DNA from: Phormidesmis priestleyi Ana | GTDB lineage: Bacteria; Cyanobacteriota; Cyanobacteriia; Phormidesmidales; Phormidesmidaceae | Direction of reading: 5' to 3' | NCBI GenBank assembly: GCA_001314865.1 | Contig: LJZR01000001.1 | Location: 248,001 to 312,000 of the forward strand | Length of the DNA: 64,000 bases | Shown here: positions 1-64,000 of the stretch, one piece after another | How the letters are laid out: the number at the start of each line of letters is the position of its first letter | Numbering within the stretch: position 1 is the stretch's first letter | The notes under the pieces: generated by a model | What the model was told of the DNA's origin: nothing | What the model saw: the letters and a program-made list of their open reading frames with translations, nothing else | Databases searched by the model: none | Position numbers and translations under genes: made by a program

Positions 1-129
1 TGGACCAAACCGTTCAATGGCTTCGATAGCGTAGCAAGAACAGGTGGGTTCAAACCGGCAAACCGGCAGAAAAAGCGGTGAGATGAACTGACGATAGCCT
101 TTTACAAGAAGGATCAAAGCAGTCTTCAT
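1..129 (-). CDS. yidD: YidD, membrane protein insertion efficiency factor (partial, runs off the left edge)
   Basis: The reverse strand reads from ATG at 129 to the window edge as 43 codons with no stop. The translation has the YidD hallmarks: an amphipathic start followed by [10 protein letters not shown], then [15 protein letters not shown] with the paired cysteines of the family. YidD proteins are about 70-100 residues, sit on the inner face of the membrane and assist YidC-dependent insertion of membrane proteins. The C-terminal part lies outside the window. The gene starts 75 bp after the TPR gene on the same strand, so the two may be co-transcribed. Identification is by family motif; function is from the family. 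Confidence 0.9.
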
Positions 130-204
130 GGGGGAACAGCAGGCGTCAGCAGCCAGGGTTACAATGCCTATTCAATTTAACAGGATCGAGCCTGTTCCTG
201 TCGT

Positions 205-1050
205 TTATTCCTTGGTGTGCTCTGGCTTAGGTCGTTCCCAAGCCGGTTTAGCCCACGGATACTTTTCGCTCAGGCTATCGAGATCGAGGGGCGGAATCTC
301 AGCCATGAGTTCCGAAAACTGGCCGGCTTCTATAGCAGCTGTTAGCAGGTGCATAAGATCGCTATACACTGTCTGCGTTCTAGGGTGTTGAGCACCGAGA
401 CGTTTTCTGAGAATAGTGAGCGTTTGCTGGTAAAGCGGCTCAGCTTTTCCGTAAAGCTGCTGGCAACAGTAGGTATCGGCTAGCTGGTAAAGCGTGTCGC
501 AGGTGTGCAGGTGACTGGCTGGCAGCAATCTCTGCCGAATATCCAGTGCTTGCTCCAAAAGCGGTTGGGCTTCGCGGTAACGCTTTTGCAGTCGATAGAG
601 GGCTGCTAGCTCGCTAAGACTATCGGCCACAGAGATATGATCGTTGCCAAATCGCTTTTGTCTAAGTGTGACCACCTGCTGGTAGAGACGCTCTGCTTCA
701 ATATGCCGACCTTGGCGTTCGCAGAGATAGGCTGAGTCAGCCAGGGCAGAAACAATATCAGGATGATCCTCGTAAGTCGGAGGCAGCTGAGCATTGGGAG
801 CAGTAGAATCGCTCGATATAGAAGTCGGCTTTAAGTGATAATTTGGCAGAGTAAAGGGGGATGGAATCTCAGTGGGGCTAGCAGGCTTAGGGCGGGGCGG
901 GTGGCTGTGATAGAGGGTGTGGTTCAGTTCCGCTACGATCTTAGATCTGGGAATGCTGTAGAGAATTGGCTTGGGTTTGGCGGAATAGAAGGGCTTTATG
1001 AAAATCTGACGTAGCTGTCGGAATACCCACTGTAGGACTCGCTTAATCAA
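205..1050 (-). CDS. TPR (tetratricopeptide) repeat protein
   Basis: 281 residues. The first 95 are basic and proline-rich with no clear domain. From about residue 97 to 225 there are three consecutive 42-residue kinesin-light-chain-type TPR units (TPR_10/TPR_12), each with the pattern A-x-L-Y-x-x-Q-x-R-x-x-EAE-x-L-Y-x-Q-x-L and a spacer of the LG-x-x-H type. TPR proteins are protein-protein scaffolds and no partner can be named. The start at 1050 is TTG; an in-frame stop lies three codons upstream and no ATG is available nearby, so the N-terminus is uncertain. The gene precedes yidD on the same strand. There is no signal peptide. Confidence 0.8.
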   Translation of the reverse strand: MIKRVLQWVFRQLRQIFIKPFYSAKPKPILYSIPRSKIVAELNHTLYHSHPPRPKPASPTEIPSPFTLPNYHLKPTSISSDSTAPNAQLPPTYEDHPDIVSALADSAYLCERQGRHIEAERLYQQVVTLRQKRFGNDHISVADSLSELAALYRLQKRYREAQPLLEQALDIRQRLLPASHLHTCDTLYQLADTYCCQQLYGKAEPLYQQTLTILRKRLGAQHPRTQTVYSDLMHLLTAAIEAGQFSELMAEIPPLDLDSLSEKYPWAKPAWERPKPEHTKE

Positions 1051-1420
1051 GACTCGTTACTAAAGAGGATGATAGGACATCAATACCTTTAGAGAATGCC
1101 CGCCCGGCTGCCTGCCCTTTACCTCGTGAGGATACACGAATGAGAATGAACTAGAGATGAAGCCAAAATGAAGCTCAAAAAACTGTCTGGATAACATCAT
1201 CTTCTGACGAAAAGTATGGATATATGGACAAACAGTGGGTAGCAGCTATTTCTGGCAGATGGCTTCATATAGTTCAGTAACTTCTTTAATTCCGTATGTC
1301 TTTGTGCGGACTTAGCGTTATATGAATGTATAGAGAAATTAGGATCGCAACTATTTCTTTTGATGGATGCCTATTCTATTGTGGGATTAATAAAGCAAAC
1401 TTGTTCGAAGACATCAGGGT
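1051..1420. other. Gene-less divergent interval
   Basis: This 370 bp stretch separates the minus-strand TPR gene from the plus-strand secretion operon, so promoters for both must lie here. I see no ORF, clear hairpin or repeat in it. The sequence AGGGT just before ATG 1421 is the likely ribosome-binding site of the next gene. Confidence 0.5.
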
Positions 1421-2398
1421 ATGACAGCGATTCTCAAAATTGGTCAAACAACGTTAGAGGCATCTGAGTTGATTGCCAAGCTTAAAGAGCATCAACTGAT
1501 GCCTAAACTTGTGCAAGAGGTTCTGATTGATGACGTGATTGCGTCTGTTGAGTGTGATCCGCAAGCAGCTTTGCAGGCGTTTTGTAACAAGCGAGGGCTG
1601 TTTTCTCGGGAGCAGCAGCAGGCTTGGTGTCAGCAGCAGCAAGTAGCACCCGAGCAGCTGACACAGATCGCGATTAGAGAGCAAAAGCTCATCAATTTTC
1701 AGGAAAATACCTGGGGCGTTCAGATTGAGTCTTACTTTTTACAGCGAAAATCTCAGCTAGATAGAGTGCGCTATTCGCTCATTAGAACAAAAGACATCAG
1801 CCTAGCTCAAGAACTTTACTTTCGGCTCAACGACGATGGCATGTCGTTTGCGAGCTTGGCCAGTGAATACTCAGAAGGACAGGAATCTAAAACAGGCGGG
1901 ATGGTTGGGCCTGTAGAGCTGAGCGTGCCGCATCCCATACTGGCTAGGATGCTTATGGTGAGCAAGCCGGGTCAGCTTTGGGCACCGACTCAGATTGGAG
2001 AATGGCTCGTGATTGCTCGCCTAGAGCAGTTTCTTCCGGCTCAGTTCGATGAGGCGATGCGAGAGCGACTGCTAGCCGAGCAGTTTCAAACCTGGCTAGG
2101 GCAGCAGCTGCAAGAAATCGGAGTAACAGAACTGGGCATACAGCCAGTCACAGAGCCCGTCACAGAGCCCGTCACAGAGCCCGTCACAGATTTTAATCAG
2201 TCAGGAGATGATGATAATGTACATAAGGTATATGGAGCTGAGACATCCCAAGCTGAGCCATCCCAAGCTGAGACACCTACAGCTCAGAGGTTAGATAGTG
2301 ACATTTCATCATCTAGCACCTCCCCAAAAACGTCATCAAGTATCCCCAAAACGGGCGGTTCTTCGCCACTCACCTTAGAAGACTTAACCGTAGGCTAA
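1421..2398 (+). CDS. Parvulin-like peptidyl-prolyl isomerase of a type I secretion operon
   Basis: 325 residues. Residues about 1-110 form a helical SurA-like N-terminal region. Residues about 112-215 resemble a PpiC/rotamase domain, including EYSEGQESKTGGMVGPVEL, which corresponds to the parvulin S-x-x-S-x-x-x-GG-x-LG stretch. Residues about 240-325 are low-complexity Pro/Thr/Ser sequence with a four-fold PVTE repeat. There is no signal peptide, so it may act in the cytoplasm or travel with substrate. The ABC transporter starts 126 bp downstream and HlyD follows. A PPIase next to an HlyB/HlyD pair suggests a role in substrate folding or delivery; this is inference from position. Confidence 0.8.
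   Translation: MTAILKIGQTTLEASELIAKLKEHQLMPKLVQEVLIDDVIASVECDPQAALQAFCNKRGLFSREQQQAWCQQQQVAPEQLTQIAIREQKLINFQENTWGVQIESYFLQRKSQLDRVRYSLIRTKDISLAQELYFRLNDDGMSFASLASEYSEGQESKTGGMVGPVELSVPHPILARMLMVSKPGQLWAPTQIGEWLVIARLEQFLPAQFDEAMRERLLAEQFQTWLGQQLQEIGVTELGIQPVTEPVTEPVTEPVTDFNQSGDDDNVHKVYGAETSQAEPSQAETPTAQRLDSDISSSSTSPKTSSSIPKTGGSSPLTLEDLTVG
2144..2191 (+). repeat. 12-bp coding tandem repeat (PVTE)
   Basis: Four copies of a 12-bp unit (consensus CCCGTCACAGAG) encode PVTE repeats in the C-terminal tail of the PPIase-like protein. The unit is a multiple of three, so copy changes keep the frame. A second 15-bp duplication follows around 2244-2273. Confidence 0.85.
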
Positions 2399-2524
2399 TC
2401 CTAGGGCTCTACGCTCATTTTGCGGTTACTTTTTTGCCAAACGCCAAACTCTGAATCTTTAGACTCGGTTGCATCAAATGAACCGTCTTAAGGTAATAAA
2501 ACTTGTTCAGTCCCCCTGCTTTCT

Positions 2525-5500
2525 ATGACCTACGCAAAAGTCTCACTTGAACAAAGCCTGGGGATGATTCCCCCATTTGATCAGCTGCCGGTGACTGCCT
2601 TGGAGTCTTTGGTGAGCAGCTCGCAGAAGCTTCGATACCGAATTGGTCAACCGATGCTGCGGCGAGAGTCGATGCCTTACCAGCTAGTGGTTATTTTGGA
2701 GGGGAAAGGGCGATTGCTCGGCTACGATCCCTATCAAAAAACGCCGATGACGCTGGGTTTGTTAGAGTCGGGCTCGGTATTAGGGCTGGCTGGACTCGTG
2801 AGAGGGGTGCCTTGCGAAAGTGCGATCGCCTCATCTGAAGTGATGGCCATTGCAATCCCGATAACCACCGTTCGCGAGCTGATGGGCAAGTATGACAAGT
2901 TTGCTCAGGCAATTATTGGACGCTGCTATTTGGCAGAAGTATTTGACTTAGTGAGTCAGTATTTTAAGACCCAGGCTCGTAACGTGAGTGACTCGGCTGG
3001 CGTGGCTCGGAGGCTGTGTGAAGAGGCGATCGCGCTAACCCTACCTGCTGGCCCCATCACTGTGGCTGGGCAAGACCCCAACTGGCTATGGTTTGTTAGC
3101 TCCGAGAGCGTTGCTAGCCATCCTGCGGGTAACTGGCTGCTGGCCAACTCGCTAGATGGCCGTGTGAAGAGCCAAAAGCCGACACGGCTGATTGGGATAG
3201 ATATGCGCCAGCTAGCGACCCAGGCAGCTGTTTCGCTACCGGCTGATGCTCCGGTTAATGATCAAAGCACGGGTCAAAGCAACGGTCAGCTGGTTTATGG
3301 GGTCAATATCAGCGGTGCCAATGGTCAAGTTGCGGGCTATCCAGTAGATCGAGGGGGCGGGGCTGCACCAGGCGGTACACTTGCCCGGTCAGATGACGAT
3401 ACCCCTTATGCACCCGAGCTGAACTTTGACTCCAATATTGTTGAGGAAGGTTCAGATCGAGCCAATTCGATTAAGTATCCGGTCATGCGCGGACGCGGTG
3501 AAGTCGGCTCGGCGCTGACCTGCTTCGCCATGATAGCTCAGCATTTAGGTATGCCGTTTAAGCGCGATGTGGTGCAGCGGGTACTCACCAACCAATCTGA
3601 ACGGTTGGGCCAGCTATCTTTGACGGCTTGCGGTGCGGTTGCTGACTTGGTGGGGCTAAAGCCTCAGCTAGCGAAGGTTCCGGCAAGTGCGATCGCCCGA
3701 CTACCTAAGCTAGCTTTGATTAAATGGCGAGAAGGATTTGCCGTCATTTATGAAACCTCTCAGTCTGAGTATGTGCTGGGTGTACCTGAAGAAAACAGGC
3801 TCGTGCGTCACTCACCACAAGCCTTTGAGGAAATTTGGGGGCCAGAGGGTGAAATTTTGCTGGTGGAGACCACTGAGCAAACACCTCAGCAAAAGTTCGG
3901 TCTAAGCTGGTTTATCCCATCGTTGAAGCGTTACCGCGGGGTACTAACAACGGTACTGGTTGCCTCATTTTTTGTTCAGGTCTTTGGCTTGGCCAATCCG
4001 CTGATGGTGCAGGTCATCATTGATAAGGTCATTGGGCAAAACAGCATTGATACATTGCATGTCCTAGGCTCATTACTGGTGGTAGTTGCCGTATTTGAGG
4101 CTATTTTGACTAGCTTGCGCACCTATTTGTTTGTTGATACGACAAATCGGATTGACATGGCGCTAGGCTCTGAAATTATTGACCATTTGCTGCGATTGCC
4201 ACTGCGCTACTTTGACCGCCGCCCAGTGGGTGAACTTTCTAGCCGAGTTAATGAGCTCGAAAACATTCGTCAGTTTTTGACCGGAACAGCACTAACTGTT
4301 GTGTTAGACGCGCTGTTCTCAGTGCTGTACATCCTAGTGATGTTTTTATACAGCATTAAGCTGACATTTGTTTCACTATCGACGATTCCGTTGTTTATGC
4401 TGCTGACCTTTTTTGTATCGCCGATTGTCCGCCGACAGCTCCGGGCCAAAGCGGAGCGCAACGCTGAAACTCAATCGTTTTTGGTAGAAGCACTCTCGGG
4501 TATTCAAACAGTGAAAGCTCAGAACATGGAGCTGAAAACACGCTGGAAGTGGCAAGAAAAATACGCTCGTTACGTCAGTGATGGATTTAAGACCGTACTG
4601 ACTTCTACGACCGCAGGCTCGGCTAGTGGCTTCTTAAACAAAATGTCAGGACTGCTGGTGCTATGGTTTGGCGCGGCCCTAGTATTGGATGGTCAGCTAA
4701 CCTTGGGCGGCCTGATCGCTTTTAGGATTATCTCCGGCTATGTCACTCAGCCACTACTCCGTTTAACTCAGCTCTGGCAGAATTTCCAAGAAACCGCACT
4801 GTCTTTGGAGCGCTTGAGCGATATTATTGACAACCCGCAAGAGCAGGCTGAAGAAGACCGCAATCAGATTCCGATGCCAGAGATTTCAGGCAATGTAACG
4901 TATGAAAATCTATCTTTTCGCTTTGCGCCCACTGGCCCTTTGCAGCTGATAAACATCAACTTGGAATTCTATCAGGGTGAGTTTATCGGCATTGTCGGAC
5001 AGAGTGGTTCGGGTAAGAGTACGCTGATGAAACTGCTGCCTCGCCTTTACAATGCTGAGTCAGGGCGGATTTTGATAGATAATTACGATATTAGAAAAGT
5101 AGAGCTGTATTCGCTGCGTCAGCAAGTAGGGATTGTGCCGCAAGACAGCTTGCTCTTTGAGGGCAGTATTCAGGAAAATATTGCCCTGACGAATCCACAA
5201 GCTAGCACTGAAGAGATTATTGAAGCTGCCAAAATTGCCTGTGCGCATGACTTTATTATGGATCTGCCGAGCGGCTATAACTCCCGTGTGGGAGAGCGGG
5301 GCTCGTCACTGTCGGGCGGACAGCGACAGCGGATTGCGATCGCCCGCACGATTTTGCAAAACCCGCGCCTGCTAATTTTAGACGAGGCCACCAGTGCCCT
5401 TGACTACGACACCGAATCACAGGTGTGCTACAACCTAAAAAACTGGGCCAACGGTCGCACGGTATTCTTTATCACGCATCGTTTGAGCACTATTCGTCAA

Positions 5501-5614
5501 GCTGATCGCATTTTGGTCATGGATAAAGGCTCAGTGGTTGAATTGGGATCGCACGATGAGTTAATGGAGCTTAAAGGCCGCTACTACTGCCTATCTGAGC
5601 AGAAGGGAGAATAA
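2525..5614 (+). CDS. HlyB-like type I secretion ABC transporter with degenerate cNMP and C39 domains
   Basis: 1029 residues in four parts. Residues about 18-150 are a cyclic-nucleotide-binding-like fold. Residues about 315-445 are a C39-peptidase-like domain. Residues about 465-760 are the ABC transmembrane domain. Residues about 780-1025 are the ATPase, with Walker A GQSGSGKST near 825, signature LSGGQRQR near 930, Walker B LLILDE near 955 and a switch histidine in ITHRLST. The C39 domain lacks its catalytic residues: the position of the Cys before the conserved A-C-L-x-M block is Ser329, and the His of the HFVV block reads Gly404. In the cNMP cassette the usual Arg of R-x-A is Glu98. It therefore looks like a non-cleaving HlyB-type exporter. 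Architecture resembles cyanobacterial Sll1180-type transporters. The adaptor gene begins 4 bp after the stop. Confidence 0.9.
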   Translation: MTYAKVSLEQSLGMIPPFDQLPVTALESLVSSSQKLRYRIGQPMLRRESMPYQLVVILEGKGRLLGYDPYQKTPMTLGLLESGSVLGLAGLVRGVPCESAIASSEVMAIAIPITTVRELMGKYDKFAQAIIGRCYLAEVFDLVSQYFKTQARNVSDSAGVARRLCEEAIALTLPAGPITVAGQDPNWLWFVSSESVASHPAGNWLLANSLDGRVKSQKPTRLIGIDMRQLATQAAVSLPADAPVNDQSTGQSNGQLVYGVNISGANGQVAGYPVDRGGGAAPGGTLARSDDDTPYAPELNFDSNIVEEGSDRANSIKYPVMRGRGEVGSALTCFAMIAQHLGMPFKRDVVQRVLTNQSERLGQLSLTACGAVADLVGLKPQLAKVPASAIARLPKLALIKWREGFAVIYETSQSEYVLGVPEENRLVRHSPQAFEEIWGPEGEILLVETTEQTPQQKFGLSWFIPSLKRYRGVLTTVLVASFFVQVFGLANPLMVQVIIDKVIGQNSIDTLHVLGSLLVVVAVFEAILTSLRTYLFVDTTNRIDMALGSEIIDHLLRLPLRYFDRRPVGELSSRVNELENIRQFLTGTALTVVLDALFSVLYILVMFLYSIKLTFVSLSTIPLFMLLTFFVSPIVRRQLRAKAERNAETQSFLVEALSGIQTVKAQNMELKTRWKWQEKYARYVSDGFKTVLTSTTAGSASGFLNKMSGLLVLWFGAALVLDGQLTLGGLIAFRIISGYVTQPLLRLTQLWQNFQETALSLERLSDIIDNPQEQAEEDRNQIPMPEISGNVTYENLSFRFAPTGPLQLININLEFYQGEFIGIVGQSGSGKSTLMKLLPRLYNAESGRILIDNYDIRKVELYSLRQQVGIVPQDSLLFEGSIQENIALTNPQASTEEIIEAAKIACAHDFIMDLPSGYNSRVGERGSSLSGGQRQRIAIARTILQNPRLLILDEATSALDYDTESQVCYNLKNWANGRTVFFITHRLSTIRQADRILVMDKGSVVELGSHDELMELKGRYYCLSEQKGE

Positions 5615-5618
5615 ATAA

Positions 5619-7325
5619 ATGACAAGCACTTCTGGTAGACCACCGTCAGTAAATGGCAATGGCCAAGCGAATAGTCAGATGAACAGGCAGATAAATACTC
5701 AGATAAACAGTCCGGCCGCCCAACAGGCGCAGGTAGGCGGCCCCATCAATAGCCGCACGAACGGTCGAGGCGTGAACCCGGTCAATCCGCTGGGTTTGAG
5801 CAACAGCAGCGGGCCACCGACAAATGGCAATGGTGGTCATGGCGGCAATGGCGGCAATGGCGGCAATGGCGGTATACCTGAATTTGAGGCGTATATTCCT
5901 CGGGCATTTGATAAACCAGTTATTTTACGGCAGTCGCCTAAGTGGGCCAAGTTCATTGCCATCGGTATCATGAGCTTCACTACGATTACCGTTTTGAGTG
6001 CCTTTATTTTTAAGGTGGATGAGAGCATTGGCGCACAGGGGAAGTTAGAACCTGAAGGGGTGGTACAGGTCGTGCAGGCTCCGGTGGGCGGCGTGGTTGC
6101 GGAGGTGCTAGTGGCTGAGGGCGAGCCGGTTGAAAAGGGTCAAGTATTAGTGACCTTGGATGAAACTTCGACTGAGGCGCAGCTAAAAGCGAATGAAGAG
6201 AGTACCCAAGATCTGCAAGCGGCAAATGCCTATTTTAGTGCGATTTTAGCAGGCAATTCGGATGCGATCGCCCCGGCAGAGGTGTCGAACGATCTGGCAC
6301 AGCGAGGACGTGATCGCGCTCAGCTACAAGCGAGCAATCAGCTGGCTAGAGCGCAGCTAACCGGCAACACCTCTGGCCTTTCGGCTGAGCAAATATCACA
6401 GCTACAGGCATCAGAATCTCGTTTAGGATCTGAGCAAAGCATCAATAAAATTCAGGCTAACCAGTTGCGCAATCAGCGCGTGCAAACCGAAGTGCAGCTA
6501 GCCAATGCAAAAAGCGATTTGGCAACGAATCAAGAAATTTTAGAGAGCTTAAGAGAGCTGAACGAAAAAGGAGCGGTGGCTAGACTGTCTTTTCTACAGC
6601 AGGAACAGGAGGTTAGCACCAAGCAGGCTCAAGTGGACACGCTACAAGAAGAACTTGGGCGACTGACGCTACAAATAGAAGAAGCCGAAGAGGAAGTAGG
6701 ACTGACCGGATCTGCATCTGATGAAACGCTGTATCAAAGAATTGAGGTCAACACTCAGCGAATTGCTGATATTGACAGCCAGCTAAGCCAGCGAATATTA
6801 GATAACAATCAGCGGCTAGCTGAATTGAGAAGCCAAAAGGTTCAGCTAGAGCAAAATATCAATAACCAGGCCTTAACTGCACCTGTCACAGGAACTGTAT
6901 TTAACCTTAAAGCCAACCGACCGGGCTACGTGGCCAACTCCACCGAGCCGCTGATGGAAATTGTGCCGGAGGATGCTTTGGTAGCGCGAATTTTCATCCC
7001 TAACAAGGATATTGGCTTTATTAAGGTTGGGCAAAAAGTAGATGTACGGATAGATGCTTTTTCTTACAACGAGTTTGGGGATATTGAGGGCACTATTACC
7101 AGCATTGCAACAGACGCACTGCCACCCGATGAATTATTTCCTTTCTTCCGTTTTCCGGCTGAAGTGACCCTAGATACACAGGAAATGATGGCTGAAGGCG
7201 TACCGCTTCAGTTGCGGTCGGGAATGTCGCTAAACGCAAATATCAAGCTGCGGAAGCGCCGAATTATCACGTTCTTTACAGATCAGCTCAGACGTAAGAC
7301 AGATGCCTTTATCACTGGTAGCTAG
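5619..7325 (+). CDS. HlyD-family periplasmic adaptor (membrane fusion protein)
   Basis: 568 residues. The first ~95 are Asn/Gln/Gly-rich with GGNGGN repeats, probably a disordered cytoplasmic tail. One membrane helix lies near residues 108-130 (FIAIGIMSFTTITVLSAFIF). A lipoyl-like half follows (about 140-185), then a long coiled coil rich in Q, L and E (about 190-420), then the second lipoyl half starting at ALTAPVTGTVFNL and a beta-barrel C-terminus. This is the HlyD order, bridging the inner-membrane ABC exporter to an outer-membrane TolC-like channel. No TolC gene is in the window. Translation is probably coupled to the transporter: GGAG precedes and the gap is 4 bp. Confidence 0.92.
   Translation: MTSTSGRPPSVNGNGQANSQMNRQINTQINSPAAQQAQVGGPINSRTNGRGVNPVNPLGLSNSSGPPTNGNGGHGGNGGNGGNGGIPEFEAYIPRAFDKPVILRQSPKWAKFIAIGIMSFTTITVLSAFIFKVDESIGAQGKLEPEGVVQVVQAPVGGVVAEVLVAEGEPVEKGQVLVTLDETSTEAQLKANEESTQDLQAANAYFSAILAGNSDAIAPAEVSNDLAQRGRDRAQLQASNQLARAQLTGNTSGLSAEQISQLQASESRLGSEQSINKIQANQLRNQRVQTEVQLANAKSDLATNQEILESLRELNEKGAVARLSFLQQEQEVSTKQAQVDTLQEELGRLTLQIEEAEEEVGLTGSASDETLYQRIEVNTQRIADIDSQLSQRILDNNQRLAELRSQKVQLEQNINNQALTAPVTGTVFNLKANRPGYVANSTEPLMEIVPEDALVARIFIPNKDIGFIKVGQKVDVRIDAFSYNEFGDIEGTITSIATDALPPDELFPFFRFPAEVTLDTQEMMAEGVPLQLRSGMSLNANIKLRKRRIITFFTDQLRRKTDAFITGS
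5841..5867 (+). repeat. 9-bp coding tandem repeat (GGN)
   Basis: Three exact copies of GGCGGCAAT with flanking partial units encode the Gly-Gly-Asn run in the N-terminal tail of the HlyD-like protein. Confidence 0.8.
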
Positions 7326-7405
7326 GGTTAGCGATTTGTTGACCATTTATTGACCCCATTGGACCCTATCGGATCACATTTGTTGGACTTATAGTTCTAT
7401 TTTCA

Positions 7406-7446
7406 GCACGGTATTCTTTTGGCCACAGCCTACAAGAATACCGTGC
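7406..7446 (+). terminator. Intrinsic terminator after the secretion operon
   Basis: A perfect 13-bp stem, GCACGGTATTCTT (7406-7418) with AAGAATACCGTGC (7434-7446), has a 15-nt loop and is followed by ATTTTATTT. It lies 81 bp after the HlyD stop and fits a Rho-independent terminator of the three-gene operon. Confidence 0.8.
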
Positions 7447-7605
7447 ATTTTATTTCAAGGAACCTATAAGAATAAAAATATTGCCTTGAGTGAACGCTTT
7501 ACTTAATCAAATGCGGCATGGTTTTGTTTTAAATGTAAAGATTATTACAAAAATGAGTTACTAAAGTTGGGAATCTTAAGTGAGTAGCACATATGTAATT
7601 TAACT

Positions 7606-7758
7606 ATGAAAAATCTTTTTCCCCTGATTTTGCCGGCTGCAATTGGGTTAATTGCGGGGATGAGTCATGGCATGGTTTCTCACTATTCAAACCTGCCAAT
7701 ATCGTCGGGAGATCAATTGACGCAGCCTTTTGAAGGTAGGCAGCCTTTAAGAGATTAA
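7606..7758 (+). CDS. Small hypothetical protein, 50 residues, hydrophobic N-terminus
   Basis: ATG at 7606 opens a 50-codon frame. It starts MKNLFPLILPAAIGLIAG, a short signal-like or membrane segment, followed by a polar tail. It stands alone between the secretion operon terminator and the glycosylase gene. A weak hairpin (AGATTA/TAATCT, 7752-7773) overlapping the stop is followed by TTTTG. No Shine-Dalgarno sequence is visible. I do not recognise a family; the call rests only on coding potential and on the otherwise unexplained 540 bp between flanking genes. Confidence 0.35.
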   Translation: MKNLFPLILPAAIGLIAGMSHGMVSHYSNLPISSGDQLTQPFEGRQPLRD

Positions 7759-7866
7759 GTAAAAAACTAATCTTTTTGTCTGTACAACTTTTGTTTTTTT
7801 GGAGTCTTGGAAGGAGACTTAAAAAAGGATCTTGTAGAGGATTTTGGAATAGAGGGTTTGCCGATT

Positions 7867-8499
7867 TTATGTTTTGCGGGAAACCGCTGGCGAGTCGGTT
7901 AAGTACCAGCGCCAGAGAATATCAGTGCCTTTGGATAGGCCAATGCGGGTGGTTTGAGTAATATCGGCAGGTATGGTGGTCTCAAGAGACTGAGCATCTT
8001 TGAGTGATGGCGAAGCGTCTCGGCAGGAAGAGGGCGCCTCTATCCAAATTCCTGAATCAGGATGCAGTTTGACGCCCTTCAAAGATTCATCAATTTTTAG
8101 CGTTCGGCATAGCTTTCCGGGACCAGCGGCGACTCTGGCCAGCTTCTCTTTAGCCGGATCTATCCAACTAGGGTACTGCACTAGGCTAATAGCGCGAATC
8201 AGGATGGTGCTCGCTAAGCCATTGCGATCGGTAACGATATTGAAGCAGTGGTACTGCCGGTAGATGCGATAGACATAGACAAACCCTGCAGGGCCAAACA
8301 CCACTGCGTTGCGTTTGGTTGGGGTTTGGTAAGCATGCATGGCAGGGTCACCGGCTTCGTAGGCTTCGGTTTCGACGATTTGGCCTTGGATGATTTCAGC
8401 GCCTATTTTTCGCATCAATGTGCAGCCAATTAGGTCTGGGGCTACGAGGGCTGAAGAACGGTTAAACCAGGAGAGCGGAAGGGGGTTGGATAGGATCAA
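7867..8499 (-). CDS. DNA-3-methyladenine glycosylase (AAG/MPG family)
   Basis: 210 residues, the usual size for bacterial AAG-family enzymes. Motifs in order: LLG-like DLIGC, the catalytic IVETEAY (Glu activates water), a MHAY-x-x-P-T-x-R-N stretch, VFGPAGFVYVYRIY, GPGKLCRTLKID, and the C-terminal SPAVSRK. The enzyme excises alkylated purines such as 3-methyladenine from DNA as the first step of base excision repair. It is convergent with the 50-residue ORF and transcribed alone. Start is ATG at 8499. Confidence 0.93.
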   Translation of the reverse strand: MILSNPLPLSWFNRSSALVAPDLIGCTLMRKIGAEIIQGQIVETEAYEAGDPAMHAYQTPTKRNAVVFGPAGFVYVYRIYRQYHCFNIVTDRNGLASTILIRAISLVQYPSWIDPAKEKLARVAAGPGKLCRTLKIDESLKGVKLHPDSGIWIEAPSSCRDASPSLKDAQSLETTIPADITQTTRIGLSKGTDILWRWYLTDSPAVSRKT

Positions 8500-8590
8500 A
8501 ATTGTATTTGTAAGAAAAGGGTTGCGAGTGCAGAAAAACAGGTGATTTTACTGATAGCTGGGTAAGTACACGAGCACCGCGTGGAGAACT

Positions 8591-10357
8591 ATGCTATCTA
8601 CCGTTTCTGAAAAAAAATTACAGGTCATTCGCTGGGCAATTTTTTTGGCTTGGGCACTGCTCATCTTTTCTCTATTTTATGATCCGGTGTCGTCGGTGTT
8701 AACCCGCCCTGAGAGTAATTGGAGTCCGTTGGCCGATAAATGGATCGCGACGGCTAATGATCCGGCGCGCTGCATAGATGCGCAGGGTTACTGTATCGCG
8801 CTAGAGCCCTATGCCCTTGGGACTAGGGTGTTTTGGGGGATGGTGGTGCCTAGTGCAATATTTGTTGTGCTGGTGTTTGGACATGAGTTTTGGCGGCGAA
8901 TTTGTCCGCTGTACTTTTTTTCGCAGCTGCCTAGGGCCCTGGGAATGAAGCCTTTGATGGATATCAACCGCAATCAGTGGCTACAGAACAATCATCTGTA
9001 CGTTCAGTTTGTGTTGTTCTTTTTGGGCATTACGGCGCGGATTTTGCTGGTGAATTCGGTACGGCCTGCGGCGGGCGCGTTTTTGGTGGTGACCCTGTTG
9101 TTGGCGGCGGGTGTAGTGATGCTGTATGGCGGCAGGAGTTGGTGTCACTATGTTTGTCCGTTTGGAATGGTGCAGACTGTTTTTACTGGGCCAAGAGGGT
9201 TGTTGGATAGTACTGCTCATGAGGCTGCGCCCTATAGCCTAACTCAGTCAATGTGTCGTGTGGTAAAGACAATAGAGGCAGTAGAAACAGCGGAAGGCGC
9301 GGGAGCCCCGAAAGAACAAAGTGACTGTGTTTCTTGTAAGTCAGCCTGTATGGATATTGATGCTGAACTGGCTTACTGGGAGACTTTGCGAAAGCCGGGA
9401 CGGCGGTTGGTGCAGTATGGCTACTTGGGTTTGGTGATTGGCTACTTTTGCTATTACGGGCTATATGCAGGCAATTTTGACTATTACTTTTCGGGTGTGT
9501 GGAGCCATGAGTCTCGTGCGATCGCAGCGCTATTTGATCCGGGTTTTTATCTTTGGGGTCGGACGATTGCACTACCTAAGCTGATCGCCGCACCGCTGAC
9601 GCTGGCGGCTTTTGCCGCCATTAGCTATTGGATCTGCATGAGGCTGGAGCGCTGGTATCGAGGTCATTTAAAGCAAAAGGATGCAGCGGACGCGACAGAA
9701 AAAAGTTTGCATAGAATGTTTTCTGTTTGCACCTTTTTGGCATTCAACTTTTTCTTTGTTTATGGTGGACGTCCCGAGATTAACCATTGGCCAGTCGCTG
9801 CTCAGTTTGGATTTCAGGCTTTGATTATGGGGGTGAGCAGCTTGTGGCTGAGTCGAACCTGGGGCCGAAGCAGTAAGCAATATCACATCGAGAAAATGGC
9901 TATTAAGCGACGCCAACAGCTGCAAAAACTTTCTCTTAATGTATCTGAACTGTTAGGCGAGCAAAGCCTCAACAACCTTAGCGCTGACAAACTAGATGTA
10001 CTGGTACAGGTGCTGCCCGAGATTGATCGGGCTTGGCAGGCGCAATACAACAATGTTAAAGAGGATTCTGGTGATTTGCCGAGGACAGTGATTAAACATC
10101 GAGATATTAGGCAGCAAGATATTAGGCAGCAAGATATTAGGCAGCAAGATATTAGGCAGCAAGATATTAGGCAGCAAGATATTAGGCAGCAAGATATTAG
10201 CAAGATATTAGGCAGCAAGATATTAGGTATCAAGAGCTTGGGTTACCAAGCGATTATACGGTTCTGCCGAAAACGCGTTTACGACGAGGGTGATACGCGA
10301 TCGCCTCATGATTCTGTTCTGATTTTAATCCTATTCAACCACTTCGACTTTCTTTGA
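8591..10357 (+). CDS. Polytopic membrane 4Fe-4S protein (NapH/CcoG-like), C-terminus apparently frameshifted
   Basis: 588 residues as read. Several membrane helices (about 13-33, 82-97, 136-180, 273-290, 330-350, 378-392) frame cysteine motifs of the membrane polyferredoxin type: R-R-I-C-P at 105, W-C-x3-C-P-F-G at 185/189 and C-x2-C-x3-C at 246/249/253. A basic helical region (430-500) leads into DIRQQ repeats. A GGAG site precedes ATG 8591. At 10193 one repeat unit is 4 bp short and the frame changes; the other frame continues with a natural-looking tail ending at stop 10291. The next gene encodes a flavin/2Fe-2S reductase with an FHA domain, so this protein is a plausible membrane electron acceptor for it. 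Substrate and physiological role are unknown. Confidence 0.75.
   Translation: MLSTVSEKKLQVIRWAIFLAWALLIFSLFYDPVSSVLTRPESNWSPLADKWIATANDPARCIDAQGYCIALEPYALGTRVFWGMVVPSAIFVVLVFGHEFWRRICPLYFFSQLPRALGMKPLMDINRNQWLQNNHLYVQFVLFFLGITARILLVNSVRPAAGAFLVVTLLLAAGVVMLYGGRSWCHYVCPFGMVQTVFTGPRGLLDSTAHEAAPYSLTQSMCRVVKTIEAVETAEGAGAPKEQSDCVSCKSACMDIDAELAYWETLRKPGRRLVQYGYLGLVIGYFCYYGLYAGNFDYYFSGVWSHESRAIAALFDPGFYLWGRTIALPKLIAAPLTLAAFAAISYWICMRLERWYRGHLKQKDAADATEKSLHRMFSVCTFLAFNFFFVYGGRPEINHWPVAAQFGFQALIMGVSSLWLSRTWGRSSKQYHIEKMAIKRRQQLQKLSLNVSELLGEQSLNNLSADKLDVLVQVLPEIDRAWQAQYNNVKEDSGDLPRTVIKHRDIRQQDIRQQDIRQQDIRQQDIRQQDIRQQDISKILGSKILGIKSLGYQAIIRFCRKRVYDEGDTRSPHDSVLILILFNHFDFL
10103..10233 (+). repeat. 15-bp tandem array (DIRQQ) containing a 4-bp deletion
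   Basis: Six exact copies of GATATTAGGCAGCAA run from 10103 to 10192. Unit 7 (10193-10203) is GATATTAGCAA, four bases short. Unit 8 is complete and unit 9 has diverged (GATATTAGGTATCAA). The short unit changes the downstream reading frame of the host gene. Confidence 0.92.
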
Positions 10358-10361
10358 AACC

Positions 10362-11900
10362 ATGTTAAAAGCAAAAATTATCAACTACAGCAACAACAGC
10401 GTTTTTTCGACAGAGCTAGCCCCCCGATCTAGCCATCAGGCTGAGTGCCTGATTGGTCGTCATCCTGACTGTGATTTGGTGTTAGATGGGCCAGCAGTGA
10501 GTCGGGTGCATGGTCGTTTGTTATTTGATATAGAACAGTGTTTTTTTACCGATTTGGGGAGTACGGATGGGTCGAGGTTGAACAACGACAAGATTCGAGT
10601 GAATCAGCGCTATGCGATCGCGCCAGATGACGTGATTCGCATGGGTGAGTTTGCGTTAATTGTCGAAGACCTGACGCAGTCACAGCCAATTCAGTCCCCC
10701 GTGAAAGTTTGGGCAGATGAAGAAATCAGTGTCCGCTGTATTCAGATCATTCAAGAAACACACGATGTTAAAACCTTTCGGTTTGTGAGCGAGCCTGAGC
10801 AGTTGTTTGACTTTAAGCCGGGTCAGTTTGTGTCTATCAAGCTACCGGTTGCCCAGCTGCCAATTGCACAGCATGGAAAAACTTCACCGCTTATCCGGTC
10901 GTACTCGATTTCGTCGAGCCCATCGCGACCCCACACCTTAGACATTACAGTGAAGCGCGTAGGCGCAGCGAATGAAGCCTTGCCACCCGGTGTGGCCTCT
11001 AACTGGCTGCATGACAGCCTGAAGGTTGGGATGACATTACCTATACAGGGCCCCTTTGGCAGCTTTAACTGCGTGGATCATCCAACAGATAAGCTGCTGT
11101 TAATTTCCGCAGGCAGCGGCATTACGCCCATGATGTCGATATCGCAGTGGCTAAGTGATCTGGCAAGCCCAACCAATATCACCTTTATTCACGCAGCCCG
11201 CACGGCGCAAGACATTGTTTTTCATCAGCGGCTATCGCTGTTGGCGGCTCAGCATCCGCATTTTCAGCTGGCTTTTACATTGACCCAAGCGACGCTGCCA
11301 ACGCCTTGGGCAGGCTATCGCGGCAGGCTAAACCCAGCGATGCTAGCAGCTATTTGCCCAGACTTTGCTGAGCGTCATGCATTTGTATGCGGCCCAGCAG
11401 GCTTTATGGCAAGCACCAAAAGCCTGCTACAAGCCGAGGGCTTTCCGATGGATCACTATTTTGAAGAAAGCTTTGATGGCCGCCCTAAAGCTAGCGCTAA
11501 AGCTAAAGCCAAAGCCACTAACCCAGCACTTTCATCTGTGGCTTCTCCGCCGTTGGCTTTAGCTGGTCGCAATACAACAGATCGCAATACGGCAGATCGC
11601 GATACAACAGATCGCAATATGGCAAGCTGCGGCTCCACACCGCTCGTAGAATTCTCTGCATCAGGAAAGTCTATTGCCTGCAACGATACCGATACTCTGC
11701 TAGACGCAGCTGAACAGGCGGGCATCCACATTCCGAGTGGCTGTCGAATGGGGAGCTGTGGTGCCTGCAAACACCCGATTGCTGAAGGCGAGGTGTGTTA
11801 TGAGCTAGAGCCACGGGGCTTAAGTGAGAATGAGCGCGCATCTCAGCAGGTACTAACCTGCATCGCCAAACCCGTCGGTCGAGTTGTGCTGGCCTTATGA
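10362..11900 (+). CDS. FHA domain - ferredoxin-reductase-like - 2Fe-2S ferredoxin fusion protein
   Basis: 512 residues. Residues about 20-100 are an FHA phosphothreonine-binding domain (LIGRHPDCDLVLD, VSRVHG, LGSTDGS). Residues about 120-375 are a flavin reductase module: FAD motif R-S-Y-S-I-S-S, GPFGSF, NAD(P) loop SAGSGITPM and CGPAGF. Residues about 380-425 are a repetitive linker (DRNTA/DRDTT). Residues about 430-512 are a plant-type 2Fe-2S domain with Cys461, 466, 469 and 500 (C-x4-C-x2-C-x30-C). The catalytic part resembles the NADH oxidoreductase Hcr and oxygenase reductases. The FHA domain suggests control by Ser/Thr phosphorylation or docking to a phosphoprotein. The likely partner is the membrane 4Fe-4S protein just upstream. 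The electron donor (NADH or NADPH) cannot be decided from sequence. Confidence 0.88.
   Translation: MLKAKIINYSNNSVFSTELAPRSSHQAECLIGRHPDCDLVLDGPAVSRVHGRLLFDIEQCFFTDLGSTDGSRLNNDKIRVNQRYAIAPDDVIRMGEFALIVEDLTQSQPIQSPVKVWADEEISVRCIQIIQETHDVKTFRFVSEPEQLFDFKPGQFVSIKLPVAQLPIAQHGKTSPLIRSYSISSSPSRPHTLDITVKRVGAANEALPPGVASNWLHDSLKVGMTLPIQGPFGSFNCVDHPTDKLLLISAGSGITPMMSISQWLSDLASPTNITFIHAARTAQDIVFHQRLSLLAAQHPHFQLAFTLTQATLPTPWAGYRGRLNPAMLAAICPDFAERHAFVCGPAGFMASTKSLLQAEGFPMDHYFEESFDGRPKASAKAKAKATNPALSSVASPPLALAGRNTTDRNTADRDTTDRNMASCGSTPLVEFSASGKSIACNDTDTLLDAAEQAGIHIPSGCRMGSCGACKHPIAEGEVCYELEPRGLSENERASQQVLTCIAKPVGRVVLAL
11568..11627 (+). repeat. 15-bp coding tandem repeat in the reductase linker
   Basis: Four imperfect copies of CGCAATACAACAGAT encode a RNTTD-like repeat between the NAD-binding and 2Fe-2S domains. 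An Ala/Lys-rich repeat (GCTAAAGC units) lies just before it, near 11490-11520. Confidence 0.85.
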
Positions 11901-12041
11901 AGATCTGCTAAAGGCCATTTTGGTTAAAAGCCGTTTTTTTGAGCGTCTATTCTTCAGAGCTTATCAGCAGAATTTCGTAGAAATGTTAAGGCACTATGAG
12001 AAAATAGGTTTGGCTAAAATACTACCTAGGCACCCCAAGCC

Positions 12042-13772
12042 ATGAATAGACCTTATCAAATAACCAACCAAATCAATTTCAGGCATCTGCGTGGCGATCT
12101 GTTTGGCGGTTTGACTGCCGCAGTCATTGCCCTACCGATGGCACTAGCCTTTGGCCTAGCCTCGGGAGCTGGCCCGGTTGCGGGTTTATATGGCGCTATT
12201 TTAGTGGGCTTTTTTGCTGCATTGTTTGGCGGTACGCCAACGCTAATTTCTGAGCCCACTGGTCCCATGACGGTTGTGATTACTGGCATTATCGCCAGCT
12301 TGGTGGCGGCGAATCCTGACAATCCTGAAACCGGGCTGGCCATGGCCTTTACGGTGGTGATGATGGCTGGCGCAATTCAGATTGCGATTGGCTTGCTTAA
12401 GCTAGGCAAGTACGTAACGCTGATGCCCTACAACGTCGTCTCTGGCTTTATGTCAGGCATTGGCATTATTTTGATTGTGCTACAGATAGGGCCAGCGCTG
12501 GGCTTGGCGGCGCCTAAAGGCGGGGTCATGGGAACGCTGCGAAGCTTACCTGAATTACTGGCCAATATTCAGCCTCAGGATGCCATTTTGGCGCTGATGA
12601 CGGTGCTGCTGATTTTGTTTTTTCCTAAAAATCTGCGGAAGTTTGCCCCGCCTCAGCTCGTTGCGATGATTATCGGTACCGTGCTGTCGCTGTCGCTGCT
12701 CGACGGCGGTGAGTCGATGCGACGAATCGGAGAAATTCCGCTAGAAGCGCCGCAAATAGGGTTACCTGTGTTTAGCGGCCCCCAAATGCGCAATATGCTG
12801 ATTGATTCGATTGTGCTGGCGGTGCTGGGTTGTATTGATGCGTTGTTGACTTCGGTCGTGGCCGATAGCCTGACTCGCACTGAGCATGATTCTAATAAGG
12901 AGCTGGTGGGTCAGGGCATTGGCAATATTGTGTCGGGACTGTTTGGTGGCTTGCCGGGGGCTGGGGCCACCATGGGAACTGTGGTCAATATCAAAGCGGG
13001 TGGGAGAACGGCGCTTTCGGGCCTGATCCGGGCGGTGATTTTATTGGTGGTTGTACTCGGGGCTAGTGGACTGACGCGCAATATTCCGCTGGCTGTGCTG
13101 GCAGGCATCATCATTAAAGTGGGCATCGATATTATTGACTGGGGCTTTTTGAAGCGAGCGCACCATATCTCTGGCAAATCGGCGGCGATTATGTATGGGG
13201 TGATTTTTCTCACCGTGTTTGTTGACTTGGTAGTGGCGGTCGGGGTCGGCATATTTGTGGCCAACATTTTAACAATTGAAAAGCTGAGTCAGCTGCGCTC
13301 AGATAAGGGCGTCACGGCGATTACTGATAACGATGACAAGATTGCGCTGAGTGAGGAAGAAAAAAGCCTTTTAGAGCAGGGGCGTGATCAAATTTTGCTC
13401 TTTAGTTTGAGCGGACCGATGATTTTTGGCGTGGCTAAGGCGATCTCTCGTCAGCGCGAAGCCGTTCAAAACTGTAAGGCCATGATTTTGGACTTGAGCG
13501 AAGTGCCGCATTTGGGGGTGACGACCTCGCTGTCGATTGAAAATGCCATCCAGGAAGCGGTAGATGGCGATCGCGAGGTGTACGTTGTGGGAGCCACGGG
13601 CCAAACCTATAAGCGACTGAGCAAGCTAGGACTGCTGAAAATTGTCCCGGCTGAGCGATTTTTGGACAGCCGCACAGAGGCGCTTCGGCAGGCAGTGGTG
13701 GCTGTCAGTAATGCTAACGGCAGCGGTGATATGACTGACGATGCCTATGATCAATCGCCTGCGATCGCCTAA
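12042..13772 (+). CDS. bicA: BicA-type Na+-dependent bicarbonate transporter (SulP/SLC26)
   Basis: 576 residues, close to the 566 of Synechococcus PCC 7002 BicA and alignable with it along most of its length. Shared blocks include LRGDLFGGLTAAVIALPMAL, GGTPTLISEPTGPMTVV, TRTEHDSNKELVGQGIGN and IIDWGFLKRAHH. A transmembrane core of about 14 helices (to ~410) is followed by a cytoplasmic STAS domain (about 440-550, PMIFGVAKAISRQ, LDLSEVPHLGVT). BicA imports bicarbonate at the plasma membrane for the CO2-concentrating mechanism. It is monocistronic here and convergent with the aminotransferase gene. Other SulP members carry sulfate, but the closeness to BicA favours bicarbonate. Confidence 0.92.
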   Translation: MNRPYQITNQINFRHLRGDLFGGLTAAVIALPMALAFGLASGAGPVAGLYGAILVGFFAALFGGTPTLISEPTGPMTVVITGIIASLVAANPDNPETGLAMAFTVVMMAGAIQIAIGLLKLGKYVTLMPYNVVSGFMSGIGIILIVLQIGPALGLAAPKGGVMGTLRSLPELLANIQPQDAILALMTVLLILFFPKNLRKFAPPQLVAMIIGTVLSLSLLDGGESMRRIGEIPLEAPQIGLPVFSGPQMRNMLIDSIVLAVLGCIDALLTSVVADSLTRTEHDSNKELVGQGIGNIVSGLFGGLPGAGATMGTVVNIKAGGRTALSGLIRAVILLVVVLGASGLTRNIPLAVLAGIIIKVGIDIIDWGFLKRAHHISGKSAAIMYGVIFLTVFVDLVVAVGVGIFVANILTIEKLSQLRSDKGVTAITDNDDKIALSEEEKSLLEQGRDQILLFSLSGPMIFGVAKAISRQREAVQNCKAMILDLSEVPHLGVTTSLSIENAIQEAVDGDREVYVVGATGQTYKRLSKLGLLKIVPAERFLDSRTEALRQAVVAVSNANGSGDMTDDAYDQSPAIA

Positions 13773-13809
13773 CGCATCATGACAGGAATGGGCCAGGTAG
13801 AGATGCCAG

Positions 13810-13837
13810 GTAGGAGTACGGCATGCTGTGCTCCTAC
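13810..13837. terminator. Hairpin between convergent bicA and aminotransferase genes
   Basis: GTAGGAGTAC (13810-13819) pairs with GTGCTCCTAC (13828-13837), ten base pairs with one G-U, around an 8-nt loop. It lies 38 bp after the bicA stop. No strong T-tract follows on either strand, so its terminator role is probable but not certain. Confidence 0.5.
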
Positions 13838-13872
13838 AAAACACTGTCCTTACGAGACGCGATATAGAATAT

Positions 13873-13920
13873 TACAAATGTGATGTTCTACAAATGTGAT
13901 GTTTTACAAATGTGATTTAA
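13873..13920 (-). repeat. 16-bp tandem repeat spanning the stop codon of the aminotransferase gene
   Basis: Three copies of TACAAATGTGATGTT(C/T) on the plus strand. The TAA stop of the minus-strand aminotransferase gene (complement of 13904-13906) straddles the junction of units 2 and 3, so the final Ser-His-Leu-stop codons are part of the repeated unit. Confidence 0.9.
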
Positions 13921-15070
13921 CAAACCCATCCAACCGTTCCATACCACGCTCGATTGTATCGAGGTCGGTGGCGTAAGAAATCCGAATGGTGCCTTCTGCA
14001 CCAAAGGCAATGCCCGGAATAGTGGCGACATGTTTTTCATCTAACAGCGCTTGGCAAAATTGCTCGGAAGGAATGCCCACCTGGCTAATATCAACCAGCA
14101 AATAAAAGGCACCATTGGGCTCAACATAGGTCAGACCGTTAATACCTTCAATCATTTTCATAATCGCTAGGCGGCGCTGGGTAAAGGCTCGACGCATCAT
14201 TTGCAAATCGTCTACAGGGCCGGTGAGCGCTGCGATCGCACCATACTGAGCAAACGTGCAGACGTTAGAAGTACCGTGACTTTGCAGCGTCGTTGCACCT
14301 TGGATAATCGCCTGGGGAGCAGCCAAATAACCCAGTCGCCAGCCCGTCATCGCGTAGGCTTTAGCAAAGCCGTTACAGGTAATTGTCCGGTTAAAAATCT
14401 CCGGCCCGACCGCGCCAATGCTGAGATGCTCAGCGTCATCGTACAAAATCTTTTCGTATATTTCATCCGACACCACCCAGATATCAGTTTCTACGACAAC
14501 CGTCGCTAGCGCCCGAATTTCTTCGGGGGTATATACCATGCCAGTTGGGTTAGACGGCGAGTTGAGCACAAACAGTTTTGTATTGGGCGTGACTGACTCA
14601 CGCAGCTGTTCGGCAGTAATCTTGTAATTATTCTCTGCGGTGGTGTTGACAATAACAGGCGTACCGCCCGCGAGTTTGACCATTTCTGGATAGCTCACCC
14701 AATAGGGCGCTGGAATAATCACCTCATCGCCGGGCTCAATGCAGGTCATCATCAGGTTGTAGAGTGCGTGCTTGCCACCGTTGGTAACCAGAATGTTGCT
14801 AGGGCTGTAGCTGAGCTGGTTGTCGGTGCTGAGCTTTTGAGCGATGGCCTCTCGCAAAGCAGGCTCACCTGCGGCAGGGCCATATCGCGTTTTGCCATTG
14901 TCTATCGCGGCTTTGGCAGCCTTGCAAATATGCTGGGGCGTGTCAAAGTCGGGCTCACCTGCGCTGAAGCTACAGACATCTAGTCCATCTTTTTTCATTG
15001 CCTTAGCTTTGGCAGAAACGGCCAGCGTCATTGAAGGGGTAACCTGACGGATTCGGGAGGCAAGCTTCAT
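13904..15070 (-). CDS. PLP-dependent class I aminotransferase, probably aspartate aminotransferase
   Basis: 388 residues, the family size. Visible motifs: [12 protein letters not shown] near the N-terminus, [23 protein letters not shown] (Asn contacting PLP), [11 protein letters not shown] (Asp and Tyr), [17 protein letters not shown] with the Schiff-base lysine near residue 235, and [10 protein letters not shown] with the substrate-binding Arg near the end. This is the subgroup Ib aspartate aminotransferase pattern, interconverting aspartate/2-oxoglutarate and oxaloacetate/glutamate. Related enzymes use aromatic amino acids or prephenate, so substrate is inferred. It is convergent with bicA. 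Confidence 0.88.
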
Positions 15071-15429
15071 GAGGGCGATCGCAGGTACCTTTGCCTGCTT
15101 AAAAATAGGTCAATACAATACCGTAGATCGATTTTGAGGTTTCGGGCGCCTCATGTTGAGCAATTGCATAATTTTTTTTCAGATATTTTCTAGCTCAGCG
15201 TTTGAGCAACCATTGGCTGGCTCTAAGTTACATTTTGTTGGCGCTACATACAGGTGAGCCGACAGCGAAGTAAACAAAACCCAAAAAACCGCGATCGAAA
15301 GGCGATCGCGGTGAATCTAAAAACTTAATCCTAAAAATTTAAGGCTTAAAATTTGGGGATCAAACTAGAGCCTAGAGTCTAGAGCTTAGGCTTTAGCTGA
15401 ACGATGCTAGCTGAACGATGCAATCTAGA
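15071..15429. other. Gene-less interval with one strong terminator
   Basis: This stretch holds the promoter of the aminotransferase gene (nearest 15070) and, at 15288-15312, a terminator for the small gene to its right. Near 15396-15425 the sequence TAGCTGAACGATGC occurs twice. No ORF is convincing. Confidence 0.6.
15288..15312 (-). terminator. Intrinsic terminator built on two HIP1-like cores
   Basis: ACCGCGATCG (15288-15297) pairs perfectly with CGATCGCGGT (15303-15312) around a 5-nt loop. Read on the minus strand it is followed by six T residues, then GGGTTTTG. It would end transcripts of the 62-residue gene at 15430-15618. Confidence 0.82.
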
Positions 15430-15618
15430 CTATGCAATCCATGATGCAGCCAGAATGGAGAGGCCCACTAAAGCAATGGCAATTTGCTCTTGACGCTGTT
15501 GGCGCTGTGCTTCAGCCGAAGTCACCTGAGCAGCCATAACAGCAACTTTTGCGTAGGACTGACTTTGGGATTGATTTGGGAATTGATTCTGGGATTGACT
15601 ATAAAAAGCGTTACGCAC
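15430..15618 (-). CDS. Small tail-anchored-like protein, 62 residues
   Basis: GTG start at 15618 with GAGGA about nine bases upstream. The translation has a Gln/Ser/Asn-rich N-terminal half (repeated SQSQNQF-type residues), a Gln/Arg-rich helix (AEAQRQQRQEQ) and a single hydrophobic C-terminal helix, IAIALVGLSILAASWIA, ending the protein. This layout suggests a C-terminally anchored membrane protein. The presence of a ribosome-binding site and a strong terminator just downstream supports a real gene. No family is recognised. Confidence 0.5.
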   Translation of the reverse strand: MRNAFYSQSQNQFPNQSQSQSYAKVAVMAAQVTSAEAQRQQRQEQIAIALVGLSILAASWIA

Positions 15619-15847
15619 TATCGATATCCTCAGTTTTGGTTGCTCAGCAGGAAGGGCTACTATTCACCCCTCATAAAGAAGGAAAACCCCACAACTGCTT
15701 ATCGCTGTGTTTATTAACGATATATGAATTTTTGTTAAACAAAACACCCCTTTGGGCAGATCTACCCAGAAAATTCTCATTTTCTGAGTAGAGACTCTGG
15801 GGCCATTGGCTTTTCAGCAATCGTTAAGACAATCTTCACTTTGATAT

Positions 15848-16918
15848 TTATTTCGCATTCACCAGACCGTTATCGATCATTTGCTGAAACATCTCAGTCA
15901 GTGACGTTTCGAGCGGACGATAGTGAATGCCTAATTCTTGAATGCTTTTGCTGTTGTCAGCAACAAAGGGCAAGCCCACATTGCGCGAAACATATTTGCG
16001 GGTAGTGTTTTCTGCCACAAACGGCCCAACTATCCACACCAACCATTTGGGCAGCGTTTGGGTGGGAAACGGAAACGCCTTACCGAAGTGGCTGCGCAGA
16101 ATTTCAGCCAGCTTTGGAAAGCTGGTGTTGTATCCAGAGGTGATGTAGCGCCCTTGTACCGAGGGCGAAAACCCAGCAGCCATATGCGCATCGGCAACAT
16201 CGCGAACATCTACTACACCCATGCCGATATCGACCATGCCAGACTTCATGGTGCCATCGCCAAACTGTTGAATCAGGGTAAAAGAAGCTGAGGTTGCCAT
16301 AGGACTGATTCCTGGGCCAAGTACCAGCGATGGATTAATGACCACCAGGCTCCAGCGGTCTTGGGCTTTGGCAATTTTCCATGCCTCTTTTTCAGCGAGC
16401 GTTTTGGAATAAGAATAGGGCTGATGGGTGAGCGAAGAGGTGGTGTTCCAGTCGGACTCGGTAAACTGCTCGCCTTCTACATTTTCTAAATCAGCATTAT
16501 CGCCATAGATCGCCGCACAGCTGCTGGTAACAACGACTCGCCGCACAGACTCAGTGCGGTTGGCCTGCTCAAGCACGTTGCGAGTACCGAGCTGGGCGGG
16601 TTCAATTAAGTCTTTCTGAGGATTTTGGGCGGATAGTGAAAAGGGGGAAGCGGTATGAAAAACCACCTGGCAACCCTGCATGGCTTCGGCGTAGGAGCCT
16701 TCGGCTAATAAGTCTGCCTTAAAGTATTGAATGCTGCCGGGAAGCTGCGCAGCTAGATCATTTAAGGACTTGAGCTTTTCGGTATTGTTGGGGTCGCGAA
16801 CGGCAGCATGAACCGTAAAGCCCTTTTCTAATAATCGCGCCACCAACCATCCAGCAACGTAGCCTGTAGCACCTGTCACCATCACCGGAGCAGACGTATC
16901 GTAGATAGGATTCGTCAT
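15848..16918 (-). CDS. Extended short-chain dehydrogenase, dihydroflavonol-4-reductase-like
   Basis: 356 residues. A Rossmann start, MVTGATGYVAGWLVARLLE (G-x-x-G-x-x-G), is followed by HAAVRDPNN (selectivity for NADP likely), VFHTASPF, VVVTSSCAAIYG and the catalytic YSYSKTLAEKEAW (Tyr and Lys with upstream Ser). This places it with dihydroflavonol reductase, cinnamoyl-CoA reductase and related bacterial aldehyde or ketone reductases. The bacterial substrate is unknown. It lies alone between the small tail-anchored gene and the large membrane protein. Start is ATG at 16918. Confidence 0.85.
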   Translation of the reverse strand: MTNPIYDTSAPVMVTGATGYVAGWLVARLLEKGFTVHAAVRDPNNTEKLKSLNDLAAQLPGSIQYFKADLLAEGSYAEAMQGCQVVFHTASPFSLSAQNPQKDLIEPAQLGTRNVLEQANRTESVRRVVVTSSCAAIYGDNADLENVEGEQFTESDWNTTSSLTHQPYSYSKTLAEKEAWKIAKAQDRWSLVVINPSLVLGPGISPMATSASFTLIQQFGDGTMKSGMVDIGMGVVDVRDVADAHMAAGFSPSVQGRYITSGYNTSFPKLAEILRSHFGKAFPFPTQTLPKWLVWIVGPFVAENTTRKYVSRNVGLPFVADNSKSIQELGIHYRPLETSLTEMFQQMIDNGLVNAK

Positions 16919-17038
16919 ATCATTTCCTTATGGGTAAAACACCTAAATGTAACGCCTTCAGGGCTATCTGGCTAAATTGCTGTCTGGTTAAATCACCATT
17001 TTCTTAAATCTAAATCTGGTCGCTAGTTATTGCCGTTT

Positions 17039-17098
17039 AGTTCCAAGTCTAGTTCCAGGTCTAATTCCAGGTTTAGTTCCAGGTTTAGTCCCAGGTTT
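17039..17098 (-). repeat. 12-bp tandem array at a stop codon, repeating the stop itself
   Basis: Five copies of AGTTCCAGGTTT-like units. On the minus strand each reads ACCTGGAACTAA or a variant, that is Thr-Trp-Asn-stop. The real stop of the 1361-residue gene (complement of 17085-17087) lies inside the array, so up to four further in-frame stops follow it. Confidence 0.92.
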
Positions 17099-20000
17099 CT
17101 AGAGCTGAGGCCCAAGACTCTAGCCGAGTGGTCACTTGCGATCGCCTCGATTCAAACGTTGCCGCAACCCAAATAAACAATACTCCCAACACAATGCCCA
17201 CGGCCCACAACAGCAAAGAATAGGCGCTAATAAATAGCCACAGCACTCTAATAATCTGAAGAACAAAGGTGAGCGTACCAACGTATAAAAAGGCGCGTAC
17301 CTTGAGCGATAGTCCGGCAAAAATGAGGCCGATGCATAGCAGCAACGTAATGGCAGCGTATAGCAACATGGGCCTACCGGTTTCGGCCTGGTAAAGGGCA
17401 GTCAGACCGATCAGGGCGCTAGCGAGCGATCGCAGCCAATGCCGCTGCTGATTTTTATCAACCGCTTGCCAGTAGGGGTCTACCTGCGCAACATACAGCA
17501 CCGACAGAGCCAGTACCAAACTGCATACCAGCGTAGTAAGCCAGCCCAATTCGTCTAAATATCTCAGCATTGCCCAGTCAAACAACCCAATGCTCAGGTA
17601 GCTCAGCCGCACCCGATCAAACTGTTTGGCCATCCAGGCATAAAACGCACCGACCACTAGCAGACTCTGAGCCGAAACGCGATAGTCAATCGCTATGCCC
17701 AAAATACAGAGAATACAGATCGGTAGCCATAGAGACAACCATCGCCAAGGGCGCAACGGCCAGCCAAATCGCACCCAGGGAAGCCGATATAAAACGAGGC
17801 TCACCATGCAGGCAACAATCCCACCCCAAGTCAGAATAAACATCCTATCTGGGAACCAGACCCAGCGGTCGTAGGCAACACACAGCAGGATTTGAACAAT
17901 CCCGATACCTGTCCAAGCAGCGTGACCAAAGCCCGCTGTTTGAGAGGTCCAGTGGCGGTTGCCGGTGGCTATGGCATAGGCACCGAGAGAGAGCAAGGTG
18001 GCTGTCCATAGTGCGATGCCCATAGGCTGACTGAGGGTGGATAGCGCAGCGATGACAGCCATGCCGCTACCCAAGGCCCAGTGCGATTGAGAGACGCTTT
18101 GCAAAGCGGGGGCGGGCAGGCGTAGATAAGGGAGCAGTAAGGGGCTGAGGCACTTTTGTAGGAGTGCGATCGCCAACGCCAATAGCGCCAGCAGCGTAAA
18201 GCCATCGCCCACCTGGCCACCGCTGGCTTGCGACATCTGATAAATCAGCAGTTCGTAAGCACCAAAGGAGAAAGTGGCCAGCCCCAGATAGCTGACAAGG
18301 AAAGAAGAGTGACTTTCTGCCAATGGATGGCGTCGGCCTACCGACATCATGACGATGCTGGCCAAGAGCGTATAAAGCCCAGTCGTCGCTTGAAACGGCA
18401 CCATTGGGTTGTGACTCAGAGCGATGCCAATGACTGCGTAGACCAGTGGAATGCCGTGCCAGCTCAAGCGATAGGAGGGATGTCGGCGGATCCAGAGGTC
18501 GCCTACCAGCTGGATGGCAAGGGCTAAAGCAAGGAAGGCGATCGCGGTTCCAAGCAGCGAAATATCTGCCATATCCAGCGCTAGCGTGAGGGCGATCGCA
18601 CCTGCCCAGGCCAAGCTCCAATAGCGCCATTCTGCGGGGCGATACCAAATTGCTTCGATCAGTATTGCAATCAGTAAAATTGTGGCTAAAAGCAGGTAGC
18701 GAAAGCCCTCGATCGTCACAATGACAATCTCATTTAATGAGCCAGGTAAGCTACTGCCTGCGGCCAACGTACCCAAAAACAACAGTCCGACCATGAGCAA
18801 AACGCCCCATCCCTCAGCCGCCTGCTCATAGAGAACAGCCAGGCCGCGCGATTGCCGATTCAGCCGATTCAGTCGATTCAGTCGATTCAATAATCTAGCG
18901 AGCAGCCACAGCGCCCAAATTTCTAGCACCCAAACGATTAACCAGCGTGATCCGCCAAGGTTGAGCCGTTCTATTAGCAAATACCAGCTCGTGCTAGAGA
19001 CAAAAGCAACGGCACAGCCTATGGTAAAAAAAGTGGCCTCATTGCTGCGCCATATGCGGCTGTTACACAACATGCATAGCATGCCGACAGCGAAGCTGCT
19101 GATAACCATTCCCCAGCTCGCTAGCCAAGGCGCTTGTAGCACGATTGCAAGCGTGGCGATTCTAGCAAGCCACACCGGCAGCAGCGCCCTGCGATAATTG
19201 GCGACCAGAGTTAAGGTAACAGGCACCAGTAACCAAATCCAGCCGGGATTTAGGGCCTCATTTTTTAGCAGCAGCGCTCTTGGCAACGGAGTTTCTAGCA
19301 ACAGAAGGTAGCTGAGTGCCCATAGGCTCAGCCCTGCGCCCCAGGTGTTCTTTTGCCAGCGAAGGCTGTTGAGTGTGATATGTAGAACGAATTCGACAAT
19401 ACCGCCCAACACCAACAGATAGGCCCAATTAGCGGAGCTAAGATCGGGTTGTAAGTAGTCAATCCAAGCTGCGATCGCCCCAAGCCCTGCCCCATGCGCC
19501 AGCGTCACCATTAGGGTTTCTATTTGCGGACGCCGTTTCACAATCACAAGCAGTGTCGCCGCCAAAAGCAACAGATTGGCCGCGAGCGTAAAGCGATTAC
19601 TCAGGCTTAGCCCGGTTAAAGCCACGCCCAAAGACAGCGCTATCAACTCGGAAAATTTCGCTAGCTCCGCCCGCTGCCAGCGACGAAGCTGACGAGTAAA
19701 CCACAGCAAACCCCACAAAAAAGGAATGAATCCGATGCTCATCCATTCGGTTCGGCTAATGGGCTGTGATGAGAGCTGTTGAGATAGCCGCGTGAGTAGG
19801 GTGGTTTGGGTAGCGGGTGGAATGAGTCCCCCTAACAGCCAGTAAGCCTGTGCTGCGACGCCGATTAGCGCTAGCAAATAGCCTTTGCCCCAGGTGAGTT
19901 GTAGCCGAGTCCACAGTACCCAAAGGGTTAGGATGCTGATGGCGATCGCCTGCACAGGGGGCTGTTGAGCAACGCAAACCGCCCAGCCCAAAACGAGCAG

Positions 20001-21170
20001 GCCAAATCCTGGCCATTGCCAGAGTCCTCGGCTTGCCTGATGACGGCTGAGCCAGCACATCAGCCAACCACAAATCCCAGCGGCTAAGCCCAGCTGATAG
20101 GGCGGTATCTGCGCTCCCAACAAACTGCGAAATAATAGAATTAAAACGGATAGTGCGATCGCCAATACATCAAAAGAAATTAGCTTTGATGCAGTCGTTT
20201 CTGAGGCTTCAAAAGAGTCTGCTAAGGGCTCATCGCCTGCTGAATCTTCAGCTGAGCTTTCTGAAATTGAAGATATTGCCGTTGATACAGCCGCCAATCG
20301 GCGATTTTTATAGCGATCTTCATAGGTCAACATCGCGGCAGTTCCGACCGTGCCTACATAGGTTGCAACAACCGGCCAAACAGCCCAACCGCTTGCCATC
20401 CAGCCCAAATGAAGCCAGCTAAGCCCCACTATATTGAACTGATGAACGCAATGATTGAGCAGCTTGAGCAGTAGGCTACTTAGCAACAATATCGATAGTC
20501 CACCGATGCCAATACCCAAAGGGCTTATGGCGACGCCATCGCCACTCGCTGAATGCCAAATATTGAGCACATCCATCAGCCAAAAGTTAATCGGAATCAG
20601 CAGCACGGTAGTAAGTGCCAGCATTTTCGCTGTGGCCTGCAATCGCTCCTGTCGCTGCGCCCATGCACCTGCGCCCCAAAACGCCAATGTATACGTCAAC
20701 AAAATGGCATACTGCCCAACTGCTGAAAAAGACTGCCATTGACTTGCAGCCAGCACACCCGAAGAAACAACAACTAGAAAAACACCCAGAAATAAAAGCC
20801 AAATGACGCTAAATTCGTCGAGTAAGGCCCGCAACGCTTGCGTCATTCTGTTGGGTTGAGCAGGTGGGGTGAGTTCGGATTCTGGGGTGAATTCTGGGGT
20901 GGCTTCTGTGGTAGCTAGGAGTGCCGTTTCGCGATTTGTTGCCCAATCTGTTTCATGGCTGATTGCGCGATTTGTTGCGCGATTGACATAGGGCGGTAAA
21001 GAAGTCGCCTCATCGGCCTGCGGCAACGGGAGTGTGTCACTTAACGTTTGGGCTATTTCGCGTATCTGCGCGTCTGAGATGAGCCCTAGCTTTACCCAGC
21101 TATCAAGCCCTTGCAGTAAATGCAGACGCACCTGTTCAGAGGTTAAATCGAGCCGAATATTCAGGCGCAT
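17085..21170 (-). CDS. Very large multi-pass membrane protein of unknown function (1361 residues)
   Basis: A soluble, helical N-terminus of about 100 residues (LTSEQVRLHLLQGLDSWVKL, then ISDAQIREIAQTL) is followed by an almost uninterrupted succession of hydrophobic helices, by eye more than 30, rich in Trp, Leu and Ala. Short cytoplasmic loops include a four-fold Asn-Arg-Leu repeat (nucleotides 18856-18891) and an acidic Ser/Glu segment near residue 310. The N-terminal module is reminiscent of DUF2157-type membrane proteins of cyanobacteria, but I cannot confirm this. No catalytic or nucleotide-binding motif is visible. It is transcribed alone. Start is ATG at 21170; function unknown. Confidence 0.75.
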   Translation of the reverse strand: MRLNIRLDLTSEQVRLHLLQGLDSWVKLGLISDAQIREIAQTLSDTLPLPQADEATSLPPYVNRATNRAISHETDWATNRETALLATTEATPEFTPESELTPPAQPNRMTQALRALLDEFSVIWLLFLGVFLVVVSSGVLAASQWQSFSAVGQYAILLTYTLAFWGAGAWAQRQERLQATAKMLALTTVLLIPINFWLMDVLNIWHSASGDGVAISPLGIGIGGLSILLLSSLLLKLLNHCVHQFNIVGLSWLHLGWMASGWAVWPVVATYVGTVGTAAMLTYEDRYKNRRLAAVSTAISSISESSAEDSAGDEPLADSFEASETTASKLISFDVLAIALSVLILLFRSLLGAQIPPYQLGLAAGICGWLMCWLSRHQASRGLWQWPGFGLLVLGWAVCVAQQPPVQAIAISILTLWVLWTRLQLTWGKGYLLALIGVAAQAYWLLGGLIPPATQTTLLTRLSQQLSSQPISRTEWMSIGFIPFLWGLLWFTRQLRRWQRAELAKFSELIALSLGVALTGLSLSNRFTLAANLLLLAATLLVIVKRRPQIETLMVTLAHGAGLGAIAAWIDYLQPDLSSANWAYLLVLGGIVEFVLHITLNSLRWQKNTWGAGLSLWALSYLLLLETPLPRALLLKNEALNPGWIWLLVPVTLTLVANYRRALLPVWLARIATLAIVLQAPWLASWGMVISSFAVGMLCMLCNSRIWRSNEATFFTIGCAVAFVSSTSWYLLIERLNLGGSRWLIVWVLEIWALWLLARLLNRLNRLNRLNRQSRGLAVLYEQAAEGWGVLLMVGLLFLGTLAAGSSLPGSLNEIVIVTIEGFRYLLLATILLIAILIEAIWYRPAEWRYWSLAWAGAIALTLALDMADISLLGTAIAFLALALAIQLVGDLWIRRHPSYRLSWHGIPLVYAVIGIALSHNPMVPFQATTGLYTLLASIVMMSVGRRHPLAESHSSFLVSYLGLATFSFGAYELLIYQMSQASGGQVGDGFTLLALLALAIALLQKCLSPLLLPYLRLPAPALQSVSQSHWALGSGMAVIAALSTLSQPMGIALWTATLLSLGAYAIATGNRHWTSQTAGFGHAAWTGIGIVQILLCVAYDRWVWFPDRMFILTWGGIVACMVSLVLYRLPWVRFGWPLRPWRWLSLWLPICILCILGIAIDYRVSAQSLLVVGAFYAWMAKQFDRVRLSYLSIGLFDWAMLRYLDELGWLTTLVCSLVLALSVLYVAQVDPYWQAVDKNQQRHWLRSLASALIGLTALYQAETGRPMLLYAAITLLLCIGLIFAGLSLKVRAFLYVGTLTFVLQIIRVLWLFISAYSLLLWAVGIVLGVLFIWVAATFESRRSQVTTRLESWASALETWD
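18856..18891 (-). repeat. 9-bp coding tandem repeat (Leu-Asn-Arg)
   Basis: Four copies of CGATTCAGT-like units encode LNR repeats in a loop of the large membrane protein. Confidence 0.8.
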
Positions 21171-21283
21171 AACTAAAATCCTTAGCGTTTAGCCAGCATA
21201 AGCGGGGTTTGCATCTGCTTTGGATAATAGAAGCCAGATTTTAGAATGTCTGGAGCTGGATTGATTTTGATAGGAATTAAAAC

Positions 21284-21320
21284 AAAAAGACACCGCAGCT
21301 AGTTTCTGCGATGCCTTTTT
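21284..21320 (-). terminator. Intrinsic terminator of the desaturase gene
   Basis: AAAAAGACACCGCA (21284-21297) faces TGCGATGCCTTTTT (21307-21320). The two mismatches on the plus strand become G-U pairs in RNA made from the minus strand, and the minus-strand product ends in a T-tract. This supports termination of minus-strand transcription about 100 bp after desB. Confidence 0.75.
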
Positions 21321-21420
21321 GAATGAGATCCATTGAGATCTATTTTGAGATTGCCGAAGGGCGTCAGGCATCAGGGCATTACGCACCTAAATGTCTTAGC
21401 CTCAGTGCCCCTAACGGGTT

Positions 21421-22476
21421 TTAGGGTTCCTTTTGGTAATAGACTTTTTGGCCTTCATTGGGTACATAGATGCATTCGCGAGCAGAACGCCACAGGCTAG
21501 TCCAAATGGAGTCTTTAGATTCGCGGAAGTACTCGCCCATGATGGGCTTAATGGCCGCAGTCGCATCTTTGAGGTAGTAGTGCGGCATGTTCAAAAAGAG
21601 GTGATGAGCCACATGCGTACCAATGTTGTGATGGATGCTGTTAAAGATGCCGTAGTCGCGATCAATCGTGGAAATCGCGCCCTTTAGAAAGTACCAGCTA
21701 TCGTTGCGATACCAGGGAATATCGGGCTCGGTATGGTGCAAATAGGTCACCAAGTCCAACCATACAATAAATACCAAATACGGCATGATGTAGTAGTTTA
21801 TGAGAAACAGCGGGCCAAAGACAAAGCCAATCCCGACCAGAAGCCCAATAAACAGTGCAATACAGGTAGTGCTGGTGATGACATCCCACTTTTCAGAAGG
21901 ACGAAACAGCGGGGAACTCGGTAAAAAATGAGAGCCCTGACGACCGGGCGAGCGGAAAAACAAATAGAAAGGATAGGCAAGCAAAAAGAAGCCAAATCGA
22001 AGCAGCTTTGCTGAAGAATCCATTCCATCGTAGGTTTGCTTGGAGATGGGATACCAGCTTTCGTCGGTGTCGATGTTGCCCGTGTTGGCATGGTGCGTCC
22101 GGTGGCTAATGCGCCAGCCGTGATAGGGCACCAAAATAGGCGTATGTGTAATGTGGCCAATTAAATTATTGAGCCACTTGTGCTTAGAAAATGAACCGTG
22201 ACCGCAGTCATGCCCGATCACAAATAAGGCCCAGAACATAGTGCCCTGGGCAACCCAAAACAAGGGAAAGAAGAGCCAGGAGTTAATCGCATGAGCGATC
22301 GCATACAAGCTGGCCACAATACCAATATCTAAGAAAAAGTATGAGAGCGATCGCGCAACTGACGGTTTAAAGCAGTACTCAGGGATGGCGTCTTTTAGAT
22401 CTTTTAGCGTAAAAGGAAGTTCTGGCTCCACAGAAGAGGGAGCCACAAAACCGATGGGTCGGGTACTTAGTTGCAC
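21421..22476 (-). CDS. desB: Acyl-lipid omega-3 (delta-15) desaturase DesB
   Basis: 351 residues with the three histidine boxes of membrane di-iron desaturases: HDCGH near 90, HRTHH near 123 and HVAHH near 290. Long blocks match Synechocystis DesB, including LVPYHGWRISHRTHHANTG, TDESWYP, RQGSHF-x-P-x-SPLFRP and the WYFLKGA-x-STIDRDYG region. The enzyme adds the omega-3 double bond to fatty acids in membrane glycerolipids, using ferredoxin and O2. DesA (delta-12) enzymes are related, but these blocks favour DesB. It is monocistronic with its own terminator. desB-type genes are commonly cold-induced; the sequence here shows no specific element. Confidence 0.88.
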   Translation of the reverse strand: MQLSTRPIGFVAPSSVEPELPFTLKDLKDAIPEYCFKPSVARSLSYFFLDIGIVASLYAIAHAINSWLFFPLFWVAQGTMFWALFVIGHDCGHGSFSKHKWLNNLIGHITHTPILVPYHGWRISHRTHHANTGNIDTDESWYPISKQTYDGMDSSAKLLRFGFFLLAYPFYLFFRSPGRQGSHFLPSSPLFRPSEKWDVITSTTCIALFIGLLVGIGFVFGPLFLINYYIMPYLVFIVWLDLVTYLHHTEPDIPWYRNDSWYFLKGAISTIDRDYGIFNSIHHNIGTHVAHHLFLNMPHYYLKDATAAIKPIMGEYFRESKDSIWTSLWRSARECIYVPNEGQKVYYQKEP

Positions 22477-22827
22477 GTATTACCTATTGAGATGGAGACA
22501 TCAAAGAAACCGACTTGTTCAGGCAGATGCGCCTGAGACGTTTTGCCCTACAGCGAAACCCAGGGATTTTACCACTACAAACAGGCCACCAGTTAGCAGT
22601 CAGCAGTTGCCCCGAATTTGGCACTTTTAGGCTCTAAGGTTTCGTTTACAAAGCTTCACAATACTACATTGCGAGCTCAGTATGCCCTTGGATTGATGTC
22701 AAAATAAACTTTTTTTGATGCCTCGAATTTGTAGCGAGGGCATTTGGGAGCATATTGCTGCATTGAGCCGAAGCGTTTCAAGACGCTCGTTGTTCAAAGC
22801 GATTAGCCTAACAGCCCTATTGCCTGA
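22477..22827. other. Gene-less interval upstream of desB
   Basis: This 351 bp interval holds the promoter region of desB and the 3' end of the SRAP gene transcript, both on the minus strand. A small hairpin around 22770-22785 (AGCGT/ACGCT) is the only structure I see. No ORF is supported. Confidence 0.5.
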
Positions 22828-23577
22828 CTAGTCTAGCGGATCAATGCATTCTGGTGTTTCATTTCGAGGATTATTGACCGTTTGGCTAACCGGATAAATT
22901 TGCATTGCGTCCGACTCGTAGGGTCGCAAAAGGTGCTGTAAATGCCGACTCTCTTGCAGCGTTGGATCTAGCCATAGGTCGTAATCGTCCGGGTGCAAAA
23001 TTACCGGCATTCGGTTGTGAATGGCCTGCATTTGCTCATTGGGCTCGGTAGTCAAAATAGTGCAGGTTTCTAAATAGCTGCCGTCACTGCCCTCCCAGTG
23101 CTCCCAAAGCCCAGCGAAGCCAAAGATGTCTTGATCTTGCAGCTGAATGTAAAACGGCTGCTTTTGTTTGCCACCAGAACTCCCAGGGCTATTCCCAGGG
23201 CTATTCCCAGGGCTATTCCCAGGGCTATTCCCAGAACGATTCCCAGAGCGCTGCCATTCATAAAAGCCATCGGCCAGTATCAGGCACCGTCGCCGCTTAA
23301 AAGGGGCTCGAAAGGATGGTTTTTCGGCAGCCGTTTCAGCGCGAGCGTTGATCATACGGCTGCCGATACTCGGATCTTTGCTCCAGGAAGGGACCAGGCC
23401 CCATTGAAATATTCTGTATTCACGTTCGTCACGTTCGGTATTGGTGGGCTGGGCAATGGCACCCACTGGCTGCGTAGGCGCAATGTTGTAGCGCGGCTGA
23501 GGGTCGGGTGCTGTTTTTAGGTTAAAGGCTTGAGCGATCGCCTGTCCGTTTTTCGTCTGCGTATACCGTCCACACAT
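22828..23577 (-). CDS. SRAP-family (HMCES/YedK) DNA-protein crosslink protein
   Basis: 249 residues from ATG at 23577. This start is chosen because the family needs Cys at position 2, exposed after Met removal, and the ATG gives Met-Cys-Gly-Arg-Tyr; a GTG 18 bp upstream would bury it. Other conserved parts: NARAET, the FYEW motif with its glutamate preceded by CLILADG, and IHNRMPVIL with the active-site His. SRAP proteins form a thiazolidine link to abasic sites in single-stranded DNA and shield them. A Ser-Pro-Gly-Asn tandem repeat, absent from typical members, is inserted between FYEWQ and QPFYIQ. Confidence 0.92.
   Translation of the reverse strand: MCGRYTQTKNGQAIAQAFNLKTAPDPQPRYNIAPTQPVGAIAQPTNTERDEREYRIFQWGLVPSWSKDPSIGSRMINARAETAAEKPSFRAPFKRRRCLILADGFYEWQRSGNRSGNSPGNSPGNSPGNSPGSSGGKQKQPFYIQLQDQDIFGFAGLWEHWEGSDGSYLETCTILTTEPNEQMQAIHNRMPVILHPDDYDLWLDPTLQESRHLQHLLRPYESDAMQIYPVSQTVNNPRNETPECIDPLD
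23181..23252 (-). repeat. 12-bp coding tandem repeat inside the SRAP gene
   Basis: Six units of TCCCAGGGCTAT (the last two diverged) encode the Asn-Ser-Pro-Gly run in the loop after the FYEW motif. Confidence 0.9.
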
Positions 23578-23604
23578 AAGCTTTGCGACTGTCACCGAAT
23601 GTGA

Positions 23605-23634
23605 GCTTTTTGACTGAAGGCTTTTTGACTGAAG
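23605..23634 (-). repeat. 15-bp duplication between SRAP and TIGR02588 genes
   Basis: GCTTTTTGACTGAAG occurs twice in tandem, with a third partial copy running to the stop codon of the TIGR02588 gene at 23647. Confidence 0.75.
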
Positions 23635-23646
23635 GCTTTTTTAATT

Positions 23647-24144
23647 TTAAGGCAGCTGATAGCTCGCTGGCCGAACAATCAGATCTCCAGCAGGCACAGG
23701 CTGCGTAAAGATAAACGCTCCTTCTTTTTCTTCTTGGCTAGAAAGAAAATCTATTTGCTGCTCGCCTTCCTCTACCACCACGCCATTTATCCGCAGTTCG
23801 GCCACCACCTGAACAGACGCTACGGTTTGACCACTACTGTTAGTCACTTTAAAAGGGACGTAATACTCACTTCCCCGTCGCTCTACGGACGAAGTGACTT
23901 CTAAAAACGGAGGCTGCTGATTGCGATCGCGCACCCACAGATAAATCACCGTCGCAATAATACTCACAACCAACGCAGACGAGAGCCAAAAACTAACCCG
24001 CTCAGCAGGTGACTTGGCCGATACGCTGTCGTCACTGCCGTTCTTTTTTTCAAAAGACTTGGCAGAAGACTTAGCAGAAGACTTGACGAAAGACCTGGCA
24101 GGAAAATTTTCAGAAGACTGCTCAGAAAATTTTGACTCACTCAT
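23647..24144 (-). CDS. TIGR02588 family protein (single-pass membrane protein)
   Basis: 165 residues from ATG at 24144, whose ATGA overlaps the stop of the preceding gene by 4 bp. A Ser/Lys-rich N-terminal tail with SSAKSSAKS repeats is followed by one membrane helix near 53-72 (WLSSALVVSIIATVIYLWV) and a beta-rich outer domain (FLEVTSSVERRG, YYVPFKVTNSSG). The neighbour matches the companion family TIGR02587, and the two families are known to occur side by side. Function is unknown. An upstream start at 24222 would run deep into the previous gene and is rejected. Confidence 0.82.
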   Translation of the reverse strand: MSESKFSEQSSENFPARSFVKSSAKSSAKSFEKKNGSDDSVSAKSPAERVSFWLSSALVVSIIATVIYLWVRDRNQQPPFLEVTSSVERRGSEYYVPFKVTNSSGQTVASVQVVAELRINGVVVEEGEQQIDFLSSQEEKEGAFIFTQPVPAGDLIVRPASYQLP

Positions 24145-25025
24145 AGCGCCAACCTGCCAGCCGCCCCGCCAATAGTCGCAGGTAGTCCCAAAATCAAAAT
24201 CTGATAAAAGGTCAGCTCCCAAGACCGACTGAAATCAATTTTTTCAAAAAAGAGCAGCATTAGCGCCGCCGCTAGCAGCGAAACCAAATAAGAAAACAAC
24301 GTCTCACTCAGCGGCGACTGAAATAAACCCTGCTGTAGCCGTCGCTGCCCCTGCCGCGTAAAATTAGCCTGAAACACAATGCCATATGACAACAGCAGCG
24401 AAATCATAACCATAACGATTATCCATGGGCTCTGAGCCGTAGCCACCAGAACAGTCACTTCATCGGTTGGCGCAATGCTAAAAGCAACGACCAGCGCGCC
24501 CACTAAAGTAGCGCCCCCATCTGCGATCGTTTCATTCAAATTATTATCAGGAAAAAACCGTTTTGAAAGCGTAGGCTTCGCGGCTTCTGAATCATCGGTA
24601 TCTTCGGCATCGCTTAAAAACTGATTAGACAACGCCACCCCAAGGGAGAACGGAACGCTTTCAAGCACAATCTTACCCACTGCCGCACTCAAGCGGGAAC
24701 TCAACGTAACCTGCTGTAGCACAACCAACATCAGCGCAGCACTCAACAGCCCAATCGCCACTGCTTCGACGGTATCCCCTAAAGCTTCTCTCTCATGAGT
24801 CGCTTGCACTTTGCGAAAACCTTCCGTCCGGCTGAGCAAATACACCACTCCCAGCGTTGCTAAAAAAGTCAGCAGCAACCGCAAGGGTGATACCGAAGCC
24901 CCAATCCACCAAACTTCCATGGTGTATAGCAGCGGCACCCCAAAGAGAAAACCGCCACACAGCCCTCTGACCCAATCATTGGCTTCATGCCTGAGTGAAG
25001 CAGCTCGCCTTTTTGACTTTTTCAC
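24141..25025 (-). CDS. TIGR02587 family integral membrane protein
   Basis: 294 residues with about seven to eight hydrophobic helices and a conserved-looking GLCGGFLFGVPLLYTMEVWW start. Central features include AIGLLSAALMLVVLQ, VPFSLGVALSNQFL and the GATLVGALVVAFSIAPTDEV segment with charged residues within a helix. It sits between a PAP2 phosphatase gene (13 bp gap) and the TIGR02588 gene (4 bp overlap), a tight three-gene operon. No function is established; membrane transport or membrane-lipid processes are guesses from context. Confidence 0.85.
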   Translation of the reverse strand: MKKSKRRAASLRHEANDWVRGLCGGFLFGVPLLYTMEVWWIGASVSPLRLLLTFLATLGVVYLLSRTEGFRKVQATHEREALGDTVEAVAIGLLSAALMLVVLQQVTLSSRLSAAVGKIVLESVPFSLGVALSNQFLSDAEDTDDSEAAKPTLSKRFFPDNNLNETIADGGATLVGALVVAFSIAPTDEVTVLVATAQSPWIIVMVMISLLLSYGIVFQANFTRQGQRRLQQGLFQSPLSETLFSYLVSLLAAALMLLFFEKIDFSRSWELTFYQILILGLPATIGGAAGRLAL

Positions 25026-25038
25026 GCCTTATCTCAAC

Positions 25039-25758
25039 CTATGCGCTATTTCTCTCTAGTTCCCTTTCTTTTTTGACCTTACGAAGCCGCAACAACGTAA
25101 TACAAATGCTAATCCACAAAAAACCAATACAGTACCCGGCCACAATATCAGTTGGCCAGTGAACCCCCAGGTAAAGTCGGCTCAGACCAATCGCAGTAAT
25201 CAACAACGCCGCTACTGCATAAAATGCTTTTGCATAGCGCGGATAAATAGAGGCAAATACATAAGATAAAAAACCATAGAGCACCATTGAGCCTAGCGCA
25301 TGCCCGCTGGGGTAACTAAAAGTAATTTCATTAATGGCCGAATCCCATAGCTGAGGCCGCTCTTTGCTAAAAGCAAGCTTGAGAAAATAGCTGAGAACTG
25401 CGCCACCAGCAGCATCTAAAGCAAGCACTTTCGCTTCTGTGCGGTAGCGCTTAAGCCACAAAAAACAAAAGATAAACACCGTCAGCGGCACCACTGTTCT
25501 TGGATCGCCCAGGCTTGTAATACCAACAAATACAGCGTCTAACGCGGGGCTGGTAAATTGATGAATAAATAGTAGGATGTGCCGATCAATAGCAAAGGCT
25601 TCTCGCTCTAAAACTTCGTCTGAAAGCTCTGCGAGCACATAGGTTGCGAGGATGCATACAGCCAGCCAAACAATACTAAAAAACGCTATAAACGAAGATA
25701 CTCGGGGGTTGATCTGTTTTGTCCATAGGTCGGCCAGGTGATCTAACAGTTTTCGCAT
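25039..25758 (-). CDS. PAP2-family membrane phosphatase
   Basis: 239 residues with six membrane helices and the three-part phosphatase signature: K-x6-RP (KLAFSKERP, near 127), PSGH (near 149) and SR-x5-H-x3-D (SRLYLGVHWPTD, near 198). PAP2 enzymes dephosphorylate lipid phosphates such as phosphatidate or undecaprenyl pyrophosphate on the outer face of the membrane. This is the first gene of the operon with TIGR02587 and TIGR02588. Start is ATG at 25758. Confidence 0.92.
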   Translation of the reverse strand: MRKLLDHLADLWTKQINPRVSSFIAFFSIVWLAVCILATYVLAELSDEVLEREAFAIDRHILLFIHQFTSPALDAVFVGITSLGDPRTVVPLTVFIFCFLWLKRYRTEAKVLALDAAGGAVLSYFLKLAFSKERPQLWDSAINEITFSYPSGHALGSMVLYGFLSYVFASIYPRYAKAFYAVAALLITAIGLSRLYLGVHWPTDIVAGYCIGFLWISICITLLRLRKVKKERELERNSA

Positions 25759-25997
25759 ACGAATGGGTTCGGGAGCTTGCTCATGTAGCTCGTGTATATA
25801 GGTTTAAAGGGAAAAAGAGCAGGTGAAATGAACCCTATATTACAATCCCATCTAATTAGCCAACAGCCTACTTTTGGCAGAGCATTCAGCTACGAACTGA
25901 GCTTGCAAAGCGCATTTGTCTCTACCCTAAGCGGTAGGCATTCAAACCCAGGTTATGCAATGCCCCCTGTTGTTTTGAAATGTTTTGGATGGTAAAC

Positions 25998-26366
25998 CTA
26001 CTTTTGAACTCTATCTCTCGGGTTTTCGGTTGCCCGCAGATTGGTTAAATCATCTTTTGAAAAGGCGCTGCTGCGCTGCTTAGGCAGCAGTTTGTTGAAA
26101 AAACTTTCTCGCTTGTAGGTATTTTCAGCCGTGGGCTTGCGATTGGGATGATCTACATTGTTCCGAAGGGTTTGTTCCACTACATCGCGCAGGCCCTCTC
26201 CGTAGTATTCAATTGTTTTATCTCCACGGGCTTGATCCATGCCGTAGTCAATACTATAGGCCGCAGCGCTATTGGCATTGCCCAATAGCAAACAGCCGAT
26301 CGTTAGAATTGTCATTACAAAAGTGGTTACTCGGCTCAGCAGCTGTCGGAGGGGCATAGGGTTCAT
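25998..26366 (-). CDS. Secreted hypothetical protein, 122 residues
   Basis: The N-terminus is a signal peptide: a basic start, a hydrophobic core (FVMTILTIGCLLLG) and a probable cleavage site after SAAA. The mature part, about 88 residues, is polar and basic, with YGMDQARGD, YYGEGLRDVVEQTLRNN and a C-terminal KDDLTNLRATENPR. It is probably a lumenal or periplasmic protein. An alternative ATG three codons in is equally possible. No family is recognised. Neighbours on both sides are separate units. Confidence 0.65.
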   Translation of the reverse strand: MNPMPLRQLLSRVTTFVMTILTIGCLLLGNANSAAAYSIDYGMDQARGDKTIEYYGEGLRDVVEQTLRNNVDHPNRKPTAENTYKRESFFNKLLPKQRSSAFSKDDLTNLRATENPRDRVQK

Positions 26367-26443
26367 CGGTTGAATGATTTCATTCTATCGGATGCGTTGT
26401 GATCGTGCCGATGAATTGCCGCCTCGGTGTGCGCGCCTCGCCT

Positions 26444-27967
26444 CTAATCGAGAGCGTTATGACTCCATAAGGTCAGCCCGTTGATAGAACGAGTCGCAGG
26501 CGCTGCGGTTGCTAGCGAAATCAACAATCCTAATAAAACGGCGATAGGCGCAATAATTGCCGACTGCCAAATACCGGGAAAGTTCAAAGGCCAGGTGACC
26601 ACGCCTTCTACTGTTGTTGTGAGCCTAATGGCCTGTGCATTGAGCACGAGTAAAGCAACCGCTGCAACCGTTCCATAAAATGCGCCGGTTGCATTTACGC
26701 GAGGAATTAAAACGCCCATGAGAAAAAGACCTAGCAATGGGCCTAAAAACATGGTGGTATAGGTCACCAGGAAAGGGAGTAGGTCTTGCCCGGTAGAAGC
26801 CACATAAAAAGCAGAGGCCATTCCTACAATGCCCCATACAACAATGAGTATTTGGGCCATTTTTAAGGACTGGGTATCACTTCTTTCTGTGTTGGCATAG
26901 CGCTGATAAAAGTCTACCGTCATGCAGGTTGCAAGAGAATGCAGGGCGGAGTCGATAGAGGACATCGCAGCGGCAAAAATTGCGGCCACTAACAAACCGG
27001 ATGCGCCAATAGGCACATGATTAACAATAAAGTGAGATAAAATTCCGTCGGCGGCAATGTCGGCAGGTAAGTCACCGCTGTTGGCATAAAAACCAAACAA
27101 CAAAATGCCTAGTAGCAGAGTAGAAGCAACGCCAACAAATCCTGAGAACCAACCTAAGAGAATGGCTTTGCGTCCATCTTGAATCGTGGCGCAAGAGACA
27201 TATCGCTGTACAGACTGTTGGTTGGTTCCGGCAACGGCAAAAGCTAAGGTGCCGTAAGCGAGGAGGGCGGTGGGTAAGGTACGCACGTTACCGGGTTCCC
27301 AAGCGGTATTTATGATCGTCAGCTTGCCAGCCTCAGCAGCGCTGTTCCATAGCGCACTGAATCCGCCAGGGACGCCCTGAGTAGCGGCCCAAATACCGGC
27401 ACCAACACCGATAAAAATCATGCCGAATTGCAGCACATCTGTCCATACAACAGCGGCGATACCACCCGCAACGGTGTAAATAATAGAGACAACCCCAACG
27501 ATTAAAATCGCGAGCGATAAGGAGATCCCGGCAACCGTGGAGACTGCCAAGGCAGCGGCGTACAAAAGAGCACCCAAACGGGCAATTACAAATAGCAAAA
27601 AGCAAAACGCGCCGAGTGAGCGGGTTTTACCATCGAACCGACGCTCTAAGTATTCGTAAGCGGTGGTGAGGTTAAGCCCAACAAAGAAGGGTAGAAATAG
27701 AAAAATAACGAGCAAGTAGCCGATCAAATCGCCAAACTGGAGCTGAAGATAGAGTAAACCATTGTTATAGCCTTCGCCGGGGCCACCGAGGAGTGAGGCC
27801 GCTGAGAAAGAGGTGGCAATAATAGAGAATCCGATCGCCCACCAGGGTAGCTGCCGTGAGCCTCGAAAGTATTCGTCAGTAGTGCTTTGTTTGCGGCTAG
27901 CAGCGTAGCCAATCCAAAACAAAAGCAGGCCATATATGCCAACAATAATCCAATCTAAAGCGCCCAT
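26444..27967 (-). CDS. Sodium:solute symporter (SSS/SLC5 family)
   Basis: 507 residues with about 13 membrane helices. Family landmarks include the N-terminal YFRGSRQLPWWAIG, the Na+-site helix GFSIIATSFSAASLLGGPG, and YEYLERRFDGKTRSLGAF, GTNQQSVQRY and SSIDSALHSLATCMTVDFY. SSS carriers import sugars, amino acids, proline, organic acids or vitamins with Na+. The substrate cannot be read from sequence, and the gene stands alone. Start is ATG at 27967. Confidence 0.9.
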   Translation of the reverse strand: MGALDWIIVGIYGLLLFWIGYAASRKQSTTDEYFRGSRQLPWWAIGFSIIATSFSAASLLGGPGEGYNNGLLYLQLQFGDLIGYLLVIFLFLPFFVGLNLTTAYEYLERRFDGKTRSLGAFCFLLFVIARLGALLYAAALAVSTVAGISLSLAILIVGVVSIIYTVAGGIAAVVWTDVLQFGMIFIGVGAGIWAATQGVPGGFSALWNSAAEAGKLTIINTAWEPGNVRTLPTALLAYGTLAFAVAGTNQQSVQRYVSCATIQDGRKAILLGWFSGFVGVASTLLLGILLFGFYANSGDLPADIAADGILSHFIVNHVPIGASGLLVAAIFAAAMSSIDSALHSLATCMTVDFYQRYANTERSDTQSLKMAQILIVVWGIVGMASAFYVASTGQDLLPFLVTYTTMFLGPLLGLFLMGVLIPRVNATGAFYGTVAAVALLVLNAQAIRLTTTVEGVVTWPLNFPGIWQSAIIAPIAVLLGLLISLATAAPATRSINGLTLWSHNALD

Positions 27968-28088
27968 GGATTTTCCCTATTCTCTCAATAGACTGACGAC
28001 ATCATGCCACAGGAGGGAAACACAAAACCACTAAAATAATGTTTCCTCAGCCAGGAGAATGTTTTCAAACTGAACGATCAACTATAGC

Positions 28089-28124
28089 GATCAAATAACC
28101 GATCAAATAACCGATCAAATAACC
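28089..28124 (+). repeat. 12-bp tandem repeat in the menH leader
   Basis: Three exact copies of GATCAAATAACC, plus a partial GATCA, lie directly before the menH start codons, between divergent promoters. Confidence 0.85.
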
Positions 28125-28138
28125 GATCAGTGGTTGCC

Positions 28139-28975
28139 ATGATGCCCCGACAAAAAACAAAACATTGTACTTTTCACTATGCCGTGGCCGGTCGGCATAG
28201 TGACCCACCGTTGCTTGTGCTGCATGGCTTTTTAGGCAGTAGTGAAGACTTTGCAATGGTGTTGCCAACGCTCTCGACACGGTTTTACTGTATTGTGCCT
28301 GACTTGCCGGGTCACGGACAAACGACGACTCAAGCAGAAAGCGGCTATGAGTTTGAGGCGATCGCACAATCCCTCATCCATTTATTAGATGCGCTGGGCA
28401 TCTCTCAGTCGGCCCTGTTGGGCTATTCCATGGGGGGGCGTTTGGCCTTGTATCTGGTCTGCCACTTCCCTGAACGGTTTACGTATGGGGTGTTAGAGTC
28501 GGCCTCTGCGGGGCTAAAGACGGCCCAAGAGCGACAAGCAAGAATTGAAAAAGACAGGGCGATCGCCCGTGATCTTCAAACGCGACCCTTCACGGACTTT
28601 TTAGCTCAGTGGTATCGCAATCCTTTGTTTGCGAGCCTGCAAAACCACCCCGAGGCCTATGCGGCAATGTTGGCGCGGCGGCAGCAGAATCAGCCAGCGG
28701 CGCTAGCTAAGGTGCTGCAAGGATGCAGTACGGGGAGGATGCGATCGCTCTGGGACGCCTTGCCTGATATAAAGGTGCCGCTGTTACTGTTAGTCGGCCA
28801 GTTAGATGATAAGTTTGTTGCCCTCAACCAGGAGATGCTGGCAACAAGGGAACGCTCGCCGCTCACTCGCGTAAAAGCGATAGATCTAAAAGTGATAGAA
28901 AATTGCGGCCATAATCTTCATTTAGAAGCGCCCGATAGGTATGTGTGTAAGATAATTCAATGGTGCAGTGTGTGA
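28139..28975 (+). CDS. menH: Alpha/beta hydrolase, MenH-type SHCHC synthase
   Basis: 278 residues from ATG 28139; an adjacent ATG (28142) and an upstream GTG (28130) are alternatives. Hydrolase-fold landmarks: LLVLHGFLGSSEDF (HG oxyanion motif), PDLPGHGQT, nucleophile elbow GYSMGG with Ser97, LVGQLDDKF (Asp) and NCGHNLHLEAP (His). The HGFLG-x-x-x-DF and LPGHG pattern is that of MenH, which makes 2-succinyl-6-hydroxy-2,4-cyclohexadiene-1-carboxylate in the menaquinone/phylloquinone pathway. In cyanobacteria this feeds phylloquinone of photosystem I. Other small hydrolases look similar, so the assignment is probable. Confidence 0.8.
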   Translation: MMPRQKTKHCTFHYAVAGRHSDPPLLVLHGFLGSSEDFAMVLPTLSTRFYCIVPDLPGHGQTTTQAESGYEFEAIAQSLIHLLDALGISQSALLGYSMGGRLALYLVCHFPERFTYGVLESASAGLKTAQERQARIEKDRAIARDLQTRPFTDFLAQWYRNPLFASLQNHPEAYAAMLARRQQNQPAALAKVLQGCSTGRMRSLWDALPDIKVPLLLLVGQLDDKFVALNQEMLATRERSPLTRVKAIDLKVIENCGHNLHLEAPDRYVCKIIQWCSV

Positions 28976-29033
28976 GGCTTCCCCCCCTCTCTTTCATGAC
29001 GCTGCTCTGCCGATTCACTCCATTGCATTAGCT

Positions 29034-29852
29034 ATGATTATTCGCCATGACATCGATCCGAGCCTTTACCTGGCTGAGCCGACCCAATTTCCAGCCGTCG
29101 TCGTGGTCGATCGCTCTCAAGAAGAGATACAAATAGCCTATGACCAGATTGATGAATTGCTCAAACCCAGCTTGATACCGACTGCTCAAACGCCTGAATA
29201 TCGCGATCGCTGCGATGGCATGGGCATGTTAATTGCGCCTCACTGGATACTCACCGCAGCCCAGGTTGCAACAGAAATATCTTTAGAAACAAAAATTGAG
29301 TTTAATCATATTGCCTACTCGATTCAGCAAATCGTCTTGCATCCTCACTTTCTTAACGACAGCCTAGAGTACAACTTAGAGTACAGCTTAGAGAAAGACA
29401 TCGCCGAACACGATATTGCCCTCATTCGGCTCCATCAACCGGTTGAGGAGGTTGCGCCCTTACCCCTTTTTAACCAGACCAATGAGCAAGGCCAAGTGAT
29501 GACCTTTGTCGGAAAAGGAGATTTTGGCCATGGGTTAATTGGGCCAGATCAAATAGATGGGAAATTACGCATGGCGACAAATCGGGTTGAAAGCGTAGAT
29601 GAACAATGGCTTGTTTTTAAGTTTGACGCGCCGCCTGAAGGAACCGAGCGAGAGGGCATTGCCGGGCCAGGAGATAGTGGCGGGCCTGCGTTGGTAAATG
29701 TAGAGGGAGGATGGGCGATCGCAGGTATTCGATCTGGCCAACTCTCTCGCCTGCCCTCTGGCAAAAATATGGGCGAAGGCCACTATGGCGTGTGGGAATA
29801 TTACACCCGCGTTTCTCAATATTTAGACTGGATTAACGCTGTAGTGAGTTAG
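29034..29852 (+). CDS. Trypsin-like (S1) protein lacking the catalytic histidine
   Basis: 272 residues from ATG 29034; an earlier ATG at 28968 overlaps menH and adds a non-conserved tail. The chymotrypsin fold is recognisable: MLIAPHWILTAAQ, HDIALIRLHQP with Asp127, and GPGDSGGPAL with nucleophile Ser215, then GWAIAGIRSGQ. In active proteases the first block reads LTAAHC; here the histidine position is Gln77 (codon CAG). The charge relay is therefore incomplete and the protein may be a non-catalytic pseudoprotease. No signal peptide is visible. A 15-bp repeat encodes LEYNLEYSLE near residue 111. It starts about 60 bp after menH on the same strand. Confidence 0.8.
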   Translation: MIIRHDIDPSLYLAEPTQFPAVVVVDRSQEEIQIAYDQIDELLKPSLIPTAQTPEYRDRCDGMGMLIAPHWILTAAQVATEISLETKIEFNHIAYSIQQIVLHPHFLNDSLEYNLEYSLEKDIAEHDIALIRLHQPVEEVAPLPLFNQTNEQGQVMTFVGKGDFGHGLIGPDQIDGKLRMATNRVESVDEQWLVFKFDAPPEGTEREGIAGPGDSGGPALVNVEGGWAIAGIRSGQLSRLPSGKNMGEGHYGVWEYYTRVSQYLDWINAVVS

Positions 29853-30244
29853 AAATAACCAGTCCGGCATAGCAAGCTAAAGATAGCCAGTTAGAAATAC
29901 TTACGCGACATTTTCTACGCAGACAAGTGCGCAAAGGCGACAGAGTTGCCGTTACTCAATAATGACAAGTCGGATCGCTTCGCAGGGTTGCCGTTACTCA
30001 ATAACGACAAGTCGGATCGCTTCACAGGGTTCTCGTTACTCAGTAATGACTACCCTGTGAAGCCTTCAGAGAACCCTGCGAAGCCTTCAGAGAACCCTGC
30101 GAAGCCTTCAGAGAACCCTGTGAAGACTTCAGGGAACCCTGGAGCAAGTTTTTTGAATGTATGACATGGCTATCAGTCGCTGCTAAGGACGGCAAAACCT
30201 GCGTCCTCAAGCTGCTGCATCTCCCTGTTTGGCAGCCAAATTAG
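29853..30244. other. Gene-less interval dominated by a repeat cluster
   Basis: This interval lies between the convergent protease-like gene and coxC. Most of it is the nested repeat cluster at 29945-30136. The remaining flanks carry a second copy of GTTAGAAATA (near 29848 and 29890) and nothing else I can support. Confidence 0.7.
29945..30136. repeat. Composite cluster: two 42-bp direct repeats, four 21-bp repeats, mutually inverted
   Basis: Two 42-bp units (29945-29986, 29987-30028) are followed by a partial third and by four 21-bp units (30053-30136). The end of each 42-bp unit is the reverse complement of part of a 21-bp unit: GCTTCGCAGGGTT (29978-29990) pairs with AACCCTGCGAAGC (30072-30084 and 30093-30105), and the variant GCTTCACAGGG pairs with CCCTGTGAAG, a matched change. 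The cluster could fold into alternative hairpins. Confidence 0.88.
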
Positions 30245-30862
30245 CTACCAAAGATATAACAGAATAAACAAAATTATCCAGATCACATCCACGAAGTGCC
30301 AATACAGCTCCACCGCTTCAATGCCGAAATGACTCTCACTAGAATAGTGCTCCGGATTGCGGGCACGCCATAAAACCGCAACCATCAGCAGCAAGCCCAC
30401 AAATACATGCATGCCGTGAAAGCCTGTGAGCACATAAAAGGTGCTGGCAAAAAGATTATCGCGTAGGCCAAACTCTAAATTTGCATACTCATAGCCCTGA
30501 CCTAGCAAAAAGATCGCGCCCATGAGGGCAGTCACCCCAAACCAGGTTCTAACGCCAGCAATATCGTTCTTTTTTACAGCAGTGTCTGCCTTATGAATGA
30601 CAAAACTGCTAGAAATCAAGATCAACGAGTTAATCCCAGGCAGCAAAATCTCTAGCTCAGGCGTACCCGCCGGGGGCCATTCGACGGCGACCAGGCGAAA
30701 GGTGATGTAAGCAATAAACAAACCCATAAAGAGCATGCTTTCTGCGCATAAGAACACCAAAATGCCGAACATGCGATGGTCGGGATGCTCTTCATGGTGG
30801 CTAGCTGCGCCCTCTTGAGCAATATTAATCGTACTCTGGGCAGTGTCGATAGAACCTTGCAT
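30245..30862 (-). CDS. ctaE: Cytochrome c oxidase subunit III
   Basis: 205 residues with five membrane helices, as in the short bacterial subunit III. Family blocks include MFGILVFLCAESMLFMGLFIAYI, EWPPAGTP, LTGFHGMHVFVGLLLM and the C-terminal ELYWHFVDVIWIILFILLY. It is part of the aa3-type terminal oxidase and stabilises subunit I without redox centres. It is last in the minus-strand coxB-coxA-coxC set, 98 bp after coxA. Also named coxC. Confidence 0.96.
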   Translation of the reverse strand: MQGSIDTAQSTINIAQEGAASHHEEHPDHRMFGILVFLCAESMLFMGLFIAYITFRLVAVEWPPAGTPELEILLPGINSLILISSSFVIHKADTAVKKNDIAGVRTWFGVTALMGAIFLLGQGYEYANLEFGLRDNLFASTFYVLTGFHGMHVFVGLLLMVAVLWRARNPEHYSSESHFGIEAVELYWHFVDVIWIILFILLYLW

Positions 30863-30960
30863 GGTTTTTGGGGTTAAGTGGATGTTGGCAGGGTATTCGC
30901 TGGACTTTCGTTGGCGCTTTATCTGGCGCTTTATCTGGCCGCTCTTTAACAGCCGGTCAC

Positions 30961-32640
30961 CTATCCAGCCACCGGAGCTGGAACCGCATGCTCATACAGC
31001 TCTGCGGGATCTTCTTCAGCGATGTAGCCCAGGCCGTAGTCGTAAGGGCCAGTAGTGAGTACAGGTAGCTCTTCAAAGTTTTCAATATGGGGCGGAGAGA
31101 GCGTACGCCATTCCATTGTGAGCGCGCGCCAAGGGTTAGCGGGGGCTTTGGGGCCATAGCGCCAAGACCAAGCGGCGTTAATTAAAAAGGGAATGGTAGA
31201 CACCGCCATGATGTAAGAGCCAATCGTCGCCAGCACGTTGAGGTCAGTAAACTGAGGGTCGTAAAGGGCAATGCGACGGTTCATGCCCATGAGCCCTAGC
31301 TCATGCATGGGCATAAAGGTGAGGTTCATACCCACAAAGGTGAGTGCAAAGTGAACCCTGCCCCAAAATTCGTTAATCATATGGCCGGTCATTTTTGGGA
31401 ACCAGTGATACACGGCCATGAATACGCCAAATACAGATGCGCCGAACAGCACATAGTGGAAATGGGCAACGACAAAGTAGGTATCGTGAACATGAATATC
31501 GAAGGGAACAGCCGCGAGCATAACGCCGCTAATACCGCCAATTAAAAACAAAGCGATAAAACCCATGGCAAACAGCATGGCGCTGGTGAAGGCAATTTTG
31601 CCCCGCCACAAGGTCGCAACCCAGCCAAAAACTTTGATGCCGGTAGGAACCGCAATCACCATCGTGGTGATCATAAAGAACATGCGGAGCCAGGGCGGAG
31701 TGCCGCTGGTAAACATGTGGTGAGCCCACACGATCAGACCCAAAAAGCTGATCACAATAGAGGAGTAGGCGATCGCCCGATAGCCAAAAATCGGCTTACG
31801 CGCATGCACCGAAACCACCTCACTAATGGCGCCAAACAGCGGCAGCACGAAAATATACACCGCCGGGTGCGAGTAAAACCAGAACATATGCTGGTACACC
31901 ACCGGATTGCCGCCGCCTGTGGGGTTAAAGAAAGCCGTGCCTGCAAACAGGTCAAACGCGAGCAAAATCAAAGCCCCTGCCAACACTGGTGTACTGATCA
32001 AAATCAGCAGTGAGGTGGCAATCATCGCCCAGCAAAACAACGGCATATCTGTGAGTGACATGCTCGGCACTCGCATTTTGAGAATGGTGACCAAAAAGTT
32101 GAGCCCACCCAAAATAGAAGCGGTTCCGCCGATTAAAATGCTCATAATCCAAATGCCTTCGCCCAGCATGCCGGTCGTAAGGCTCAGCGGTGGATAGGAA
32201 GTCCACCCAGCAGTCGGCGGCTCAAAGAAAAAGCTGCCGATGAGCAATAGGCCAGAAGGCGGGATCATCCAAAAGGCGATCGCATTCAACCTTGGAAACG
32301 CCATATCCCGCGCCCCAATCATCAGGGGGATCAGGTAGTTTGCCAGGCCTGCGCCCGCTGGCACAATCCACAAAAACAGCATCACGGTGCCGTGCAGCGT
32401 CAGCAGCCCGTTATACACATCAGGCGTGACAATATCAGGCGCGGGCGTCGCTAGCTCGGTACGCATTACCGTAGCTAGGCTCCCCCCCACCAAATAAAAG
32501 AAAAAGGCAGTGACCAAGTATTGAATGCCAATCACCTTGTGGTCAGTACAAAAGGTGAAGTAGTCAGTCCATTTGCGCTCGTTACCCAAAAGCATCGGTA
32601 CGTCGGACGCTGGGGTTTTGGCTGCTGTAGTTACTGTCAT
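30961..32640 (-). CDS. ctaD: Cytochrome c oxidase subunit I
   Basis: 559 residues, twelve helices. Heme and copper ligands are visible in LLTLHGTVMLFLW (heme a His), YQHMFWFYSHPAVYIFVLP (His and the cross-linked Tyr region), WAHHMFTSG (CuB His pair) and VHDTYFVVAHFHYVLFG (heme a3 and heme a His). The WFYSHPEVY-type motif reads SHPAV, so the glutamate of the usual proton path is Ala here. The A-family alternative with nearby Tyr/Ser residues should be considered. It catalyses O2 reduction coupled to proton translocation in respiratory membranes. Flanked by coxB and coxC. Also named coxA. Confidence 0.96.
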   Translation of the reverse strand: MTVTTAAKTPASDVPMLLGNERKWTDYFTFCTDHKVIGIQYLVTAFFFYLVGGSLATVMRTELATPAPDIVTPDVYNGLLTLHGTVMLFLWIVPAGAGLANYLIPLMIGARDMAFPRLNAIAFWMIPPSGLLLIGSFFFEPPTAGWTSYPPLSLTTGMLGEGIWIMSILIGGTASILGGLNFLVTILKMRVPSMSLTDMPLFCWAMIATSLLILISTPVLAGALILLAFDLFAGTAFFNPTGGGNPVVYQHMFWFYSHPAVYIFVLPLFGAISEVVSVHARKPIFGYRAIAYSSIVISFLGLIVWAHHMFTSGTPPWLRMFFMITTMVIAVPTGIKVFGWVATLWRGKIAFTSAMLFAMGFIALFLIGGISGVMLAAVPFDIHVHDTYFVVAHFHYVLFGASVFGVFMAVYHWFPKMTGHMINEFWGRVHFALTFVGMNLTFMPMHELGLMGMNRRIALYDPQFTDLNVLATIGSYIMAVSTIPFLINAAWSWRYGPKAPANPWRALTMEWRTLSPPHIENFEELPVLTTGPYDYGLGYIAEEDPAELYEHAVPAPVAG

Positions 32641-32736
32641 AGGTTAGAGAGGTCAGCGGTGTCGGGATGGATTAATGAAAACTTGGGGAAAGAGAAAAAA
32701 GAACACTGAAATTAACTAGGACTTGATCCGACTTAT

Positions 32737-33819
32737 CTACGAACCCATTTCAAGGGAATGGTGCTCAGCATGAGGATAGTCAGCAGGAGAATAGTCGGTA
32801 TGATGAGTCTGTAATTCGGCCAAGCTCTCTGGCGCGATCGCGAGCTGCATCGGCTCCACAAAGTTGTTCAAATACTCAAGTTCGCTGCGGTCAGCCGGGG
32901 CCTTGGGCAGGTTTGCAATGGTGCGATCGCCCGCCGCCATCGCCGTCAAACGGCTATCGACCCAGGTTTGATATTCTTCAGGCGACTCCACAATAATTTG
33001 AGTTCGCATCCCGCCATGATAAGGCCCGCATAGCTCAGCGCAAACCACCGGGTAAGTACCCTCGCGAATCGCGGTAAACACCAATCGGGTATCTTGGCCC
33101 GGAATCATATCCTGCTTAATTCGAAACTCAGGCAACCAAAAAGCATGTAGCACATCCTGCGCGCCCAAGTTCAGCTCAACCGGCTGACTGACTGGAATAT
33201 GCAATTCGCCGTCAATAATGCCGTTGGGATAGCTAAAGATAAAAGCATATTGCAGCCCCTTCACATCAATCGAAAGCAGCGAACCTACTGCCGTGCCCGG
33301 AATCGCCCCCATACCAGCAGTTGCATCGGCCACCAATATGGCAGGCACCTCAGCAGTCGCATTGGCCGCATTCGTCATCAAAGGCATATCGCCCTCACCG
33401 GGGGCGTAAGCGACCTGAACCGATGACGAGGCCTCAGCTGGCGCCATATTGTGATTCATTAAATCGAGCCCACCCATACGGGTGTAAATGTCGAAGCTAT
33501 AGATAGAGATACCTAAAACAACGACTGCGGGGATCGCCGTCCAGACGATTTCCAGCGGAATATTGCCCTCTAAATGCTCACCATCGCCCATGTCGCCCTC
33601 TTTGCGACGAAAGCGAACAGCAGCCACCACAAGCGCACCCTCTACTAGCAAAAACAAACCGAAACCAATGGTCATCATCGTGTTGAATAGGCCATCTACG
33701 AGTTCTGCTTCAGCAGACGCCGCCACTGGCATCAGACCGTGATTTTGGCCATACCAGAGGCTGGCGAGGGTAACAAAAATACCGACTAAAAGAGTAACGA
33801 TAGAACTGGGAATGTTCAC
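32737..33819 (-). CDS. ctaC: Cytochrome c oxidase subunit II
   Basis: 360 residues. A membrane helix near the N-terminus (FVTLASLWYG) and a second near 40-65 are followed by a lumen-facing cupredoxin domain. The CuA site is complete: AFWLPEFRIKQDMIPG with its His earlier in the loop (VLHAFWLPE) and CAELCGPYHGGM near 260 (Cys, Cys, His, Met). It accepts electrons from cytochrome c6 or plastocyanin and passes them to subunit I. A Pro/Ala/Met-rich insertion (about 125-180) between the helices and the CuA domain makes it slightly longer than usual. First gene of the coxBAC operon. Also named coxB. Confidence 0.96.
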   Translation of the reverse strand: MNIPSSIVTLLVGIFVTLASLWYGQNHGLMPVAASAEAELVDGLFNTMMTIGFGLFLLVEGALVVAAVRFRRKEGDMGDGEHLEGNIPLEIVWTAIPAVVVLGISIYSFDIYTRMGGLDLMNHNMAPAEASSSVQVAYAPGEGDMPLMTNAANATAEVPAILVADATAGMGAIPGTAVGSLLSIDVKGLQYAFIFSYPNGIIDGELHIPVSQPVELNLGAQDVLHAFWLPEFRIKQDMIPGQDTRLVFTAIREGTYPVVCAELCGPYHGGMRTQIIVESPEEYQTWVDSRLTAMAAGDRTIANLPKAPADRSELEYLNNFVEPMQLAIAPESLAELQTHHTDYSPADYPHAEHHSLEMGS

Positions 33820-34655
33820 AGGTTTTCAATGCAAATCTAAAGAGATCTGTTGCTTTTGGTTGTTGAGTTTTGAGGCTTACGCGATGGATAAGGGAAATAA
33901 CGCTTCGCATCGCCTATACAAGGTAGCGTTCTTTCTATCGCTATGAATGATTTTTTAAGGGATGTTTTACGCTTTAACTTTTTCTACAGAATCCCCACAG
34001 ACTAACAAGAGACTTTATGAGTAAGGTCTTTTTTATAAGGCTTTGTTGACAAATCATTAAAAAATCTTCGGAGCGGTCGCCACATAGACGATTTAACAAA
34101 TAAAACCAAGTAAAACCAAGCGATTAGCAGTATAAAAAGGCTCTTTTTGAGGCTACTTATACTCATTAACGACCTATTAACAATGAGAGCTTTGCTTGAC
34201 ATAAATACACAATTTTTTTGTGTCAGTCGGCTATTTAGTTAGCCATTTAGCAATGCCCGCTACTGCCCTTCAATGGCCACTAATGGCCGCTAATGGCTGT
34301 CAGTGACTGCTAACGTGCCTATTTGCGCTTTTTGAATTGCCTTTAATTGCCTTTAATTGCCGCTGGGGGATAACAGAATGTTGCGTAATGTAAACACAAG
34401 CACGCCCTATTTGGAAGAAAATCTCTACAACAGGAGAATATTCATTTCCACGCGCTATATTCTCAATCGTAAAGAAGATTTTTGGGTAAAAAATAGACCC
34501 ACGCCAGAGGCCCACGCAAAAAATAAATCCATTTAAACTAGATCCAGAAGACAAAATCCAAGAATCTTTTGAAAACCCGAAAAGAAGCCGTAAGCAACCG
34601 TTTTGTTAAAGCGTTCGAGAGACTCGGCATTCAGTCCTTAAAAGCCATTCCTGAG
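33820..34655. other. Long AT-rich divergent interval between coxB and ctaA
   Basis: This 836 bp interval contains the promoters of the oxidase operon (minus) and of the heme A genes (plus). ACACAA/TTGTGT (34207-34222) flank a T-run and could form a small hairpin. AAAACCAAGT occurs twice near 34105. From 34270 to 34365 there are short direct repeats with cores AATGGCCGCT and CTTTAATTGC. Two open frames on the minus strand (34002-34202 and 34300-34554) have no recognisable content. A TTG frame extends ctaA back to 34569 but looks non-conserved. Confidence 0.6.
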
Positions 34656-35603
34656 ATGACCAATCCAAGCTTTTCTAGTGTTCCTTTCCCTAAAAGCGCC
34701 TCCGTTTTATCTAAGCGCGATTTCGCCCAAACCCTGATTCGGCGATGGGTTTGGAAAATGGTGATCGCAACCCTCGCCCTTATGGCCGTCGGCAGCGCTA
34801 CTCGCGTTATGAACGCCGGACTCGCCTGCCCCGACTGGCCACTGTGCTACGGCCAGCTAGTGCCGACCGCCCAAATGAATTTACAAGTGTTTTTAGAGTG
34901 GTTCCACCGGCTAGACGCTTCGCTGATTGGGCTCATGGCGATTGGACTAGTGGGATTGTGCGCCTGGTATCGACAAGTGCTGCCGACTTGGTTGCCTTGG
35001 GCCTCGTTAGGTGCGCTGTTTTTGATCGTAGTACAGGGACTATTAGGGGGCCTTACGGTCATTGAACTCCTCCGGTTTGACATTGTGACTGCGCACCTGG
35101 GCACAGCACTCCTGTTCTTTTGCGCGCTGCTCACGATTGGGACGGCGCTGCTGCCCTATCAGCCCACGGGCAACGCAGGCAAACTGCATTACTTAGGGCT
35201 GGCCGCAGCCGTGCTGGTGTACGGCCAAAGCATCATCGGTGGACTGGTAGGTTCTCGCTGGGCAGCGCATCAGTGCTTCGGGTTTTCTGACCTGTGCAGC
35301 GTTATGAACACTCACATCTTTGGCGTTGTCCCCCCTACCTTGGCAGTGCTGTTGCTGGTGTTGGTGGTTTGGCGCACGCCCGCTTTAAGTCCATGGCTAC
35401 GCGGACTGGCCAATACCGCAGGGCTGCTGGTCATCGCCCAAATAGGGCTCGGCGTTGCCACCTTCAAGCTGCGGCTGCAAGTAGAACCGCTCACAGTGGC
35501 TCATCAGTCAATCGGCGCGGCTTTGCTAGGTGCCCTGGTTTGCTTCACAGTGCTGTCGCTGCGTGACTTTCAAGCGCAGCGACTAGCCACGGCACAGAGC
35601 TAG
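34656..35603 (+). CDS. ctaA: Heme A synthase (COX15/CtaA)
   Basis: 315 residues from ATG 34656. An upstream TTG would add 29 basic residues with no membrane or family signal. Eight membrane helices carry the family motifs: [37 protein letters not shown] (heme-ligand His region), [27 protein letters not shown] and [12 protein letters not shown]. The cysteine pairs in the two loops are present. The enzyme oxidises the heme O methyl group to a formyl group, giving heme A for the oxidase encoded divergently. ctaB follows 53 bp downstream. Confidence 0.94.
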
Positions 35604-35656
35604 CAACAACACAGATTTCTCATACAAGTTTCTCAAGCAGAGCAATATTTAACACT

Positions 35657-36637
35657 ATGCAAACTTCTTCCACTTGGGCCACCAGACACCACGACAACCT
35701 TGGCGAGGTGCTGCGTAGCTACTGGCAGCTCACCAAACCCCGCATTATTCCATTGCTGCTTATAGAAACCGCAGCGGGTATGTGGGTTGCCGGTCAAGGA
35801 CGCGTTGGCCCAGTGCTCCTGCTAATCACGCTGCTAAGCGGCACGCTAGCGGCCGCTTCGGCGCAAACCATTAACTGCATTTACGATCGCGATATTGACT
35901 ACGACATGGAGCGCACCCGGCATCGCCCCATTCCCTCTGGTCGTATTCAACCTAAAGATGCTTGGACTTTTGCGGGCGTGATGGCGGCAATGTCATTCGC
36001 GCTCTTGGCTATTTTTGCCAATTTAATGAGCGCAGGCTTGGCGATGCTCGGCATTGCCGTTTATGTGTGTGTGTACACCTACTGGCTCAAGCGATCGTCA
36101 CCGCAAAACATTGTGATTGGTGGGGCAGCTGGGGCGATTCCGCCTTTAGTCGGCTGGGCGGCTGTGACGGGCGATCTTAGCGTTGCTGCCTGGGTGATTT
36201 TTGCGATTGTATTTGTATGGACGCCACCGCATTTTTGGGCGTTGGCAATGCTCATTCAAGAAGACTATGCCAAGGTAAATGTGCCGATGCTGCCGGTCGT
36301 TGTGGGCAACAAGGCGACTGCCAGCCAAATTTGGCGCTATACGCTGGGTTTGGTGCCGCTGACGCTGACGCTGGTATATCCGCTGGGGGTATGTGGCGCA
36401 ATTTATGGAATAGGTGCGATCGCACTCGGCTATCTGTTCCTCAAAAAAGCATGGCAGCTGCGCAACCACTACGACAACCGCGACTTTGCCAGAGGCACCT
36501 TTAAGTACTCCATCTTTTATATGATGCTGCTCTCGGTACTGATGATTGTAGACTCACTGCCGATTGTTCGCTTTGGCATGGCCTCACTGGTCCACGGTTT
36601 ACAGGCCGTCGTAGCCGCCATTCCGATCATGGGATAA
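35657..36637 (+). CDS. ctaB: Protoheme IX farnesyltransferase (heme O synthase)
   Basis: 326 residues with about nine helices of the UbiA prenyltransferase fold. The Asp-rich site [23 protein letters not shown] binds Mg2+-farnesyl diphosphate. A second conserved block, [20 protein letters not shown], and [12 protein letters not shown] are typical of CtaB/CyoE. It adds the farnesyl tail to heme B, the step before CtaA. Together with ctaA it forms the heme A pathway opposite coxBAC. Confidence 0.96.
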
Positions 36638-36756
36638 GCTACCTACATAACACATCGTCATATAGTCGTACGGACGTTTGGACTGGCATTCGGGTCGCTG
36701 GTTGTTCTAGCCGCTGGTTATTCGGGCCGTACGTGCGATTCCAAGTAGGTAGATAC

Positions 36757-37776
36757 ATGGCCCCTGCCGTTCTCGTTAAAAATCTAAAGAAATCTTACGG
36801 CAATGTAGAAGCCGTTAAAGATGTTTCGTTTGCCATTGAACCGGGCGAGATTTTTGGCCTGCTCGGCCCCAATGGGGCCGGTAAAACCACCACCATTCGC
36901 TGCCTTTGCACGCTGATGACGCCGGATGCCGGGCAGCTGGAAATCAATGGCATCTCAGTTTTAGAAGATCCCAGAGCAGCCAGGCAAATGTTGGGCTACA
37001 TTGCCCAAGAAGTTGCCCTTGATAAAGTGCTCACCGGACGCGAGCTGCTGGAGTTGCAGGCAGCGATTTATCACTTGCCCAAGGCCAAAAGCAGGGATCG
37101 AATCGCCCAAATGCTGGCACTGCTAGAAATTGAAGATATAGCAGATAAAAAAACAGGCACCTACTCAGGCGGCCAAAAAAAGCGGCTAGACTTAGCCGCA
37201 GGGCTGCTACATCAGCCAGCGGTACTCGTGCTAGATGAACCCACCGTAGGGCTAGACATTGAAAGCCGCACAGCCGTATGGAATTTTTTGCGGCAGCTTC
37301 AGCGTGAGGGCACCACTATTTTGCTCACCAGCCACTATTTAGAAGAAGTAGACGCATTGGCCGGACGGGTAGCGATTATTGATTCAGGTCAGGTGATCTC
37401 ATCGGGGACACCGGCTGCGCTGAAAGCCGAGGTCGGCGGCGATCGCATTACCCTGCGCATTCGAGAATTTACCCCTGACGCCGAAGCGACCAGCGCCCGC
37501 GACCTACTCACCCATTTACCCGTCGTTCAAGAAGTCATTATCAACAGCGCTCAGGGCAATTCCCTAAACCTAGTTGTCAACCAAGACGCCGATGCACTCA
37601 CTGCGGTTCAAACCGCCTTAAAAGCAGCCAACCTCCCCACCTTTGGCATCTCCCAATCCCAACCCAGCCTAGATGATGTATACCTCGCCGCCACGGGTCG
37701 TACGCTGATGGATGCCGAAATGGCGGCCACTGGCAAGCGCGACCTCAAAAAAGAGAAAAAACAAGCCATGCGCTAA
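36757..37776 (+). CDS. ABC exporter ATP-binding protein (DrrA/daunorubicin-resistance type)
   Basis: 339 residues from ATG 36757, preceded by AGGTAG; a GTG 24 bp upstream is the alternative. Walker A GPNGAGKTTTIR, Q-loop YIAQE, signature TYSGGQKKRLDLA, Walker B VLVLDEPTVGLD and switch His in LLTSHYLEE are complete. The C-terminal ~100 residues form the extra domain typical of DrrA-like ATPases (TLRIREF, LDDVYLAATGRTL). It powers the ABC-2 permease encoded next. Its position after ctaA-ctaB suggests co-expression; the exported substrate is unknown. Confidence 0.9.
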   Translation: MAPAVLVKNLKKSYGNVEAVKDVSFAIEPGEIFGLLGPNGAGKTTTIRCLCTLMTPDAGQLEINGISVLEDPRAARQMLGYIAQEVALDKVLTGRELLELQAAIYHLPKAKSRDRIAQMLALLEIEDIADKKTGTYSGGQKKRLDLAAGLLHQPAVLVLDEPTVGLDIESRTAVWNFLRQLQREGTTILLTSHYLEEVDALAGRVAIIDSGQVISSGTPAALKAEVGGDRITLRIREFTPDAEATSARDLLTHLPVVQEVIINSAQGNSLNLVVNQDADALTAVQTALKAANLPTFGISQSQPSLDDVYLAATGRTLMDAEMAATGKRDLKKEKKQAMR

Positions 37777-37897
37777 TCTCGCGCCTCTATCGCATCGATA
37801 TCTGCTACCGCCTCTATTTGCTACCGCCTCTATATATTCAAAATATTCGCACTAAACTAAAGTAAGCAACGCTCATTACACTCTCCGCATCCTAACT

Positions 37898-38767
37898 ATG
37901 AGCCAATCTATCGCCTCCAATCCTGTCAGCACTTCGGCGGCTACGCTGCCGACCCCTGGCACAGCAGAATTCATTCAAGAAACCCTGGCGCTCACTCGCC
38001 GCCTTTTCATTCAGCTGCAGCGGCGTCCGACCACGCTGGTTGCGGGAATTATTCAGCCGCTGATGTGGCTTGTCCTGTTTGGCGCGCTCTTTCAAAACGT
38101 GCCCAGCGGCCTGTTTGGTGAAAGTCAAAACTACGGGCAATTTCTGGGCGCGGGGATCATTGTTTTTACGGCCTTTGCCGGTGCTCTCAATGCTGGCCTG
38201 CCGGTGATGTTCGATCGTGAGTTTGGCTTTTTGAACCGACTTTTGGTTGCGCCTTTGGCCTCCCGCTTTTCAATTGTGCTGGCCTCAGCGCTTTTTATCG
38301 CGACGCTCAGCCTGATTCAAACTAGCGCGATTGTTATTTTGAGCGCCTTTTTAGGTGCAGGACTGCCCGGCCCAGCGGGTTTATTGTTGATGACGCTGAT
38401 TGTGCTCACGCTGGTGTTTGGTGTGACAGCGCTGAGCTTGGGCTTGGCCTTTGCCCTGCCCGGACATATTGAGCTACTGGCCGTTATTTTTATTACCAAC
38501 CTGCCGCTGCTGTTTGCGAGCACTGCACTGGTGCCGCTGTCATTTATGCCGCCTTGGCTCCAGGTGGTGGCGAGCCTCAATCCGTTGAGCTACGCGATTG
38601 AGCCGATTCGCTATATTTACCTGCATCCCGACTGGCAATTTAGCAGCGTGATTATGCAAACGCCGTTTGCGGATATTAGTTTGGCGATCGCACTCCTGAT
38701 TCTTTTCTCCTTTAGCGCCCTGGCCTTTATCACCATCCGTCCGTTGATTGACCGCCGCATTTCTTAA
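37898..38767 (+). CDS. ABC-2 type permease (DrrB-like)
   Basis: 289 residues with six hydrophobic segments and an N-terminal ALTRRLFIQLQRRPTTLVAGIIQPLMWL start typical of ABC-2 permeases. Conserved features include GIIVFTAFAGALNAGLPVMFDREFGFLNRLL and NPLSYAIEPIRYIYL. It is the membrane half of the exporter with the preceding ATPase; the 121-bp gap contains a 16-bp duplication (GCTACCGCCTCTAT core, near 37803-37835). Confidence 0.9.
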   Translation: MSQSIASNPVSTSAATLPTPGTAEFIQETLALTRRLFIQLQRRPTTLVAGIIQPLMWLVLFGALFQNVPSGLFGESQNYGQFLGAGIIVFTAFAGALNAGLPVMFDREFGFLNRLLVAPLASRFSIVLASALFIATLSLIQTSAIVILSAFLGAGLPGPAGLLLMTLIVLTLVFGVTALSLGLAFALPGHIELLAVIFITNLPLLFASTALVPLSFMPPWLQVVASLNPLSYAIEPIRYIYLHPDWQFSSVIMQTPFADISLAIALLILFSFSALAFITIRPLIDRRIS

Positions 38768-38940
38768 CCCTGCCAATCACCTGCCAATCATCAAAACCAA
38801 CCTCACTAGATCCAAACCAGAGATCGGCATAATAAGAGCGGGTATGAAAAGCAAACTTGGTACACTGTGTCTAAAGTTCACATTGAAATTCACATAGAAG
38901 TTCAATAGAAGTTCACAATATTATTTGGAGGGATGAACAG

Positions 38941-39294
38941 ATGCGTAAGCTGGCCGTTCAAGCGATGAGCTTAGGATTGTTATTGGGATTGGGCTTTGGG
39001 ATTGAACCAGCGATCGCACAAGATTCTGGCGTGGCTAACACCGCTGAAGACTTTAACTCAGCAGAAGGTAATGACGGCATTTTAGGATCGAATGTCAGCA
39101 TATTTGAGCTGATGCGCCGAGCAAGCGCTACCAGCGGTGGCGCCACAGCAGACGGTGGTTTTTTCCGCAGTCAAAGCCGCAGAATTGACCGCGAGGCCAA
39201 CTCGTTTCGTGAGCGGCAGCGAATTCTATTAGAGCAGCGCCAAGCAGATGAAGCGAATCAAACCAATACCGTAGAACTCGCTCCGGTTGAGTAA
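38941..39294 (+). CDS. Secreted hypothetical protein, 117 residues
   Basis: A very strong ribosome-binding site (GGAGGGA) sits eight bases before ATG 38941. A signal peptide (about residues 1-26, hydrophobic SLGLLLGLGFGI, cleavage after AIA) precedes a mature acidic/Gln-rich region with FELMRRAS near the middle and a helical RQRILLEQRQADEAN stretch near the end. It is probably a lumenal or periplasmic protein. Upstream (38875-38920) there are short direct repeats with the core GAAGTTCA. No family is recognised. Confidence 0.7.
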   Translation: MRKLAVQAMSLGLLLGLGFGIEPAIAQDSGVANTAEDFNSAEGNDGILGSNVSIFELMRRASATSGGATADGGFFRSQSRRIDREANSFRERQRILLEQRQADEANQTNTVELAPVE

Positions 39295-39345
39295 GCGGTA
39301 AATTAGGCAAACATTAGGCGATCGCGATCGCTTCAGATAAGTCTT

Positions 39346-39393
39346 TAGATGTCCCTAAATGTCCCTAGATGTATTTTCATTTAGGGACATTTA
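39346..39393 (+). terminator. Long stem-loop after the secreted-protein gene
   Basis: TAGATGTCCCTAAATG (39346-39361) pairs with CATTTAGGGACATTTA (39378-39393), 15 of 16 positions matched, with a 16-nt loop that repeats part of the left arm (GTCCCTAGATG). It lies about 50 bp after the stop. No clean T-tract follows, so it may be a terminator or an RNA-stabilising hairpin. Confidence 0.6.
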
Positions 39394-39558
39394 GGCTGTC
39401 TCTATTGCCTGTTTCTATCCGTCTCAATTGCCCACTCAATTGCCTCGCAGAACAACACAAAGCAGGTCAGATCTACAGGGATTGTATTAGTGACACCGTA
39501 TGAAGGCTCAAATCACTGCTACCATTTAACCTGATCAACTCCGACGCTATGACCTGCA

Positions 39559-42500
39559 ATGACAGCACCGACGCCTGAGCTAGCCAGACAGTACGATCCC
39601 ACCATTACCGAAACCAAATGGCAGCATTATTGGGAGCAAAAGGAAGTCTTTAAGGCCGATCCGAGTTGGGGCGGTGAGCCTTTTTGTGTGATGATTCCGC
39701 CACCAAACGTGACGGGGAGCCTGCACATGGGCCACGCGTTTGAGGAAACCCTCATTGATACCGTAGTGCGCTACCAGCGGATGAAGGGCAAAAACACGCT
39801 GTGGCTACCCGGCACTGACCATGCCAGCATTGCCGTGCAAACTATATTGGATCGACAGTTCGCCCAAGAAGGCAAAACCCGTGAAGAAATCGGGCGCGAA
39901 AAATTTTTAGAGCGGGCTTGGGAATGGAAAGCCGAGTCGGGCGGCACCATTGTTAACCAACTGCGCAAACTAGGCGTATCGGTAGACTGGAGCCGTGAGC
40001 GCTTCACCATGGACGAAGGGCTTTCTACTGCGGTGCTCACCGCCTTTAACCGACTGCATGAAGAAGGGCTGATTTACCGAGGCAGCTACATGGTGAATTG
40101 GTGCCCCGCCAGCCAGTCGGCAGTCTCTGATCTAGAAGTTGAAAACAAAGAAGTAGACGGCCATTTGTGGCATTTTCGCTATCCGCTCACCAACGGCGAA
40201 GGCGAATTGGAAGTCGCCACGACTCGGCCAGAAACCATGCTAGGCGATACTGCCGTAGCCGTGAATCCCAATGATGATCGCTACAAGCATTTGATCGGCC
40301 AAACGCTAATGCTGCCACTGATGAATCGGGAAATTCCGATTATTGGCGATGAGTTCGTGGATATGGAGTTTGGCACAGGCTGCGTGAAAGTGACGCCTGC
40401 GCATGATCCAAACGACTTTGAAATGGGCAAGCGACATCAGTTGCCCGTCATCAATATTTTAAATAAAGACGGCACGCTCAATGAAAATGCCGGTGAGTTT
40501 GCGGGCGTAGATCGCTTTGAAGCGCGTGAGTGGGTGGTTGAACGGCTGCGCTCAGAAGGTCGGCTCGGAGAAATTGAGGACTATCGGCATTCGGTGCCTT
40601 ATAGCGATCGCGGCAAAGTCCCCGTAGAGCCCCTCATCTCCACCCAGTGGTTTGTCAAAATTCGCCCCATGGCCGACAAAGCCTTGGCCGCATTAGATGC
40701 CCAGCAAGATCCGCAGTTTGTACCCGATCGCTGGACAAAGGTATATCGCGACTGGCTCGTCAACCTCAAAGACTGGTGCATTTCGCGACAGCTGTGGTGG
40801 GGCCACCAAATTCCGGCCTGGTACATCGTCAGTGAAACTGAAGGTGAAATTCGCGACAACACGCCTTTTATTGTGGCGATGGATGAAAACGAAGCCATCA
40901 ACAAAGCCGCTCAGCAAGTCGGTCATGAAGTAGAAGTACGTCAAGATCCTGACGTACTCGATACTTGGTTCTCCTCGGGTCTGTGGCCCATGTCCACTTT
41001 GGGCTGGCCAAATACCGACGCGCCCGACTATCAGTTTTACTACCCCACTCAAACGCTGGTCACCGGTTTCGACATTATCTTTTTCTGGGTGGCGCGGATG
41101 ACGCTGCTAGCTGGCCACTTCACCGGCCACATGCCCTTTGACACCGTGTATATTCACGGCCTAGTACGCGACGAAAACAACCAAAAAATGTCGAAGTCAA
41201 AAAACAACGGCATCGATCCGCTGCTGCTGATTGACAAATACGGCACCGACGCGCTGCGCTACACCTTGATACGGGAAGTCGCTGGGGCCGGTCAAGACAT
41301 TCGTTTAGACTACGACCGTAACAGCGATGAGTCCTTGGCGGTAGAAGCCTCTCGCAACTTTACGAACAAGCTGTGGAATGCGTCGCGCTTTGTACTGATG
41401 AATCTAGGCGGGCAAACGCCTGCTGAGTTGGGTGAACCTGGCAGTGAATCTGGCAGTGAAGGCGCGTTAGAACTGGCCGATCGGTGGATTCTCTCTCGCT
41501 ATCATCAAACCATTGAGCGGGTACGCGAACAGCTCGATCACTACGGCATGGGCGAGGCTTCTAAAGAGCTGTATGAATTCACCCGAGGAGACTTTTGCGA
41601 CTGGTACATTGAGCTGGTAAAGCCAAGACTATATGGCGATGATGAAGGTAGCAAACGAATCGCGCAGCAGACCTTAGCCCATGTGTTAGAGGGCATTCTC
41701 AAACTGTTGCATCCGTTTATGCCGCATATTACCGAAGAGCTGTGGCATACGCTCACGGGCATTGGTGAGGAAGACTGCCTCGCTATTCAGCGCTATCCGA
41801 CTGCCAATGCAGCGCTCATTGCCCCTGAGTTAGAACAACAGTTCGAGCTGTTGATTGATGTCATTCGCACCATTCGCAACCTGCGGGCAGAAGCGGGCGT
41901 TAAGCCATCGGCCAAAATAGAAGTCATTTTAAAAACAGACAGCGATAGTGAGCTACGGGTTTTAAATGCGACCCAACAATATATTCAACAGGTTGCGGGC
42001 GTAGAAACGCTGAACATTACCCATACTGACTTTGCCCCGACCCATGCCGAAACAGCCCAAACGCTGTCCGTGACACAAGCCGCCGAGATGGTTAAAACCG
42101 CTCCGGCAGGTACAATACGTTCAACTCGGTTCTCAAATCGGTCTCAGGAATCGTCTCAAGACTCAACAGAAACGGCTATTTGGCAACAGATTTCCAATGC
42201 TGTTTTACAGTTTTTAGACCAGCCGACGCGCTACTTCGACAATTTCTTTGTCGATTACAAAAAGCCTGTGCTCTCACTGGCCATTCTGCTAGGTTTTGGC
42301 ATGACCTACAAGGTGCTCAATTCTATGCTGGCAGCGATTGACGATGTGCCTGGGCTGGCGGGTCTCTTTCAGCTGATTGGACTGGGATATAGCATTCAGT
42401 TTGGGGTGCGTAAGGTGCTTAAAGAAGAAAGACGCGATCGCGTACTGACCGAAATCAAACAAATATGGACTGAAATCGCAGGCGAGCCGGACGAAGGCAC

Positions 42501-42900
42501 CGCGAGTACGTCTAACGCATCTGCTGGCCCTGCGACCAAAACGCCGCCATTAACCCGTGCCACCGCAGGCGTGACTGCTGCAGATATTATCAAGGCAGAC
42601 TCCGACGCAAAACCCACCTATAACCCAGCTGCTGACCAACGCAAAATGTTTGCAGGCGTCACAGGTACAGTACAGGTGCTAATCCCGCTAACAGGCGTGG
42701 TTGATGTAGATGCCCTAAAAGCCAAGCTAGAAAAAGATTTAGGCAAGGCTGAAGGTGAAATTAAGGCGCTCAATGGTCGCCTTAGCAATCAGGGCTTTGT
42801 AGATAAAGCGCCTGCCGAGGTAGTAAAGGGCGCACAAGAGGCGCTAGCCGAAGCCGAAAAACAAACCAGGCTCATTCAGGAACGCCTAGCCCTGCTATAG
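39559..42900 (+). CDS. valS: Valyl-tRNA synthetase with inserted CAAD membrane domain
   Basis: 1113 residues, longer than the usual 870-1000. Class I signatures: HIGH-type LHMGHA at 55-60 after PPPNVTGS, and KMSKSKNNG near 543. Editing domain ([15 protein letters not shown]), anticodon-binding domain (about 640-850) and a C-terminal coiled coil (about 1035-1113) are in the usual order. Between the last two, about 860-975, is an insert with two membrane helices ([18 protein letters not shown] and [17 protein letters not shown]) flanked by amphipathic stretches: the CAAD domain known to anchor some cyanobacterial synthetases to thylakoids. It charges tRNA-Val. It is transcribed after its own promoter. 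Confidence 0.95.
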
Positions 42901-42953
42901 CAACCTCACCACCCAAACCGAGAGGCCCAATTACACTGCTCAGATACACTTGC

Positions 42954-44642
42954 TTAGGCCAGCGACTGAAGCGCCAGATTCATCGCCTTCGCCAAACTAA
43001 CGGGATCTACGCCGAGAATCCCTCGCTGTTGGCTGGCATAAAGAGCAGCCTGAGAATGCCACCACACGGCACTGGTCACTGCGTGAGTTAGGGTTTCAGG
43101 CGCTGTTTTCCACTGGCCAGATTGAGCGGCTGTGGCCAGCAATCCGCCCATGAGGCCAGTGAGCACATCGCCACTGCCGCCTCGGGCTAAGGCAGCGGTG
43201 CTATGAGGGTTGAAAAATAGATTAGGGACTGAATCGCTCAGCGTTTGCGCGATCGCACTTCGCGGCCCTTTAAGCAAAATGATGGCACTGCTCGACTGAG
43301 CCGCCTGAAGCGCTATTTCTCCGGGCATTAGTCCGGATCGTTCAGCATAAATATCGGGAAAGAGGCGCTTGAATTCGCCCGGATGGGGCGTGAGCACAGT
43401 AGGCACTTTACGATCCCGAAGCGATTGAACCGGGTTTGTTTTAGCGAGCAGGTTAAGACCATCGGCATCGAGCAGGAGCGGACAGCTACAGCTGAGAATT
43501 TGCTCAAAGAGAGCATCCGGCACTGCTGTGGTTAAGCCCGGCCCAAAGGCGATCGCATCATACTGACTCAAGTCTAATCGGTCAGGCAGCTGAGCGATCG
43601 CACCGGCTGGGGTCTCAGGGCAGCCCACCAGTAAGGCCCCCGGCAGCTGGGGCAACAACGCGAGTCGAATCGATTCTGGCACCGCTAAAGTGAGCATTCC
43701 AACACCGCTGGCAACCGCCCCTAGCCCCGTGAGCAAGGCAGCTCCAGCGTACTGATGAGAGCCGGCAATCAGTAGCAAATGACCTGCTTTGTATTTGTGC
43801 GCAGTGGGGGCGCGGTGGAGGGGAAGATGTGCGATCGCCTGCTGATCCGTCAGCCTTTCTACCGGCAGAACCTTGCTCAGTACCGCCGTAACATCTGCCA
43901 GCGGAATATCAAAATCAATAAGCTCGCACTCGCCCAAATGCGTGAGTGCCTCCTCCTGCATAAATCCTCGTTTCCACAGGCCCAGACAAGCCGTATAGCT
44001 TGCCTTTATCGCAGTTCCCATCACCTCGCCCGTATCGGTATGAATCCCCGAAGGCAAATCAATACTAAACACAGGCATTGACTGCTGATTAATAAACGCA
44101 ATGTCATCAGCGAGCTCATTAGCGATCGCCCTAGTCAGACCAAAGCCAAACCAGCCATCAATAATCGCATCACATTCGCTCAGCGCCTGAACTGACTTCA
44201 CAAAAGCAATGCCCAAACTTTGAGCATAGTCAGCATGCTGCTGTGTCAACGGCTTGAGCTTTGCAAAAGGCTGATACACCCGCACATCAAAGCCCAAGTG
44301 ATGCAGCTCGCGAGCGACCACCAAGGCATCTCCACCATTGTGGCCCGGCCCGGCCAAAATACCCACCCGCCATTGAATCGGCTGTTTCAAGCTCTCAAAA
44401 CTATGTGCCCAAAAACTATGCGCCAAAAAACTATGCGCCAAAAAACTATGCGCCAAAAACCACTGCACCAGTCGCCCTGACACTTTTTCCATCAGCGCGG
44501 CGACCGGCATTCCGGCAGCAAACAAACGCTGCTCAATTTGCTGCATTTGCTCAGCAGTAACCAAAAAAGGCTGAATGCTTTGGCGGCAGCGAAGCGGCTG
44601 TGAGGCAGCAACAGACTCAGACAAACAAGGGCTCAGAGGCAT
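42954..44642 (-). CDS. nnr: Bifunctional NAD(P)H-hydrate epimerase / ADP-dependent dehydratase
   Basis: 562 residues. The N-terminal YjeF_N half (about 25-260) has ILAGPGHNGGDALVVAR and IDLPSGIHTDTG. The C-terminal ribokinase-like dehydratase half (about 275-560) has LLIAGSHQYAGAALL, LTPHPGEFKRLF, ILLKGP and GGSGDVLTGLMGG. Together they repair damaged NADHX/NADPHX. A 15-bp coding repeat inserts FLAHS units near residues 62-77, in the linker before ILAGPG. The gene follows putA on the minus strand, separated by two terminators, so it is an independent unit. ATG at 44642. Confidence 0.93.
   Translation of the reverse strand: MPLSPCLSESVAASQPLRCRQSIQPFLVTAEQMQQIEQRLFAAGMPVAALMEKVSGRLVQWFLAHSFLAHSFLAHSFWAHSFESLKQPIQWRVGILAGPGHNGGDALVVARELHHLGFDVRVYQPFAKLKPLTQQHADYAQSLGIAFVKSVQALSECDAIIDGWFGFGLTRAIANELADDIAFINQQSMPVFSIDLPSGIHTDTGEVMGTAIKASYTACLGLWKRGFMQEEALTHLGECELIDFDIPLADVTAVLSKVLPVERLTDQQAIAHLPLHRAPTAHKYKAGHLLLIAGSHQYAGAALLTGLGAVASGVGMLTLAVPESIRLALLPQLPGALLVGCPETPAGAIAQLPDRLDLSQYDAIAFGPGLTTAVPDALFEQILSCSCPLLLDADGLNLLAKTNPVQSLRDRKVPTVLTPHPGEFKRLFPDIYAERSGLMPGEIALQAAQSSSAIILLKGPRSAIAQTLSDSVPNLFFNPHSTAALARGGSGDVLTGLMGGLLATAAQSGQWKTAPETLTHAVTSAVWWHSQAALYASQQRGILGVDPVSLAKAMNLALQSLA
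44411..44455 (-). repeat. 15-bp coding tandem repeat in nnr
   Basis: Three exact copies of AAAAACTATGCGCCA, plus a diverged copy at each side, encode the FLAHS repeat near the N-terminus of the NAD(P)HX repair enzyme. Confidence 0.9.
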
Positions 44643-44769
44643 TGCAGAAAGAGGGCTGATTTTTCGTCAATGCTAACGTAATTCATGCCATTCCACAGCG
44701 CCAGCAACCCCGACGAGATCGGACGAAAACGTTGCCACATTTGCAATTCATATTGCAATTTATAAAAGA

Positions 44770-44803
44770 AGCGCAGCCCTAGTAAAAAATCTAGGACTGC
44801 GCT
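44770..44803 (-). terminator. Terminator hairpin, second of a tandem pair after putA
   Basis: AGCGCAGCCCTAG (44770-44782) pairs with CTAGGACTGCGCT (44791-44803) around an 8-nt loop. The single plus-strand mismatch becomes G-U in minus-strand RNA. A TTCTTTTA tract follows on the minus strand. Confidence 0.82.
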
Positions 44804-44810
44804 CTAAAAA

Positions 44811-44838
44811 ATAGCCTTAGCAAAAACTCTAAGACTAT
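44811..44838 (-). terminator. Terminator hairpin, first of a tandem pair after putA
   Basis: ATAGCCTTAG (44811-44820) pairs with CTAAGACTAT (44829-44838) around an 8-nt loop. In minus-strand RNA it is followed by six U residues. It is homologous to the neighbouring hairpin, with compensatory base changes in the stem. Confidence 0.85.
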
Positions 44839-44991
44839 GTTCTAAAGAACAGACTACCCAAAATGGCACGATAGAAATAACTTTTTTTGATGAATCTTAC
44901 AGCGATTAAAACGGGTAGAGATTGAAACTGGAGTGTCAGTGAACCTTGCCAAAAGCCTTTTGAGCCGTTGAAAAACTGGCCCCACAGTCTT

Positions 44992-47900
44992 TTAATCCAC
45001 ACCTTCAATCGGGGCAAAGCCTTGGCGCTGTATATTTTCAGTGACTGTGCGAGGATCTAAAAACTGGAGGAGGTAGTCGGGGCCACCGGCTTTGGAGCCT
45101 ACGCCCGAAAGCTTGAAGCCGCCAAAGGGCTGACGAGCAACAATAGCGCCAGTAATCGTGCGGTTGATATAGAGGTTGCCAACCTCAAACTCGGCTTTGG
45201 CCCGCTGAATATGCGAAGGGGTCCGAGAAAAAATGCCGCCCGTTAGGGCAAAGTTTGTACCGTTTGCCATGTCTAGCGCCTCGTCAAAACGCTCAGCCTT
45301 CATCACAGCGAGTACGGGGCCAAAGATCTCTTCTTGGGCGATCGCTGCATCCGGCTGCACATCGGTAAAAATCACTGGCCCCACAAAGTATCCTTTCTGC
45401 GGCGCAGGCATCTCCAAAGCCAGCGTTGCCTCGGCTTTACCCTTCTCAATATATTCACGAATATTCCTTTGCGCAGCCCCGTCAATCACCGGGCCAACCT
45501 GTGTACCCGGATGAATCGCATCACCCACGTTCAACGATTTAGTCGCTTCTATCAATCGCGCCACAAAAGTCTCGTAAATTGAGGCCATCACAATCACCCG
45601 AGAGCAGGCCGAACATTTTTGGCCGCTGTAGCCAAAGGCTGAATACACCACGCCCTGCACAGCCTGATCCAAGTCAGCACTGTCGTCGATAATAATCGCG
45701 TTTTTGCCTCCCATTTCAGCGATCACACGCTTCAAGTGCTTTTGTCCTGGTCGCAAAATGGCGGCTTCTGCATATATCTGACAGCCCACTTCTTGAGAGC
45801 CTGTAAAAACAATCATCTGCACGTCAGGATGCTTCACCAAGTGGTTGCCCACTGTGGAGCCTCTGCCAGGAATATATTGAAATACACCTTTGGGTAGGCC
45901 AGCTTCGGTTAAAATTTCGCTGAATTTGGCTGCAATAACGGAGGTAACGGCGGCAGGTTTCAGCAGGGCGCAGTTTCCGGTCACCAGCGCGGCAACCGTC
46001 ATGCCAATGGGAATGGCAATGGGGAAGTTCCAAGGGGCAATGACGAGCACAATGCCCTTAGGCCGATAGAAGTAGCGATCGGTTTCTCCGGCGACATCGT
46101 ACACCACTTCTGTGTCTAGCCGTTCCATTTCATCGGCGTAGTAGCGACAAAAGTCTGCGGCTTCTGAAACTTCTACATCGGCCTGAGACAAGGGTTTACC
46201 GCCTTCAAATACGAGCCACGCATTCAGCTCATGCCGGCGAGATTCTAGCAAGTCTCCAACTTTGCGAATAATCGCGGCGCGTTCCGAGGCGGGCGTTTTT
46301 TTCCAGGTTTCAAAAGCGGCTTTGGCAGCGTTCATGGCCTGATCAGCCTGATCGATATCTATTTGGCCAACGGTGCCGACCACTTGATCCGGGTCGCAGG
46401 GGTTCACCGAATCGATCGTTTCCTGCGTGGGTACATATTCACCATTAATCAGTGGCAGATAGGATTGTCCTAACTGTTGTTTTACGGTGTCTAGGGCAGC
46501 GATCGCATCACATCGATGCTGGTATACCGCATAGTCCATATCTGCCGCTGGCTCAATTCGCGTGACAGAACCCATCACAGAATCTTCTGGTACAACCATT
46601 GGCTCAGGCAGCACTTCACTGCCGTCTGCATCGCCTTCACCCCATTTGGGGATGGCCAGCAGTTCATCTGAAGGACGATCTTCTAGGCTCTGCCGCAAAA
46701 ATGAACTGTTCGCGGTGTTTTCTAATAGGCGACGAATCAGATAGGCCATGCCCGGAATCAGCTCGCCGTAAGGGCAATACACCCGCACTCGGTGGCCCTG
46801 TTTTACCAGGGCCGTCGCTAGGGTGTCGGCCATGCCGTACAGCGCCTGAAATTCAATTCGCCGAGAGGGAATGTTGAGCGCTTGGGTGACGGCGAGTGCT
46901 AGGGCTTGCGATCGCACATTATGACTTGCGATCGCAGCATACACATGCTCATGGTTCTCTAGCAACAGCAGCGTCATCCGCTCAAAGTTCGCATCGGTTG
47001 AGCATTTATGGTTATACACTGGCGTTGGCCAATGGTTTTGCCGAGCGGTAATCGTCTCTTGATCCCAGTAAGCGCCTTTCACCAAGCGAACCGTGACCGG
47101 ATTTCCCCTTTCTTTTGCCCAGTCGATAATCCCCTTTAAATCCGCATAGCTATCGCGCAAATAAGCCTGCAACGTAATGCCAATGTCGGTTCGCGATCTA
47201 AACTCATCTTCCATCAGCAACAGCTTCAGGTTCTCTAGCGTCGCCTCTTTGTAGCGATACTGCTCCATGTCAAAGTGAACGGCAACCCCGAGTTCTTTGG
47301 CTCGGCGCAACAACGTGCGAATATGCGCCCCTACTTTTGCGCGCGAACCTGCCACATCAAGGGGATCAAACTGCGAATAAAATGCCGTCAGCTTTACCGA
47401 AACCTGAACCCGAGACAGATCTTCTCCCTCTGCACGGTCTATTTGAGGAATCGGCTTCCAACCTTTCGCAGCCTCTGTAAGCTGTTCCATCAGCTCCAGA
47501 TATTTGTTCAAGTAAGTTTGCGCTTCAACTTCAGTAATGACCGCTTCGCCGAGTAAGTCCAGTGTGAAGGCCATCGATTGCTTACGCAGCCGCTCAATAC
47601 TCTTTAAAATCTGCGGTAAGTTCTCGCCAGCCACATATTTTCGTGCCAGTGTCTCTACCGCACCCGAGAGGGTTGTCGCCGCGACCTGAGCTGGCATCGA
47701 AGTCGCATCGGCAAAGTTCAACAAACCCTTCAGCGCCTGCGGCAACTCTACACTCTCATCGCCCAAGTACTCTTGCAGGTGGCTAGCAATGTCAGCCTTA
47801 GTCGATAGCGCTGGCAGGCAGTCAATCAGGCGAAACATTTGCACACGCAAGCCAGGATTCTCCATGGTCCAGCCCAGGAGCTTGTCATCCCACTTGAGCT

Positions 47901-48063
47901 GGTCTTTCATTTTAGAGAAAATCGACTTCTTGCCTTTGCCGCTGTCCTGCAACAACTGTCGAGCGATCGCCTGCGTCTGGGCCTCATATTCAGATGGAAC
48001 TGAACTGCTAACTAAGCCGCTATCAGAGGTTTGGCTACCGGGACGAGAAGCACTAACAACCAT
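44992..48063 (-). CDS. putA: Bifunctional proline dehydrogenase / glutamate-semialdehyde dehydrogenase PutA
   Basis: 1023 residues. The proline dehydrogenase barrel (about 150-480) contains VHFDMEQYRYK, VRLVKGAYWD and RVYCPYGELIPGMAYLIRRLLEN. The aldehyde dehydrogenase (about 510-1000) contains VIAPWNFPIAIP, the glutamate motif AEMGGKNA near 784 and the catalytic-cysteine region GQKCSACSRV near 817. No N-terminal DNA-binding domain is present, so it is not a trifunctional PutA. It oxidises proline to glutamate at the membrane. GGAGA precedes ATG 48063. It follows cphA by 121 bp on the same strand, which links proline breakdown to arginine released from cyanophycin. Confidence 0.95.
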   Translation of the reverse strand: MVVSASRPGSQTSDSGLVSSSVPSEYEAQTQAIARQLLQDSGKGKKSIFSKMKDQLKWDDKLLGWTMENPGLRVQMFRLIDCLPALSTKADIASHLQEYLGDESVELPQALKGLLNFADATSMPAQVAATTLSGAVETLARKYVAGENLPQILKSIERLRKQSMAFTLDLLGEAVITEVEAQTYLNKYLELMEQLTEAAKGWKPIPQIDRAEGEDLSRVQVSVKLTAFYSQFDPLDVAGSRAKVGAHIRTLLRRAKELGVAVHFDMEQYRYKEATLENLKLLLMEDEFRSRTDIGITLQAYLRDSYADLKGIIDWAKERGNPVTVRLVKGAYWDQETITARQNHWPTPVYNHKCSTDANFERMTLLLLENHEHVYAAIASHNVRSQALALAVTQALNIPSRRIEFQALYGMADTLATALVKQGHRVRVYCPYGELIPGMAYLIRRLLENTANSSFLRQSLEDRPSDELLAIPKWGEGDADGSEVLPEPMVVPEDSVMGSVTRIEPAADMDYAVYQHRCDAIAALDTVKQQLGQSYLPLINGEYVPTQETIDSVNPCDPDQVVGTVGQIDIDQADQAMNAAKAAFETWKKTPASERAAIIRKVGDLLESRRHELNAWLVFEGGKPLSQADVEVSEAADFCRYYADEMERLDTEVVYDVAGETDRYFYRPKGIVLVIAPWNFPIAIPIGMTVAALVTGNCALLKPAAVTSVIAAKFSEILTEAGLPKGVFQYIPGRGSTVGNHLVKHPDVQMIVFTGSQEVGCQIYAEAAILRPGQKHLKRVIAEMGGKNAIIIDDSADLDQAVQGVVYSAFGYSGQKCSACSRVIVMASIYETFVARLIEATKSLNVGDAIHPGTQVGPVIDGAAQRNIREYIEKGKAEATLALEMPAPQKGYFVGPVIFTDVQPDAAIAQEEIFGPVLAVMKAERFDEALDMANGTNFALTGGIFSRTPSHIQRAKAEFEVGNLYINRTITGAIVARQPFGGFKLSGVGSKAGGPDYLLQFLDPRTVTENIQRQGFAPIEGVD

Positions 48064-48122
48064 TAAATTCTCCTATCTCTATAAGCAGCTGATGCCCAGC
48101 CTGCTCAAACAACAATCACAAT

Positions 48123-48178
48123 AATATTCATCGCGAAATACTCATCACGCAATACTCATCACACAATACTCATCACTA
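48123..48178 (-). repeat. 14-bp tandem array just after the cphA stop codon
   Basis: Four units of AATACTCATCACGC-type sequence run from 48123 to 48178, ending 6 bp before the cphA stop region (48185) and separating it from putA. Confidence 0.88.
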
Positions 48179-48184
48179 TAAACC

Positions 48185-51175
48185 CTATGGCAAAGCGTTG
48201 ACAGGTTTAGCGCCGTTTAAATCGACTGCGCCCGAAGCGATCGTGACTTTTGCGCCCGCGTTATCGCCTGCTTTGCTGGCTGATTTACTGCCTACGTTAT
48301 CGCCTGCATTATCGTCTACCTGAATAGGATGACTTGGATATGCCATACCCTTGGGGCTAAAAATAACCGGCTCTTCAGCACTATGAGCAGTGTCAGGAAT
48401 AGGCTTGCGAGACTTAATTAACGAAATAGTAGCGCTGACGCTCTCTGGCAAAATTACCACTAATCCCCCCTCGGGGGCATTATCCAAGGCCCATTCAATC
48501 GCTTCAGATTCACTCAAAACAATCTTGCATTTCTCTAAAACCAACTCCGAAGCTAACTCTGAATCTGCGTTATCTACCGAGGTAGATAACGATTCTTGTT
48601 CAATCTCTTTATTGGTTAGTGGCTCGGTTAAATTAAGGCCAAATCCAGTACCAGCAGCGATATTATTAGGCTGATTATCACTTGAGCCAACTGCCTTTTC
48701 AACAAACTTGAGGCCCTGCGTAAAGCCTTGTTGAATCAAGCCTGCGACTACGCCGGAGTCTCTACCGCGTCGGTCTGTATCTTCTTTAATCACCACTCGG
48801 TCAAAAATCTTAGCTGACAACTCTCCAAGTGCAACAAAGTCTTCATCTCGGCGATCGCCGGGTGCGCCAATCACACCCACGGCCTCACCCGGCCAGTTTT
48901 TCACAAAGGCCCCAACGGCTTCGTAACCTGCTGGATTGTGGGCATAGTCTACCAGGGCATGAAATTTCCCAAAGTTAAACAAATTCATGCGTCCTGGAAT
49001 TTGCCCCGAATCTGCTTTGAAGCTCTTTAGTGCTACTCGAATATCTTCTATTTTCACACCCTGAACAAAGCCAACCAGGCTAGCAGCTAGCGCGTTGGCA
49101 ATCATAAAGGGCGCACGTCCGCCCATGGTCAGAGGCACATTTTCAGCTTTTTCAATGCGCAGCAACCAGTCTCGCTGCAAAATAGAGAGATAGCCTTCTT
49201 CGTAAACAGCCGCAACGCCTCCGTTTTGAACATGCGATCGCACCAGCGCATTCTCTGCATCCATCGAAAAATAAGCGACCTTAGCACGTACCCGTTCTGC
49301 CATTGCGACTACTCGCTCATCATCGGCGTTGAGCACCACATAGCCATTCATATGCACCGCTTCAGCCACAACCGCCTTCAGCTTCGCGAGCTGATCTATG
49401 GTGTCAATATCACCAATGCCTAGGTGATCGGCCGCCACGTTCAACACCACGCCAACATCACACTGGTTAAAAGCTAACCCCGAGCGCAAAAGACCGCCCC
49501 GAGCCGTTTCTAGCACAGCCATTTCCACAGTGGGGTCTTGCAGAATCATCCGAGCACTCTGCGGCCCCGTTGTGTCGCCTTTTTCAATGAGGTGATCACC
49601 TAGGTAGATGCCATCGGTGGTCGTAAAGCCAACCACGTCGTATATCTGCCGGAAAATATGGGCGGTCAAACGAGTGGTCGTGGTTTTACCATTGGTGCCG
49701 GTAATTGCGACAATAGGTATACGCGTGGGCTCACCCGACGGTAGCAGCATATCCATAATCGGGCCTGCTACATTGCGCGGCACACCCTGACTCGGTGCAA
49801 CATGCATCCGCAGTCCCGGCGCAGCATTCACCTCTACAATCACACTGTTGGTCGCCTTCATTGGCTGAGAAATATCTGTCGTGACGACATCAATACCTGC
49901 CACATCTAGGCCAATCAGCCGTGAGGCTCTTTCTGCTATCCAAACCGTCTCCGGATGAATCTCGTCAGTGCGGTCTATCGCCACGCCACCGGTGCTCAAA
50001 TTCGCCGTTTCTCTCAGGTAACAAATCTCACCTTCGCCTAGCACCGTATCTAGGGTATAACCTTGATTATGCAACAGTTTATCAGTGGTTCGATCCATCT
50101 TGATTTGGGTCAAAATGTTGTCGTGCCCTTCGCCTCTGCGTGGGTCCTCGTTTACCTTTGTGACCAGATCCTCAATCGTATCTTGCCCATTGCCAATCAC
50201 ATGGGCAGGTATCCGTTCAGCGACGGCAATAACTTTGTGGTTCACCACCAAAATGCGATGGTCCCGACCTCGATAAAAATGCTCAACAATCACCCCATCA
50301 GAGACTTCTCGCGCTTTGTCATAGGCGATCTCAGCCTCTTCCCAGGTTTCAATTTCTAACGTGATACCACGACCGTGATTGCCATCTAAGGGCTTAACGA
50401 CAATTGGGTAGCCGCCCAAATAATCCAAGGCCTCTTCTAGTTCGCGCAGAGAATAGACAACGCTGCCTTTGGGAACCGGAATGCCCGAACTTGCGAGTAT
50501 TTGCTTGGTGCTTTCCTTATCGCAGGCGAGCTCTACGCCCAAGACGTTGCTATAGGCTGTTAGGGATGCTTGTACGCGCTTTTGGTATTTACCATAGCCA
50601 AACTGAAGCAGCTTACGTACATCTAGCTCAAACCAAGGAATATTTCTGGCTTCGGCCTCGCGCACGAGTGCTTCTGTACTAGGGCCTAGTGCAGCTTCAA
50701 TTTTCAGCTCTTGGAGATCCTCAATATCCTTTTGCAGTTCGGTATTAGGATAGCCACCTGTTTCTACAATGCTCTCACAAATTCTCACAGCGGCTCTAGC
50801 CGCGTAGCGGCCAGCGGCCTCGTTTTCATATTCAAACACCACCTGATAAACGCCGGATGTGGCGGTTTCACGGGTACGGCCAAAGCCAACATCCATGCCT
50901 GCTAGCGTTTGCAACTCTAGAGCAACATGCTCCACAATATGGCCCATCATGGTGCCTTCTTGCACTCGGCTTAAAAAGCCACCTCGGCATCCGGGTGAGC
51001 AAAAGTGCTCCATTAGGCTAGGTAGCACTCTCATCAAACCATCATAGAAGCCGGGAATCTGATTAGAAGGGCTTTGAGCAAGTGACTCTAAATCCAACCG
51101 AATAACAATTAGATTTGTGTAACCAATGCTCCAGTAATTGGGGCCACGAAGTGTTTGAGTTTTGAGAATTTTCAT
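48185..51175 (-). CDS. cphA: Cyanophycin synthetase
   Basis: 996 residues from ATG 51175; the conserved MKILKTQTLRGPNYWSI start fixes it, and an upstream TTG is rejected. Domains: N-terminal region (to ~160), ATP-grasp (about 210-480, with VVKPLDGNHGRGI and EVNAAPGLRMH) adding aspartate, and a Mur-ligase-like half (from ~485, GTNGKTTTTR) adding arginine. The enzyme builds the Asp backbone with Arg side chains, a nitrogen reserve. It is longer than the usual 870-900: about 50 residues of Ser/Asn/Glu sequence are inserted near 826-878, before KCKIVLSESEAIEWAL, and the last ~45 are low-complexity (NAG/SKA). It lies between cphB and putA on the same strand. Confidence 0.97.
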   Translation of the reverse strand: MKILKTQTLRGPNYWSIGYTNLIVIRLDLESLAQSPSNQIPGFYDGLMRVLPSLMEHFCSPGCRGGFLSRVQEGTMMGHIVEHVALELQTLAGMDVGFGRTRETATSGVYQVVFEYENEAAGRYAARAAVRICESIVETGGYPNTELQKDIEDLQELKIEAALGPSTEALVREAEARNIPWFELDVRKLLQFGYGKYQKRVQASLTAYSNVLGVELACDKESTKQILASSGIPVPKGSVVYSLRELEEALDYLGGYPIVVKPLDGNHGRGITLEIETWEEAEIAYDKAREVSDGVIVEHFYRGRDHRILVVNHKVIAVAERIPAHVIGNGQDTIEDLVTKVNEDPRRGEGHDNILTQIKMDRTTDKLLHNQGYTLDTVLGEGEICYLRETANLSTGGVAIDRTDEIHPETVWIAERASRLIGLDVAGIDVVTTDISQPMKATNSVIVEVNAAPGLRMHVAPSQGVPRNVAGPIMDMLLPSGEPTRIPIVAITGTNGKTTTTRLTAHIFRQIYDVVGFTTTDGIYLGDHLIEKGDTTGPQSARMILQDPTVEMAVLETARGGLLRSGLAFNQCDVGVVLNVAADHLGIGDIDTIDQLAKLKAVVAEAVHMNGYVVLNADDERVVAMAERVRAKVAYFSMDAENALVRSHVQNGGVAAVYEEGYLSILQRDWLLRIEKAENVPLTMGGRAPFMIANALAASLVGFVQGVKIEDIRVALKSFKADSGQIPGRMNLFNFGKFHALVDYAHNPAGYEAVGAFVKNWPGEAVGVIGAPGDRRDEDFVALGELSAKIFDRVVIKEDTDRRGRDSGVVAGLIQQGFTQGLKFVEKAVGSSDNQPNNIAAGTGFGLNLTEPLTNKEIEQESLSTSVDNADSELASELVLEKCKIVLSESEAIEWALDNAPEGGLVVILPESVSATISLIKSRKPIPDTAHSAEEPVIFSPKGMAYPSHPIQVDDNAGDNVGSKSASKAGDNAGAKVTIASGAVDLNGAKPVNALP

Positions 51176-51616
51176 AAAATTGTGAGGCAAATAGCCCGTT
51201 ACCGATGACCTAGACAGAACGTTGATGCTTTTTCAGGAGAACTGAGTTGAGCCGTTGAAGTTGAGCCGTTGAAGTTGAGCCGTTGAAGTTGAGCCGTTGA
51301 AGTTGAGCCGTTGAAGTTGAGCTGGTTGATAAAGTTCTGCGGGATTCTACGCACAAAGGGCTCGCTAAGCAGAATCGAATAGAACAGGAATTACATAGCT
51401 GATATGGCTAAACAGAATAGGGCTAAACGGAATAGGACTAGTATTTTTTTGAGGTAGGCGACAAGGGTAATGCAGGCATCAGCTTTCCCAAATATATAAC
51501 CTCTTACTTTTTTATTTTTCGCTCTTTTATTTTTCGTTCTTTTATTTTTCGCTCTATTTTCACTCTTTTGGTAGAGGATTAATCAGGCTTTGGGGATTTT
51601 GTCAGCGTCTCTAAAA
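51176..51616. other. Gene-less interval between cphB and cphA, repeat-rich
   Basis: Contents on this 441 bp stretch: a 14-bp tandem array (51245-51328), a degenerate pair with the core GGCTAAACGGAATAG (51389-51440), and a T-rich 15-bp repeat CTTTTATTTTTCGCT (51507-51553) near the cphB end. No ORF is supported. If cphB and cphA share a promoter, this region is transcribed leader. Confidence 0.75.
51245..51328. repeat. 14-bp tandem array upstream of cphA
   Basis: Five exact copies of AGTTGAGCCGTTGA (51245-51314) and a diverged sixth. It lies about 70 bp before the cphA start on the minus strand, in the likely leader. Confidence 0.93.
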
Positions 51617-52576
51617 TTATAAAACAGAACGTTTTTTATAGTCGTATCGATCGCCTTGTTTGAGCACATGCAGCTTAAGGTTGTGCAAGCTAAGCGGAGC
51701 GGGGATGTCCGCCCTATTCTCTGTGTCGTAGCCCTCTGTGTTGTAGCCCTCTGTGTCGTAGCCCTCTGTGTCGTAGCCCTCTGTATCGTAGCCCTCTGTG
51801 TTAGGGTCTTCTGTGTTGTCGCGTTGATGGGGATGAATATCATTAGTGTGGGTCAAACTACCGGGATCAACGATGGTGATGGTGCCTTTACCTAGCACCT
51901 CAAACGTGCCATCACCCAGCATTGCAATGCATGTGTCTTCATCAATCCCAATCCCAAGTTTGTCTGGATTTGCCGCGATCGCACTCAGCAAACGCGCCAT
52001 CCGGTTACGGTTATGAAAGTGCTGATCCACGAGCAGCTCAGGAACAATTCCCAACCCATTGGATAGGTCTACCAGCGCTGGATTAGGAGATTCACCACTG
52101 CTGCCACCTGCAATCATTTTTTCACCCATCATGGCAGCACCCGCGCTGGTGCCTGCAATCACGATCACATCATTTTTCAGCTTTTCCTTAATGGTTTTTA
52201 GCAGCTGAGTATCGCCTACTAGGTCACACAGCCGCACCTGATCGCCGCCCGTGACAAATACGCCTGTACATTCTTCCAGCGCTTCTAGCCACCTCGCCTC
52301 CTCACACTCCTCACGTAGGCGAATGTCCAAAACTTTGACCTGCTTGGCACCCATCCCCGTAAAAATTTGATAGTAGCGATCGCCCACCAGCGTCGGTTCC
52401 CGCGAAGCCGCCGGAATCACGCCAATAATGGCGTCTTCTCCGCCCGCACTTTCAAAGAAGGCCCTCAAGATAATGCAATCATTCACCTTATCTTCTGCCC
52501 CACCAATGATCATCACTGGGTATCGGGTAGAAATTGCCATAAACCGCTCGGCCAAACGAAATTTCAGTTCCAGCAT
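51617..52576 (-). CDS. cphB: Cyanophycinase
   Basis: 319 residues from ATG 52576, preceded by GGGAT; ATGs at 52606 and 52540 are alternatives. Peptidase S51 features: MIIGGAEDKV, VIPAASREP, TGGDQVRLCDLV, the nucleophile AGTSAGAAMM with Ser near 142, IAGGSSGESPNPALVD, VDQHFHNRNRMARLLSA and GIGIDEDT. It cleaves cyanophycin to beta-Asp-Arg dipeptides. Typical CphB is about 270 residues; here an insertion near 250-290, between TIVDPGSLTHTN and the PLSLHNLKLHVL strand, includes five EGYDT units. It is the first of the minus-strand cphB-cphA-putA series. Confidence 0.95.
   Translation of the reverse strand: MLELKFRLAERFMAISTRYPVMIIGGAEDKVNDCIILRAFFESAGGEDAIIGVIPAASREPTLVGDRYYQIFTGMGAKQVKVLDIRLREECEEARWLEALEECTGVFVTGGDQVRLCDLVGDTQLLKTIKEKLKNDVIVIAGTSAGAAMMGEKMIAGGSSGESPNPALVDLSNGLGIVPELLVDQHFHNRNRMARLLSAIAANPDKLGIGIDEDTCIAMLGDGTFEVLGKGTITIVDPGSLTHTNDIHPHQRDNTEDPNTEGYDTEGYDTEGYDTEGYNTEGYDTENRADIPAPLSLHNLKLHVLKQGDRYDYKKRSVL
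51719..51793 (-). repeat. 15-bp coding tandem repeat in cyanophycinase
   Basis: Five copies of CTCTGTGTCGTAGCC (minus-strand EGYDT), with a diverged sixth to 51808, sit in a surface loop of the enzyme. Confidence 0.93.
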
Positions 52577-52867
52577 AAAACTATCCCAGCGATTTATTAA
52601 GGCCATACATCAAAAGCCACACAAATATCAGTGGGCGCTCGCCCCAACTGAACTAAACCAGTAGGCTAAACCAAAACAGGTACTTAGTATGATTTTGGAT
52701 GGCGCTTGTTCTTAACTCCATTACCTTAGCAATCCGCCCTAACCTCAATTTGTATAAAATTTAACCGCATGGATTTATTGCACAAATCGCAACTGAGCTG
52801 TTGACAGGCCTTACAATAAGAACTGATCAAAAATAAATCTCGAACGATACGGTTCGACGCGCACCCT

Positions 52868-53143
52868 GTGGACAGAGAAAAGGCGAGTCAGGCAGAAATC
52901 GGCGCTTCTATTGCCGCGCTCCATGCCGAAATTGAAAAGCTCGATACGCCCGATACAGCAGTCAAAGCAAAACTGCTGACGCTCATTGGTGATTTAGAAC
53001 AGCAGCTACAAAATCCCCAAGAAAAAAGCGAGGCCGCTACTCAGCAACTGCCTGCCTTGATTGAACAGTTCGAGGTCGATCATCCTCAAATCACAGCGAC
53101 CTTGGGCCGCTTGCTCACGACCCTTAGCGGTATGGGCATTTAA
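52868..53143 (+). CDS. DUF4404 family protein
   Basis: 91 residues, GTG start at 52868. The sequence is a predicted helical hairpin: ASIAALHAEIEKLDTPD, LLTLIGDLEQQLQ, QLPALIEQFEVDHPQITATLGRLLTTLSGMGI. The C-terminal block with DHPQ-x-T-x-x-L and L-x-x-MGI is typical of DUF4404. Function is unknown. Its stop codon is inside a tandem array, and ychJ ends just beyond on the opposite strand. Confidence 0.8.
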   Translation: MDREKASQAEIGASIAALHAEIEKLDTPDTAVKAKLLTLIGDLEQQLQNPQEKSEAATQQLPALIEQFEVDHPQITATLGRLLTTLSGMGI

Positions 53144-53209
53144 GTCATAAGCATTCAAGTCATAGGTATTTAGTCATAAGCATTCAAGTCATAGGCTTTT
53201 AAGTTATAA
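53136..53209. repeat. 15-bp tandem array spanning the DUF4404 stop codon, between convergent genes
   Basis: Five units of GCATTCAAGTCATAA-like sequence; the third has lost one base. The first unit (GCATTTAAGTCATAA) contains the TAA stop of the DUF4404 gene (53141-53143). The array ends 2 bp before the stop of the convergent ychJ gene and fills the whole interval. Confidence 0.92.
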
Positions 53210-53211
53210 AC

Positions 53212-53706
53212 CTAGCCGTGGCACTGTTTGTATTTTTTGCCGCTGCCGCACCAGCAGCCCTCAGAACGCTTAGGCTGATAGGGCGGTAGCATTGTGCCTT
53301 CGGTATATAGCCACTGATCGTCTTTTTTTATAAACTGCGATCGCTCATGCATTTGTTGCAATGGCCCTATTGGCTGAGCACTCAGGATTGAACCGACGCT
53401 CTGGTAGGCAGCGACAAACTCAACCACGCCTGTGTTATCCCTACCTTGGCCTTTTTGCTTACTGATAACCAGCAGGTTTTGCCAACGGGTACTTTTTACG
53501 CTTCTTTTTAAACCCGTGCGGTCATCAGGCAACCTATAGTCGGGATGGTGGGTCGCCAACAGGTAGTCGATATTGCCCTGACAAAAGGCGCTGTAGCGCG
53601 ATCGCATCAACGATTCAGCCGTCGGGGCTAGCCGCTCTCCGACTAAATAGGGTTCACAGCATTGTGAAAAAGGCCGCTGGCTGCCGCAGTAGCAGGGCTG
53701 CTTCAT
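53212..53706 (-). CDS. YchJ/UPF0225-family SEC-C motif protein
   Basis: 164 residues. An N-terminal Cys cluster, CYCGSQRPFSQCCEPYL, and a C-terminal zinc SEC-C motif, CWCGSGKKYKQCHG, frame the NTF2-like YchJ core (AESLMRSRYSAFCQGNIDYLLATHHP, then VEFVAAYQ). YchJ is a conserved small zinc protein of unknown biochemical role. ATG at 53706; doxX-like gene starts 13 bp upstream on the same strand. Confidence 0.92.
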   Translation of the reverse strand: MKQPCYCGSQRPFSQCCEPYLVGERLAPTAESLMRSRYSAFCQGNIDYLLATHHPDYRLPDDRTGLKRSVKSTRWQNLLVISKQKGQGRDNTGVVEFVAAYQSVGSILSAQPIGPLQQMHERSQFIKKDDQWLYTEGTMLPPYQPKRSEGCWCGSGKKYKQCHG

Positions 53707-53718
53707 AAATCACAGATC

Positions 53719-54087
53719 CTAGCTTTTGCTGCCATCCAAGCTAATAAGCCCTGGCCCATAGGCCATCACCATCAGTAAGCCACCAATCAAAGCCAAGTTC
53801 TTCAAAAAGCCCGATAAGTCAGATAGAAACGGATGAAAAATTAGCGTGGTTGGAATCAAAAATAAAATGAGCAACAGTGCGCCTATCTGTGACTTGTAGC
53901 CTAAAATCAGCGACACAGCGCCTAACAGTAAAAATGCGATCGCGCCAATGGCCAACACCTGCGGCAAAGGCAGTCCTTTACTGGCAATCGTAGACACAAA
54001 GCCAGAAAAGCCAAGCAGATGATTAACACCCGCATTCAGAAAAATTAGAGCAAGACAAATCCGCGCGGCCAAAGGTAAATAGGTCAT
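53719..54087 (-). CDS. DoxX-family membrane protein
   Basis: 122 residues with four membrane helices. Family features are the N-terminal ARICLALIFLNAGVNHLLGF, with the helix-1 residues typical of DoxX, and LPQVLAIGAIAFLLLGAVSLILGYKSQIGALLL. DoxX-like proteins are small membrane proteins often linked to redox or thiol stress, but no activity can be assigned. It probably shares a transcript with the YchJ-like gene. Confidence 0.88.
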   Translation of the reverse strand: MTYLPLAARICLALIFLNAGVNHLLGFSGFVSTIASKGLPLPQVLAIGAIAFLLLGAVSLILGYKSQIGALLLILFLIPTTLIFHPFLSDLSGFLKNLALIGGLLMVMAYGPGLISLDGSKS

Positions 54088-54258
54088 GATAAAAAACTAG
54101 AGTCTGTTACGGTAAGCGATGAAAACATGTTAGCCGCTACTGTGACCATCAAGATGTCATAAGGATACTGGAGGATACTGGCAAAAAATACTGGCAAGGC
54201 GACTACAATAATCCATAGCTCATTTATAGTTCAAATGTTCTAGCTCCAACGTTCTCTT

Positions 54259-55611
54259 ATGACGAAGTCTTTGCCTGTCACGACTCAGCTTGAGCCATCT
54301 GAAACCGACGCCTCAGCAGCCATTCCAGAGGTGCTGCCGGGTATTCAGCTCAGTCAGCAGCAGTGGCAAGCGTTGCAAGCACTAGAAGCATTTGTCCATA
54401 GCGACGAAAAAATATATCTACTCACGGGCTATGCAGGCACTGGCAAAACCACGCTGCTGCAAGCGCTCATTACCCGCTTGCAGCAGCAACACGACGGCAG
54501 ACCGATTGTGCTCACAGCCCTAAGCAACAAGGCGACCAAAGTGCTTCAGGCCATGGCCTATCGCTGGGGCTGCGAGGTAGACTGCATGACCTGCTGCAAG
54601 CTGCTAGGCCTCAAGCCCGTGATTGATAAGGAAACAGGCGGACAAAAGTTTGAGCCAGATCGCGATCGCAAAAATCTCACTACAGAATATGAGCTGGTCG
54701 TCGTAGACGAATGCTCAATGATCAATCAGGAAATGTGGACGCTGCTGGTGAACTCAGTTTCCCGCCTGACTGACGGCACAAAGCTTTTATTTGTAGGCGA
54801 CTCGGCTCAGCTGCCACCCGTTGGCGAAGCAGAAGCGCCCTGCTTTGAGCAAATTTTTTACCGCAGCGACCTCACAGAGGTCATTCGCTACGGCGGCGCC
54901 ATTGGCCTACTGGCTGAAGATGTTAGAACAAATTTAGATCGAACGGCCATGCCACGGGCTCAGAGCGATCGCAACGAAGCCAACACCGAAGGAATCTTCA
55001 CCCTACCGCAGCCGCAGTGGGAAAAGCTTATGCTACGCGCCTTTAAAAGCGACGCCTACGCGAAAAGCCCCGATCAGGTGCGCGTGCTTGCCTATACCAA
55101 CAACCGGGTCAACTACCTTAACAACAAAATTCGCGCGGCTATCTACGGTGACAAAGCCGCACGGTTCGTGTCCGGCGAACGCCTAATTGCCAAAAATGTA
55201 TGCCTTGGCAAAGACCGTATTTTGCTTCAAACTTCTGAAGAATGCCTAGTAATGGAAGCTTACCTAACTCGGTTTGAAGGCTGGCTAGTATGGGAGCTAG
55301 AAATCATCACCGAAGACGATCAGGAGCGCAAGCTAAGAATTTTGCACGAAGATGAACAGCAGCGCATGAAAGAATTGCTATCCGACTATTCCGAGAAAAA
55401 ACAGTGGATGGCCTTTTGGGACTACAAACAGCTTTTTCACGACGTTAGCTACGCCTATAGCCTCACTGTGCATAAAAGTCAGGGCTCCACTTTTCAAGAT
55501 GTTTTTGTTGATGTGCCCAACCTCATGCTCAATCGCAAAGTCATCGAGCGGAATCAGCTTTACTACGTAGCCTTTACTCGGGCTGCCAAACGATTGTTTT
55601 TGTGTCAATAA
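54259..55611 (+). CDS. RecD/Dda-like superfamily 1 DNA helicase
   Basis: 450 residues. Helicase motifs in order: I, LLTGYAGTGKTTLLQAL (about 55-70); Ia, LTALSNKATKVL; II, VVVDECSMIN; III, LLFVGDSAQLPPVGE; IV/V region, VRVLAYTNNRVNYLN; V and VI, LTVHKSQGSTFQDVFVD and LYYVAFTRAAKRLFL. This is the compact RecD2/phage Dda type of ATP-dependent 5'-3' helicase. It probably acts in repair or recombination; partner genes are not nearby. ATG at 54259; a 15-bp array follows the stop. Confidence 0.9.
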   Translation: MTKSLPVTTQLEPSETDASAAIPEVLPGIQLSQQQWQALQALEAFVHSDEKIYLLTGYAGTGKTTLLQALITRLQQQHDGRPIVLTALSNKATKVLQAMAYRWGCEVDCMTCCKLLGLKPVIDKETGGQKFEPDRDRKNLTTEYELVVVDECSMINQEMWTLLVNSVSRLTDGTKLLFVGDSAQLPPVGEAEAPCFEQIFYRSDLTEVIRYGGAIGLLAEDVRTNLDRTAMPRAQSDRNEANTEGIFTLPQPQWEKLMLRAFKSDAYAKSPDQVRVLAYTNNRVNYLNNKIRAAIYGDKAARFVSGERLIAKNVCLGKDRILLQTSEECLVMEAYLTRFEGWLVWELEIITEDDQERKLRILHEDEQQRMKELLSDYSEKKQWMAFWDYKQLFHDVSYAYSLTVHKSQGSTFQDVFVDVPNLMLNRKVIERNQLYYVAFTRAAKRLFLCQ

Positions 55612-55915
55612 GGCCCTATCGGTTAAACATTTGCCGGTTAAACATTTGCCGGTTAAACATTTGCCGATTGAACATTCGTTGCCTCTTCAGCCAAAATTCG
55701 GTCAATAGCCAACCAAAAAGCCAAAACACTGGCTTGCCCCACGCAGCGAGTCTAAGCGACTTGCATAGATCGACAAGTGCCCTCAATACCTGTGTAATCA
55801 AAAACCGTTGATGTAACTATTTATACTTGACCCGTTTATTTGGGCATCTTAAACCTGCGTTTAATCACACGTTTGACAACAGGTTTAACAACAACAACAG
55901 TTTTGGTCGGTCGCT
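55612..55915. other. Gene-less interval with a 15-bp array
   Basis: The first 70 bp are the tandem array at 55621-55680. The rest includes an AT-rich stretch with CTTGACCC (near 55828) and AACAGGTTTAACAACAAC before the next start codon, possibly promoter. Overlapping open frames on both strands across the array are products of the repeat. Confidence 0.65.
55621..55680. repeat. 15-bp tandem array after the helicase gene
   Basis: Three exact copies of GGTTAAACATTTGCC and a diverged fourth begin 10 bp after the helicase stop codon. Confidence 0.92.
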
Positions 55916-56710
55916 ATGGGTCAATATTCTCGAAGAACGCCCAACGCTCATCGCATGTTATTGAGAATGACATCTGAGCTGAGAGCCACATTTTCACCTA
56001 CCCAAATTGCGGCAATAGAAGACGCATTAGTGCCACATACCCATGTTATTGATATTCGCTTGCTGCTACCGCTATTGGGCAAAGGCGCCTATTTGGTTCT
56101 AGCAGCAGGCCCAAACCGACGAACCATCAGCCGCAAGTCAGCCCAGTCGTTGTCAAACCAAATACCCAACCAAATATCTAACCCAACATCCAACCAAACA
56201 CCAGAGACTACAGGCAATGTATTAGGCGACATGATTTTGCCAGGTGAATCATTCCAGAAAAGCCCCAACGCCTATCGCATGCTACAGCGAATACCGCGCG
56301 AGATTGGTGCGAGCTTCTCTCCTACGCAAATTCAAGCCATTGAAAACGCATTAATTCCTCGCACCCACCTAGTGGATGTTCGACTATCGTTACCCTTTTT
56401 AGGGAAAGGCGCCTATTTGGTTTTTGCCGCAGGGCCGAACAAAAGAGCGCACTATCGTGATTTACAAAATCGCAATCCCTTTGTCATGCCAGCAATCGGA
56501 GCTAGCGTTGCAGTCGGAACCGCTGTCATTGCTAGCCTGGTATACCTAAAAGGCAGCACACTACTAGCGGAGCCAGACCCGGTTTTTGCTGATGACGCCT
56601 TTCATCCTACGGTTGTCCCTTTTAAGAAAAATCGACAGGAATGCGTCAAGAGCAATCGTCAGTGGGTCGATAACGAATGCATTGATAAGATTCACGATCC
56701 TACCTTCTAG
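55916..56710 (+). CDS. Hypothetical protein with an internal domain duplication and a C-terminal Cys pair
   Basis: 264 residues. Residues 9-69 and 116-177 are two copies of one ~61-residue domain. Shared signatures are PNA-(H/Y)-RML-x-R at the start, then FSPTQI-x-AIE-x-AL, then D-(I/V)-RL-x-LP-(L/F)-LGKGAYLV-(L/F)-AAGPN-(R/K)-R. A Ser/Asn/Gln linker joins them. A single membrane helix (about 189-211) follows, then a short tail with two cysteines, Cys243 and Cys255 (C-x11-C), in a NRQWVDNEC context. The double domain is therefore probably cytoplasmic and the Cys tail on the other side. I do not recognise a named family. Confidence 0.75.
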   Translation: MGQYSRRTPNAHRMLLRMTSELRATFSPTQIAAIEDALVPHTHVIDIRLLLPLLGKGAYLVLAAGPNRRTISRKSAQSLSNQIPNQISNPTSNQTPETTGNVLGDMILPGESFQKSPNAYRMLQRIPREIGASFSPTQIQAIENALIPRTHLVDVRLSLPFLGKGAYLVFAAGPNKRAHYRDLQNRNPFVMPAIGASVAVGTAVIASLVYLKGSTLLAEPDPVFADDAFHPTVVPFKKNRQECVKSNRQWVDNECIDKIHDPTF

Positions 56711-56782
56711 GCATATTTTTAGGCATATATTTTTAGCTATATATGCTTTGATGGCGATGCTTTGATGGCGATGCTTTGATAT
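56708..56782. repeat. Short repeats at and after a stop codon
   Basis: Two imperfect copies of TAGGCATATTTTT-like sequence start at the TAG stop of the preceding gene (56708-56710). A separate 14-bp unit, GCTTTGATGGCGAT, is repeated twice with a partial third at 56745-56782. Confidence 0.75.
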
Positions 56783-56923
56783 CTTCCGTATCTTTGCTGA
56801 GTTTTCTTTTGTTTTAAGAAGACTTGGTAAAACCTGTTTGCGGTTAGTGCTAATCAAAGAACCCTATCAACACTCTTTCTCCAAATCCGGGAAAATTAGA
56901 GTTGTCAGATAGTGCCCAACATC

Positions 56924-58456
56924 ATGAACATTCCCCTACATCCGCAAATTCAGAGAACCTTGGCCGCCATCGTGGTAACTGATGCGGTGGGCTTTAGTCG
57001 GCATATGTCTCAGGATGAAGACCGAGCATTGGCGATGATTAATCGCGACCTTCAGCTCATTTCAGAGCTGTGTGAGTTCTTTGAGGGCCAAATTCTAAAA
57101 ACGGTAGGCGATGGGGTGCTGATGTATTTTGTCAGTGCGGTTCAGGCGGCGGCCTGCGCAGTAGAAATGCAGAAAACATTTGCTGGATTTGCCAGCATCG
57201 GACGGGTCAGCGAACATTTTACGCATCGGGTTGGCGTCCATTTAGGCGATATTTTTTTCAATCAGCAGGACATGATGGGCACGGGCGTGAATATTGCAGC
57301 CCGATTAGAGGCTGAGGCAAAACCGGGCGCAATTTGCATGTCTCAAGTGGTGTATGACGTTGTGAAGTCTCGGCTTGAGCTAGATGCCGTGTATGCGGGC
57401 GAGCTATCGCTTAAGAATATTGATGAAGCCGTTGCGGCGTATCATGTATGGCCGCTAGGCATACGTCAGTCGGTAGCGGCGGAAGAGGGCATGCGTGAGG
57501 AAACTACGGAGGCGATCGCCCCCCTTAGCCTTACACCTATCGGCGTTGCGCTCAAACGCCTAGACGAGCATCCTAACCGTCTCCGGATCAAAAAGCTTTT
57601 GTATGGTACGTACAAGTCTGTTTGGGAAAATAACGCAGCTGTTTTGGAGCGCGTTTCACTGAGAATGCTAGTAGAGTCACTTACAAACCGTAATTCATCG
57701 CACCAAGAATGCCGTAATAGCCTGTACCAAATCGTTGGCACACTGAATCGTCAGGAAGAATATACGCAAGTCGCCGAGGTCATCCTTGAGAGCCTAAAAC
57801 CGTTTTATGTAGAACTCGCGGCGGAGAATGTTGCCGTTTCAGCTGAGCCGGGATCTGAGCCTGAAGCTGGAACTGATGATAATTGTATTAGCGATGTAAC
57901 GGGGGCCTCTGTTTTTCTTCAGAATCCAGTGGAAGCGCTGTGCCAAGATATTGCAGATCAGCTTAATCATACTGCTGACCCAGTGCGAATGAAGAAGGTA
58001 CTGTTTTGCCTGTGCTACGACCGATGGGAAAATAATAGCAGCCATATTGCAGGCATCCAAACGGTCACACTTGTGAGGGAGCTACATTGCCAAATTACGA
58101 CCATTCAAAGTTTGCACAACAGGCTACGCACCATTTTGATACGGCTAAACCGCAAGGCAAAATATGCCCCTATTGCCAACCTTATTTTCAACGAATGTCG
58201 GATACTCTATCCTGATGGAGATAGCCCAATATCTCTGCCCGGATTGTTAGAAGTTGAAGATTCGGCAGGAGAAAATACACAAATCAATGCGATCAAAAGG
58301 CCCACGACACACTGGATGGTTGAAAAACAGTCTCAAGAGAATCTGAGCAAAGAGAATCTGGGCAAAGAGAATCCGAGCAAAGAGAATTTAGGTAATCTAT
58401 CAGCTACTACGCCGCCGCCTTTTTTAATGCGGCACTCTATCGCTTTTGGGAATTGA
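56924..58456 (+). CDS. Class III nucleotide cyclase with a duplicated C-terminal module
   Basis: 510 residues from ATG 56924; a GTG 12 bp upstream is the alternative. The catalytic domain (about 10-180) keeps both metal aspartates (VVTDAVGFS, Asp20; VGDGVLMYF, Asp63), a purine-site Lys59 and the transition-state pair GVNIAARLE (Asn123, Arg127), so activity is likely, probably adenylate cyclase. Residues 218-295 and 352-430 are two diverged copies of one ~78-residue helical module sharing R-x-KK-x-L, WENN, LV-x-x-L, LNR and a Y-x-x-(V/I)-A end. The C-terminal tail has a five-residue NLSKE-type repeat. No membrane helix is visible. Follows the double-domain protein on the same strand by about 210 bp. 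Confidence 0.87.
   Translation: MNIPLHPQIQRTLAAIVVTDAVGFSRHMSQDEDRALAMINRDLQLISELCEFFEGQILKTVGDGVLMYFVSAVQAAACAVEMQKTFAGFASIGRVSEHFTHRVGVHLGDIFFNQQDMMGTGVNIAARLEAEAKPGAICMSQVVYDVVKSRLELDAVYAGELSLKNIDEAVAAYHVWPLGIRQSVAAEEGMREETTEAIAPLSLTPIGVALKRLDEHPNRLRIKKLLYGTYKSVWENNAAVLERVSLRMLVESLTNRNSSHQECRNSLYQIVGTLNRQEEYTQVAEVILESLKPFYVELAAENVAVSAEPGSEPEAGTDDNCISDVTGASVFLQNPVEALCQDIADQLNHTADPVRMKKVLFCLCYDRWENNSSHIAGIQTVTLVRELHCQITTIQSLHNRLRTILIRLNRKAKYAPIANLIFNECRILYPDGDSPISLPGLLEVEDSAGENTQINAIKRPTTHWMVEKQSQENLSKENLGKENPSKENLGNLSATTPPPFLMRHSIAFGN
58337..58396 (+). repeat. 15-bp coding tandem repeat in the cyclase tail
   Basis: Four units of GAGAATCTGAGCAAA-like sequence encode NLSKE, NLGKE, NPSKE and NLGN. 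Confidence 0.9.
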
Positions 58457-58535
58457 CCGCTTTTGGGAATTGACCGCTTTTGGGAATGGACTGCTTTTGG
58501 GAATTGACCGCTTTTGGGAATGGACTGCTTTTGGT
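58441..58535. repeat. 17-bp tandem array containing the cyclase stop codon
   Basis: Five units of CGCTTTTGGGAATTGAC (two variants end in GGAC) and a partial sixth. The TGA stop of the cyclase gene (58454-58456) lies inside the first unit. The 17-bp unit is not a multiple of three. Confidence 0.93.
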
Positions 58536-58641
58536 AGAGAAGCATCTGACCATAGGCTCATTTCTTGAGGTTATTAGGATAAAATACCTAACTTGACCTG
58601 TAATAGCGGAGGTGAGCTGCGATGCAGCTTAAGGCGAGCGT

Positions 58642-59634
58642 ATGGCCATTCCCACAGTTTTTATCGATGGCGAAGCAGGTACGACCGGGCTACAAATTTA
58701 TCAGCGACTCGCTCAGCGTGATGATATCGAAGTTGTTAGCATTGACCCCGATAAGCGAAAAGATGCTAGTGAACGAGCCAAGCTGCTCAACAATGCCGAT
58801 ATCTCTATTTTATGCCTGCCGGATGACGCGGCTCGTGAGGCAGTTAGTTGGGTAACAAGCCCCACCGCCAGAATTTTAGATGCGAGTACCGCTTACCGTA
58901 CTGCACCAGACTGGGCCTATGGCTTTCCTGAGCTTAGGGCAGGTCAGCGCGATCGCATTGCAGGCTCTCACCGAGTGAGTAATCCAGGCTGCTACCCAAC
59001 CGGTTTTTTAGCGGTGGTATCGCCATTGGTGAGAGCCAAGCTGATCCCTACTGATTTCCCAATCACAGTAAACGCGATTTCTGGCTACTCGGGCGGCGGC
59101 AAAAAACTGATTGCTCAATACGAAGGGTTTCACACTGAGCAGGCTAATCAGACAGACCCACAGCAAGCAGAATCAGTCTCTCCTTACAGCCCATATGGCC
59201 TTAAGTTTGAGCACAAGCATGTCAAAGAGATGCAGACCTACGCAGAGCTAAGTCATGCACCCCTATTTGTTCCGGCAGTAGGAGATTTTGCACAGGGCAT
59301 GGTTGTACAGGTGCCTTTGCCGCTGTGGACCCTAGAGCAGCCGCCGACCGGAGAGCAGCTTCACCAGGCTCTAGTACAACATTACGAAGCAGAGGCCTTT
59401 GTGCAGGTGGCACCCTATGGCGATGTTAGCCAGCTTCGGGATGGCAATTTTTTAGAAGCTAAGAGTGCTAACGGCACCAACGAAGTTCAGCTGTCTGTAT
59501 TTGCCAATGACGATACCCAAGAAGCGCTGCTCGTCGCTAGGCTGGACAACTTGGGTAAGGGAGCCTCTGGTGCAGCCGTGCAAAATCTAAATATTATGCT
59601 GGGTTTGCCGGAGCACAGGGGACTGGTTGACTGA
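58642..59634 (+). CDS. argC: N-acetyl-gamma-glutamyl-phosphate reductase, type 2
   Basis: 330 residues. The start at 58642 is fixed by VFIDGEAGTTGLQIYQRL, the NADP loop that opens type 2 ArgC directly after Met. Catalytic cysteine in SNPGCYPTGF, then AISGYSGGGK. The short form without the extra N-terminal residues of type 1 enzymes is seen. It catalyses the third step of arginine synthesis, giving acetylglutamate semialdehyde. A perfect GGAGGTGAG site 7 bp before an ATG at 58622 is out of frame with argC; a weaker AAGG lies before the true start. Confidence 0.93.
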   Translation: MAIPTVFIDGEAGTTGLQIYQRLAQRDDIEVVSIDPDKRKDASERAKLLNNADISILCLPDDAAREAVSWVTSPTARILDASTAYRTAPDWAYGFPELRAGQRDRIAGSHRVSNPGCYPTGFLAVVSPLVRAKLIPTDFPITVNAISGYSGGGKKLIAQYEGFHTEQANQTDPQQAESVSPYSPYGLKFEHKHVKEMQTYAELSHAPLFVPAVGDFAQGMVVQVPLPLWTLEQPPTGEQLHQALVQHYEAEAFVQVAPYGDVSQLRDGNFLEAKSANGTNEVQLSVFANDDTQEALLVARLDNLGKGASGAAVQNLNIMLGLPEHRGLVD

Positions 59635-59732
59635 AGGGCTGCAATCTTTAACGGCAGACTAACAACGGATAGGCACTGGTCTAAAATGACGAGGTTGCTA
59701 TTATCTAGCGTGCTGCGCTGCGCTGTGTTGTG

Positions 59733-60122
59733 ATGGTTCAAGTAAAGATTACGGGCTGTACAAAGCATCTTAATGCTATTAAGGCTGAGCTTTCAGATAT
59801 TGTTCATGGCTGCTTACGCGATGCTATTGGTACGCCTGAGAATAAGAGATTTCAGAGATTTTTTCCAATGGAGCCAGAGAACTTTTACTATCCGGAAGAA
59901 CGCTCTGAGCAGTACACCATTATTGAAATTGTGATGTTTGAAGGGCGATCGGTGGCTACGAAAAAAAAGCTTACTCGGCTACTGTTTGAGCGAATTAATC
60001 AACAGTTGGAGATTGCGATCGCTGACATCGAAATCATTATGTTTGAACTACCGAAGCACAACTGGGGAATTCGCGGAATTCCAGGCGATGAGCTAGCACT
60101 GAACTATGTGGTAGAAGCATAG
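59733..60122 (+). CDS. Tautomerase-fold protein lacking Pro-1
   Basis: 129 residues from ATG 59733; a GTG one codon upstream is alternative. The sequence MVQVKITG starts a beta-alpha-beta tautomerase-like fold, with RFFPMEPENFYYP and TIIEIVMFEGRS-x-x-x-KK-x-L in each half and NWGIRGIPGDE near the end. Classical tautomerases need Pro directly after Met; here Val occupies it, so the usual catalytic base is missing. Substrate and activity are unknown. Confidence 0.8.
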   Translation: MVQVKITGCTKHLNAIKAELSDIVHGCLRDAIGTPENKRFQRFFPMEPENFYYPEERSEQYTIIEIVMFEGRSVATKKKLTRLLFERINQQLEIAIADIEIIMFELPKHNWGIRGIPGDELALNYVVEA

Positions 60123-60224
60123 TATCGGTCATTTTTACGTTTTCTTTTTCTCAGCGATACACTGTAATCAGACGTTGGCAGGAGATTGGCTGAGCGTTGT
60201 CAGGATGCGTTATTAAGGAAAAGT

Positions 60225-61745
60225 ATGACGGTCGGCATTTGGGTATTAGGCGATCAGCTATGGACTGGGCAGTCAGCACTTGCAAGCTGTCGGGCAAATC
60301 AAAAAAACACGCCAGTGATTTTGATTGAGTCGCTGCGCCATGCTAAGGAGCGGCGATACCATAAGCAAAAGCTGATTCTGATTTGGGCGGCGATGCGCCA
60401 CTTTGCTCGCGATCTGCAATCTGAGGGCTGGCAGGTCACTTACCAGATGGCTGAATCATTTGAAGCGCCGCTGAAGGCATGGATTGAGGCAAAGAGCATT
60501 GGTGAGCTAAGGGTGATGGAGCCTGCTGATAAACCCTTTTCCCAGTTTTTAAATGAGCTTGATCTGCCTTGTGAGATTGTTCAAACGCCGAATAATCATT
60601 TCCTGTGGACGACTCAAGACTTTGAAGATTGGGCTGCGTCACGAAAAAGTCTTTTGATGGAGTCGTTTTATCGGGAGGGGAGAAAGCGGCTAGGTGTGTT
60701 GGTGAATGGCAACAAGCCAGTGGGCGATCAGTGGAATTTTGACAAGGAGAATCGACAGCCGCCTAGGGGGAAGATTTCGCCACCTGCACCGCTCGCATTT
60801 GAGCCAGATGAAATAACGCAGGAAGTGATAGAGGCTGTGAATGCGGCTGATTTTGATACGTTTGGGCGTGCTGAACGGTTTGTATGGGCGGTGACGCGGC
60901 AGCAGGCGTTGGCTGTGCTGGATTATTTTGTGCGCGATCGCCTCACCACATTCGGTCCCTACCAGGATGCCATGGTCACTGGCGAAGACACCCTGTGGCA
61001 CTCTCTCCTCTCGCCTTATCTCAACATTGGTCTGCTACAGCCAATAGAAGTCATAACAGCAGTAGAGGAGGCTTACATTCAAGACAATCATCTGCCGCTG
61101 AACAGTGTAGAAGGCTTTATTCGGCAGGTTATGGGCTGGCGCGAGTACATGCGGGGCATTTACAACCATATGGATGATGACTATCCTTCTCGCAACTATT
61201 TTGAACATATCCATCCCCTTCCAGACTTTTTTTGGGATGGCGATACGCCAATGAACTGCCTCCATCAAACTATCGACACGCTAAAGCGCACAGGCTACGC
61301 TCACCATATTCAGCGTTTGATGATATTGGCAAATTTCTCTTTAATTGCTGGGCTTTCTCCTCAAGAAGTCGAAGATTGGTTTCATGCAGCTTTTATTGAT
61401 GGCTATGACTGGGTAATGCAAACCAATGTGATAGGCATGGGACTGTTTGCTGATGGCGGTGTATTGGCGACGAAGCCCTATGCGGCTAGCGCGAACTATG
61501 TGAATAAAATGAGCGACTATTGTAAGGGTTGCCAGTACGATAAAAAGGCACGGACTGGGGAGAATGCCTGCCCATTTAATTTCTTTTATTGGGACTTTTT
61601 AGACCGACATCGAGATAAGCTAAGCACCCAAGGGCGCATGAGCTTTATCCTTAAAAATTTAGACAAAATGTCGGATGATGAGTTGAACGAAATTCGACAG
61701 AGGGCAAAAGACTGGCATAGGGCTCAGTCGGGACTGAGCGTTTGA
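60225..61745 (+). CDS. Cryptochrome/photolyase of the FeS-BCP class (PhrB-like)
   Basis: 506 residues from ATG 60225, preceded by AAGGAAA; an upstream TTG is rejected. N-terminal antenna-type domain (WVLGDQLW, RYHKQKLILIWAAMRHFA) and C-terminal FAD-binding helical domain (QVMGWREYMRGIY, WFHAAFIDGYDWVMQTNVIGM). Four cysteines, Cys345, 433, 436 and 449, have the same spacing (88, 3, 13) as the 4Fe-4S ligands of Agrobacterium PhrB. FeS-BCP enzymes repair (6-4) photoproducts using blue light with FAD and a lumazine cofactor. Photorepair is therefore likely; signalling is the alternative. Confidence 0.93.
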   Translation: MTVGIWVLGDQLWTGQSALASCRANQKNTPVILIESLRHAKERRYHKQKLILIWAAMRHFARDLQSEGWQVTYQMAESFEAPLKAWIEAKSIGELRVMEPADKPFSQFLNELDLPCEIVQTPNNHFLWTTQDFEDWAASRKSLLMESFYREGRKRLGVLVNGNKPVGDQWNFDKENRQPPRGKISPPAPLAFEPDEITQEVIEAVNAADFDTFGRAERFVWAVTRQQALAVLDYFVRDRLTTFGPYQDAMVTGEDTLWHSLLSPYLNIGLLQPIEVITAVEEAYIQDNHLPLNSVEGFIRQVMGWREYMRGIYNHMDDDYPSRNYFEHIHPLPDFFWDGDTPMNCLHQTIDTLKRTGYAHHIQRLMILANFSLIAGLSPQEVEDWFHAAFIDGYDWVMQTNVIGMGLFADGGVLATKPYAASANYVNKMSDYCKGCQYDKKARTGENACPFNFFYWDFLDRHRDKLSTQGRMSFILKNLDKMSDDELNEIRQRAKDWHRAQSGLSV

Positions 61746-61870
61746 GCAACTCACAACTTTGGGAAGATGTCAGCGCTCGTTTATCCTTCTAATTTGCAAG
61801 TAAAGGCAGGACTAAAAATACGATCTAACTTAAAAGGCTAAGCAATACAGGTTAAGCGATTGGAGATATT

Positions 61871-62113
61871 ATGCAGCAGTTTACTCGCATCGTTTGCGAC
61901 CCGGCGGTGATGGATGGTCGCCCCTGCATTAGAGGAATTAAAGGAACGCAAATTGCGGTAAGCACTGTTTTGACGCTAATGGCGCAAGGGCGAAAAACAA
62001 CGGAGATTATGGCGGCCTATCCCCAGCTAGAACCTGCTGACCTTACCGAGATACTGGCCTATGCAGCGTGGCATGTAGATAGAATTATAGAGACGCCAGT
62101 ACGTCCTATGTAA
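61871..62113 (+). CDS. DUF433 family protein (solitary)
   Basis: 80 residues with the DUF433 pattern: IVCDPAVMDGRPCIRGIKGTQIAVSTVLTLMAQG, then AAYPQLEPADLTEILAYAAW. A GGAGA site precedes ATG. DUF433 proteins are often antitoxins paired with a DUF5615 PIN-like toxin; no such gene follows here (the next is the helicase on the other strand, about 100 bp away). A toxin partner may have been lost or never existed at this locus. Confidence 0.87.
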   Translation: MQQFTRIVCDPAVMDGRPCIRGIKGTQIAVSTVLTLMAQGRKTTEIMAAYPQLEPADLTEILAYAAWHVDRIIETPVRPM

Positions 62114-62210
62114 AAAGCGATCAAAAAGAAAATCAGACGCCGAGATTTCTCCATAAATCATAAATTAGGCTGTAAAGAGCTCTACCATCCTTGAACCGTT
62201 GGGCTCGGGT

Positions 62211-64000
62211 TTAGCCCGCTGTTTCATTCACTGGAAAGCGATTGAGTAAGAAAGCGGCTTGCCTGGCTGTGGTTCTGACTTCATTTGATAAATAGGGGAC
62301 GTGAGGAATCTGGGCGAGAAAGTCTAGAGTGCGGCGTAGAATTCTAACAATGTCGCCTTCGTCGAGACTGGTGCTGTCAAACAAGTCGGCCCACTCGGTT
62401 TCTAGCGCCCACTGTTCTACCAGAGTAATTAAGTCCCACTCTAGGGCAACAGGAATTTGAATATCTTGTCTTCTCTGCGCTTGAAAAATGCGCCGTCTGA
62501 GGTTGCGCAAGCCTTCTAGCGCTTCAATAACGGGGCTAGAAGGCTGAGAACGAACCCAGGTGTCTGGGCGGTTGTTTTCCATTAAAATACCGGCACAGGC
62601 AGCAGCGAACTGTTGGGGTTCTAACCCATCAAATTCGCCTGAGGCTAAGGCAAGACCTAGCCACAGCTCGTTATCGCCCCGAATAGCCGCACACATTTGG
62701 CCTAGCTCGGTAGGCGCATTATCTTCTAAACATTCAAAGTTTTCGAGTATCTGCATGAGACCAACAAATTCTAGCCAGTAGTGATGGGTTTGATTGTTGT
62801 ATTTTTGGGCGCGATCGCGTCTTTCTTCTTCTAGCCTTTGTAGTCGCTTGCGCTGTTTTACCACCAGCTTAGGATTCTCTAACTGCCCAACTGGATTATT
62901 GGCTAGCTGGGCTTCAACTGTCGCCACCCTGTCAGCCTGTACTTTTACCTCAGGGGCCTGCACCTCAAAGTCAGGAATCGGCGGCATTTTCGCCACCACC
63001 GCTGCAGTCACCTCATCTCCCTTGCGAGAACTTCCGGGCGAGGGCGTCCAATCTATGGGCGGCCTCAGTGAATCTGCCTCACGCAGGCGATTTAAATCGC
63101 TATGGAGCAGCGCCACGTCTTTGACAGTCGCCAAATACCAGCGATTGTCTTGTCCAAGACAGATTAAAAACGGAAACTGACCAGGGCCAGGCAGCTTGCT
63201 CACCAGTACCGCAGGTAGCGGCGAAGAAACTTTAATGTTTTTGCCCTTGAGTGACAGCAACGTGCCTGACATGGCAAACGAAGCCGCTACCGGATCGCCG
63301 CCGCCTAGCGTTTCTTCGGCCTGCTGCTGAAGTATTTTCAAGAGCCTTTGTTCTTCCTTATGCCGACCACGCAGCTTTTCGTATTGTGCGATCGCCTCAT
63401 CATCTACATAAGCCAGCTGATCCCGTAAAACCCCAATCTCTCGATCTACCGCCTCAATGGCCTTCTTTTGGGGCGCTAAATGCAAGGTTGCCAAATACTG
63501 CCCAAAGCTACGCTCAATCAGCTCTTGCGCTTCTTCTACAGTATGAATTTGCAGCAGATTAAGCACCATGCCGTAGCTCGGCGTAAACTGGCTCACAAGC
63601 GGATCAGGCGGCGACAAAGCCAAATTTGCCGCTTCCTTAGCCCCTTCAAAAGGCGACTCTACGGTCACCACATGGCCTTCAGCATCCATACCTCGCCGTC
63701 CGGCCCGACCCGACATTTGCAAAAATTCAGAGGCATGTAGCAGCCGGTGCCCGTCATCCGTGCGCTTAGACAGGCTGGCAATGACGGTTGTGCGAGCAGG
63801 CATATTGATCCCTGCGGCAAGCGTCTCTGTCGCAAAAACAACTTTAATTAAGCCCGCCTGAAACAGCTGTTCCACCAAGCTTTTCCAGGCGGGTAAAATG
63901 CCCGCATGATGAGCCGCAATACCGCGATACAGCGGCTCTAGCTGATTGGCTCTAATGGCTTCGGGGTTGCGCCGCACAAAGTCATCAATTCGCCGCTTGA
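62211..64000 (-). CDS. SKI2/Mtr4-like DEAD/DEAH helicase with DSHCT domain (partial, runs off the right edge)
   Basis: The visible 596 codons cover the C-terminal part of the protein and remain open to the window edge, where KRRIDDFVRRNPEAIR continues upstream; the GTG at 63977 is not a start. Motifs: HHAGILPAWK, FATETLAAGINMPARTVV-like motif V, and QMSGRAGRRGMD (motif VI). Then come a winged-helix/arch-like region and the C-terminal DSHCT domain (ALEWDLITLVEQWALETEWADL, SLDEGDIVRILRRTLDFLAQI). Family members remodel RNA or RNA-protein complexes. The N-terminal ATPase lobe lies outside. Confidence 0.93.
   Translation of the reverse strand, partial: KRRIDDFVRRNPEAIRANQLEPLYRGIAAHHAGILPAWKSLVEQLFQAGLIKVVFATETLAAGINMPARTTVIASLSKRTDDGHRLLHASEFLQMSGRAGRRGMDAEGHVVTVESPFEGAKEAANLALSPPDPLVSQFTPSYGMVLNLLQIHTVEEAQELIERSFGQYLATLHLAPQKKAIEAVDREIGVLRDQLAYVDDEAIAQYEKLRGRHKEEQRLLKILQQQAEETLGGGDPVAASFAMSGTLLSLKGKNIKVSSPLPAVLVSKLPGPGQFPFLICLGQDNRWYLATVKDVALLHSDLNRLREADSLRPPIDWTPSPGSSRKGDEVTAAVVAKMPPIPDFEVQAPEVKVQADRVATVEAQLANNPVGQLENPKLVVKQRKRLQRLEEERRDRAQKYNNQTHHYWLEFVGLMQILENFECLEDNAPTELGQMCAAIRGDNELWLGLALASGEFDGLEPQQFAAACAGILMENNRPDTWVRSQPSSPVIEALEGLRNLRRRIFQAQRRQDIQIPVALEWDLITLVEQWALETEWADLFDSTSLDEGDIVRILRRTLDFLAQIPHVPYLSNEVRTTARQAAFLLNRFPVNETAG

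Follow-up and report, generated by a model that had tools for sequence, protein, structure and literature searches.

An FHA-domain flavoreductase paired with a NapH-like iron-sulfur membrane protein in cyanobacteria: a candidate electron exporter with peroxidase and kinase neighbours

Two adjacent genes in the window, i.e., the whole 64,000-nucleotide stretch of Phormidesmis priestleyi Ana DNA that was analysed, encode an iron-sulfur membrane protein (ORF A) and a reductase that carries an FHA domain (ORF B). Their pairing in cyanobacteria goes far beyond chance, which supports A-B as a gene pair and an evolutionary unit. Genes for H2O2-using peroxidases recur beside ORF A in part of one clade (clade I, that of the window), and a Ser/Thr kinase gene adjoins the pair in its sister clade (clade II). 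The pairing, the cofactor motifs, most phospho-site residues of the FHA domain, and the kinase and peroxidase linkages form the observed basis of a reading that we advance tentatively, in which A-B would be a membrane NAD(P)H-driven electron exporter, gated by a kinase and supplying H2O2 to exported peroxidases. The observation of a first-pass annotation, which had singled out the two genes, is partly confirmed, and its interpretation is partly supported.

Features of the two proteins

The coordinates of the two genes, their domains and motifs, and the neighbouring genes are summarized in Table 1. Both ORFs were recovered at the positions given by the first-pass annotation, and are separated by 4 nt on the same strand.

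Table 1. Positions in the window of ORF A, ORF B and neighbouring genes
Feature	Position	Strand	Remark
Type I secretion ABC protein and HlyD adaptor	2525..7325	+	Upstream of A; possible part only
Glycosylase gene	7867-8499	-	Between ABC/HlyD genes and A
ORF A	8591-10357	+	Polytopic NapH-like Fe-S membrane protein, 588 aa
C61/C68 pair of A, TM1-TM2 loop	8771..8794	+	59/69 rows each; predicted extracytoplasmic
Cys105 of CP motif of A	8903..8905	+	69/69 rows; end of first NapH CX3CP motif by hhalign
Cys185-x3-Cys189-Pro of A (Fer4_5)	9143..9160	+	69/69 rows; second NapH CX3CP motif
C222 and C246-x2-C249-x3-C253 of A	9254..9349	+	Candidate [4Fe-4S] site; 69/69 rows
15-bp tandem repeat, (RQQDI)n	10102..10235	+	Variable C-terminal tail of A
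ORF B	10362-11900	+	FHA-FAD-NAD(P)-2Fe-2S reductase, 512 aa
FHA domain of B, aa 30-95	10449..10646	+	R33, S47, H50, S67, G70 in 72-73/73 rows
FAD-binding domain of B, aa 129-236	10746..11069	+	Pfam
NAD(P)-binding domain of B, aa 247-353	11100..11420	+	Pfam
Plant-type 2Fe-2S domain of B, aa 434-504	11661..11873	+	C461, C466, C469, C500 in 73/73 rows
BicA-like transporter gene	12042-13772

Fer4_5 is the only Pfam domain of ORF A above its cut-off (28.2 against 22). DUF2238 and Fer4_18 match below their cut-offs at E ≤ 0.1, and the haem-binding transmembrane domain Ferric_reduct gives no Pfam match at this threshold. Seven cysteines, C105, C185, C189, C222, C246, C249, and C253, are invariant in all 69 homologue rows. 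The first-pass annotation had described three 4Fe-4S-type Cys clusters and had named poor conservation of the Cys motifs as grounds for abandoning the idea; the conservation stands, while the count of three is an overcount. The last four residues could bind one [4Fe-4S] cluster and the first three align to the CX3CP motifs of NapH, so ORF A would possess at most one complete four-Cys site and one three-Cys NapH-type site (C105, C185, C189). The match of the C222-C253 set to the NapG motif is very weak (probability 2.8). In the topology derived from the homologue alignment and the structure model, all invariant cysteines are predicted on the cytoplasmic side, and hence no path across the membrane is evident; neither a haem- or quinone-binding motif nor a transmembrane carrier was found.

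ORF A probably has a body of eight helices, and its AF2 model reaches a pLDDT of 86.7. Foldseek gave no match to the PDB at E ≤ 0.001, the best Z score of VIA-align was 3.4, with no solved structural relative, and the PDB sequence search yielded nothing (best E 0.53). A missing solved relative is no proof of a new fold. Some homologues are much longer at the C-terminus, where they match cNMP or, below the cut-off, HEAT domains; the cNMP-binding domain at the C-terminus of the long forms was identified by Pfam in L020 and by similarity in others.

NapH, NosR, and CcoG are grouped as COG0348-type membrane ferredoxins, and NapH/MauN proteins contain two CX3CP motifs. ORF A resembles NapH/MauN in its polytopic nature, its CP and CX3CP motifs, and its ferredoxin-like Cys set. 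It differs in the reduction of the first CX3CP to CP, in the other Cys spacing, in the probable eight-helix body, in the extensions of some members, and in having an FHA reductase as partner. Membership of NapH/MauN was rejected, with 24.3 bits against the TIGR02163 cut-off of 213 and the second CX3CP intact beside a first that is CP only, as was that of CcoG/RdxA (TIGR02745, 14.4 bits; cut-off 316.7).

For ORF B, the proposed combination of FHA, FAD/NAD reductase, and 2Fe-2S domains proved correct, as FHA, FAD_binding_6, NAD_binding_1, and Fer2 all exceed their Pfam cut-offs; the FHA domain (PF00498) scores 54.2 bits against 20.7. The RxYS motif is kept in 72-73 of 73 rows, and the presence of all three reductase domains with their motifs identifies an FNR-type flavoreductase with a plant-type ferredoxin domain. 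Core FHA residues are conserved as well (R33, H50, and G70 in 72/73, S47 in 73/73, and N74 in 69/73), with the exception of the canonical T-N pair at positions 68-69, which varies (T68 in 48/73; position 69 is D in 33 and N in 15). We take R33, S47, H50, G70, N74, and the positions of the T-N pair to be those that contact phosphothreonine; by sequence, the domain appears to keep most core residues of a phosphothreonine reader, the T-N pair excepted.

Like GbcB and Hcr, ORF B is a FAD-NAD reductase followed by a C-terminal 2Fe-2S domain; unlike them, it carries an additional N-terminal FHA domain and has a membrane protein as gene partner. Assignment to GbcB (NF058606, 325.5 bits; cut-off 500) or to the Hcr NADH oxidoreductase (PRK10684, 178.4 bits; cut-off 383) was rejected. 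A-B is reminiscent of NqrF in its NADH-FAD-2Fe-2S arrangement feeding a membrane complex. The 2Fe-2S domain of NqrF is at the opposite end from that of ORF B, which scores 77.5 bits against the TIGR01941 cut-off of 295 and is not assigned to this family.

Pairing across cyanobacteria

ORF A lies within 3 kb of ORF B at 44 of 55 ORF B places in 45 genomes, and the two genes share a strand in all linked loci inspected (39 and 20, the latter picked for having both). Independent occurrence in most genomes had been named as the finding that would undo the proposal. Most ORF B genes do adjoin ORF A, but 31 of 75 ORF A places have no ORF B within 3 kb, some of them at contig ends or in fragments. Among the 19 long forms, chosen by frame length, ORF B was absent within 2 kb at all 17 testable loci. 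It is present at six other long-form loci (L230-L235), which were selected because ORF B matched there. The view that no named system has this layout held in our searches, and no publication on the pair was found by title or abstract start among open-licence PMC papers. Neither the ORF A genes without ORF B nor the recurrent peroxidase link had been noticed in the first-pass annotation.

Peroxidase and kinase neighbours

In clade I, a peroxidase gene lies within 6 kb of ORF A at 23 of 75 places in 45 genomes, which were reached via loci chosen for ORF A and exclude the genome of L080; two of the 23 places (G408:C85 and C121) are on near-identical contigs. The number expected by chance is 0.57, with a maximum of 6 in 200,000 simulations, assuming uniform placement and with related genomes not being independent. 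This corresponds to an enrichment of about 40-fold in the 45 named genomes. The 23 enzymes comprise 12 chloroperoxidase-type vanadium haloperoxidases (VHPOs), 6 vanadium bromoperoxidases, and 5 animal-type haem peroxidases. Haem peroxidases are not homologous to vanadium haloperoxidases; the first neighbour cluster had merged the two through their common RTX repeats and was later split. On a quick tree of ORF A without bootstrap (105 rows from 118 candidates, window included, after removal of rows with identical first 450 residues or covering <380 residues), the peroxidase link needs 10 changes, with L079 and L081 labelled "none" since the scan took in only four ORFs on each side.

A set of 25 named loci, with flanks of ≤5 kb often ended by contig ends and with two weak matches (L105, 80 bits; L119, 96 bits), provided further detail. 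The peroxidase is on the strand of ORF A in 23 of the 25, and export signals are visible in 9. RTX repeats are found on the peroxidases of seven loci (L074, L078, L092, L095, L103, L107, and L111), and PEP-CTERM-like tails on those of L075 and L080, the latter with a signal peptide (both tails and signal peptide recognised by eye). No export signal was seen in the bromoperoxidases and several VHPOs. The RTX-only proteins beside L236, L238, and L239 were set aside, with no enzyme domain at E ≤ 0.001.

Only a portion of clade I shows the peroxidase link. This restriction follows from a 388-genome class sample, in which 0 of 150 ORF A among the matches listed has a haem or chloroperoxidase-type peroxidase (PF22778 or PF03098) within 10 kb (141 listed places of these two families, the search there covering them and not bromoperoxidase), and from 60 loci of a broader genome search, where a peroxidase-like ORF occurs at L241 only, beside an ORF A with in-frame stops.

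Of 20 A-B pairs fetched from clade II, 18 have a Ser/Thr kinase-WD40 gene immediately upstream and in the same orientation; ORF B is present in this sample by selection, and the kinase count is free of that selection. This fits the idea of an FHA domain under kinase control. No peroxidase was seen at these kinase-linked loci. A Ser/Thr kinase with a receptor-type domain also adjoins the pair in L082 and L108, and a similar ORF is found in L083.

Proposed mechanism and alternatives

In the proposed exporter, NAD(P)H would reduce the FAD of ORF B, from which electrons would reach, via the C-terminal 2Fe-2S cluster of ORF B, the Fe-S site(s) at the cytoplasmic face of ORF A. ORF A would hand them across the membrane to O2, and the superoxide or H2O2 formed outside the cytoplasm would serve exported peroxidases. 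The FHA domain would dock ORF B on a phosphothreonine of ORF A, of ORF B itself, or of a kinase, by which a Ser/Thr kinase would switch the complex on. We infer the direction of the electrons, the crossing of the membrane, O2 as the acceptor, and the kinase gating.

The complex would act like a NOX/DUOX-peroxidase pair built from unrelated, haem-free parts. A-B shares with NOX/DUOX an NAD(P)H-FAD reductase with a membrane protein and a genetic link to peroxidases, which include the animal haem peroxidase family. It differs in lacking a Ferric_reduct match, in comprising separate proteins, and in the probable replacement of haem by Fe-S; A-B is thus best viewed as an analogue, not a member, with presumed O2 reduction. 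A further and more doubtful proposal would make A-B the first NAD(P)H oxidase that lacks haem and is gated by a kinase; the long cNMP-binding forms without ORF B may then be fed by another donor, e.g., photosynthetic ferredoxin. Haloperoxidases consume H2O2 (PMC8407465), and the passages of the literature at hand name no cyanobacterial enzyme as its source. If true, bacteria would have arrived by convergence at an equivalent of the DUOX-peroxidase partnership, with A-B providing extracellular superoxide/H2O2 for co-encoded exported peroxidases, and FHA phospho-signalling would act directly on a redox enzyme. Since A-B lies beside peroxidases of three kinds and, in the sister clade, beside a kinase, knockouts and assays can be aimed at specific candidate genes.

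The best relatives of ORF A are NapH-type electron-transfer proteins and ORF B resembles the soluble electron-transfer reductases GbcB and Hcr, which would also suit a generic NAD(P)H membrane reductase feeding plastoquinone, cytochrome c6, or metal ions, with the peroxidases sharing regulation only. CcoG, for example, reduces copper, and a cytochrome c6-like gene is near ORF A in the Moorena loci L075, L079, L080, and L081 (in L080, PetJ 152 bits; cut-off 135). This reading is unlikely but the most serious of the alternatives, and it leaves unexplained why three kinds of H2O2-using enzymes recur beside ORF A, mostly on the same strand.

The same peroxidase context at 23/75 places would also suit a repair or protective reductase, for which MsrPQ is the role model, sending electrons outward to undo damage by hypohalous acid from the peroxidases; the conserved C61/C68 pair, predicted to face outward, could be what delivers electrons to thiols. 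We consider this improbable. Among the neighbour clusters listed, neither a methionine sulfoxide reductase nor a thioredoxin-like protein was recognised by eye, and the kinase-linked clade II loci are without peroxidase. Slightly less probable again is a redox sensor, in which the Fe-S sites and C-terminal domain of ORF A report to kinase signalling and ORF B sets the redox state. The terminal cNMP-binding domain of the long forms, the adjoining kinase genes, and the FHA domain are consistent with such a role, whereas the catalytic motifs of ORF B are kept in 72-73 of 73 aligned rows and the short ORF A of the window has no Pfam output domain. That the peroxidase and kinase genes are hitchhikers in the genome, functionally unconnected to A-B, is very unlikely: the 0/150 result and the relatedness of the genomes point that way, and the roughly 40-fold enrichment, the three peroxidase kinds, the 10 tree changes, and the same-strand bias argue against it.

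Neighbourhood of the window

Neither a peroxidase nor a kinase gene is near A-B in the window or at L109, L227, L071, and L086, its nearest relatives. The genome of the window contains an unlinked 622-aa vanadium bromoperoxidase ORF, which for the proposed exporter would be in trans. The ABC and HlyD genes upstream of ORF A were not seen at L226 and L227, the nearest relatives of the window; L226 and L109 denote one and the same place. At L189 and L191, both from genus g106, the ABC and HlyD genes lie immediately upstream of ORF A, and at L192 and L194, both from genus g80, they lie downstream of ORF B on the other strand. A BicA-like bicarbonate transporter gene adjoins A-B in the window, L068, L109, and L227; it was rejected as a part of the system, being confined among labelled loci to the last three, and is regarded as a lineage neighbour.

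Structure and relationships of the A and B proteins

The coordinates of the features are collected in the table.

Features at the A-B locus and in related loci
Feature	Position	Strand	Length (aa)	Remark
ORF A	8591-10357	+	588	4 nt from B
15-bp-period tandem repeat	10102-10235			C-terminal tail of A
ORF B	10362-11900	+	512
15-bp-period tandem repeat	11567-11624			B linker, between NAD and 2Fe-2S domains
BicA-type bicarbonate transporter	12042-13772	+		directly downstream of B
ORF upstream of secretion ABC gene	1421-2398	+	325	no Pfam match at E ≤ 1e-5
ORF	17085-21170	-	1361	no Pfam match at E ≤ 1e-5
Bromoperoxidase ORF, window's genome	L249:4985-6850	-	622	contig C82
Possible broken cytochrome c6-like stretch	L002:1573-1893			by eye
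CcdA/DsbD-like membrane protein	L069:4349-5122	+		by eye

ORF A exceeds the Pfam cut-off for Fer4_5, and its match to the membrane ferredoxin NapH is weak (24 bits against a cut-off of 213). Profile alignment of 67 A proteins with E. coli NapH (E 1.7e-4, probability 49) matches the CX3CP motifs of NapH with C105-P and C185xxxC189-P of A. By this sequence comparison, A is a distant relative of NapH and not a NapH. Seven cysteines (C105, C185, C189, C222, C246, C249 and C253) are invariant in 69 A sequences, and C61 and C68 are kept in 59 of them; H98 and H374 are present in 68 and H135 in 61. The first-pass annotation had assigned three 4Fe-4S clusters to A. The conserved cysteine sets are borne out by the 69 sequences but the number is not, as there is one four-cysteine set and one three-cysteine set of the NapH type; seven invariant cysteines therefore make three 4Fe-4S clusters too many.

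AlphaFold2 models residues 1-500 of A with good overall confidence (pLDDT 86.7, pTM 0.86), but poorly around the cysteine loop at 210-260. No solved structure resembles the model at Foldseek E ≤ 0.001, and the best VIA-align Z is 3.4. Hydropathy and the helices of the model suggest eight membrane helices, which would place all seven invariant cysteines in the cytoplasm and C61 and C68 outside.

In ORF B, the FHA, FAD_binding_6, NAD_binding_1 and Fer2 domains each exceed their own Pfam cut-off, and the top curated names, GbcB (325 bits against 500) and Hcr (178 against 383), both fall below theirs. The 2Fe-2S cysteines are present in all 73 B sequences compared and the FAD motif RxYS in 72-73. 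The FHA residues R33 (72), S47 (73), H50 (72), S67 (73), G70 (72) and N74 (69) are likewise retained, whereas positions 68-69 are variable (T in 48; D in 33, N in 15 and S in 13), unlike a textbook phospho-reader.

Pairing of A and B

A search of 388 genomes of the class detected A in 172 at E ≤ 1e-10. B-like matches came from 157, a number in which other reductases and ferredoxins with partial similarity are counted too. B is present at E ≤ 1e-45 in 39 of the 45 genomes behind the named A relatives. The proposed pairing of the two genes holds well from the side of B, 44 of 55 B places lying within 3 kb of A (the 44 are spread over 35 of these 45 genomes), but less so from the side of A, where B is that close at 44 of 75 places. 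Of the named loci, 47 extend 2 kb or more beyond the downstream end of A, and in 39 of these B follows on the same strand with a median gap of 122 nt.

No B lies within 2 kb of a long-form A at the 17 testable loci of 19 fetched. Most long forms end in a C-terminal cNMP-like domain, recognized by Pfam in one and by similarity in the rest. B is present at six other cNMP forms (relative loci L230-L235), which were selected for their B match. The window's own genome carries an apparent second A in halves at two contig ends (L002 and L003/L224 and L225, on contigs C24 and C25), with a cNMP-like domain on the C-terminal piece; the two pieces are probably one gene. The possible cytochrome c6-like stretch lies near the N-terminal piece. 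The CcdA/DsbD-like gene of L069 comes immediately after a long A that has no B.

Kinase neighbours

Of 20 A-B loci fetched from the 388-genome sample, 18 have, directly upstream of A on the same strand, a gene for a Ser/Thr kinase that ends in a WD40 propeller; four of these 18 were scanned against Pfam. In the remaining two, L189 and L191, this position is taken by HlyD (by Pfam in L189, by label in L191), preceded by a type I secretion ABC protein. Two loci of the window's clade (L082 and L108) have a different kinase next to A or B, an STPK that includes a periplasmic-binding/receptor domain, and a similar kinase ORF is present in L083; no kinase stands beside A-B in the window. Kinases of the WD40 and ANF types are already known from cyanobacteria (main text of PMC2176072, in which “4Fe-4S”, “ferredoxin” and “operon” are absent).

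Peroxidase neighbours

Peroxidase/RTX genes form the most recurrent neighbour cluster around 57 named A loci. Together with the bromoperoxidase cluster, they split into three kinds: chloroperoxidase-type vanadium haloperoxidases (VHPO), vanadium bromoperoxidases (VBPO; E 5.4e-116 for the best PDB match) and animal haem peroxidases that carry RTX repeats. The VHPO neighbours contain DUF6851 and VCPO_2nd, and their PDB relatives include the haloperoxidases NapH1 and NapH3, which have only the name in common with the ferredoxin NapH and are unrelated to it. A peroxidase lies inside the fetched flank at 25 of the 57 loci, on the strand of A in 23. Counted over whole genomes, a peroxidase lies within 6 kb of A at 23 of 75 places, against 0.57 expected from the 146 peroxidase places of the same genomes, and the maximum among 200,000 simulations was 6 links. 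The linked peroxidases comprise 12 of 35 VHPO, 6 of 36 VBPO and 5 of 75 haem places.

In some genomes A-B occurs twice, and each copy has its own kind of peroxidase alongside, as in Plectonema (VHPO at L089, VBPO at L104) and Richelia SL_2_1 (VHPO at L112, VBPO at L101). At L103 and L107 the neighbour of A is a haem peroxidase, and B is absent within 2 kb. RTX repeats are found on seven A-linked peroxidases. By eye, a PEP-CTERM-like tail was recognized on those of L075 and L080, and a signal peptide on that of L080.

A quick tree built from 105 A sequences divides into two deep clades. Clade I (51 rows) holds the window and all 22 peroxidase-labelled rows; the 18 loci with kinase-WD40 fall in clade II (54 rows), together with the long cNMP forms. 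On this tree 10 changes are required to account for the peroxidase label, so the link is not a single arrangement inherited unchanged. No peroxidase is linked to A in the window's subclade (L109, L227, L071 and L086). In the 388-genome sample, PF22778 (chloroperoxidase-type) occurs in 32 genomes and PF03098 (haem) in 82; none of the 150 A places listed, which are part of the total, has any of 141 places of these two families within 10 kb. With all peroxidase seeds, 60 loci fetched from the genomes searched gave a sole peroxidase-like ORF, at L241, where A has in-frame stops. The peroxidase link is thus confined to part of clade I. The vanadium bromoperoxidase ORF of the window's genome (PDB 5lpc, E 2.6e-198) is unlinked to A-B; another contig has a partial animal-peroxidase-like match, and PF22778 has no match in this genome.

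Proposed function

Because an NAD(P)H-FAD-2Fe-2S reductase and a polytopic Fe-S protein occur together with H2O2-consuming enzymes, export signals being visible at 9 of the 25 peroxidase-linked loci, the simplest reading, which we put forward tentatively and at somewhat less than even chance, is an electron exporter. B would feed electrons to A, which would pass them out of the cytoplasm to form superoxide/H2O2 for the peroxidases, and docking through the FHA domain of B would be under kinase control. Such a system would work like NOX/DUOX with a peroxidase; nevertheless, A-B is not a NOX/DUOX member, since the Pfam search gave no Ferric_reduct domain. The electron step from the putative cytoplasmic Fe-S site of A to the outside may involve an unseen haem, for which H98, H135 and H374 are candidate ligands, or a quinone. 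All components are from known superfamilies. No description of the pair was found in open-licence PMC text, and the assembly and its context appear new to us.

Other neighbours

The BicA-type transporter scores 898 bits against a cut-off of 880, and a BicA-like gene adjoins A-B also in L068, L109/L226 and L227. ORFs similar to the 325-residue ORF are found in L187, L189, L191 and L194, with the secretion ABC gene near in the last three. Small RTX proteins of about 300-500 residues with similar N-terminal parts are encoded near the kinase-A-B loci L185, L187, L197 and L202. In L236, L238 and L239, genes for RTX-only proteins lie upstream of A-B on the opposite strand, together with WD40 and kinase-WD40 genes.
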